Shown: in pieces, positions 1 through 30,053 of the stretch
How the letters are laid out: each line of letters begins with the position of its first letter
Numbering within the stretch: position 1 is the first letter of the stretch
Virus record (IMG/VR): IMGVR_UViG_3300033153_005141
Span: 1-30,053 of that record
Strand: one strand, 5' to 3'
Source: a virus
DNA: 30,053 bases
Made by a program: the position numbers and the translations under genes
Notes under the pieces: generated by a model
Databases searched by the model: none
What the model was told of the DNA's origin: nothing
The model's input: only the letters and a program-made list of their open reading frames with translations

Positions 1-282
1 AAATAATCTTGGTTTGCCACAAATCTTACAATAACTTCCACTTAAAAACCAAATATATTTATATTTACAACCAAATATTTTATGAAGTATTTTATAGATT
101 TGTATTTTCATATTTATTTTTAAATCTTTTTGAGCCAGTTTCTCGGCAAGGAATTGCTCAATGTCTTTCTTTAATAGAGCATCACAATATCCTTTATTAT
201 TTTTAATCCAAATACCATCATATTCTTGAAACTTCTTATCAAACTCTTTTTCTATCTTAGGTTTTAACTTTTGTATTTTCAT
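1..282 (-). CDS. Partial hypothetical protein with CxxC motif
   Basis: An open - strand frame starts at ATG 282 and runs off the left edge, giving 94 residues with no stop. The protein is lysine-rich and basic and ends, within the window, with a YCKICGKP segment, the first half of a likely zinc ribbon. It lies 4 nt downstream of the stop of the membrane-anchored protein at 287-670, as expected for the next gene of the leftward operon. No family is recognised. The missing C-terminus could carry the partner cysteines. Confidence 0.55.
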   Translation of the reverse strand, partial: MKIQKLKPKIEKEFDKKFQEYDGIWIKNNKGYCDALLKKDIEQFLAEKLAQKDLKINMKIQIYKILHKIFGCKYKYIWFLSGSYCKICGKPRLF

Positions 283-286
283 AGTT

Positions 287-670
287 TTATTTTATCTTCT
301 TATAAATTACATAATTCTTATCCCGACTTAACTTAATACCATACTTTTTCCATTGTTCATTTACATATTGTTCTTCTCCTAAATCTCTTAATAAACCGGA
401 AGCGAATACTATCTTAGCTGTTTGCTGGACATACTTGCTTTTAACACTATTATCAAATTCTTTTCCTTTTAAACCATAAACTTCTTTATTAGTTTGTTTT
501 CTGGCTCGGAAACCTTTTAAGCAATCGTATCCTTCTAAGGCCAGATTATGTTCTATTAAATCGTGGAGTTTGGTTTTGAGATGGATTTTGAGTTCAGGGG
601 TTTTGTTTTTTGTTTCAGAAAAGAGATATCCTATTGTTAAGAATAGTAGGGCTATGAGTAGGGAGTTCAT
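287..670 (-). CDS. Small protein with N-terminal membrane anchor or signal
   Basis: A 127-residue protein. Residues 1-18 (MNSLLIALLFLTIGYLFS) form a hydrophobic segment after a very short N-terminus, fitting an uncleaved signal anchor; the rest is lysine-rich and soluble-looking, so it should sit on one face of the cell membrane. The ATG shares bases with the TGA of the upstream zinc-ribbon gene (ATGA overlap), which supports this start and suggests translational coupling. No catalytic motif is visible and no family is recognised. Confidence 0.6.
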   Translation of the reverse strand: MNSLLIALLFLTIGYLFSETKNKTPELKIHLKTKLHDLIEHNLALEGYDCLKGFRARKQTNKEVYGLKGKEFDNSVKSKYVQQTAKIVFASGLLRDLGEEQYVNEQWKKYGIKLSRDKNYVIYKKIK

Positions 671-825
671 TTTTCTTTACAAACTTTACATTTATATTTT
701 GGATTTAATTTCTTATTATTCTTATCCATTTCTCTACGGCCTTCTGCTGTTTTACATTGAGGACAGTATTTGTCTTTACCTTTTGCTTGAACGCTACAAT
801 GGGAACAAAGTGTTATTATTGGCAT
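667..825 (-). CDS. 52-residue zinc-ribbon protein
   Basis: Short ORF starting MPIITLCSHCSVQAKG. It has three CxxC knuckles: CSHC near residue 7, CPQC near 21 and CKVC near 46. Four or more cysteines in two pairs at this spacing normally bind one structural zinc, as in small nucleic-acid-binding zinc ribbons. The stop overlaps the next start as ATGA. It is one of several tiny cysteine-pair proteins in this operon. Zinc binding is inferred from the motif; the target is unknown. Confidence 0.6.
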   Translation of the reverse strand: MPIITLCSHCSVQAKGKDKYCPQCKTAEGRREMDKNNKKLNPKYKCKVCKEK

Positions 826-827
826 AT

Positions 828-1073
828 TTATCTAGGTTTTTTAGGTTTAACTGAAACTAACTTATAATAACGATATGATGAAATCATTGGATTATTATCA
901 TAATATAGTGCGATAATATCATATCCTTTTTCTTCCCAACATCTTTTACATAAAGATAAAGTGCTATATTCCTCCCAACTTTTATCCCATAAAATAGGCA
1001 CTTCTTTTATTTTCCAACTTACAACTAATGTTCCACATTCATCACACGCTTTACTTTTTTTGTAGCTTTTCAT
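828..1073 (-). CDS. 81-residue protein with paired CxxC motifs
   Basis: Begins MKSYKKSKACDECG and has a second pair in LCKRCWEE near residues 41-48. The two CxxC pairs, about 30 residues apart, suggest a four-cysteine zinc site. The C-terminus is tyrosine-rich then basic (KPKKPR), compatible with nucleic-acid contact. It ends 2 nt before the start of the downstream 52-residue zinc-ribbon gene. Function unknown. Confidence 0.6.
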   Translation of the reverse strand: MKSYKKSKACDECGTLVVSWKIKEVPILWDKSWEEYSTLSLCKRCWEEKGYDIIALYYDNNPMISSYRYYKLVSVKPKKPR

Positions 1074-1074
1074 A

Positions 1075-1254
1075 TTATTTAGTTTCTTCTATTTCAGGTT
1101 CTATTATTATTTTATAAACACCACTGGGAAGTTTAGGAATATCTTTTATATTGTCATATTCATCTAATCCTGTATCCACCTCAATTCTAAAACCTTTATC
1201 TGTTCTTAATTGTTTTAGGAATACATCGTATCCTTTGAAGACTATTTTTTCCAT
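1075..1254 (-). CDS. 59-residue acidic hypothetical protein
   Basis: The ORF starts at ATG 1254, inside the last 13 nt of the SWIM-protein gene, and stops at TAA 1075, just before the next start at 1073. Alternating hydrophobic and charged residues suggest a small beta-rich fold. Its last eight residues (EPEIEETK) recur almost exactly in a 12-residue ORF at 4804-4842, with matching DNA, so a tail duplication has occurred. The start lies in an NTG-purine-tract-stop overlap seen at three other junctions here. No family recognised. Confidence 0.5.
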   Translation of the reverse strand: MEKIVFKGYDVFLKQLRTDKGFRIEVDTGLDEYDNIKDIPKLPSGVYKIIIEPEIEETK

Positions 1255-1448
1255 AATTTTGCCATTTTAATATGCGAACAATCCCGTTTATACATTGAAG
1301 CCACACAATCGCAAAAATACTTATTATTTTCATCAACTTCCACAATATGATAGCTATTAGGTTCTGATTTACTGGGGACTTTATATTTTTTAACTATCTT
1401 TCCTCTGCCAGTTCGTTCTTGAACATAATCTTGGAGTGTCTTACTCAT
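1242..1448 (-). CDS. SWIM zinc-finger mini-protein
   Basis: 68 residues. The C-terminal half shows the SWIM pattern CxC-x8-CxH: Cys46, Cys48, Cys57 and His59 (FCDC...DCSH). SWIM domains bind zinc and are found in DNA- or protein-binding partners of recombination and transposition proteins. Here the domain stands almost alone after a basic N-terminus. It overlaps the candidate ssDNA-binding gene by 8 nt and shares its opening pattern (M-S/T-KTL-Q/D-D/E-Y), which may reflect common origin or a shared interaction motif. A recombination accessory role is inferred from the neighbouring exonuclease. Confidence 0.7.
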   Translation of the reverse strand: MSKTLQDYVQERTGRGKIVKKYKVPSKSEPNSYHIVEVDENNKYFCDCVASMYKRDCSHIKMAKLWKK

Positions 1449-1803
1449 CTCTATCTACAGGCACTTCCTCAAACTTATCTTTTTCCTCTAATGGGAAATC
1501 AGTTTTAAATACTTCCACTTCATACTTTGTATCCATACCCTCGCCTGTTCTGGTAATCTTAATCTTAGAGTCTTCTTTTACTTCACTCATCTGGTCGGCA
1601 AAAGAAGCTGACTGGCTATCTAAGTTCCGAACCTGTTTATCTTCTAAATCTTCTAAAAGATAACGGGCATACTCTTTAGTTTCTCCAAAGCTATCTTTTT
1701 CTATAAACTTGTATCCTTTATATACACAGGAATAGCTTTCTCCTGCTTTTATACTAACGAAGTTTGATTTTGATTTAGCGTATTCGTCTAATGTTTTTGT
1801 CAT
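1441..1803 (-). CDS. Candidate ssDNA-binding (OB-fold-like) protein
   Basis: 120 residues with alternating beta-type segments in the first 100 and a strongly acidic tail ending VPVDRDE. This size, the beta-rich body and the acidic C-terminus resemble phage single-stranded DNA-binding proteins, and it lies three genes downstream of a Cas4-like exonuclease and next to a SWIM protein, a typical replication/recombination setting. No diagnostic OB-fold motif can be proved by eye. The assignment is inference from shape and context; structure prediction against SSB folds would settle it. Confidence 0.45.
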   Translation of the reverse strand: MTKTLDEYAKSKSNFVSIKAGESYSCVYKGYKFIEKDSFGETKEYARYLLEDLEDKQVRNLDSQSASFADQMSEVKEDSKIKITRTGEGMDTKYEVEVFKTDFPLEEKDKFEEVPVDRDE

Positions 1804-1824
1804 AATAGTTTTTTATTATATTTA

Positions 1825-2052
1825 TTAAATTATTATTTCAGATTTTTCAAATGGAACTTCAAGCTCTTTATGAAATGCCAATGATTTCTTAAAGTTATCC
1901 ATTGCTATTTTTTGGGCTTTTTCTAACTTTTTATGAAATCCATTTTCTAATATGCTTTGTTTATTTTCTCCACGATAACACCATAATCCACAACACCACT
2001 TTTTAATACTTGGAAAGTATTTTATTTCTTGTGTTAATTTTAAGTTTTCCAT
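1825..2052 (-). CDS. 75-residue hypothetical protein
   Basis: Starts MENLKLTQEIKYFPSIKKW, contains a CCGLWCYRG cluster, then a predicted helix rich in Lys and Ala. The first half reads as a short beta hairpin with aromatic residues, the second as an amphipathic helix. Gaps of 21 nt downstream and 9 nt upstream place it in the leftward operon. No recognised family; the cysteines lack a classic zinc spacing. Confidence 0.5.
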   Translation of the reverse strand: MENLKLTQEIKYFPSIKKWCCGLWCYRGENKQSILENGFHKKLEKAQKIAMDNFKKSLAFHKELEVPFEKSEIII

Positions 2053-2061
2053 AATTTTTAT

Positions 2062-2730
2062 TTATTCTTTATTATCCTTACAATGAGAATGATAGCGACA
2101 GAATTTGCTACGCCAGTCCTTATCGTCATAAAGGGGAAGAATAGATGGGTCTTTTTTCTTCCACGCTTTATTAAGCAGTTCTAACTCTTTCATAACTTCG
2201 TTATAGAGTGCCTTATTATCCCTTAAGACGGGATATTGGAGTATAGTCATATCATCTTTGCTGACATACACTAAACTGCCCTTAGATATCTTTGTAAGCC
2301 ATAGATAGAGCCATAGCTGGTATTGATGATGCCTATGTGCGCCTTCTCCCTTCTTCTCCATCCACCAAAAGGACTTTGAGTGTTTGGATTTAATCTCGTA
2401 TAACTCTGTATCTCCATTAACTCCGAGTTTTAAGTCAGCATAACCTGATACATTTAAATCTTTGTCTTCTACTCTAATCTGGGTTTCTACTTTGATGTTA
2501 GGATTTAAGGTTAGCTGTTCTACTACCCAATCCTCAATCTTATTTCCTATATCAAATACTCTTAAAGTTCTATCGTCTATTTCTGTATCTGGTTTAACGC
2601 CTAATCGTTCATAATAAACACCTCTTAAACAAGAACCTAATCTGCTGATATGCCAAGAAGTTATTTCTTTCTTTTCTCTTTTATTCTTTTCTTTAAGAGT
2701 TTTGTTGATTATGTCTTGAATTGGAATCAT
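2062..2730 (-). CDS. Cas4/RecB-type PD-(D/E)XK exonuclease
   Basis: 222 residues. Visible hallmarks: Cys34 in LGSCLRGVYYERLG, the acidic residue Asp99 in GYADLKL, the E-x-K catalytic pair Glu112/Lys114 in YEIKSK, a QxxxY motif at Gln138-Tyr142, and Cys211 and Cys217 in FCRYHSHC. One N-terminal and clustered C-terminal cysteines around a PD-(D/E)XK core are typical of Cas4/AddB-like nucleases that carry an iron-sulfur cluster, though only three candidate ligands are clear here. Such phage enzymes degrade DNA ends during recombination and replication. The start overlaps the upstream coiled-coil gene by 4 nt. Confidence 0.85.
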   Translation of the reverse strand: MIPIQDIINKTLKEKNKREKKEITSWHISRLGSCLRGVYYERLGVKPDTEIDDRTLRVFDIGNKIEDWVVEQLTLNPNIKVETQIRVEDKDLNVSGYADLKLGVNGDTELYEIKSKHSKSFWWMEKKGEGAHRHHQYQLWLYLWLTKISKGSLVYVSKDDMTILQYPVLRDNKALYNEVMKELELLNKAWKKKDPSILPLYDDKDWRSKFCRYHSHCKDNKE

Positions 2731-3020
2731 TTTACTAATTGAAATCTTAATGACTCTGAAACTTTAGATATAGCAATTCCATTTTCTTCTTCAGCTTTTT
2801 TTAATTCCTTTATTGCTCCTTCTGATAATTTAATAGCATTAGAATATGTCCAAGTTTTCTTTTCTACTAATGAAAATGTTCCTAATGGATTTTTAACTTG
2901 ATTAAGTTCATTCTTTTTCATTTCTTCTAAACATTTTACTGATAGCTCTTTCTTTTGGTCTTCTAACTTTTTAATTTGAGTTTGAATGTCAATATATTCA
3001 ATAAATACTTTTTCTTCCAT
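2727..3020 (-). CDS. Coiled-coil protein of the recombination cluster
   Basis: 97 residues: a charged N-terminal helix with heptad-like hydrophobics (residues 5-38), a short beta-type segment (GTFSLVEKKTWTYS, about 47-60), then a second helix. This helix-strand-helix layout is common in small phage proteins encoded beside Cas4-like or RecB-like nucleases, whose biochemical role is mostly unknown. Its stop overlaps the nuclease start (ATGA type), suggesting matched expression. A partner or modulator role is inference. Confidence 0.6.
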   Translation of the reverse strand: MEEKVFIEYIDIQTQIKKLEDQKKELSVKCLEEMKKNELNQVKNPLGTFSLVEKKTWTYSNAIKLSEGAIKELKKAEEENGIAISKVSESLRFQLVK

Positions 3021-3027
3021 AATAGTT

Positions 3028-3288
3028 TTATTTAGATTTACTATTTTGTTCTTCTTCTAACCTTCTTTCTTCCACTTCTTCTGGATTAAAGTCAGGTTCG
3101 TCTATTAATTCTCCTATTAACGACATTTGTTGTTCGTGAGCTTTGAATACTTTTTTTAGTTCTTTGTTTTCCATTGTTTTATTTAAAGAAGCAAGATATT
3201 CCTCTGGAAAGGGTTTAAGCAAGTAAATGCTGAACAGCCAACTTGCCTCTTGCTTCTTTAAATGTTCACCATTAATTAATCCCCCCAA
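3028..3288 (-). CDS. 86-residue hypothetical protein, TTG start
   Basis: The frame begins at TTG 3288 inside the last 13 nt of the upstream gene; no in-frame ATG occurs until residue 39. The overlap has the form NTG, purine tract, TAA, repeated at three other junctions of this operon, which supports TTG as the real start. The protein has a hydrophobic helix (about 16-40) and an acidic, glutamate-rich tail. No family recognised. Confidence 0.5.
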   Translation of the reverse strand: MGGLINGEHLKKQEASWLFSIYLLKPFPEEYLASLNKTMENKELKKVFKAHEQQMSLIGELIDEPDFNPEEVEERRLEEEQNSKSK

Positions 3289-3458
3289 TAATACTTGTTA
3301 TCCTCCTCTTCTTCTTCTGCGTCTATTCTTTCTCTTGACTCCTCTTCTAAACTTTGTCTTTTGTTAGCTTCTGCTGTTAGACGCTTTGACTCTTCTTCGG
3401 TAAGAAGACCTTTTCTGATTTGTTTGCGATAGATAGCTGGCTGGGTTAGTTTAGTCAT
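3276..3458 (-). CDS. 60-residue charged protein
   Basis: MTKLTQPAIYRKQIRKGLLT opens the protein; the middle is helical and the end is a long acidic run (DAEEEEEDN) before YYWGD. It overlaps both neighbours, by 8 nt upstream and 13 nt downstream, so it is embedded in the coupled chain. An acidic surface of this kind occurs in DNA-mimic or adaptor proteins, but nothing further supports that. Confidence 0.5.
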   Translation of the reverse strand: MTKLTQPAIYRKQIRKGLLTEEESKRLTAEANKRQSLEEESRERIDAEEEEEDNKYYWGD

Positions 3459-3648
3459 AATTTTGTTTTATATTAGGTTTATATTCTCCACAATAATCAT
3501 TTTCTGAATTATGAGGATAATAAACTCCTAAATTACCAGAAAAAGTTATAGATGGAGGAAGTCTTTTACAATATCCAAAACCTTTTCTATCACGAAAGTT
3601 TTCTACTTTCTCAAAATACTTACAATTTTTACAGGTTTGTTTTTTCAT
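3451..3648 (-). CDS. 65-residue cysteine-rich zinc-site protein
   Basis: Opens MKKQTCKNCKYFEK; further cysteines lie in GYCKRLPP (near 27) and DYCGEYKP (near 53). The pattern CxxCxYF...YCxRxPP...DYCGE is a recurrent small phage/bacterial protein type with a four-cysteine metal site and no assigned function. The ATG overlaps the TGA of the 23-residue membrane peptide gene. The four cysteines and the conserved tail motif make it clearly coding. Confidence 0.7.
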   Translation of the reverse strand: MKKQTCKNCKYFEKVENFRDRKGFGYCKRLPPSITFSGNLGVYYPHNSENDYCGEYKPNIKQNYD

Positions 3649-3716
3649 ATTAATACCAAACTAATAAACGCCATTACTACTAAACATATCATTCCTATTA
3701 GGGCTTGATTGTCCAT
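3645..3716 (-). CDS. 23-residue membrane micropeptide
   Basis: A short ORF from ATG 3716 gives MDNQALIGMICLVVMAFISL plus VLI: a short polar head followed by one continuous hydrophobic segment, long enough for a single membrane pass. It ends in an ATGA overlap with the next gene and starts 6 nt after the stop of the zinc-finger gene upstream. Tight packing on both sides argues for coding; the tiny length argues for caution. Confidence 0.4.
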   Translation of the reverse strand: MDNQALIGMICLVVMAFISLVLI

Positions 3717-3722
3717 AATAGT

Positions 3723-3896
3723 TTATTTATTTATTTTTGCTTTGCCGACCTTTTTTGTTTCTCTTAAATCTTTATTTTTATTGAAGAAACATAATCCACA
3801 AGTAGAAGTATTACCTTTTTTATTATCATATCCAGCAAAACTCATTTCATTTTCTCCAAATTCTTTTTTACAAATTGAACATTTATTTTTTTTCAT
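3723..3896 (-). CDS. 57-residue zinc-finger protein
   Basis: Starts MKKNKCSICKKEFGENEMSF and has a second pair, CGLC, near residues 33-36. Two CxxC pairs about 24 residues apart form a probable treble-clef or zinc-ribbon site, and the C-terminus is very basic (KVGKAKINK). Small size and basic charge fit nucleic-acid binding. Its start lies in the last 14 nt of the upstream basic-helix gene, in the repeated NTG-purine-stop overlap. Confidence 0.6.
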   Translation of the reverse strand: MKKNKCSICKKEFGENEMSFAGYDNKKGNTSTCGLCFFNKNKDLRETKKVGKAKINK

Positions 3897-4026
3897 TGTT
3901 ATTTTTTTTTATTTGGTCTAATAGTTTATTTTGTTTCTGTTGTAATCCTTTTATTTTTAGAATTCGTTTTCTTGATCGTCTTATTTTTTCATTTAACACT
4001 TTGATTTTTTTGTCTTTTTTATCCAT
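3883..4026 (-). CDS. 47-residue basic coiled-coil peptide
   Basis: ORF from ATG 4026, opening MDKKDKKIKVLNEKIRRSRK. It is almost all Lys/Arg/Asn/Gln with isoleucine and leucine at heptad-like spacing, reading as one long basic helix. It overlaps the following zinc-finger gene by 14 nt. About 80 nt of non-coding sequence separates it from the upstream gene at 4107. Low-complexity A-rich DNA can give such an ORF by chance, so coding status rests on the overlap and position. Confidence 0.4.
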   Translation of the reverse strand: MDKKDKKIKVLNEKIRRSRKRILKIKGLQQKQNKLLDQIKKNNNEKK

Positions 4027-4106
4027 ATATTTTTTAGTTATGATTTATTACCTCATCCTTATATTTTAATCTTATCATACCAAGATACCTTGTCAACCTC
4101 AACCTG

Positions 4107-4367
4107 TTAATAACTTTTCTCCCCCCTCATAATCCACTCCACTTCTTCTTTACTAATTAAGATTTTACTACTACAACGACATCTAACAAGCTTCTCGGAA
4201 TTGTCGTCTATTCTTACTAAACACCATTTTCCACAAGATATACACTTGATTAAGATATTGAACCAATTTCTATCGTAATCGTTAAAATAACACTCTCTGG
4301 AACAATACTTTTGTTTATTGTGATGAGTGTTGTAGGAGTTATTATAAGATATACATTGTTTTATCAT
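4107..4367 (-). CDS. 86-residue cysteine-rich protein
   Basis: Cysteines at CISYNN (5), YCSREC (22, 26), KCISCGKWC (near 42-49) and RCRC (near 63-65) give at least seven potential metal ligands, arranged as a CxxxC knuckle followed by a CxxC zinc ribbon. This may be two small zinc modules. It lies in the leftward operon among similar proteins. No enzymatic motif; nucleic-acid or protein binding is inferred. Confidence 0.6.
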   Translation of the reverse strand: MIKQCISYNNSYNTHHNKQKYCSRECYFNDYDRNWFNILIKCISCGKWCLVRIDDNSEKLVRCRCSSKILISKEEVEWIMRGEKSY

Positions 4368-4393
4368 GGTTTGTTATTATTTTTCTTCTTCCC

Positions 4394-4534
4394 CTAATAA
4401 TCAATGTCCTTGCCTCCACATTCGGCTTTATTTTTACAAGTCCATACTTTTTTAAAACCAGAAGAACTTATAAGCATAGGAGTAAGGCAATTTGAACAAA
4501 GCGAAGCGATTTTTTGTGGTTTAATTTTTCTCAT
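4394..4534 (-). CDS. 46-residue zinc-ribbon micro-protein
   Basis: ORF from ATG 4534 to TAG 4394, opening MRKIKPQKIASLCSNCLTPM. The pair CSNC (near 13-16) is followed by C and C near 33 and 39 (TCKNKAEC), giving a four-cysteine set. Its start sits in the last 14 nt of the upstream gene (ATG, purine tract, TAA), supporting both genes. Function unknown. Confidence 0.5.
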   Translation of the reverse strand: MRKIKPQKIASLCSNCLTPMLISSSGFKKVWTCKNKAECGGKDIDY

Positions 4535-4802
4535 AATGTTTTAAAACCATTATCGTCTTTTTCTCCATCATCTTTATTTCTTCAAAATTACCTTTAGGCA
4601 TCCAAAATGTTCTTCCACAATCATTACATTGATATTTATTATAACGAGTGGCAAATTGTGCCCAAGGTGAACTATATTCAATCTTTGTTTCTCCACCAAG
4701 CCCATAATCATTATATTCTATACAATTCATATACTTGTGATGTCCAAGCATATGCCATAAGTTGTATTTTTTTTTATAACATTGTTTTATTTCTTTTGTC
4801 AT
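4521..4802 (-). CDS. 93-residue protein with CxxC knuckle
   Basis: Histidine- and tyrosine-rich N-terminal half (LWHMLGHHKY, with Cys8 and Cys27 nearby), then CNDCGRTFWMPKGNF near residues 59-73. C-x2-C-G-R-x-F-W is the second knuckle of many zinc ribbons, and the upstream histidines or cysteines may complete the site. The gene is second in line from the operon promoter. No family assigned. Confidence 0.55.
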   Translation of the reverse strand: MTKEIKQCYKKKYNLWHMLGHHKYMNCIEYNDYGLGGETKIEYSSPWAQFATRYNKYQCNDCGRTFWMPKGNFEEIKMMEKKTIMVLKHYEKN

Positions 4803-4803
4803 A

Positions 4804-4842
4804 TTATTTAGTTTCTTCTATTTCTGGTTTGGGTTTTCTCAT
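4804..4842 (-). pseudogene. Duplicated gene tail (12-residue ORF)
   Basis: A mini-ORF from ATG 4842 reads MRKPKPEIEETK. Its end, and about 24 nt of DNA including the stop and the flank into the next start codon, match the end of the gene at 1075-1254 (EPEIEETK, then the next start). It looks like the remnant of a second copy of that gene reduced to its tail, or a tail duplicated together with the translation-start region that follows it. Expression is possible but unproven. Confidence 0.35.
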
Positions 4843-4843
4843 A

Positions 4844-5434
4844 TTATTTATAAACTATATCTTTCTTATTACCATTAAACTCAAGCCATTGGCCGCCCTC
4901 TTTAGGAATACACCAGAGTTTACCTTTGACATCTCTAACTTCTAAATCGTTATAATAGGGTTTTTTCCCATCTTCTCTTTTTTTAAAAGAAGAAGGATTT
5001 GTATTCTTATTCTTATTAAGATTAAGATTAAGATTAGAATTAAGATAGTTCAAAGGGTATGTATAGGGTATAGATAGGGTATTCAATCTATATCGTATTG
5101 ATTGGGGTATTTTATCTAAAATTGTCTCTATTCCTGTCTTTATTAGAGGACTTCTGTTATATTCTTGATGTTTTGGGAAGTTAGCTATTATTATCCAACT
5201 ATCAATATAGGTTATTTTTTTATCTTTTTTAAACTTTTTAAGTATATTATTAACTGCTTTCATTTTTATTCCAGTATCAAAAGATATTTGTTTTAAAGAT
5301 ATTTCATAAATCCCAGCTATATTTGTTAGAGGATTTGTTAGAAAGTATAAAAATAAATACTTTTGAGTAGGATCTAAATCTGAAATATAGCTATCAGTCC
5401 AGAATTTTGTATTAATATAGCGATGACTTGCCAT
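4844..5434 (-). CDS. Replication initiator/organizer-like protein
   Basis: 196 residues from ATG 5434 (MASHRYINTKFWTDSYISDL). The N-terminal 90 residues resemble the winged-helix domain of phage replisome organizers: an R-x-I-x-x-x-FW-x-D opening, a helix LDPTQKYLFLYFLTNP, and recognition-helix-like SLKQISFDTGI. A low-complexity Asn/Leu/Lys linker and a short C-terminal part follow. This start is chosen because the promoter -10 box lies at 5532-5537, so the longer TTG frame from 5551 would begin upstream of transcription. It is the first gene of the early operon. Family-level role, loading replication machinery at an origin, is inferred. Confidence 0.65.
   Translation of the reverse strand: MASHRYINTKFWTDSYISDLDPTQKYLFLYFLTNPLTNIAGIYEISLKQISFDTGIKMKAVNNILKKFKKDKKITYIDSWIIIANFPKHQEYNRSPLIKTGIETILDKIPQSIRYRLNTLSIPYTYPLNYLNSNLNLNLNKNKNTNPSSFKKREDGKKPYYNDLEVRDVKGKLWCIPKEGGQWLEFNGNKKDIVYK
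5003..5046. repeat. Hexamer-like low-complexity repeat
   Basis: Imperfect tandem copies of TTAAGA/TTATTC lie inside the replication-initiator-like gene and encode an alternating Asn-Leu then Asn-Lys stretch (roughly residues 127-142 of the 196-residue product). It probably forms a flexible linker between the N-terminal winged-helix region and the C-terminal tail and is prone to length change by slippage. Confidence 0.6.
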
Positions 5435-5447
5435 TATAAAACGAAGC

Positions 5448-5523
5448 GCCTCCAAACCAGTGAAGGCGTGGAGGCACAACTTTAAGCTCAAAATTGTATT
5501 AGTGTGATAGTTGCCTTCACTGG
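5448..5523 (-). promoter_or_regulatory. 5' leader with interleaved helices of the early operon
   Basis: On the - strand the leader contains arm a (CCAGTGAAGGC, 5523-5513), arm b (GCCTCCA, 5475-5469), a' (5467-5457, complementary to a over 11 nt) and b' (5454-5448, complementary to b over 7 nt). The order a-b-a'-b' is pseudoknot topology. Only 2 nt lie between a' and b', so both stems may not form fully together and the element could be a two-state switch. Arm a begins about 2 nt after the predicted transcription start. The initiator-gene ATG is 13 nt downstream of b'. Confidence 0.65.
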
Positions 5524-5531
5524 ATACTTTA

Positions 5532-5559
5532 ATTTTATCAAACCAAGACAATAAGTCAA
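5532..5559 (-). promoter_or_regulatory. Sigma-70-type promoter, leftward early operon
   Basis: On the - strand TTGACT (5559-5554) and TAAAAT (5537-5532) are separated by 16 nt, with an extended -10 TGA just before the -10 hexamer. The predicted start is about 5525, leaving a 5' leader of roughly 90 nt before the replication-initiator-like gene. It faces away from the rightward promoter at 5597-5624, which has the same layout. Confidence 0.7.
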
Positions 5560-5596
5560 TAACCTTGTTCTGTGGAAAACTCCATCTTTTTGCCTA

Positions 5597-5624
5597 TTGA
5601 CTTTCTCTGTCAGTATGCTAAGAT
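5597..5624 (+). promoter_or_regulatory. Sigma-70-type promoter, rightward ncRNA
   Basis: TTGACT (5597-5602), 16-nt spacer, TAAGAT (5619-5624) with an extended -10 TGC. The predicted start is about 5631. No ORF begins within 300 nt, so the first product is a structured RNA. It forms a divergent pair with the leftward promoter. Confidence 0.65.
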
Positions 5625-5630
5625 AGAATC

Positions 5631-5957
5631 ACTCAAGCCATAGAAATTACCACTTGGGTTTTATGGGATAGTTGCTAGTTAGGAAGAACTAGATAGGAAG
5701 CAAGATGACAACTTACTTCTGAAATTATAATTAGGGTTGCGAATCCTTTTGGTGTTGCCCATCATTTCGTCTGGGGGTTAAAAGTTTCTAAGCCGAAGAG
5801 CCCGAAAGGGTGGGCGAAAGCCCCGTTCGGCAAAGAAGCGAACCAGTAAAAACCAATGGGGTGCGAATCCCCATCTATCCCTTACTATCATGACAAATCA
5901 AAATACTCATTTTAATAAAGATGAAACAGCCCTTTAAAAGTAGGGTTTTTATTTTTT
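5631..5957 (+). ncRNA. Candidate structured RNA with tRNA-like closing helices
   Basis: Non-coding stretch between a good promoter and a terminator-like hairpin. Visible helices: GGGATAG (5665-5671) with CTATCCC (5875-5881); hairpin CTAGTT/AACTAG with loop AGGAAG (5675-5692); a 6-bp hairpin with T-loop-like TGCGAAT (5856-5874) stacked directly on the closing helix; GCCGAA/TTCGGC (5792-5797 with 5826-5831) enclosing two GAAA tetraloop hairpins (5801-5810 and 5812-5823). The ends imitate the acceptor, D-like and T arms of a tRNA, as in tmRNA, but the tmRNA signature, the G3-U70 pair and a convincing tag are absent. GC-rich helices in AT-rich DNA support selection for structure. Family unknown. 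Confidence 0.65.
5930..5957 (+). terminator. Rho-independent-like terminator of the ncRNA
   Basis: CCCT (5930-5933) and AGGG (5942-5945) can pair around an 8-nt loop, with a further G-U pair below, followed by TTTTTATTTTTT (5946-5957). The stem is short but the U tract is strong. It ends 7 nt before the next ATG, so some read-through would express the small membrane protein. Confidence 0.45.
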
Positions 5958-5964
5958 AAGAATT

Positions 5965-6120
5965 ATGGCAAGTGAAAAAAAACAATTGAATAAGAATATA
6001 TCAGAGAACCCAATTTTTATAGTTTTTGGGTCAATAGTAATTAGATTATTGGAATTAAACGCAATAGTAATGTCTTTCGGTTTAATTATCTATATGATTT
6101 TTCTTGCTTTTGTTAAATAA
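5965..6120 (+). CDS. 51-residue membrane miniprotein
   Basis: ORF from ATG 5965, opening MASEKKQLNKNISENPIFIV. A polar, lysine-rich N-terminus of about 15 residues is followed by two hydrophobic stretches (about 17-26 and 33-50), separated by a short RLLELN segment that could be a tight turn or part of an amphipathic helix. It resembles small phage inner-membrane proteins in size; holin-like or superinfection functions cannot be claimed. The promoter at 6104-6132 lies over its 3' end. Confidence 0.5.
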   Translation: MASEKKQLNKNISENPIFIVFGSIVIRLLELNAIVMSFGLIIYMIFLAFVK

Positions 6121-6132
6121 GATTGTAATAAT
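6104..6132 (+). promoter_or_regulatory. Promoter candidate for second ncRNA/packaging operon
   Basis: TTGCTT (6104-6109), 17-nt spacer, AATAAT (6127-6132) preceded by an extended -10 TGT. Predicted start about 6138-6139. It would transcribe the structured region 6139-6426 and then the zinc-ribbon gene and terminase genes. Confidence 0.45.
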
Positions 6133-6137
6133 GTGGA

Positions 6138-6426
6138 AGTATTACTCATTTATTTTTTGGACTATGGGTAGAATATTGGAAGTTATGCTATGAAATATAT
6201 TTTTTCAAAGCATTAAAAGAGTATTCTATCCAGAGTTCAGTAAATAACCCTTTCACCCTAAAGCAGGGACATCATTTCAAGGTTTCACTTATAAGCGGAT
6301 AAGCCCAAATTATTCCGAAAAGCAGAGACAGAAATCAAGTAAGTGGTGTTCCATACTTTCTTTTTATTTTCAACCTTTATCTATTCATTGAAAGTAAAAT
6401 TCTGTCTGTTATGTCTCTGCTTTAGG
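6138..6426 (+). ncRNA. Structured non-coding region upstream of terminase genes
   Basis: No convincing ORF from 6121 to 6443. First domain: GGGTAGAATA (6166-6175) pairs with TATTCTATCC (6222-6231), enclosing ATGCT/AGCAT and TGAAA/TTTCA. Second domain: a 16-nt arm (6257-6272) pairs with 6411-6426 with one G-U, enclosing AGACAGAA (6326-6333) with TTCTGTCT (6400-6407). A near-copy of the left arm, AAAGCAGAGACA at 6319-6330, is a perfect complement of 6412-6423, so two alternative folds compete for the same strand. It could be a long regulatory leader or a free RNA. Confidence 0.5.
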
Positions 6427-6443
6427 TTAAAAATACTAAAACA

Positions 6444-6653
6444 ATGCTTAAACAAAAAGGTAAAATAGGTATATTCAATAAGTATAGTTATCATTGCGAT
6501 GAATGTAAAAAAGAACTAAAAGATATGAATGATTATCCAATGTTATTTAATGGAATAAAAACTGAATGGGACTATATTATGAGAGATACTTTAAGAATTG
6601 GTAATAAGTGGCAACAAATAAAATCAATAATTTGTAATAATTGTTTGAATTAA
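6444..6653 (+). CDS. 69-residue zinc-ribbon protein
   Basis: Starts MLKQKGKIGIFNKYSYHCDECKK and ends with IICNNCLN: one CxxC pair near residue 18 and the other near residue 64. The cysteine pairs at opposite ends would bring the termini together around a zinc ion, with the middle (NGIKTEWDYI) as an inserted beta segment. It is the first gene after the structured leader, 20 nt before terS. Function unknown; possible roles in transcription control or packaging are inference. Confidence 0.6.
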   Translation: MLKQKGKIGIFNKYSYHCDECKKELKDMNDYPMLFNGIKTEWDYIMRDTLRIGNKWQQIKSIICNNCLN

Positions 6654-6673
6654 AAAGATAACAATTTATTAAG

Positions 6674-7048
6674 ATGACTCCTAAGCAACAGAAGCTAATA
6701 AATATCATTACAGAGAATTACAGAGATAAAAAAACTACAAAAACTTTAAAGAAAATGCTCTTGGAAGCTGGATATACTACTGAAACTTCAGAACAGGCAA
6801 TTAGGATATTAGAAAGTAAAACTATTCAAGATAAATTATCTCCTATTGTTGATAAATTAAATAAAAAAAGAGATAAAGCATTAAAGTTTATTTCAGATGA
6901 GAAATTAAAAAAGAGTTCAGCAAGAGATTTATCAGGTATAGTAGATGTTTTAACTAAAAACTCTCAACTATTATCAGGCAAAGAAACAGAAAAAGCAGGT
7001 ATAACTATTGAAGTAGTAGATTATGATAAAGATAACAATTCCCCATGA
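6674..7048 (+). CDS. terS: Small terminase subunit (TerS)
   Basis: 124 residues directly before and overlapping the large terminase by 26 nt. The N-terminal part (MTPKQQKLINIITENYRD, then KTLKKMLLEAGYTTETSEQA) reads as a helix-turn-helix DNA-binding domain of the terS type; a central lysine-rich helix pair fits the oligomerisation domain, and the C-terminal tail (ITIEVVDYDKDNNSP) is the usual flexible TerL-contacting region. Small terminases form rings that recognise the packaging site and stimulate the motor. The assignment rests on size, helix pattern and position. Confidence 0.75.
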   Translation: MTPKQQKLINIITENYRDKKTTKTLKKMLLEAGYTTETSEQAIRILESKTIQDKLSPIVDKLNKKRDKALKFISDEKLKKSSARDLSGIVDVLTKNSQLLSGKETEKAGITIEVVDYDKDNNSP

Positions 7049-8312
7049 ATATACGCCAAGAAGTTATCAGTTAGAACTTTTAAAAGCACCACAAAGATTC
7101 AAGATAGCTGTCTGGAATAGAAGAAGCGGTAAATCTAAAACAGCTCTTAATCAGCAGATAGCCAGAACACAAAAAAGAAAAGGTATCTACTATTATTTCC
7201 TCCCAACTTATAAACAAGCCAAGCAGGTAATATGGGATGCATTAGTTAAAGAACATATCCCTCTTGAAATAGTAGATAAATTAAACGAAAGTGAGTTAGC
7301 AGTTTATTATAAGAACGGAAGTATTCAAAGATTTGCTGGTTGTGAGGATATAGATAAACATAGAGGAATAGGCCCGATAGATATAGTTTTTGATGAGTAT
7401 GCTGAGATTAACGAGGAAATGTGGAATGCTATTATTCAGCCGGTATTAAGAGAAAATCAAGGCACAGCCACATTTATCTTCACTCCTAAAGGAAAGAACC
7501 ACGCTTGGAAGTTATTAGAAAAGGCTAAGCAGAATCCTAATTACTGGTATTGGAGCGTAAAAGATGTTTATGAAACCGACTCCATACCCTTAGAAGAGAT
7601 AGAAGAAGCTAAGCGAGATATGACTGAGGTTCTTTTTAATCAGGAGTTTCTCTGTGAGTTTCACGAAGGAGCTGGTCAGGTATTTAGAAGAATAAAAAAG
7701 AATCTTTATAGTGGTCATTTAAGCATAGAAGCAGATAAGAGATTTAGAATAGGAGTAGATCTAGCCAAGCATCAGGATTGGACTGTTCTTACTCCATTTG
7801 ACCTTACAAGCTTCAAGGTAGGACATCAGGATAGATTCAACCAGATAGATTGGAACTTACAAGAAGCGCGCATAGAAGCTATGCATTTGAGGTATAATAA
7901 GGCCTTGATACGAGTAGATAGCACAGGAGTTGGAGACCCTATCTATGAAAATCTTAGTAAAAAGAGATTACCAGTAGAATCTTATCAATTCACAGAACGA
8001 AGCAAGCAGGCATTGTTTGAAAATCTCGTTATCTTATTAGAAAAAGATAAGATAAAGCTTCCTAATGATATAGGGTTGATAGAAGAATTAGAAAGCTGGC
8101 AGTATAAATATGACGAGAAGACTAAGAAGATTAAAATGGAAACTAACACCACAGATGACCGAGTAATAAGTTTAGCCTTAGCAGTCTGGGACTTGCCTAA
8201 TGTTCCATTAAGTTATCAAAAAGAAAGAGAACGAGAAATCTTGAGCCAATTTGACCATTATAAAGATAAACCACTCAAACAGCGAGGAGTGGAGAAGTAT
8301 AAGATATTATGA
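7023..8312 (+). CDS. terL: Large terminase subunit (TerL), packaging motor
   Basis: 429 residues. ATPase domain: Walker A NRRSGKSKT (32-40), Walker B IVFDE (121-125), coupling motif FTPKG (153-157). Nuclease domain of RNase H type: Asp246 in RIGVDLAKHQDWT, Asp299 in LIRVDSTGVGDP and Asp378/379 in DDRVISLALA. TerL docks on the portal, pumps DNA into the prohead by ATP hydrolysis and cuts concatemers. Length and motif order are typical, and all catalytic acids are present. The start overlaps terS, suggesting coupling; the 3' end overlaps the next gene by 4 nt. Confidence 0.95.
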   Translation: MIKITIPHEYTPRSYQLELLKAPQRFKIAVWNRRSGKSKTALNQQIARTQKRKGIYYYFLPTYKQAKQVIWDALVKEHIPLEIVDKLNESELAVYYKNGSIQRFAGCEDIDKHRGIGPIDIVFDEYAEINEEMWNAIIQPVLRENQGTATFIFTPKGKNHAWKLLEKAKQNPNYWYWSVKDVYETDSIPLEEIEEAKRDMTEVLFNQEFLCEFHEGAGQVFRRIKKNLYSGHLSIEADKRFRIGVDLAKHQDWTVLTPFDLTSFKVGHQDRFNQIDWNLQEARIEAMHLRYNKALIRVDSTGVGDPIYENLSKKRLPVESYQFTERSKQALFENLVILLEKDKIKLPNDIGLIEELESWQYKYDEKTKKIKMETNTTDDRVISLALAVWDLPNVPLSYQKEREREILSQFDHYKDKPLKQRGVEKYKIL

Positions 8313-8518
8313 ATCTTTTAAAAGCTCTTAAATCTCTATTCAAGAAAAAAGAACCAGTTAAGAAAAAAGAACCAGAAATAGTTGAAGAAATCAAAGAAGA
8401 CATCAAACCAGAAATAGAAAGCAAGTATAAAATAATAAAAGAATGTCCTGGTGGTTTTCATTCTTGGATAGAAAAAGACGGAAGAATAATGAGAAAAGAG
8501 AACAAATATGTCTATTAA
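8309..8518 (+). CDS. 69-residue lysine/glutamate-rich protein
   Basis: The ATG overlaps the TGA of terL. The first half is a charged helix with two near-identical KKKEP repeats (encoded by a short DNA repeat at 8346-8375); the second half is a compact strand-rich segment with GGFHSWIEKDGRIMRKENKYVY. Its end overlaps groES by 11 nt. Possibly a small TerL- or portal-associated factor, but no family is recognised. Confidence 0.55.
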   Translation: MNLLKALKSLFKKKEPVKKKEPEIVEEIKEDIKPEIESKYKIIKECPGGFHSWIEKDGRIMRKENKYVY

Positions 8519-8792
8519 ACCATTCAACGAAAATATCCTAATAAAACCCATAAAACCAGAAAAAACCAAGTCAGGACTTATCTATCCAGACACTAACAAG
8601 TCAGAAAACATAGCAGAAGGCGAAGTTATTTCAACTGGAGCAGGTCGTCATACTTTAGTGGGAGTCCTTCCCTTAAAGATAAAAAAAGGAGATAAAGTAA
8701 TTTTTATCCACTATTCTCCTCGTAAGATAAAGCATAAAGGAGAGGAGTTTATGCTTATTAGCGAGGATGATGTGTTGGCTGTGGTAGAATGA
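8508..8792 (+). CDS. groES: Phage GroES-like co-chaperonin
   Basis: 94 residues with the Cpn10 fold signature: FNENILIKPIKPEKTKSGL at the N-terminus, mobile-loop region TKSGLIYPDTNKSENIAEGEV, the GxGxR-like STGAGRH, and LKIKKGDKVIF before the C-terminal EGEEFMLI-type strand (here HKGEEFMLISEDDVLAVVE). Co-chaperonins cap the GroEL chamber through the mobile-loop tripeptide, here L-I-Y after SG. The gene lies just upstream of groEL with one small ORF between them. Encoding its own lid suggests host GroES is not matched to the phage GroEL or is not enough for capsid folding. Confidence 0.92.
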   Translation: MSIKPFNENILIKPIKPEKTKSGLIYPDTNKSENIAEGEVISTGAGRHTLVGVLPLKIKKGDKVIFIHYSPRKIKHKGEEFMLISEDDVLAVVE

Positions 8793-8968
8793 AAAACTTT
8801 GAAACCAGATTAAACGACCATAAACTCTCTTTAGAGTTATTATATTGCCTTATAAAAACACTCTTCTATCATTTAAAGTTAGATTATAAGATAGAGAGAG
8901 ATACGAGTGGGTATGTTATAAAAATTAAACCTAAAAAAAATGGACGAAAAAATAATACTATTCAATAA
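8789..8968 (+). CDS. 59-residue protein between groES and groEL
   Basis: ORF from ATG 8789, overlapping the groES stop (ATGA) and reading 29 nt into groEL. It opens MKNFETRLNDHKLSLELLYC and continues as an amphipathic helix, then a short strand and a basic tail. The overlap at both ends indicates a coupled groES-ORF-groEL unit. No family is recognised. An adaptor role for chaperonin substrates would be speculation. Confidence 0.45.
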   Translation: MKNFETRLNDHKLSLELLYCLIKTLFYHLKLDYKIERDTSGYVIKIKPKKNGRKNNTIQ

Positions 8969-10496
8969 AACAGCTAAAGACAAATTATTAAAAGGAATAA
9001 ACAAAGTAGCAGACGCAGTAAAGATAACGCTGGGTGCTACTGGCAGGAATGTAGTAATAAAAGATGAAGTAGTCCCAGCTTTCTCCACGAATGACGGAGT
9101 ATATATATCCCGTAAGATACACTTAAGAGATGAAGTAGAAGAAGCTGGAGCTGATATTATAAAAGGAGTAGCAGAACATACTAACGAAGCAGTAGGAGAT
9201 GGCACAACTACTTCAATCGTCTTGGCTCAAGCTCTTATTAACGAAGGATTAAAGTATAAGGTAAATCCCTTAAAGATAAGAGCTGGAATGAAAAAGGGAT
9301 TAGAAGTTCTTATCAAAGAGATAGAAAAGTTAGCCAAGCCTATTAAAACAAAAGAAGAAATGAAGCAGATAGCCACTATATCTGCTGAAAACGAGGAGAT
9401 AGGAGAGCTTATCGCTGATACTATCAAGGAAGTAGGGCAAGATGGTGTTATCAAGATAGAAGAGTCTAAGACATTTGGATTAGAGAAAGAAATAGTGGGA
9501 GGTATTCAGTTTAATAGTGGATATATATCTCCATATATGATAAATAAGTTTGATAAATTAGAAGCTGAATATGAAGATCCATTGTTCTTAATAACTGATA
9601 AAAAGATTTCTATGGCTAAGTCTGAATTGATGCCCATATTAGAGAAAGTAGCCCAATCAGGTAAGAAAGAGCTGGTAGTCATAGCAGAAGATATAACTGA
9701 TTCAGCTTTAGCTACCTTAGTAGTTAATAAAGAAAGAGGTTTGTTTAATGCTCTGGGGATAAAAGCACCCGATAAGGAAGTATTACAAGATTTAGCTCTT
9801 ATTACTGGAGCAACGCTAATATCAGAGGAAACAGGATTAAGATTAGAAAGTTTTGAGATGAAACATCTGGGTAAAGCTAAGAAAGTAATTTCCACTAAAG
9901 ATAATACTACGATTATAGGGGGTAAGGGTAATGTTAAAGATAAAATTAAGCAAATTAAGGCAGAAATAGAGAAATCTAAACAATCTGCTGATTTATTAGA
10001 AAGATTAGCTCGTCTTACAGGAGGAATAGCAGTTATTAGCGTAGGCGCTGCTACTGAAATAGAGAGAAAAGCCAAGCAACACAAGGTAGAAGATGCTCTG
10101 AATGCTACTAAAGCTGCTGTTGATGGAGGGATTGTGGCAGGGGGGGGAGTTGTGTTGTTAAGATTAAGGAAAACAAAGATGTATGCTTATGATAAAGATG
10201 AAGAAACAGGAAGTAAGATATTAAAAAAGGCATTAGAAGCTCCTATTAAGCAGATGGCAGAAAACGCTGGATTAGAGGCAGATAAACTTATAGCAAGTAT
10301 ATTAGAAAAAGACGAAATAAATTACGGATACAATTTTAATACTAATAAATACGAGGATTTAGTTGAGAATAAAGTAGTTGACCCAGCTAAGGTCCTAATA
10401 TCTACATTAACCAATGCTGTTTCAGCTGCTGGTATATTTCTTACAACAGATTGTGTTATAGCAAAAAAAAGGTTGCCATTAAATAATGGCAGATAA
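8940..10496 (+). CDS. groEL: Phage-encoded GroEL-type chaperonin
   Basis: 518 residues, group I chaperonin. ATP-site residues are intact: Asp52 in TNDGVYISR, Asp87 in VGDGTTTS, the VEDALNATKAA segment with the catalytic Asp equivalent to E. coli 398, and IVAGGGV. The apical domain is recognisable (GIQFNSGYISPYMINK). Differences from cellular GroEL: the GFGDRRK loop after KAP is shortened (IKAPDKEVLQD), the stretch after the GGG motif is altered, and the Gly-Gly-Met tail is absent. The protein would form a folding chamber for phage proteins, probably capsid subunits. It sits between packaging and portal genes, and its last 11 nt overlap the portal start. Confidence 0.95.
   Translation: MDEKIILFNKTAKDKLLKGINKVADAVKITLGATGRNVVIKDEVVPAFSTNDGVYISRKIHLRDEVEEAGADIIKGVAEHTNEAVGDGTTTSIVLAQALINEGLKYKVNPLKIRAGMKKGLEVLIKEIEKLAKPIKTKEEMKQIATISAENEEIGELIADTIKEVGQDGVIKIEESKTFGLEKEIVGGIQFNSGYISPYMINKFDKLEAEYEDPLFLITDKKISMAKSELMPILEKVAQSGKKELVVIAEDITDSALATLVVNKERGLFNALGIKAPDKEVLQDLALITGATLISEETGLRLESFEMKHLGKAKKVISTKDNTTIIGGKGNVKDKIKQIKAEIEKSKQSADLLERLARLTGGIAVISVGAATEIERKAKQHKVEDALNATKAAVDGGIVAGGGVVLLRLRKTKMYAYDKDEETGSKILKKALEAPIKQMAENAGLEADKLIASILEKDEINYGYNFNTNKYEDLVENKVVDPAKVLISTLTNAVSAAGIFLTTDCVIAKKRLPLNNGR
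10473..10492 (+). promoter_or_regulatory. Hairpin over the portal start codon
   Basis: TTGCCATT (10473-10480), loop AAAT, AATGGCAG (10485-10492): an 8-bp stem with a terminal T-G pair. The portal ATG (10486-10488) is in the 3' strand. Since groEL is translated through this hairpin, ribosomes on groEL would open it, so portal translation is probably coupled to groEL translation. Confidence 0.5.
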
Positions 10497-12459
10497 GCCC
10501 AAAAACCAATTAACATATAGTCCAAGCAAAGAAGACCAAAAAGACATTAAACTTGTTTTAGATGATTTGGTATTAGGAAGAAATGTCATCAACAAGGTAT
10601 ATAATTACTTTAATGGTCGTTCTTTGTATGAGGTAATAGACGATTGGACTAAACGCTGGAATGGATATATCCCAGCCAGAAGCGAGTTGTTAGAAGACTG
10701 GCAGTCTAGGATATTTCTTAACTATACTCGCAATCAAATCATATCTTATCTTGTTAAGACGGCTTTATCGTTGCCTAAGCCAAAGATAACAGCAGTAGAT
10801 AAGAAGACTGGATTGACTAATAAGAAGCTGGCTCAAACTTTAACTGACTTAAACCAGTTCTCATCTAATGAGGAACAAGGAGATTCTCGTTTCTTTGAGA
10901 GTGCTTTAGAGAATACAATCAAGGGGACGGTTATAAAATACGAGGGATATGTTAAACAAGAACAGGAGTTTCCAGTTCCTATTTCTTTTGATGCTGAAAC
11001 TGGGAATATAAAGACAAGAAAAGAAGTTAGAACCGTGTTTGATAACTGCTTTCAGGAAATAGTGCCAGTAGAAGACTTCTACATCTCTAATCCTTATCAG
11101 CCAGATGTTCAGAAACAGCCATTTGTTCAGTGGTTAAAGATAACTACTTACGAGGAAGCAGAAGTAGAGTTTAAAGATTATCCTAATTGGAAGTATGTAA
11201 TAGCTGGAACATATAGTTTTGGCATAGAGCCACGCCCATTTTACAGGCAATCTATTCCCCACGATTTAACTCAAAATCAAGTTCAAATTGTAAGATATTA
11301 TAATAAAAGCAAACAAAAGCACATCATTCTTGTTAATGGTGTTTTATTATACTCTGGCACAATTCCTTTTAAAGACGGCCAGTATCCTTTTGCTAAAGGA
11401 GTATTTGAGCCATTTGGCAATGATTTCTTCTGGGGAGCAGGTTTTCCACAGAAGATACAAGGCGATCAGGATTTAATCAATACTATCTGGAATATGATGG
11501 TAGATAAGACCTATGGTTCATTATTGCCATTCGGACTTACTTCTGATGTAGATGACATTATAGAAGATACAAGATTAGAAGCCCATAAGATAAGAAAGGT
11601 TACTGATATTGATAAATGGAAGTGGGAAACCTTGCCTGGAGTTAATTCAGGAGAGATGAATATGATAAATATGGCTTTAAAGTTTGTTCAAGATAACTCT
11701 GGTAATGTTCAGGGAGCTGGTCAGGCTCAAACTCAAAGAGGTGGGAAGCTGGCAGTAAGACAGGTATTGCTTCAACAGCAAGAAACTATGGCTAAACTGG
11801 GATTTTCTATGAACTTCTTAGAAGATTTTGAAAGAGATAGAACAGAATTAAGAGTTAGTCATATCTTACAATTCTATTCTATTCCTAAGATAGAAAAGAT
11901 TACTGGTAAAAAGGGACAAGAAGTAGAGGATTTACTATATCGGGAAGTAAGATTGCCTAATACTAAGTTAGAAGATGGTAAGATGGGAACAAGGATTATC
12001 CAGCTTACTGGTAAGTTAGATGAGAATCAAAGATTGGCTAAACAAGAAGAATTATCAGTATTAGAAGAAATGGGTGAGTTAGAGGAAACTCCAACAGAGG
12101 CATTGGCTATTGATGTTAATACTTTTAATGACTTTAATTGGACAATTCAGATTATAAAGAATAGTTCTTATGAGAAGAATGCTGTATTAGACCAAGCTTC
12201 ACGAATGGAATATGCTAATTGGAGATTAAGTATTATGCAAGTATCTCCTATTGATGTAGAGAGGTTAATAGATTTTGTAAATGAGAGCTATGATATAGAT
12301 ACAGACCAATTTAAGCCACAGCAACAACCGGGAATGATGGGTATGATGCCGGGTATGCTACCACAGCAAGGACAGCAAGGACAGCAAGGACAACAAGGCC
12401 CAGCACAGCAATTAGCCCCTAAGGGATTAGGGACATTAAGTGAGTTAGTAGAAAAATGA
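10486..12459 (+). CDS. Portal protein
   Basis: 657 residues after TerL and the chaperonins and before scaffold and capsid genes. The N-terminal third includes a typical portal opening (LNYTRNQIISYLVKTALSLP), followed by wing/stem-like regions (VRYYNKSKQKHIILVNGVLL; ANWRLSIMQVSP) and a flexible Met/Gln-rich tail with GQQ repeats. The portal dodecamer forms the DNA entry vertex, anchors TerL during packaging and later the connector proteins. Size fits podovirus or siphovirus portals. The start overlaps groEL by 11 nt and is inside a hairpin. Confidence 0.85.
   Translation: MADKPKNQLTYSPSKEDQKDIKLVLDDLVLGRNVINKVYNYFNGRSLYEVIDDWTKRWNGYIPARSELLEDWQSRIFLNYTRNQIISYLVKTALSLPKPKITAVDKKTGLTNKKLAQTLTDLNQFSSNEEQGDSRFFESALENTIKGTVIKYEGYVKQEQEFPVPISFDAETGNIKTRKEVRTVFDNCFQEIVPVEDFYISNPYQPDVQKQPFVQWLKITTYEEAEVEFKDYPNWKYVIAGTYSFGIEPRPFYRQSIPHDLTQNQVQIVRYYNKSKQKHIILVNGVLLYSGTIPFKDGQYPFAKGVFEPFGNDFFWGAGFPQKIQGDQDLINTIWNMMVDKTYGSLLPFGLTSDVDDIIEDTRLEAHKIRKVTDIDKWKWETLPGVNSGEMNMINMALKFVQDNSGNVQGAGQAQTQRGGKLAVRQVLLQQQETMAKLGFSMNFLEDFERDRTELRVSHILQFYSIPKIEKITGKKGQEVEDLLYREVRLPNTKLEDGKMGTRIIQLTGKLDENQRLAKQEELSVLEEMGELEETPTEALAIDVNTFNDFNWTIQIIKNSSYEKNAVLDQASRMEYANWRLSIMQVSPIDVERLIDFVNESYDIDTDQFKPQQQPGMMGMMPGMLPQQGQQGQQGQQGPAQQLAPKGLGTLSELVEK
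12364..12398 (+). repeat. 9-nt tandem repeat in the portal C-terminus
   Basis: About four imperfect copies of CAAGGACAG encode repeated Gly-Gln-Gln units in the portal tail, next to a Met/Gly/Pro-rich stretch. Such low-complexity tails are usually disordered in the capsid interior; copy number may vary between relatives. Confidence 0.75.
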
Positions 12460-12758
12460 CACAAAAACCAGACAAATTCGCAGAACTAATGAAAGAAGTT
12501 TTAGATTTAGAACCTTTGACTTTTTACAAAGAACCGACAAATAAAATGGATAATGAGCAGTGTCAGGCATTAGCAGAATGTTATGCTAAAAAAGGATTCA
12601 GATTATATATGGAAAACGCTATCAATTTAATGATGAAAGAAGCAGTAATGAATAAGGGAGATGATTTTGCCAGAGGATTAAGAGCTGGAAGAATTACATC
12701 TTTAAAAGAATTTCTTTCTGTTTCGTATAAATTGTTTAATAAATATCCTAAGAAATAA
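12456..12758 (+). CDS. 100-residue hypothetical protein after portal
   Basis: Starts in the portal stop (ATGA overlap), MTQKPDKFAELMKEVLDLEP. Mostly helical, with a cysteine-containing helix (CQALAECYAKKGF) and an RAGRITSLKEFLS segment. Short helical proteins between portal and scaffold genes are frequent in phages, but no family is recognised. It ends in a TAATG overlap with the next small gene. Confidence 0.6.
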   Translation: MTQKPDKFAELMKEVLDLEPLTFYKEPTNKMDNEQCQALAECYAKKGFRLYMENAINLMMKEAVMNKGDDFARGLRAGRITSLKEFLSVSYKLFNKYPKK

Positions 12759-12874
12759 TGCCATATCGTAGCGCAAAACAAAGAGCTTGGATGCATATTC
12801 ACGAACCAGAATTAGCTGAACGCTGGGATAAAAAATATGGTAAAATAAAGAAAAAAGGTCGCAAGAAGAAATAA
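12758..12874 (+). CDS. 38-residue basic phage peptide
   Basis: Opens MPYRSAKQRAWMHIHEPELA, continues ERWDKKYG and ends in a run of Lys/Arg. The pattern MPYRS-x-x-QR-x-WMH-x-x-x-PE-A-x-RW is a recurrent small phage protein found near head genes in many metagenomic phages. The basic tail may contact DNA. The ATG overlaps the upstream TAA (TAATG). Confidence 0.65.
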   Translation: MPYRSAKQRAWMHIHEPELAERWDKKYGKIKKKGRKKK

Positions 12875-12887
12875 TTTACATACTAAA

Positions 12888-13007
12888 ATGGCATATAAAA
12901 AAATAGATCCAGCCATAGATTTAAACTATATTCCAGGCAAGAAAAAGAAGAAAAAATATAATAATAAAAAATACGAGAAAGCAAGAAAAGCACATTATAA
13001 AATGTAA
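12888..13007 (+). CDS. 39-residue lysine-rich peptide
   Basis: Opens MAYKKIDPAIDLNYIPGKKK and is almost entirely Lys, Tyr and Asn to its end at HYKM. Charge and length suggest a DNA-binding or capsid-interior peptide. It ends 1 nt before the tandem pseudoknot region. A promoter-like TATAAA lies over its 3' end. A-rich composition means coding is probable rather than certain. Confidence 0.5.
   Translation: MAYKKIDPAIDLNYIPGKKKKKKYNNKKYEKARKAHYKM
12996..13001 (+). promoter_or_regulatory. -10-like box before pseudoknot 1
   Basis: TATAAA predicts a start near 13008, one base before the first helix of the pseudoknot at 13009. The -35 position (12973-12978, ACGAGA) matches only three of six consensus bases, so on its own this is weak. 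A second candidate, CTAACA (13024-13029)-N17-TATAAT (13047-13052), lies inside the leader and would start near 13059. Confidence 0.3.
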
Positions 13008-13008
13008 T

Positions 13009-13034
13009 CGCTTGAGGATAGCGCTAACATCCTC
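13009..13034 (+). promoter_or_regulatory. Compact H-type pseudoknot (scaffold leader, first)
   Basis: Stem 1 CGCT (13009-13012) with AGCG (13020-13023); stem 2 GAGGAT (13014-13019) with ATCCTC (13029-13034). Loops are 1, 0 and 5 nt, a sterically ordinary H-type geometry. It lies in the gap between the lysine-rich peptide and the scaffold-like gene. Confidence 0.6.
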
Positions 13035-13052
13035 TCTAATTATTAATATAAT

Positions 13053-13083
13053 CGTGGGTAAGCTCCACGCAAAACCACAGCTT
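13053..13083 (+). promoter_or_regulatory. Compact H-type pseudoknot (scaffold leader, second)
   Basis: Stem 1 CGTGG (13053-13057) with CCACG (13065-13069); stem 2 AAGCT (13060-13064) with AGCTT (13079-13083). Loops are 2, 0 and 9 nt. It ends 8 nt before the ATG at 13092, where a ribosome would have to bind, so it may affect initiation or protect the mRNA 5' region. Confidence 0.6.
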
Positions 13084-13091
13084 ATAAAGTT

Positions 13092-13910
13092 ATGACTAAA
13101 GAATTAGACGAAATACTCGGTGAAGAGGAGAACGAAACTCCCCCAACGCCGCCAGAGGAAACTCCAAAGGAGGAAACTCCAGCAGAGCCGCCTCAAGAGA
13201 AAAAAAATGAAGACGAAGTTCAAGAAGAAGATATAAGACGAACTTTAGAAGCAAGAAAAGCTGCTGAAGAAGAATTGCGTAAGATACGCAAGATTAAAAA
13301 GACAGCTAAAAAAGTTGTTTCTGGAGAAGAGGAAGATGATGAAGATGATCTTCCTCCGATTGACTATAAAGATCCATCTGTAAAAGCTTGGGACAAGCAT
13401 ATTGATAATAAAGTATCGCCTGTTAACAAGGAAATGGAGATGGAGAAAGATGAAGTCAGAGGACTTGCTCTTAAAGACTTCTTAGCAGATAAACCTACTT
13501 TAACTAAAGATCCTGAAAAACTCAAAAGAGTTATGAAGAATTATCATTCTTTGGCTCAAGGTGAAATTACCGAGAGAAATAAAGAAATGGTAGTTAATTA
13601 TTTAGAAAAAGCGTATGCTGCTGAAAGTCATGAGGAACTTCGTGATAAGGCTCATCAAGAAAGAGTTAATAAGGCGAAAGCCGAAGGAGCTTTTTCAGAT
13701 GTAGCTATTACAAAGGGTTTAACTGGTTATCCTTCTTCTAATCCTGAACAAATGCCTCAATTTAGTGATGAGGAACGAGATATCATCAAGAAAATGGGTT
13801 ATGGCTCTCCTGAAGAATACTGGAAGATGAAACAAAAGTATCCTGGAGAAGTTGAAACCGATGATGAGAAAGTCAGGAAGTTAAAAGAAGAAAAAACAAG
13901 TGATAATTAA
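13092..13910 (+). CDS. Scaffold-like protein
   Basis: 272 residues between portal and capsid genes. The N-terminal 50 residues are Glu/Pro-rich with a duplicated EETPKEETP-type motif, followed by long charged helices (EEDIRRTLEARKAAEEELRK), a highly acidic stretch (about 77-86), a middle helical part and a basic C-terminal helix. Acidic, helix-rich, proline-containing proteins at this position are typically capsid scaffolds that guide procapsid assembly and then leave or are cut. No protease motif is present. The role is assigned by composition and position. Confidence 0.65.
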   Translation: MTKELDEILGEEENETPPTPPEETPKEETPAEPPQEKKNEDEVQEEDIRRTLEARKAAEEELRKIRKIKKTAKKVVSGEEEDDEDDLPPIDYKDPSVKAWDKHIDNKVSPVNKEMEMEKDEVRGLALKDFLADKPTLTKDPEKLKRVMKNYHSLAQGEITERNKEMVVNYLEKAYAAESHEELRDKAHQERVNKAKAEGAFSDVAITKGLTGYPSSNPEQMPQFSDEERDIIKKMGYGSPEEYWKMKQKYPGEVETDDEKVRKLKEEKTSDN

Positions 13911-13938
13911 CAATTAAATACACTTAAATACACTATAT

Positions 13939-14469
13939 ATGGCAGAAACCATTCATGGTGCAAGATTGTGGAATACGCCTAGTGAAGCTGTAGTTAATCA
14001 CGCTGCTCTCTTTATTGGAAGCAACTCTACTGTTTATAGCAAAGGAGATGTTGTTGCCCAAGAAGGAGGTCAGTTAGTGCTTAAAGGAGCAACTTCAAGT
14101 CCAGGTATTGTAGGAGTAGTTTTAAGAACTCAAACAATGAGTGATACTAATATCACTGTTGCTAAAGTATATCCTAGATATATTGATGTAACCCAGAAAG
14201 AATTATCTTTCTTAATGGGATGTAATACTGATATGACAGCTATTTCATCTGTAGGATTAACTTTTGCTATCCATTCTGATGGAACAACTGCTATTCAGCA
14301 AGTTGATACTTCTGTTGTTTTGGGTTCAGGATTGACTGACGCAGAAGTAATTTGTTTAGAAGTTGATCCTCAAGCCGAAGGTGGTTCTGGTTCAGGAAGT
14401 GGATTAAGACAAGGAGTTTTCAGGTTTGTCAAATTATTTGGTAAAACATATAACTCTGTTCTAACATAA
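13939..14469 (+). CDS. Capsid decoration-like virion protein
   Basis: 176 residues, beta-rich, opening MAETIHGARLWNTPSEAVVN. The segment YSKGDVVAQEGGQLVLKGATSSPGIVG resembles the short beta-barrel of capsid cement or head-stabilising proteins often encoded just upstream of the major capsid protein, and there is a Gly/Ser-rich linker (EGGSGSGSGL) near residue 152. It is followed without a gap by the capsid gene (stop and start overlap). Assignment by position and predicted fold; a head-fibre role is the main alternative. Confidence 0.5.
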   Translation: MAETIHGARLWNTPSEAVVNHAALFIGSNSTVYSKGDVVAQEGGQLVLKGATSSPGIVGVVLRTQTMSDTNITVAKVYPRYIDVTQKELSFLMGCNTDMTAISSVGLTFAIHSDGTTAIQQVDTSVVLGSGLTDAEVICLEVDPQAEGGSGSGSGLRQGVFRFVKLFGKTYNSVLT

Positions 14470-15398
14470 TGGCAGATATTAACACTTTATTTGACCTTGC
14501 AGATCCTCGTGTTAGAGGAATCTGGGATGAGAAGAATACTCAATTATCCACACGATTAGAGTATGGACAGCTGGGAATGAGAGATACTACAGCTGAAATA
14601 CTTGAACCAAAATACGAGAACTTCTCTGGATTAGGATTAGCTCAACCAACTGGTGAGAAAGAGGCCTATGACCAAGAAGAATTGGCACAGGGATTTCAAG
14701 TAGAAATTTCTCCAACCAAGAAAACTAAGGCAATATCAATTACTGAAGAAATGCTTCGCTTTAACCTCTGGCCAAAAATTAACAACTTGGTTAGCGCTAC
14801 TGCGAATGCAGTAAATGCCAGAATTGATACTGATGCCGCCAAGATATTTTATCTTGGATTTGGGACAACCTTTTTCACAGGCGGAGATTCCGCAGCTTTA
14901 ATTGCAGATAGCCACACAATGAAAGAAGCTGCTACTCAAGATAACGATTTAGACACTGTTGCTCTATCTTATGATAATCTTAAAATAGCTTGTCAGAGGA
15001 TGGATAGATTCTATGACGACAAAGGTATTCAACTCATTCCTTGTAGACAATTTCGTTTAATTGTAGCAAGGGAGAAAAAGGAAAGAGCTGAAGAAATCCT
15101 GCGTTCTATTGGAAATCCTGACAGTGCTAACAGAGTCAATAATGTCTTCAATAATGGAGCAGGATATATTGACTACCGAGTAGCTTCTTGGATACCATCT
15201 ACTACTTATGGAAATTATTGGTTCGTGATAGATATGGAACGAGCCGATTATATGGCTAAGATGGTTTGGGGTTGGAAGCCTAAGTTTGATGACGATAAAG
15301 TTATCAACAACGGCACAAAAGTTTATACCGCCTCAACTATGTTTAGACCAGGTTTCCAAAGCTGGCAGTGGATGATAGGCTCAGCTGCAACTACCTAA
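14469..15398 (+). CDS. Major capsid protein (HK97-fold)
   Basis: 309 residues. It follows the scaffold-like and decoration-like genes. Features consistent with an HK97-type shell protein: N-arm LFDLADPRVRGIWDEKN, an E-loop-like region with a YGQLGMRDTTAE segment, a long spine-like helix region (LWPKINNLVSATANAVNARI), and A-domain-type segments (RMDRFYDDKGIQLIPCRQFR; a final FRPGFQSWQWM). Hexamers and pentamers of this protein build the head around the scaffold. It is a plausible client of the phage GroEL. The next 135 nt carry pseudoknots and an inserted endonuclease gene. Confidence 0.8.
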   Translation: MADINTLFDLADPRVRGIWDEKNTQLSTRLEYGQLGMRDTTAEILEPKYENFSGLGLAQPTGEKEAYDQEELAQGFQVEISPTKKTKAISITEEMLRFNLWPKINNLVSATANAVNARIDTDAAKIFYLGFGTTFFTGGDSAALIADSHTMKEAATQDNDLDTVALSYDNLKIACQRMDRFYDDKGIQLIPCRQFRLIVAREKKERAEEILRSIGNPDSANRVNNVFNNGAGYIDYRVASWIPSTTYGNYWFVIDMERADYMAKMVWGWKPKFDDDKVINNGTKVYTASTMFRPGFQSWQWMIGSAATT

Positions 15399-15430
15399 TT
15401 TGCACGGTTAAAATATATAAAAAAATGGTT

Positions 15431-15479
15431 CTTATCCCTTGTAGATAAGCGAGTTATCGGGTTCTCGTTAAAAAACCCG
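15431..15479 (+). promoter_or_regulatory. Hairpin plus H-type pseudoknot after the capsid gene
   Basis: A hairpin CTTATC/GATAAG (15431-15436 with 15444-15449) is followed by stem 1 CGAG/CTCG (15450-15453 with 15464-15467) and stem 2 CGGGTT/AACCCG (15458-15463 with 15474-15479). Loops are 4, 0 and 6 nt. It lies 33 nt after the capsid stop and could protect the 3' end of capsid mRNA or the 5' end of a processed downstream mRNA. Confidence 0.6.
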
Positions 15480-15488
15480 CCAACAAAG

Positions 15489-15534
15489 CAACTAACTTTA
15501 CTGTCCAAGTTAGTTGATTAAGGAAACGACAGTA
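15489..15534 (+). promoter_or_regulatory. Pseudoknot over the endonuclease start
   Basis: A 10-bp perfect stem CAACTAACTT/AAGTTAGTTG (15489-15498 with 15507-15516). Its loop TACTGTC (15499-15505) is complementary to GACAGTA (15528-15534), whose last A is the first base of the endonuclease ATG. The 11-nt linker carries AAGGA, one of the few Shine-Dalgarno-like sequences here. The fold would hide both the ribosome site and the start codon, implying tight translational repression. Confidence 0.65.
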
Positions 15535-15821
15535 TGAGAACTCTTTTAATCAAAAAAAACTCAACAAAAGCTGAAAGAATTGTAGGTGAAGAATTAAAAA
15601 GACGCCATATTCCTTTCAGACATAGAGTTTTAATTGATGGAAGAGAATATGACTTCTTAATTGGAAAACGCCTTATTGTAGAAATCGGAAACCATATTGT
15701 TAAGAAAGAGAAAAACATAGATATTCTCAATAAGGGTTATAGTTTATTTGACTTTTCTAATGAAGAAGTGGTCGTCAATTTACAAATGATTATTAAAAAA
15801 ATACAAAAATATGGCAACTGA
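15534..15821 (+). CDS. DUF559/Vsr-like free-standing endonuclease
   Basis: 95 residues, starting MRTLLIKKNSTKAERIVGEE. It matches the DUF559/very-short-patch-repair-like layout: STKAExxxxxxLKxRxIPFxxxxxI, then YDFLIG (Asp40), LIVEIGNH (Glu50, Gly52, His54) and KGYSLFDFSNEEV. Family members usually have EIDGxxH; here Gly replaces Asp and N-H follows directly, so activity is uncertain. Such small nucleases often act as solitary homing-type mobile genes. It interrupts the virion gene order between capsid and next structural gene, overlapping the latter by 11 nt. Translation appears sealed by a pseudoknot. Confidence 0.75.
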   Translation: MRTLLIKKNSTKAERIVGEELKRRHIPFRHRVLIDGREYDFLIGKRLIVEIGNHIVKKEKNIDILNKGYSLFDFSNEEVVVNLQMIIKKIQKYGN

Positions 15822-16548
15822 TAAAACAAATAAAACTACGGCTGTAAATGCTCTACAAATGGACGGAGAAACTCTTAGTGATGAATCTACTGTTACGGCT
15901 CTTCAAAAGGATAGTTCTGGTAATGTATTATTAGCTTCAGGAACTTCTGTTCCCGGAGATACTACTGCCTTTACATACGCTAAAGGATGCCAGTTTATTC
16001 TTACAAACGCTGATACTTCTGTTAGTGCGATGTATGAGAATGTTGGTTCAACTACTGCTCCTACATTTGTTCCTTCTGGAGGATATTCTGTTACCAGAAC
16101 TGCTTTAACTACACAGAATATCTATGATTTACACGCTTTTCCAACAGAGGTTATTCCTGCTCAAGGTGCTGGTTCTTTAATTATTGTAGAAGATTATACA
16201 TTTAAAGCTGAATGCGGAACTATTCCATTTACTGTTGGAAAAGATGTAGAACACCCACGACCATATTTAGCTTATGGAACTTCTACTCCAAGAGGTGGAG
16301 TAGCAATTACCAACGGTATTGAATCAGTTATGACAGCAAAATCAGAAACCAGATATACTATTCAAAAAGGAACAAATGTCTGGGGGGACCAAACATTTGT
16401 ATCAGCAGATGGACTTGAACCTGTAAGATATTTAGCTAATGTATTAAATACTCCTGTTGTGATATGTTCTACTACTACTGGATATGATACTGCTGCTTCA
16501 AATGGAAGTGCTGTTGTTACGGTTAGATATAGAGTTATTTATCCTTAG
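15811..16548 (+). CDS. Virion structural protein, beta-rich
   Basis: 245 residues, Thr/Ser/Val-rich, beginning MATDKTNKTTAVNALQMDGE. Repeated short strands and turns (GTSVPGDTTAF, VTRTALTTQ, GVAITNGIESV) and a lack of charged helices suggest a beta-sandwich virion component such as a head fibre, decoration or head-tail joining protein. It lies two genes after the capsid protein. No catalytic motif and no confident family. Confidence 0.55.
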   Translation: MATDKTNKTTAVNALQMDGETLSDESTVTALQKDSSGNVLLASGTSVPGDTTAFTYAKGCQFILTNADTSVSAMYENVGSTTAPTFVPSGGYSVTRTALTTQNIYDLHAFPTEVIPAQGAGSLIIVEDYTFKAECGTIPFTVGKDVEHPRPYLAYGTSTPRGGVAITNGIESVMTAKSETRYTIQKGTNVWGDQTFVSADGLEPVRYLANVLNTPVVICSTTTGYDTAASNGSAVVTVRYRVIYP

Positions 16549-16558
16549 ATAATTAAAT

Positions 16559-16623
16559 AAATGGTTGTAGGGGAGAGGACGGAATTAAGGTTTTGGGCAA
16601 CCATTTTCCTTACTTGCGTCCTC
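16559..16623 (+). promoter_or_regulatory. Large pseudoknot in the 16.55-16.64 kb gap
   Basis: Stem 1 AAATGGTTG (16559-16567) with CAACCATTT (16598-16606); stem 2 GAGGACG (16575-16581) with CGTCCTC (16617-16623). Loops are 7, 16 and 10 nt, sterically easy. A -10-like GATAAT at 16548-16553 predicts a start at about 16560, essentially the first base of stem 1, but no good -35 is seen. The next gene starts 14 nt after stem 2. Confidence 0.6.
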
Positions 16624-16637
16624 GCCTCTGAAATATT

Positions 16638-16826
16638 ATGGAAAATAAAACTGAAATAGAACAACAACAAAAAGACAATAAAATTGCAGAAGAATTCTTA
16701 AGAGAATACGAAAAACTGGTTCATAGGTTTAAAAGACATTTTACTCCACTTGTAAATATGGCTATAGCAAAGCTTCCAGATCCTCCTCCACCACCACCAG
16801 AAACACCTAATCCACCAAAAAAATGA
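16638..16826 (+). CDS. 62-residue proline-tailed protein
   Basis: A charged N-terminal helix (MENKTEIEQQQKDNKIAEEF, to about residue 45) is followed by a polyproline tail (LPDPPPPPPETPNPP). The helix plus proline-rich tail could be a short coiled-coil adaptor. The stop overlaps the next gene by 4 nt. No family recognised. Confidence 0.55.
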   Translation: MENKTEIEQQQKDNKIAEEFLREYEKLVHRFKRHFTPLVNMAIAKLPDPPPPPPETPNPPKK

Positions 16827-17704
16827 GTCAACAATATCCAGATTTTATCCAACTAATGAAAAATGCTCTTTTTAAAGAAAGACTTAGGTTATTCGTAATA
16901 AATGCTAGAAGAAAAAAACAACTGACCCCAGAACAATTAAAAGCAGAAGGAGAAGTAGTAGATTATCATACAGATTTTAAGTTTGATTTAAAGAAAGGAG
17001 CATTAAGCTATCTTGAAGGAAGATATATGCCAATGAGGATATATCCTAATCACGATTCAGTTATGATAGCCAGTGTGTTTAAAAAGGTAATTCCCTATTT
17101 ATTCAAGATTCTTAACAAGACGAGTATATTCGGAAAAATAGGATTTGTTCTTTCAATAAAATGGTTTAGTAAATTATATGTTGAAATAGCTTATTTCGGA
17201 TTAGAGGATTATTTCTTAGATGTTCAGTATTATTCCCAACCAGTTAGAGAGATATATAGGTCATTAACAGGTGTAGTAAGTGATAAGTTAAGGGATATAA
17301 TATGCTTCTACGCTGAATACGATATGGCTTATAGATATAGGATGCAGGATATATTGGCAGAGTTAGATAAAGAATCTTTAAAAAATAATCCAGCTATTGA
17401 GTTAAAGAGATTGCTTGATATTTTATGCGAGAGAGAATCTTATCACGATAAGATGGAAGATTATGGAATGGCAAGAAAGTGGAATAGATTGTTTAAGTTT
17501 GTATCTTGGGCTATGTTATTTAACCCAAAGTTTAAAAAAACAATTGTAAATGTTTTATCAAATATCAATTTAGAAGAAGTAGCTTTTTCTGAAGAAGATA
17601 TTTGTTGGACTAATTATTACGAAGATTATAATTTTAGAGGAATGAATTATAAACAAAGAGAAGCGGATAATACAAGTCGCTTCAGTGAAAAGGTCGTAAG
17701 TTAA
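16823..17704 (+). CDS. Hypothetical 293-residue protein in the virion operon
   Basis: An aromatic- and lysine-rich, mainly helical protein opening MSQQYPDFIQLMKNALFKER. A hydrophobic patch around KKVIPYLFKILNKTSIFGKI may be a buried helix or peripheral membrane contact. Basic residues and absence of beta-repeats distinguish it from the neighbouring structural proteins. No known family is recognised. It could be an internal head or assembly protein. Confidence 0.55.
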   Translation: MSQQYPDFIQLMKNALFKERLRLFVINARRKKQLTPEQLKAEGEVVDYHTDFKFDLKKGALSYLEGRYMPMRIYPNHDSVMIASVFKKVIPYLFKILNKTSIFGKIGFVLSIKWFSKLYVEIAYFGLEDYFLDVQYYSQPVREIYRSLTGVVSDKLRDIICFYAEYDMAYRYRMQDILAELDKESLKNNPAIELKRLLDILCERESYHDKMEDYGMARKWNRLFKFVSWAMLFNPKFKKTIVNVLSNINLEEVAFSEEDICWTNYYEDYNFRGMNYKQREADNTSRFSEKVVS

Positions 17705-17721
17705 AATTAAAACAAAAAATT

Positions 17722-18150
17722 ATGAGTGCACCATTTACTACAAAAGAAGTAATGCTAAATGCTCAAACAACTCCTGATGCTACAAATGATGGAGCAGACG
17801 GTTATGTTTTAACTTCATCCGGTTATCAAGTTGGAGATAGAAGTGAATTATCAATTCAAGTTATCTCTGTGGGAAGCACACCAACTTGTTATATTGATGT
17901 TTCTCAAGATGGAATTAATTGGACTCCATATTTCAGAATAATTGATAATGCTACTGGAAGCCCTTTAACTGTTGGTTCTGTTCAAGTTCCAGCTATTGTA
18001 GGGATACATTCTGGAGCTATGTTGATGTTTCCAAGAGGAGATTTGTTTGATTATATAAGAATTAGATCTTTATTCTCAACCCCAATGAATGCTTCAACTG
18101 ATGAAGATACTGCTCCTTATGTAACAGCAACATTACACGCATTATACTAA
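17722..18150 (+). CDS. Small beta-sandwich virion protein
   Basis: 142 residues starting MSAPFTTKEVMLNAQTTPDA. Alternating strands with motifs such as SELSIQVISVGSTPTCYIDV and SQDGINWTPYFRI resemble small beta-sandwich or head-tail joining/fibre domains in which a sample-type 'DGINWT' turn is common. It ends 1 nt before the next gene. Role inferred as structural; exact place in the virion unknown. Confidence 0.55.
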   Translation: MSAPFTTKEVMLNAQTTPDATNDGADGYVLTSSGYQVGDRSELSIQVISVGSTPTCYIDVSQDGINWTPYFRIIDNATGSPLTVGSVQVPAIVGIHSGAMLMFPRGDLFDYIRIRSLFSTPMNASTDEDTAPYVTATLHALY

Positions 18151-18151
18151 T

Positions 18152-18544
18152 ATGACTTTATCACTTAAATTTCCTACAACAGAAGCATTAGCTTCTATGT
18201 CTTTAAAACAACTTCGTGAGATTGATATTACAAGCGTAGATGAAGAAAAAATAGTTCAGAAAGAGATAAATGTAAGATTAGCATCTATGCCTCTTGAAAA
18301 TCCTACTAAACCAGAAAGTTTAAAAGTTCCCGATATTAAAACTCCAGAAGAGGAAGCAAAATGGCAGAAAAAGCTTGATGAAGAAAATGCTAAGAGGCGA
18401 AAAAATGTTCTTCAAAGCACTGAAGAAAAGATAAAAGAAGAGATTAAAGAGATTGATAAAGTATCTTGCGAGATTTGTAAAAAAGAATTCAAGAACGAAG
18501 TTGGATTAAGGCTTCATTTAGGAAAATTTCATCCAAAAAAATAA
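18152..18544 (+). CDS. Virion-operon protein with C2H2 zinc finger
   Basis: 130 residues. An N-terminal domain with LKQLREIDITSVDEE, a central charged helix, then a canonical C2H2 finger at the C-terminus: Cys106, Cys109, His122, His127 (C-x2-C-x12-H-x4-H) with the hydrophobic core Phe113 and Leu119. Classical C2H2 fingers are uncommon in bacterial viruses; here the finger would bind nucleic acid or a partner protein. It lies between structural genes and might couple DNA to a virion or assembly protein. Confidence 0.65.
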   Translation: MTLSLKFPTTEALASMSLKQLREIDITSVDEEKIVQKEINVRLASMPLENPTKPESLKVPDIKTPEEEAKWQKKLDEENAKRRKNVLQSTEEKIKEEIKEIDKVSCEICKKEFKNEVGLRLHLGKFHPKK

Positions 18545-18571
18545 TACACAAGAACAAATAAAAGAATTTTT

Positions 18572-18641
18572 AGTTTCCAAATAAATGGTTGCCATCATTT
18601 TTTATGGAAATTCGTCCTCGCTTAAAAATTACATACGGCAG
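18572..18641 (+). promoter_or_regulatory. Structured leader of the connector gene
   Basis: AGTTTCC (18572-18578) can pair with GGAAATT (18606-18612), and TTGCC (18589-18593) with GGCAG (18637-18641), the latter part of the ribosome-site-like AGGG before ATG 18649. The order is again a-b-a'-b'. The stems are short and AT-rich, so this is weaker than the other elements. The segments AAATAAATGGTTG and CGTCCTCGC match the 16559-16624 element, suggesting a decayed copy. Confidence 0.35.
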
Positions 18642-18648
18642 GGAAAAT

Positions 18649-20034
18649 ATGCCTATACAGATACCTCTTACGGATTTATTAGTTAATAATCCAAGAACAT
18701 TTCTTACTGCTGATTCCACGCCAAATTCATTAAATTTAATAATAAAAAGCACTGTTGGCTTTAATTTTAATGATATTATTCTTGTAGGAGAACCGGGAAA
18801 TGAAGGTTCAGAAATTGTGTCAGCTGTATCTGGAACTACTCCATTTACATTAATGACATTATCCACTCCTATTAATTTCCCTCATAGTGCTAATGCCTCT
18901 ATACGAGTTATTGATTATGATAAAGTTCAGATTCTTTCAGCTCCAACTTTAATTGCTACTAAAGAAGCTATAACTACTCCTTTATTAGTTGGGGATAATT
19001 TAGAAACCGTATCTACATTAACTACACCTTCAACAGGTTTTTATTTTGCTAGATTCTTTAATAGTGTAACTCAAAGTTTCTCTGATTATTCAGATGGAGT
19101 TCCAGTAGCAGGATATACGCAATTTATGGCTCGGTCTATTATAGATAATGCTTTGGGGATGATAAATAAAAAGACATCAGAAACTTTACCTGATGAATAT
19201 GCCTTTAGTGAAATTAGTAATTGTCAAATAGAAGTTATCCGAGAGTTTAAAAGATGGAGTTTCTTACAAGAGTTTGATGCTAACTTAGGAGCTTTAACAG
19301 TTGGAAATTGGAGAGTGGCTTTGCCTTCTGATTGCGATGATCAGAATAGCAATAGATCAATCTATAATTTCCGTATAGCAGCAGAGAGGAATATAATTTG
19401 GGTAGATAAAGAGAAATGGAATGCTATTACCCAAAATGTAATTCATAGCACTACATCATCACCTATTGCTGTCGGAAACCTTAAAATATATGTAACTGAT
19501 CCTTCTGATTTTGCTGATGATGGTAGTGTTAAAATAAGAGGAAACTCTTATGATTATACTGCTAATGATAGAACTAATGGGATTTTAACTATTACAGCTG
19601 CTACTACTACTGCTTTAAATGGAGATGATATATTTCAAGGAGGTTCAAGTGGAAATCCTACTTATTGGACTACTTTTGGAGGCTATTTATATTTCTATCC
19701 TTATTTAAGTTCAAATTATGACCAACGAGATGGACATCTTGACTATTATAAGAAGATGACAGAGATAGTATCTGATACTACTGAAATTGTTTTACCAGAT
19801 CCTACTGTTGTTCAATATTATTTAGCTTGGAAGTTTTTATTGCGACAAAAAAATGGAGAAGAAGATAATGCTTCTCGTTCAATGTATAACAGATATGTTG
19901 AGAGAAGAGAAAGGTTGAAAAGTAAAGAGACAATGAATAGAACAGCTAAATTTAAACCCCTGCTTAATAGATTGAATCAAGAGTATGAAGATACAGAGGG
20001 ACGAAAAATCAGAACGCAGGGATTTCTTCCCTGA
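18649..20034 (+). CDS. Connector/tail-tube adaptor-like protein
   Basis: 461 residues from ATG 18649, chosen over an upstream TTG because AGGG lies 5 nt before it. The N-terminal half is beta-rich (a repeated short strand pattern), and a helical adaptor-like segment (MARSIIDNALGMINKKTSET, then EYAFSEISNCQIEVIREFKR) begins near residue 160, resembling the helical core of podovirus head-tail connector proteins. An arginine-rich C-terminus follows. It would bind beneath the portal and carry the nozzle protein encoded next. The end overlaps the next start by 1 nt. Confidence 0.55.
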   Translation: MPIQIPLTDLLVNNPRTFLTADSTPNSLNLIIKSTVGFNFNDIILVGEPGNEGSEIVSAVSGTTPFTLMTLSTPINFPHSANASIRVIDYDKVQILSAPTLIATKEAITTPLLVGDNLETVSTLTTPSTGFYFARFFNSVTQSFSDYSDGVPVAGYTQFMARSIIDNALGMINKKTSETLPDEYAFSEISNCQIEVIREFKRWSFLQEFDANLGALTVGNWRVALPSDCDDQNSNRSIYNFRIAAERNIIWVDKEKWNAITQNVIHSTTSSPIAVGNLKIYVTDPSDFADDGSVKIRGNSYDYTANDRTNGILTITAATTTALNGDDIFQGGSSGNPTYWTTFGGYLYFYPYLSSNYDQRDGHLDYYKKMTEIVSDTTEIVLPDPTVVQYYLAWKFLLRQKNGEEDNASRSMYNRYVERRERLKSKETMNRTAKFKPLLNRLNQEYEDTEGRKIRTQGFLP

Positions 20035-21515
20035 TGCCTGTTAATCCTTTAAAAATACGAGATTTCAGCAGAGGAGTTATAAGAAAATCATCTGTAAGTA
20101 ATGATTTAGTTCCTTTAAATAGTGTAGCTCATAGCATAAATGTTAATTATGATGAGATTATAGGGGCAGCAAAAGTAAGAAAGGGAACTACTCTGTTAGG
20201 AGCAGTAGTATCAGCTGGTTCAACTCCTCTTGGTTTAACTGAATTCGTAGGAGCAAACGACTCTCCTAATACTTTAATATCCATATTTACAGGAGCGCTT
20301 AATGCTACGATATATTTCTACGATACTGCTATATCTGATTGGGGAACTTCTACGGTAACTAATCTTGATAATAACGCTAAAGTAAGAACAGCAGTATTTA
20401 ATGATAGAGTATTTATAGTTAACGGAATTACCTCTGCTCGTTCATCTTTAGATATTGGCAATGACTGGAATTATGAGAATACGCCTAATAATGTTATTCC
20501 ATCATTAATATTCAGAACTAAAGAACGATTGATATGCGCTGGAGTTCCTGCTTATCCAGATAGAGTATATTTTTCATCTGTGATTGATCCGACTGCCGCA
20601 CCTTTTATAACTTGGAATAATGATAATGATACTGGAGATTTTATAGATATAAATCCTAACGATGGTTCAAATATAACTGGTTTTGCTGAATCTTCTAATC
20701 AAACACTTATATTCAAAGAACACGCTTTATACAGAATGAATGTCATCTCTAAAACAGTTGATAATGAAAGTATCTCTAATGTAGGAGCAGTTTCACAAGA
20801 GGGAATAACAACTTGTCAGGGAATAGTGTATTTCTTTAGTGGAATTGATATTAGAAGAACTAATGGAGGTTATCCAGAACAGATTTCACGGTTAGGAGTT
20901 CAAGATTGGATAGATGCTATTCCACAAGCTAATTGGAAGAATGTTGTTGCTGGACAAGATGGCTGGAATGTTACTTTCGCCATAGGAGATATTACTTTAA
21001 ATGAAAATCAAGATAATGAAAGAACATACAAGAATGTAGAATTGAAGTTTTCTACAAGAGATGAAACTTGGTCAGTTCATTCTAAAGCAGATAGATATAG
21101 AGCATTTGCTAATTATACTACTGAAACAGATGGCAGAAAAATGGTAGGAGCTGAAAGAGATGGAGCAGTTCAGACAATAGATAAAGGAACGACTGATAAC
21201 ACTACTCCAATATATTACGAGTTAGAAACACAAGAGCAAGAATTTGGAAATAGATTTCATCTTAAAAAGATTTCAGACAAATTAAGCGTGATTTGTCAAT
21301 ATGGATTAGATGGCGCTTTCCAAGCAAAAGAGAATGATGGAGATTTTAAGGATTTGAATATAACTTTAAATAAAAGAGTGAATATAGGGCAAAAGATTAA
21401 TTTAGAGGGTAATTTCTTCACTTTTAGGTGGTATGGTAATTCCAGCCAAAAAGCTCCTATTTTAGAGGGGATTTATGTGGAAAACATAACAGATTTAGGA
21501 TTTATAAAAAAATGA
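20034..21515 (+). CDS. Tail nozzle-like beta-propeller protein
   Basis: 493 residues. Opening MPVNPLKIRDFSRGVIRK and following SVAHSINVNYDEIIGAAKVRKG are typical of podovirus tail-hub/nozzle proteins (P22 gp10-like) and related siphovirus proteins; further repeats such as VFNDRVFIVNGITS, DRVYFSSVIDPTAA and GFAESSNQTLIFKEHALYRM read as propeller blades. The protein would extend the portal-connector channel and seal DNA. Neighbours on both sides are tail genes. Strong fold impression, but family identity is not proven here. Confidence 0.7.
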   Translation: MPVNPLKIRDFSRGVIRKSSVSNDLVPLNSVAHSINVNYDEIIGAAKVRKGTTLLGAVVSAGSTPLGLTEFVGANDSPNTLISIFTGALNATIYFYDTAISDWGTSTVTNLDNNAKVRTAVFNDRVFIVNGITSARSSLDIGNDWNYENTPNNVIPSLIFRTKERLICAGVPAYPDRVYFSSVIDPTAAPFITWNNDNDTGDFIDINPNDGSNITGFAESSNQTLIFKEHALYRMNVISKTVDNESISNVGAVSQEGITTCQGIVYFFSGIDIRRTNGGYPEQISRLGVQDWIDAIPQANWKNVVAGQDGWNVTFAIGDITLNENQDNERTYKNVELKFSTRDETWSVHSKADRYRAFANYTTETDGRKMVGAERDGAVQTIDKGTTDNTTPIYYELETQEQEFGNRFHLKKISDKLSVICQYGLDGAFQAKENDGDFKDLNITLNKRVNIGQKINLEGNFFTFRWYGNSSQKAPILEGIYVENITDLGFIKK

Positions 21516-22303
21516 GTTTAGAAAACTACGACAAATTTGGAAATTATATTGACGCAATGAAAGAGAATTTTAGTTTGCTTCCTAATCAAGTTACAGATGA
21601 GATAAATTCATCAATAATACCAAGAATAAAAGAACAAACTGTTATTGAAGGTTCAACTTATTTAACTGGAACATTTGTATCTACTGAAGTTACTTTAGCA
21701 GAAGAAAGAATAAACTCTTTATTTAAAAAATATGTATTTATAGGAAGTTATCAAGATGCTTTGACAGAAACACCGGGAGCAGGCGGCTCTATATCAAGAT
21801 TTTTAATATTAACAAGATTAAGGTCAGCTGGAGTAGATTGCACTCTAAGTAGTGTTAGAACTGATGTATCTTCTGGAGGCACATTTCGCACCTCTGTCAG
21901 AGATTTTGAAACAACAATGGCAGTTCAATTAAGTGCTATAGTAACTCAAGATGTTATTTGGGGAATAACAGATGGAAATACTACTTTACCTGTTAATGCT
22001 GCTCTGGTTACTCATCATTTTGCTTTTATAGTAGAAGATGGTGATTTATATGCTTCAAATGGAGATGGAAGTCAAACCAAAACTCAAATTACTGGTATTA
22101 CTCTTACTGATTTGAATGTTTATAGGATAGAATATGATGCTTCTACTGGAATAACAAAGTTTTATGTTAATGATGTATTAGAAGTAACTCATACTACTGA
22201 TGGTTCAGGAGCAACCGACCCCAGTTTCTTGTTCGGAATAAATGCTATTGCTGGAACTAAAGATTTAAAGATTACAAATAATTATATGATAATACATTCA
22301 TAA
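21512..22303 (+). CDS. Fibre/receptor-binding-like protein with jelly-roll domain
   Basis: 263 residues. A helical N-terminal adaptor (about 1-75) is followed by a region resembling a concanavalin/LamG-like jelly roll: RDFETTMAVQLSAIVTQDVI, HHFAFIVEDGDLYASNGDG, NVYRIEYDASTGITKFYVND, VLEVTHTTDG. This pattern is frequent in phage tail fibres or spikes and in carbohydrate-binding modules. It overlaps the nozzle gene by 4 nt. A receptor-binding role is inferred. Confidence 0.6.
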   Translation: MSLENYDKFGNYIDAMKENFSLLPNQVTDEINSSIIPRIKEQTVIEGSTYLTGTFVSTEVTLAEERINSLFKKYVFIGSYQDALTETPGAGGSISRFLILTRLRSAGVDCTLSSVRTDVSSGGTFRTSVRDFETTMAVQLSAIVTQDVIWGITDGNTTLPVNAALVTHHFAFIVEDGDLYASNGDGSQTKTQITGITLTDLNVYRIEYDASTGITKFYVNDVLEVTHTTDGSGATDPSFLFGINAIAGTKDLKITNNYMIIHS

Positions 22304-22304
22304 T

Positions 22305-23624
22305 ATGCCAATTACTACATCACAAGGAAAAATGCCTTCAATAGGAGAAGTTTATATAGAAAAAACTTATTCTGGCCAACCGGGTTATTTTAGGATTTTC
22401 AAAATGACAGAACAAGGCCCAGATTTTTATAAAGAAGATAAAGCTCATTTTTATCAGCCTTCTACTGGAAAGATATATAAATCGGGAACTACTACTCAAT
22501 TTGAAGATACAGGAGAGAAATTAGACACTACACCTCCTAAATATAATACAGCAGATGTAAGTTCTTTTGCTGAAAGTGCTGAATTTGCTCAAATACAGGG
22601 AGTTCCATATACAGGAAGGCAACGATATACAGAACAGCAATTAACTGGGGAAGTTCCTAAAATAGGAGAAGTTGGAGGAGTTGGAGTGCCTAGAGGAACT
22701 ACGCCTACTCAAGGAGGAGGACAACCTACAACTCACGAAGTTAGAGAGGGAGAAACGCTTTCTCAAATAGGACAGAGATACGGAGTAGATTGGAGGCAGA
22801 TAACAGGATTTCGTTCTGGAGACCCGGACCTTATTTATCCGGGTGAAGTTTTAAATATACCTTCTGGTGCTGGAGGACAAGTTCCAGGACAAATCGCTCC
22901 TACTGGGCAACCAGGCGACACAGGAGGTGTTTCAGGGAGGGGAATAGTAGGAGGAGATGGTGGAGTGCCAATATCAAATATCCCTGAAGAAATAAGAAAT
23001 ATGTTAAGTCCTGAAGAATTATCATTCTGGGAGCCGATGTGGGCATTTTTAGCTCAAAAACAAGAACAAGGAAAAGAAATTCCGCCAGTTCTTTCACCTG
23101 CTGAATTAGATTCACTTTGGCAAGAAGCAAAAGCAGATCCAGTCATTTCCAAATATTTTTCTGATCAATTAAGAATAGGAGAAACAAATTTAACTAATAT
23201 GATAGCGGATGTAGCCGAAGAAAGTGGACAGTGGAGTCGTGAACAAAGTGAGGTATTTAAGCAACAACGAATAACAGGAGCAGAAGAAGCTGTAGCTGGA
23301 GGCAGAGCATTTTCAGGCTACCGTCAACAAGCCCGAGAGCGTCTTCAAAGGGAACAAACAGGTATAGTTTCTTCAACAAGGCGACAATTACAAAGACAAT
23401 TACGCCAAGCAGGACAAGCATTTGAAACTGCGTTTGGAACTGCTCAACTTCCAACAATGGGATTACCTTTTACTGATCCTCTTACTAAAAAAACTGAACA
23501 ACTACAATTTCAATCATACGGAGATATTGCTGGAGGTGCGGCAACCGAACAATTATCAGCAGAAGAACAAAGGTATCAAGATTTAATAAGAGAAAGTTTA
23601 CAACAGAAAGGAGCTTACTATTGA
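22305..23624 (+). CDS. Virion protein with LysM peptidoglycan-binding domain
   Basis: 439 residues. A single LysM module lies at about 143-187 (HEVREGETLSQIGQRYGVDW through LIYPGEVLNIP), flanked by Gly/Pro/Thr linkers. The rest has an N-terminal strand-rich region and a long C-terminal helical, glutamine-rich half (RQLQRQLRQAGQAFETAFG). LysM binds peptidoglycan; in a virion it could hold the tail or an ejected protein against the cell wall. Its stop overlaps the -35 region of the strong promoter at 23621. No lysozyme motif is seen. Confidence 0.75.
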   Translation: MPITTSQGKMPSIGEVYIEKTYSGQPGYFRIFKMTEQGPDFYKEDKAHFYQPSTGKIYKSGTTTQFEDTGEKLDTTPPKYNTADVSSFAESAEFAQIQGVPYTGRQRYTEQQLTGEVPKIGEVGGVGVPRGTTPTQGGGQPTTHEVREGETLSQIGQRYGVDWRQITGFRSGDPDLIYPGEVLNIPSGAGGQVPGQIAPTGQPGDTGGVSGRGIVGGDGGVPISNIPEEIRNMLSPEELSFWEPMWAFLAQKQEQGKEIPPVLSPAELDSLWQEAKADPVISKYFSDQLRIGETNLTNMIADVAEESGQWSREQSEVFKQQRITGAEEAVAGGRAFSGYRQQARERLQREQTGIVSSTRRQLQRQLRQAGQAFETAFGTAQLPTMGLPFTDPLTKKTEQLQFQSYGDIAGGAATEQLSAEEQRYQDLIRESLQQKGAYY

Positions 23625-23649
23625 CAATTTAATAAGGAAATCTTATAAT
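23621..23649 (+). promoter_or_regulatory. Perfect consensus sigma-70 promoter
   Basis: TTGACA (23621-23626), 17-nt spacer, TATAAT (23644-23649). All twelve hexamer bases match consensus. The predicted start is about 23656, next to the first base of the pseudoknot. The -10 box lies in the 5' arm (23639-23651) of an inverted repeat whose 3' arm touches the HNH start codon, so transcripts from this promoter lack the 5' arm. Confidence 0.85.
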
Positions 23650-23730
23650 TAAAGTAAAGCTGTTGGTTTTTATTATGCCCCCGCATAGCCAACAGCTTAG
23701 CGGGGGCGTTTATTAACTAATTATAAGATT
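23639..23730 (+). repeat. 13-bp perfect inverted repeat flanking the HNH leader
   Basis: AATCTTATAATTA (23639-23651) and its exact reverse complement (23718-23730). The 3' arm ends at the base before ATG 23731. In a read-through transcript the two arms would pair and hide the start region; in a transcript from the internal promoter the 5' arm is missing. Confidence 0.75.
23657..23707 (+). promoter_or_regulatory. GC-rich interleaved helices at the HNH mRNA 5' end
   Basis: Stem 1 AAGCTGTTGG (23657-23666) with CCAACAGCTT (23689-23698), 10 bp; stem 2 GCCCCCGC (23677-23684) with GCGGGGGC (23700-23707), 8 bp. The order is a-b-a'-b'. Only one base separates the two 3' arms, so full simultaneous pairing is strained; partial pseudoknot or two-state folding is likely. 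An 8-bp all-G/C helix in AT-rich DNA is unlikely by chance. Confidence 0.7.
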
Positions 23731-24456
23731 ATGATTAAAAGAAACTCAAAAGGACAATTTGTTAAAGGAATTATTCCACATAATAAAGGAAAGCAATGGT
23801 CTAAAAAGCATAAAATAAAACTTAAGTTAGCTTGGATTAAAAGAAAGGAAAAAGGATATATAACTTGGAATAAGGGAAAACATATAAAAGTTAACGATGC
23901 TTTAAAAATATGGAGAGAAAATGGAGGTCAACCTTGGAATAAAGGTAAAAAAGAATTACAAGTTGCTTGGAATAAAGGAAAGGAAATGTCTAATAAATAT
24001 AGAAAAAAATGTAGTAAAGCACAAAAAGGAAAAAAACTTTCTAAAGAAACAAAAAATAAATTAAGTAAAATAGCAAAAGAAAATGGATTTGGTCAATGGA
24101 TGAAAGGTAAGAAGCTTTCTGAAGAAACAAAAAGGAAATGTAGTGAAGCACATAGAGGAAAAAAATCATATAACTATAAAGGTAATTCTAAATTATGTCA
24201 TCTTATAAGGAATTGTTATAAATATAAACAATGGACTAAAGCAGTTTTTGAAAGAGATAACTATATTTGCCAAAAGTGTAAAATAAGAGGAGGAAAACTC
24301 CACGCTCACCATATTAAAAAGTTTAGTTTAATTTTAGAAGAAAATAATATCAAATCATTAAAAGAAACACTTAATTGCGAAGAATTATGGAATATAAATA
24401 ATGGCATAACATATTGTAAAATATGCCATAAAATAATACATAAAAAATATGCCTAA
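23731..24456 (+). CDS. NUMOD3-HNH homing endonuclease
   Basis: 241 residues. Residues 15-147 contain repeated NUMOD3 DNA-binding elements: NKGK, WNKGK, PWNKGK, AWNKGK and KGKKLS-x-ETK repeats. The HNH core follows: Cys180/Cys183 in ICQKC, HAHH (His191-His194), Asn223/224, then CKICH (Cys229, Cys232, His233) and His237. Such enzymes nick or cut intron- or gene-specific sites and spread into endonuclease-less alleles. Lysine-rich, A-rich coding unlike its neighbours suggests transfer. It sits between two virion genes and overlaps the next by 8 nt. Confidence 0.9.
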   Translation: MIKRNSKGQFVKGIIPHNKGKQWSKKHKIKLKLAWIKRKEKGYITWNKGKHIKVNDALKIWRENGGQPWNKGKKELQVAWNKGKEMSNKYRKKCSKAQKGKKLSKETKNKLSKIAKENGFGQWMKGKKLSEETKRKCSEAHRGKKSYNYKGNSKLCHLIRNCYKYKQWTKAVFERDNYICQKCKIRGGKLHAHHIKKFSLILEENNIKSLKETLNCEELWNINNGITYCKICHKIIHKKYA

Positions 24457-25780
24457 CCCTACTAATTTATACGAATACTATACTTCAAAAGGTCAACAAT
24501 TACCTTCAATTCAAGAAAGGGGTGTTTTATATTCTCAACAAGGATTAGGAACTGGATATACTGGAACAGCAGAACAAAATACTGCTTTACTTCAAAAACT
24601 ATCGGTAGGAGATATTTCAGGAACTATGACTATTCCTCCGGTAGGAACTACACCTACTACTCCAACTCCACCACTAGCAGGAGGAACGCCAGAAACGACA
24701 GGAGGACAAACAGGTATGGGAACTACTGATCCTATGAGATTTTATACAATAATGGATCAGATGAGTCAGAAGCTTAATAAAAATCAAGAATTAGTTGATA
24801 TGAGGAATAAGGTGTTTACTCATTTATACGATAGGCCTTTGACAGATGAGGAGAGAGGTGCTTTGACTCCGGAGCTTCAGCACGCAATAGAAACCAATGA
24901 CTTTAATTTGATAAATTTTCACGTAAGAAAAATTAATGACGAAATTAAGGGTAGGAAAGACACTTTAGATCAGAGTATTGAATTCCTTTCAAGAGGATAT
25001 GAATTACAACAGCAACAAATTGAAAGCCAAAGAGAACGAGCAGAAAGTATTTTAATGAGTGGTTTAGAAAAATATGGAGGCGATATATTAAACATTTATA
25101 GTCCTGAACAAATAGAACAATTAAGAAATATGGGATATGACATTGCTGGAATTGCCGGATTGCCAAGTGTAGAAGAAATAAAGGCAGGATTAAAGGGGGG
25201 AATTGGAACAATTCCCGGACAAACAATATCCTATGAACAATTATCTCCTACTGCTAAATTAGTTGTTGATGGAACTTTTAAACTATCTGATATTACTCCT
25301 ACTCAAAAACAAGCGATAGCCAGTGAATTAGTTGCTTATGGATTTACTTATGCTATGGCTCAAGCAGATCAACAGAATGTTAGTTATATTAAAAATCAGT
25401 TAATGGGTGGAGGAGAAATAACATCTGATGAAAGTGTATTAGGTTCTTGGAAGAAAATACCCGATCAATATAAAGGACTTATTCAAGGTGCTTGGGGAGA
25501 ACTTATAGGAAAAAAGATAAGTCCTGAAGTAGCGAGATTTAAAGCTTCTCAAGGAATAGTAGGTATGCAACTTACACGATTATATGAAAAGGGTCGTATT
25601 TCCGATCAAGACAGGATATTTTATTTAAGTTTAATGCCTAATCTTTATATGAATGAAGCCGCAGCAGTAGCTGGGGCTAATGAATTAGTAAGATTATTAC
25701 AAGAAAAATTAACTAATCAAGTAAATGAATTAGAGGGTTTGGGAGCAACCCAAAATGATTGGGAATATATCCCAGAATAA
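24449..25780 (+). CDS. Internal virion/ejection-type protein
   Basis: 443 residues, opening MPNPTNLYEYYTSKGQQLPS. An extended N-terminus and Pro/Thr/Gly linker (about 65-95) precede long helices, with glutamine-rich coiled-coil LQQQQIESQRERAESILMSG, then a helical body to the end. Long helical proteins between tail and fibre genes in podoviruses are usually ejected into the cell to form a DNA-delivery channel. No lytic domain is seen. Assignment by architecture and position. Confidence 0.5.
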   Translation: MPNPTNLYEYYTSKGQQLPSIQERGVLYSQQGLGTGYTGTAEQNTALLQKLSVGDISGTMTIPPVGTTPTTPTPPLAGGTPETTGGQTGMGTTDPMRFYTIMDQMSQKLNKNQELVDMRNKVFTHLYDRPLTDEERGALTPELQHAIETNDFNLINFHVRKINDEIKGRKDTLDQSIEFLSRGYELQQQQIESQRERAESILMSGLEKYGGDILNIYSPEQIEQLRNMGYDIAGIAGLPSVEEIKAGLKGGIGTIPGQTISYEQLSPTAKLVVDGTFKLSDITPTQKQAIASELVAYGFTYAMAQADQQNVSYIKNQLMGGGEITSDESVLGSWKKIPDQYKGLIQGAWGELIGKKISPEVARFKASQGIVGMQLTRLYEKGRISDQDRIFYLSLMPNLYMNEAAAVAGANELVRLLQEKLTNQVNELEGLGATQNDWEYIPE

Positions 25781-25784
25781 TAAT

Positions 25785-27125
25785 ATGCCTTATAGAAATA
25801 AAAAAACAGGAAAAGTTATCTCTGATGAGGAATATCAGAAAACGATACAAAAGCAGATTAAACCTACTAAAGGATTAACTTTTGCTGAAATATCACAAGA
25901 AACTCAGGAAGCAATGAAAAAGGGAGAAGAAGCTAAAGAGTTTTTAAAGAAACCTTGGTATAAACAACTTTTACCTTCAAAATTTGCTCCTTCAGCAGGT
26001 GAAGTTATGAAAGAAGTTTTTGTAGATCCTTCATTAAAAGTTGCGAAAGCTGGATTGGAAACTCCAGAAACTATATTAAGAGGAGGAAAAACTCCAACAA
26101 TTACAAGAGAAGCATTAACAGGAGTTCCTTTTCTTGGAAAAACTAAAAGTTATATTCAAGAACAAGAAGAAAGAGTGCCACAGATAATAGAAGGCGAAAA
26201 ACCCTTATGGACTGCTGCTTTACCTTTTGCTGAAATTCCTTTATCAGTAGCAGAAGTTTTTATGTATACAAAAGGATTAACAAAATTAAGTCCAAGTGTA
26301 TGGAAAGTGGCAAAGAATATTATTACCAGAGAATCTAAAAAGTTTACTAATGTGCTTGAATTAGTTTCTAATCCTATTATTAAAAAAGAAGCCACTCAAG
26401 CAATAATGAGAGCTGGAAGACCGGGAGGAGTAAAAGTCAAGGGTATTATAAGGAAAAAACCTGTTATTAAACCAACTTCTTATGAGCAAGAAATAGCAAA
26501 AACTGTTAGGCCGTTTTATAACAAAAATCCATTCAAATTCGCAGAAAAGATAAATAAAGGAATTGAAACAGAAGCAAAAAGCGTTTCAAATTTTCTTACA
26601 AAGAATAAAGTTGATTATAATCCAGACGAATTATTAGCTAAAATAGATGCTATTGAACCACCAGCTTTGATTACTCCAGAAAATGCGACTGCTGTTCAAA
26701 GAGCAAAAAATATAGCAAAAGATGTGATAACATCATCTGAAAATAATAATGTTGCTTTATGGGAGGTTAGAAAAACACTTGATAATATGTTTGAAAATGC
26801 CAAATCTGGAGTATTAGATCCAGATAGAGTAGCATCTATAAATTTAGTAGTAAGACGAGTAAGAAAAACAATTAACAATCATATTGCTGAAATAACAAAA
26901 GGAGGTCAACAATTTACCTCCCAAATGAAAAAAATGTCAAATATGTATAGTGCTTTAGATGAAATAGCAGATAAGAATTATAGGGTGTTAATTCAAGTAT
27001 TAAAAGAAAAACCCCTATTAAAAAGAATGCTTAAAAAAGGATTAAGATATGCTGGATATGGAGTAGCAGGAGCTGTTGGAGGAACAATAGCTGGTCGTAT
27101 ATTTCGTGGAAAACCGAAATACTAA
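25785..27125 (+). CDS. Ejection-type protein with C-terminal membrane segment
   Basis: 446 residues from ATG 25785 (MPYRNKKTGKVISDEEYQKT), chosen because it follows the upstream TAA by 4 nt whereas the ATG 30 nt upstream overlaps that gene and adds a non-conserved-looking start. Mostly helical and basic; the C-terminus is glycine-alanine-rich (YAGYGVAGAVGGTIAGRIF), like a membrane-inserting or glycine-zipper helix. This fits an internal head protein that enters the cell envelope during DNA ejection. Confidence 0.5.
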   Translation: MPYRNKKTGKVISDEEYQKTIQKQIKPTKGLTFAEISQETQEAMKKGEEAKEFLKKPWYKQLLPSKFAPSAGEVMKEVFVDPSLKVAKAGLETPETILRGGKTPTITREALTGVPFLGKTKSYIQEQEERVPQIIEGEKPLWTAALPFAEIPLSVAEVFMYTKGLTKLSPSVWKVAKNIITRESKKFTNVLELVSNPIIKKEATQAIMRAGRPGGVKVKGIIRKKPVIKPTSYEQEIAKTVRPFYNKNPFKFAEKINKGIETEAKSVSNFLTKNKVDYNPDELLAKIDAIEPPALITPENATAVQRAKNIAKDVITSSENNNVALWEVRKTLDNMFENAKSGVLDPDRVASINLVVRRVRKTINNHIAEITKGGQQFTSQMKKMSNMYSALDEIADKNYRVLIQVLKEKPLLKRMLKKGLRYAGYGVAGAVGGTIAGRIFRGKPKY

Positions 27126-27211
27126 ATAGCCAAAAAACCCATAACAAACCCGACTGCTATGGCAATTATTATTCCTATATCTCCTATATCGTTGTTATAA
27201 TCATTATTCAT
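27122..27211 (-). CDS. 29-residue membrane micropeptide
   Basis: From ATG 27211: MNNDYNNDIGDIGIIIAIAV then GFVMGFLAI. An Asn/Asp-rich head is followed by one hydrophobic segment. It ends at TAG 27122-27124, inside the stop of the convergent ejection-type gene, and starts in an ATGA overlap with the 23-residue ORF. The coupled chain supports coding; length makes it uncertain. Confidence 0.4.
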   Translation of the reverse strand: MNNDYNNDIGDIGIIIAIAVGFVMGFLAI

Positions 27212-27279
27212 AATTCATCTTTCGGCGATTGTATGGATAAAAAACAGTAATTCCTCGCCAGAAAATTTAGTTCTTTCAT
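27208..27279 (-). CDS. 23-residue ORF in a coupled micro-gene chain
   Basis: From ATG 27279: MKELNFLARNYCFLSIQSPK then DEL. Both ends are ATGA overlaps, with the basic protein upstream and the membrane peptide downstream. There is no recognisable motif. It may be a translated linker that carries ribosomes to the next gene. Confidence 0.3.
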   Translation of the reverse strand: MKELNFLARNYCFLSIQSPKDEL

Positions 27280-27464
27280 AATTTTTTTAGATTTCTTCTA
27301 ACTTTATTTGCTTTTATTTCCTCCTTCTGTATTTTCTCTGCATCTTTATTAGCTTCAAACCCAGACATAAAAGCATTTCTATCTTTAGGAGAAAGATGTT
27401 TCCACCATTTCTTCCCTTTATAAATATATCTTAATTCTTTTCTTATTCTTGGATGTTTAGACAT
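27276..27464 (-). CDS. 62-residue basic protein with Shine-Dalgarno start
   Basis: Start at ATG 27464 (MSKHPRIRKELRYIYKGKKW), preceded by GAAGGA with 8-nt spacing; the longer frame from 27491 lacks this. The protein is Lys/Arg-rich with a WWKHLSPKDRNAFMSGFEAN segment and a basic tail. It is the first gene of a small - strand unit inside the otherwise rightward arm. Its clear ribosome site contrasts with most neighbours and suggests separate origin. Function unknown. Confidence 0.5.
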   Translation of the reverse strand: MSKHPRIRKELRYIYKGKKWWKHLSPKDRNAFMSGFEANKDAEKIQKEEIKANKVRRNLKKL

Positions 27465-27575
27465 AATAGTAGTCCTTCTTAATAAGCCCATAGATAAAAG
27501 CTCCTTCTACTTTCTTTCTTTAAAATAGAAGCAAATAGATTAAATAATAAAGAACAATGCCTTAATGTATTACAA

Positions 27576-27819
27576 CAAAGAAAGAAAATTTGACGGAAAC
27601 ATCAATTTAACCTTTAAACCGTCATAGTTCTTTTCCCAGATTATCTTACAGTTCAGAGCTGTTAGCGATAGATTATCCACTCAGCTAAACTTATCCTTTA
27701 ATCTTTGAGCCGAATTATTCACGCTCTGCTTAAGATTAAAGACAATTAGCGCGAAAAAGAGCTATTGGTAACCAAAAAGGCTACCAAGCTGATATAGAAC
27801 TTGATAGCCAAATTGGTCT
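27576..27819 (-). ncRNA. Candidate structured leader or ncRNA, leftward
   Basis: No ORF on this strand between the predicted start near 27819 and the gene at 27464. Visible stems on the - strand: GGCTATCAAG/CTTGGTAGCC (27809-27800 with 27788-27779) inside ACCAA/TTGGT; TTTAATCTT/AAGATTAAA (27740-27732 with 27705-27697) enclosing GAGC/GCTC; AGCTG/CAGCT; TGACGG/CCGTCA (27624-27619 with 27596-27591) followed by a U-rich run, a possible terminator. It could be a free RNA of about 240 nt or a long 5' leader. Confidence 0.4.
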
Positions 27820-27825
27820 TTCTTC

Positions 27826-27855
27826 GTTATAATATGTTAATAAGCTCTATATCAA
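27826..27855 (-). promoter_or_regulatory. Leftward promoter candidate for micro-gene unit
   Basis: On the - strand TTGATA (27855-27850), 18-nt spacer, TATAAC (27831-27826). The predicted start is near 27819, about 2 nt before the ACCAA-TTGGT stem of the downstream structured region. It overlaps a rightward -10-like box. Confidence 0.4.
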
Positions 27856-27874
27856 CTTATATTCCAATTATATA
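27828..27874 (+). promoter_or_regulatory. Rightward -10 box and AT-rich leader structure
   Basis: TATAAT (27828-27833) predicts a start near 27840; no good -35 is present at 16-18 nt. From 27840, ATAAG (27840-27844) can pair with CTTAT (27856-27860), and TATAT (27848-27852) with ATATA (27870-27874): again a-b-a'-b', though AT-rich and easily fortuitous. It precedes the gene at 27889. Confidence 0.3.
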
Positions 27875-27888
27875 CCAACCATAAATAT

Positions 27889-28443
27889 ATGTCAATAGTA
27901 AAAAAATTAAGCGACCCCAAAACATTCTCCAAAATAATGTCCGTCCTAAAAATCCCTACCGAACAAATAGAGGGAGAAGACTTTTCATATAATCTAAAAT
28001 GGAATGGCAAAGAGTTTGAAAATGGAGATTATCCCGAATTAGTTAAAGCTACATCCGATAAATTAAAGAGCTTAATGGAAAAAACAGAATATCGTGGGCA
28101 AGTTTCATTAAAAGGAAAGCTTAATGATACCACTATTTCTTTATCAGAACTTCAATTTAATACTTCAGAAGCCTTAGAAGTCCCTGAAGAAAAGAAATCT
28201 GATAAGGATTTAATACTAAAAGAGAATGAAGGTCTTAAACAAAGAATGAAGCAAAATAGAGAAAGGTTAAAAGAGATAGATAGAATAGAGCAAGGTGAGA
28301 AGATAGAAAAAGAAATAACAGAGAAGATTAAAAAAATATATGAGAAAAAGTTAGAAGAAGAAAAAAAGAAAATGGATGCTCATATTAAAAAGATTAAAAA
28401 AGCTATTAAAATAACAATAAAAGAAGATGATGAATCCAACTAA
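27889..28443 (+). CDS. 184-residue protein with long C-terminal coiled coil
   Basis: Opens MSIVKKLSDPKTFSKIMSVL. Residues 1-95 look mixed alpha/beta; from about 100 the protein is a highly charged helix (IKEDDESN end) with heptad-like spacing, suitable for trimerisation. It precedes a fibre-like gene with which it overlaps by 17 nt, so it may be a fibre stalk, chaperone or assembly factor. Confidence 0.55.
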   Translation: MSIVKKLSDPKTFSKIMSVLKIPTEQIEGEDFSYNLKWNGKEFENGDYPELVKATSDKLKSLMEKTEYRGQVSLKGKLNDTTISLSELQFNTSEALEVPEEKKSDKDLILKENEGLKQRMKQNRERLKEIDRIEQGEKIEKEITEKIKKIYEKKLEEEKKKMDAHIKKIKKAIKITIKEDDESN

Positions 28444-29206
28444 AAAGAAAAAACTAAAAAAGATTTTAGAAGTATTGAATACAGAAGAAGAAAATGACTT
28501 CTTTTCTTTGTCTAAAAAAATAGAAGTGCTTGGAGAAGATGTTAATTCGTTTTCTTTAGAAAATAAAACGACAAGAAAAAAATTAGAACTTGATATTGCT
28601 AATATAGATAAAAGAATAAAAAAGATTAAGAATACTGATATGTCGGAGATCACAGGATTACTGGAAGAAATGTTAAAAAGCTTTCTAGATATGAGAGCAT
28701 CTGTGGAAAGTGGTAGAAAGGATTACTCTCTTACTATTCAACAGTTGATTAAACAGCTCTCACAAGGGCTTACAGGGGTTGAAAAGACGATTAAGGGTCA
28801 ACCTAAACCAGTATGGAACTTTCCTCAATATCTTCAAACTGGGGTTAGGAATACTCAATTTAGCCCAATAAATCCTGCTACCGAAGAAGGACAAGCTATA
28901 ATAGGCACTAACAGTTCTCCTTCTTCAACAGTGGGTAGTGGAACAACGACAATAGCTTCTCTTGGAGTAGCAGTTCAGGTTTCTGCTACATCTGTAGCTT
29001 GTAGAAGAGTTTGGGTAGGGGCGCACGAAAGTAATACTGGAACAGTGGTTGTAGGGGATTCTAATGTAGTAGCTGCTTCGGTAGGAAGAAGAGGATCTCC
29101 TTTATATCCAACTCAAGGAGATTATTTTAATATCGCAAATCTTAATCTTTTATATGTAGATTCAACAGCTAACGGAGATAAAATAAATTATTATTATGAA
29201 GTTTAA
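28427..29206 (+). CDS. Tail fibre-like protein: coiled coil plus beta head
   Basis: 259 residues. Residues 1-125 form charged heptad-type helices (e.g. KKLELDIANIDKRIKKIKNT, ending near IKGQ). A linker (PKPVWNFPQYLQ) leads to a beta-rich C-terminal head with CRRVWVGAHESNTGTVVVGD and an aromatic end NYYYEV. A trimeric stalk with a small beta head is a normal receptor-binding fibre plan. No reverse transcriptase or variable-repeat pair is present. Expressed with the preceding gene through a 17-nt overlap. Confidence 0.6.
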   Translation: MMNPTKKKKLKKILEVLNTEEENDFFSLSKKIEVLGEDVNSFSLENKTTRKKLELDIANIDKRIKKIKNTDMSEITGLLEEMLKSFLDMRASVESGRKDYSLTIQQLIKQLSQGLTGVEKTIKGQPKPVWNFPQYLQTGVRNTQFSPINPATEEGQAIIGTNSSPSSTVGSGTTTIASLGVAVQVSATSVACRRVWVGAHESNTGTVVVGDSNVVAASVGRRGSPLYPTQGDYFNIANLNLLYVDSTANGDKINYYYEV

Positions 29207-29208
29207 AT

Positions 29209-29334
29209 ATGCCTAAAAAACCAGAATATATTTATAATACTAGAGGCGGTAGAACTGTTCGCCTTAAAATAAAAGACAAAAAAGTCGTGGCAGTTAAACC
29301 TGATTATATTAATAAAGAAACAAAATTAAAATGA
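29209..29334 (+). CDS. 41-residue basic peptide
   Basis: From ATG 29209: MPKKPEYIYNTRGGRTVRLK, then a short lysine-rich strand-type tail. It starts 2 nt after the fibre stop and ends in an ATGA overlap with the signal-peptide protein. The GGRTVRLKIKDKKVVAVKP segment reads as a beta hairpin. No family is recognised. Confidence 0.5.
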   Translation: MPKKPEYIYNTRGGRTVRLKIKDKKVVAVKPDYINKETKLK

Positions 29335-30053
29335 AAAAACTAATTATAGGAATAATAATAGGAGCTATTCTTTTTTCAGCAACTGCAGTATTAGCTGACA
29401 GAGGATTTTGGTTTTATAATGGAACAATTCTTAGACCAATACTTAATACTTGGAATATAGATATAGGTTCTGGTAATTTTACCACCACAGGCACAATATC
29501 AGATGGAGTATTAACTATATCAGATGGCTCTATAACTTCTGCCGTTAATGGGACTTTTTCTGGAACACTTCAAGCCGAACAACTCACCTCAACAGATGAC
29601 GCTACTATTACAGATTTGCTTTCAGGAGCAAGAGCCCATTTTACCGCTACTTCTGAAACAATGGATACTCTAAGACTGAAAGCTACTACTTCTATTGGTT
29701 CAATTACCTTCACAGGCACGGGTGATGATGATATGTCTACAAGCGGGACATATATTGGCACATCTAATACAGACTTTTATGTTGAAATAGATGGCACAGG
29801 TAATCCTAATACTTTTAAGTGGTCTAACGATGGCGGAGGGTCATTTGAAGCCACAGGAGTAGCAATTACAAAGGCGGCTCAATCATTAGAAAATGATGTA
29901 TCTATTACTTTTGTTGATGATGATAGTCACAATATGGGCGATAAATGGGAGTTTACCGCTAATGCTTATTCAGGCAATCTTTTAGAGTTTATGAATGTGT
30001 CAGGAAATGTTCGGGGCTACGCTACTGACCAGACACTTGTTTTAGACGCAATG
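29331..30053 (+). CDS. Signal-peptide-bearing fibre-domain protein (partial)
   Basis: Open through the right edge, at least 241 residues. Residues 1-22 (MKKLIIGIIIGAILFSATAVL then A) form a textbook Sec signal peptide: basic start, hydrophobic core and an Ala-x-Ala-like cleavage site before DRGFWF. The exported part is Thr/Ser/Gly-rich beta repeats, including a DGTGNPNTFKWSNDGGGSFE and a following SLENDVSITF-type domain known from phage fibre or adhesin proteins. Export of a fibre-type protein is unusual for a virion component; it may be a secreted or surface factor. Confidence 0.6.
   Translation, partial: MKKLIIGIIIGAILFSATAVLADRGFWFYNGTILRPILNTWNIDIGSGNFTTTGTISDGVLTISDGSITSAVNGTFSGTLQAEQLTSTDDATITDLLSGARAHFTATSETMDTLRLKATTSIGSITFTGTGDDDMSTSGTYIGTSNTDFYVEIDGTGNPNTFKWSNDGGGSFEATGVAITKAAQSLENDVSITFVDDDSHNMGDKWEFTANAYSGNLLEFMNVSGNVRGYATDQTLVLDAM

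Follow-up and report, generated by a model that had tools for sequence, protein, structure and literature searches.

The window, i.e. the whole stretch of DNA analysed here, is a virus record of 30,053 bases with a GC content of 33%. One block of genes (~290-5550) is encoded on the minus strand, and the virion genes are located on the plus strand. By inspection, GroES-like and GroEL-like chaperonins are encoded at 8508-10496, beside the terminase and portal genes. Within the virion region, a gene for an HNH homing endonuclease is found between two virion-region genes and is preceded by a compact leader. The features of this locus are:

22305-23624, plus strand: upstream virion-region gene with a LysM domain; its TGA stop codon (23622-23624) lies inside the -35 hexamer
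23621-23626, plus strand: -35 hexamer TTGACA, perfect sigma-70 consensus
23639-23651, plus strand: 5' arm of the outer inverted repeat, AATCTTATAATTA, 13 bp, perfect
23644-23649, plus strand: -10 hexamer TATAAT, within the 5' arm
23657-23698, plus strand: stem S1, AAGCTGTTGG (23657-23666) pairing with CCAACAGCTT (23689-23698), 10 bp
23677-23707, plus strand: stem S2, GCCCCCGC (23677-23684) pairing with GCGGGGGC (23700-23707), 8 bp
23718-23730, plus strand: 3' arm of the outer inverted repeat, TAATTATAAGATT, directly abutting the HNH ATG at 23731
23718-23737, plus strand: alternative local hairpin TAATTATA/TATGATTA with the AUG inside, predicted in the short RNA (-2.4 kcal/mol)
23731-24456, plus strand: HNH homing-endonuclease gene with NUMOD3 motifs, 241 aa; its stop overlaps the start of the next gene
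24449-25780, plus strand: downstream virion-region gene, whose homologues begin 1-4 nt past the LysM-gene stop in relatives free of the insert

The HNH protein was matched by Pfam NUMOD3 (E 2e-12) and by HNH endonuclease PHROGs, and by inspection its HNH residues are conserved, in agreement with the homing endonuclease named in the original prediction. A comparison with phages lacking the HNH insert, which that prediction had called for, was possible in seven relatives reached via the neighbouring virion proteins and conserved in their flanking gene order. In these relatives the stop codon of the LysM-like gene and the start of the next virion gene are 1-4 nt apart, and it is exactly this junction that the 106-nt leader and the HNH gene occupy in the window. 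Hence, promoter, leader and HNH gene constitute one insertion. Judged from these sequences, the leader belongs to the cassette, and the two arrived or evolved together. The relatives identified via the terminase did not carry the flanking genes, and no member of this phage group was found in the bacterial genomes scanned. A different kind of interruption was seen in the virion protein at 20034-21515, the homologues of which are broken by inserts of 0.2-0.5 kb at differing places (L116, 1699-2285; L118, 5040-5578; L105, 12024-12265); these may represent an extra domain, an intron or an insertion.

Elsewhere in the family, HNH genes mostly start right at the preceding stop codon and are leaderless (L104, L106, L112), while the HNH gene of L105 has a promoter-like -10 six bases before its ATG. 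Strong promoter-like sites precede 5 of 26 HNH genes vs 6 of 111 other genes, which is only a modest enrichment.

The promoter and the outer repeat were found as originally described: a perfect TTGACA-N17-TATAAT (23621-23649) overlaps a perfect inverted repeat of 13 bp, the 5' arm of which holds the -10, while the 3' arm ends at 23730 and touches the ATG. Both elements exceed chance expectation. Perfect promoters occur twice in the window but averaged 0.037 over 300 dinucleotide-shuffled windows, and repeats of at least 13 bp with a span of up to 110 nt also occur twice, compared to 0.135 expected per window (400 shuffles); the other such repeat sits inside a coding sequence. The late-promoter motif TATAAATA is absent at the HNH promoter, where perfect sigma-70 -35 and -10 hexamers are found instead. 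From its sequence, the promoter is expected to be active, and the usual distance to the -10 places the predicted transcript start at ~23656, i.e. at the foot of stem S1. The second perfect TTGACA-N17-TATAAT promoter belongs to a minus-strand region (27895-27765) in which a hairpin and T-run (27809-27779) follow ~60-90 nt after the promoter, making it a candidate small RNA. On the plus strand at 5597-5881, a promoter-like site is combined with a structured stretch whose ends (GGGATAG ... CTATCCC) resemble those of a tRNA and which includes a T-arm-like GGGGTGCGAATCCCC, yet neither a tRNA or tmRNA nor an Rfam family was called there.

The symmetry of the outer repeat could also matter at the level of DNA or antisense RNA, either through face-to-face promoters as in IS10 or through an operator for the endonuclease as in I-TevI. 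TATAAT is present in both arms, and a minus-strand TTGAGT-N18-TATAAT (23749-23720; 10/12 promoter match) would, together with the HNH promoter, yield RNAs overlapping in the S1/S2 core. However, the symmetry of the repeat is by itself enough to create the minus-strand -10, and the accompanying -35 agrees with the consensus at only 4/6 positions. As to the operator, I-TevI is known to repress itself via an operator over its own promoter (PMC2988022), but the score of 13 for similarity between leader and insertion flank is also reached at 184 of 1500 other positions. An operator resembling the homing site, as in I-TevI, was rejected on this ground, the ATTTAATAAG match not being significant. We regard a role of the repeat in DNA or via antisense RNA as very unlikely.

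Between the outer arms lie the two inner stems, S1 and S2, which were not part of the original prediction. They are GC-rich, interlocked and non-overlapping, and they are arranged as in an H-type pseudoknot, with the loops L1, L2 and L3 measuring 10, 4 and 1 nt. Only 0.01 interlocked pairs of this kind (at least 10 and at least 8 bp, span up to 60) were expected per window from shuffles. Folding of the RNA 23635-23735 gave a z of -5.1, and none of 200 shuffles was equally stable. As hairpins alone, S1 and S2 have energies of -13.4 and -18.5 kcal/mol, and S2 is always favoured when pseudoknot terms are left out. The stem order suggests that a pseudoknot could form in the HNH leader. Nevertheless, an L3 of 1 nt across the 10-bp S1 strains a canonical H-type pseudoknot, so that partial fraying or alternation of S1 and S2 is possible; the stems may be alternatives to each other instead of coexisting.

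No close copies of the leader were detected in the viral contigs or in the phage collection, and the leader is absent before 18 HNH homologues and before the HNH genes at the relatives' other sites. Because no homologue was found, the fold of the HNH leader rests on one sequence and covariation lends it no support. No Rfam family reached its gathering score in the window; below threshold, the leader scored highest with STnc490 (22.4 bits vs 56 needed), a match at chance level like the others, and a known RNA family was consequently rejected. No tRNA or tmRNA was called.

The leader might derive from an unrelated mobile element, of which it would be a remnant or an end, and as a palindromic repeat it would then have no function for the HNH gene. 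Such a remnant would fit with the finding that no part of the leader recurs in the window or in the viral contigs searched for the inner stems. Against it, promoter, arms and stems are packed closely about the HNH start, and the promoter points into the HNH gene, making this origin highly improbable. A mobile-element repeat as such was rejected, since neither the arms nor the stems have a further copy in the window.

A GC-rich S2 hairpin in a genome of 33% GC, followed by GTTTATTAA, could also be taken for a transcription attenuator or terminator insulating the cassette from the late operon. We give this little credence: no plus-strand terminator-like call was made at the leader, the U-run is poor, and the downstream virion genes would be cut off unless the HNH promoter replaced their transcription. 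With the flanking virion genes forming a tight operon in the relatives, and with no plus-strand terminator-like site called before the HNH gene, read-through RNA across the leader very probably exists.

The original prediction held that such read-through mRNA hides the HNH start, while mRNA from the internal promoter cannot form the hairpin. The second part holds if transcription starts at the predicted ~23656, as the 5' arm is then missing from the short RNA and the outer helix cannot form. In the long RNA the outer helix is predicted with a probability of 0.5-0.9; it abuts the AUG, which is itself mostly unpaired. Opening of the region from -15 to +12 of the HNH start is calculated to cost 6.0-7.3 kcal/mol in the long RNA and 4.3-7.0 kcal/mol in the short RNA, energies that omit pseudoknot terms, which could cheapen closure of the outer helix in the long RNA. 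The long RNA was always harder to open, as the prediction requires, but by just 0.1-2.3 kcal/mol. Once the 5' arm is missing, as in the short RNA, the 3' arm instead pairs with the AUG in the weak hairpin TAATTATA/TATGATTA (probability ~0.9-0.96), so that strong hiding of the start in the read-through RNA only is not borne out. Eight other genes of the phage have starts less accessible than that of HNH. Moreover, nearly all genes in the whole window are without a Shine-Dalgarno sequence, the exceptions including the DUF559 gene (AAGGA) and a minus-strand gene at 27491. Since the genome hardly uses Shine-Dalgarno sequences, classical masking of a ribosome binding site does not apply to the HNH gene. 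In these models the switch idea is partly supported: its direction survives, its strength being unproven.

The near equality of the opening energies in the long and short RNA would equally suit a simpler arrangement, in which the cassette simply provides a promoter for the HNH gene and a stable structure at the 5' terminus (S2, perhaps with S1) protects the HNH mRNA, the outer repeat having little regulatory role. Transcription is predicted to begin right at the foot of S1, and the pairing probability of S2 is ~1 in long and short RNA alike. However, a 13-bp repeat of a kind expected just 0.135 times per window, with its end precisely at the ATG, is unlikely to be idle. We consider mRNA protection conceivable, yet doubtful.

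The explanation we propose, tentatively and at somewhat less than even probability for the whole, is a mobile cassette with its own promoter and a structured leader that moderately lowers HNH translation from read-through RNA. The cassette, inserted after the LysM stop codon and ahead of the start codon of the following virion gene, would have brought a host-type promoter and the leader with it. The promoter would yield a separate HNH transcript starting at the foot of the interlocked, pseudoknot-like two-stem element. In read-through RNA of the late operon, the extra 5' arm would pair just before the AUG and close the entire leader. The closed leader would moderately reduce HNH translation and separate the HNH gene from ribosomes finishing the LysM gene. 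While the sequence elements, their departure from chance and the insertion are plainly observed, promoter activity, the start site, pseudoknot formation and the translational effect of the leader are inferred.

A structured start was also found at a second nuclease gene of the window:

15489-15534, plus strand: DUF559 leader; hairpin 15489-15498/15507-15516, its loop (15499-15505) pairing with 15528-15534 and overlapping the ATG
15534-15821, plus strand: DUF559 nuclease-like gene inserted after the capsid gene; some relatives have it, others lack it

The same arrangement, with different sequences, is present upstream of the DUF559 ATG in five other phages: L093 (3618), L095 (1764), L096 (8449), L098 (3434) and L107 (7915). 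When loops were swapped among the phages, the matched pairing was reached in only 2 of 720 permutations, namely the identity and the exchange of two identical loops. An alignment of the six leaders shows covariation: both partners vary in 9 of the 12 base pairs, pairing is retained in 95.8% of cells, and none of the shuffles attained this. The result is somewhat favoured by an alignment hand-made from arms, loops and partners and by the window's partner sitting a few bases upstream of those of the other phages. On these comparisons, the evidence for a start-codon pseudoknot is stronger for the DUF559 leader than for the HNH leader, and this covariation-supported pseudoknot is independent evidence that RNA folding at the starts of nuclease genes is of importance to this group of phages. 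Between the capsid gene and the DUF559 leader (15440-15480), a possible small pseudoknot was noted (CGAG..CTCG, with loop CGGGTT pairing with AACCCG), and post-capsid regions are highly structured in several relatives too. A bolder proposal, which we consider improbable, is that HNH and DUF559 genes independently gained pseudoknotted leaders at their start codons restraining translation from abundant RNA of the late operon, with the host-type HNH promoter inside the fold giving an early translatable RNA and so reversing the T4 timing.

Endonuclease genes that invade essential operons need to be expressed without harm to the host genes. In T4 and Aeh1 this is solved by a late promoter inside an inhibitory hairpin: for I-TevI, I-TevII, I-TevIII, segB, Aeh1 mobE, e and soc, a helix in the long RNA covers the ribosome binding site, and a late promoter is placed within the helix's 5' strand or adjacent to it (PMC2988022, PMC3014915). 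The logic that the original prediction ascribed to T4 e, soc and I-TevI with late promoters is thus established. According to the T4 review, middle and late, but no early, promoters are dedicated to endonuclease genes. One of the closest parallels is Aeh1 mobE, likewise a free-standing HNH endonuclease gene in a phage operon, with a promoter just upstream and a hairpin over the start region that forms only on longer RNAs (PMC2988022, PMC3014915). A late promoter serves mobE, and its hairpin conceals a Shine-Dalgarno sequence, whereas the HNH gene has no such sequence, its promoter is of host type and its leader arms enclose an interlocked stem pair. The T4 leaders (I-TevI, I-TevII, I-TevIII, segB, e and soc) share a promoter in or next to the 5' strand and a short RNA without the inhibitory helix. 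They differ in having late or middle promoters and sequestered ribosome binding sites, the I-Tev genes being located in introns, whereas the short HNH RNA is predicted to fold its start region into a local hairpin. Aeromonas phage 25 seg43 also has a very stable hairpin immediately upstream of, and excluding, its start, but its ribosome binding site is free after the stem and the review describes no promoter within the stem. A phage mRNA with a pseudoknot close to its 5' end is likewise known from the T4 gene 32 leader; that pseudoknot is a gp32 binding site, whereas no protein partner is known for the HNH leader.

With the I-TevI/segB/mobE type, the HNH locus shares a homing endonuclease, empty sites in relatives and a predicted short RNA lacking the 5' strand; it does not share a late or middle phage promoter. 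By analogy the HNH leader may work like this type, but it is not filed as a proven member because its promoter is not late and because hiding of the AUG and freeing of the start are ambiguous in the folding models. A related but not identical design, as originally predicted, describes it well, given the sigma-70 promoter. The layout itself is already known; new compared to T4 and Aeh1 are the host-type promoter and the interlocked, pseudoknot-like core. A similar layout in an unrelated phage that uses a host-type promoter and hardly any Shine-Dalgarno sequences would point to repeated evolution of the promoter-in-hairpin arrangement, without an obligatory role for masking of a ribosome binding site.
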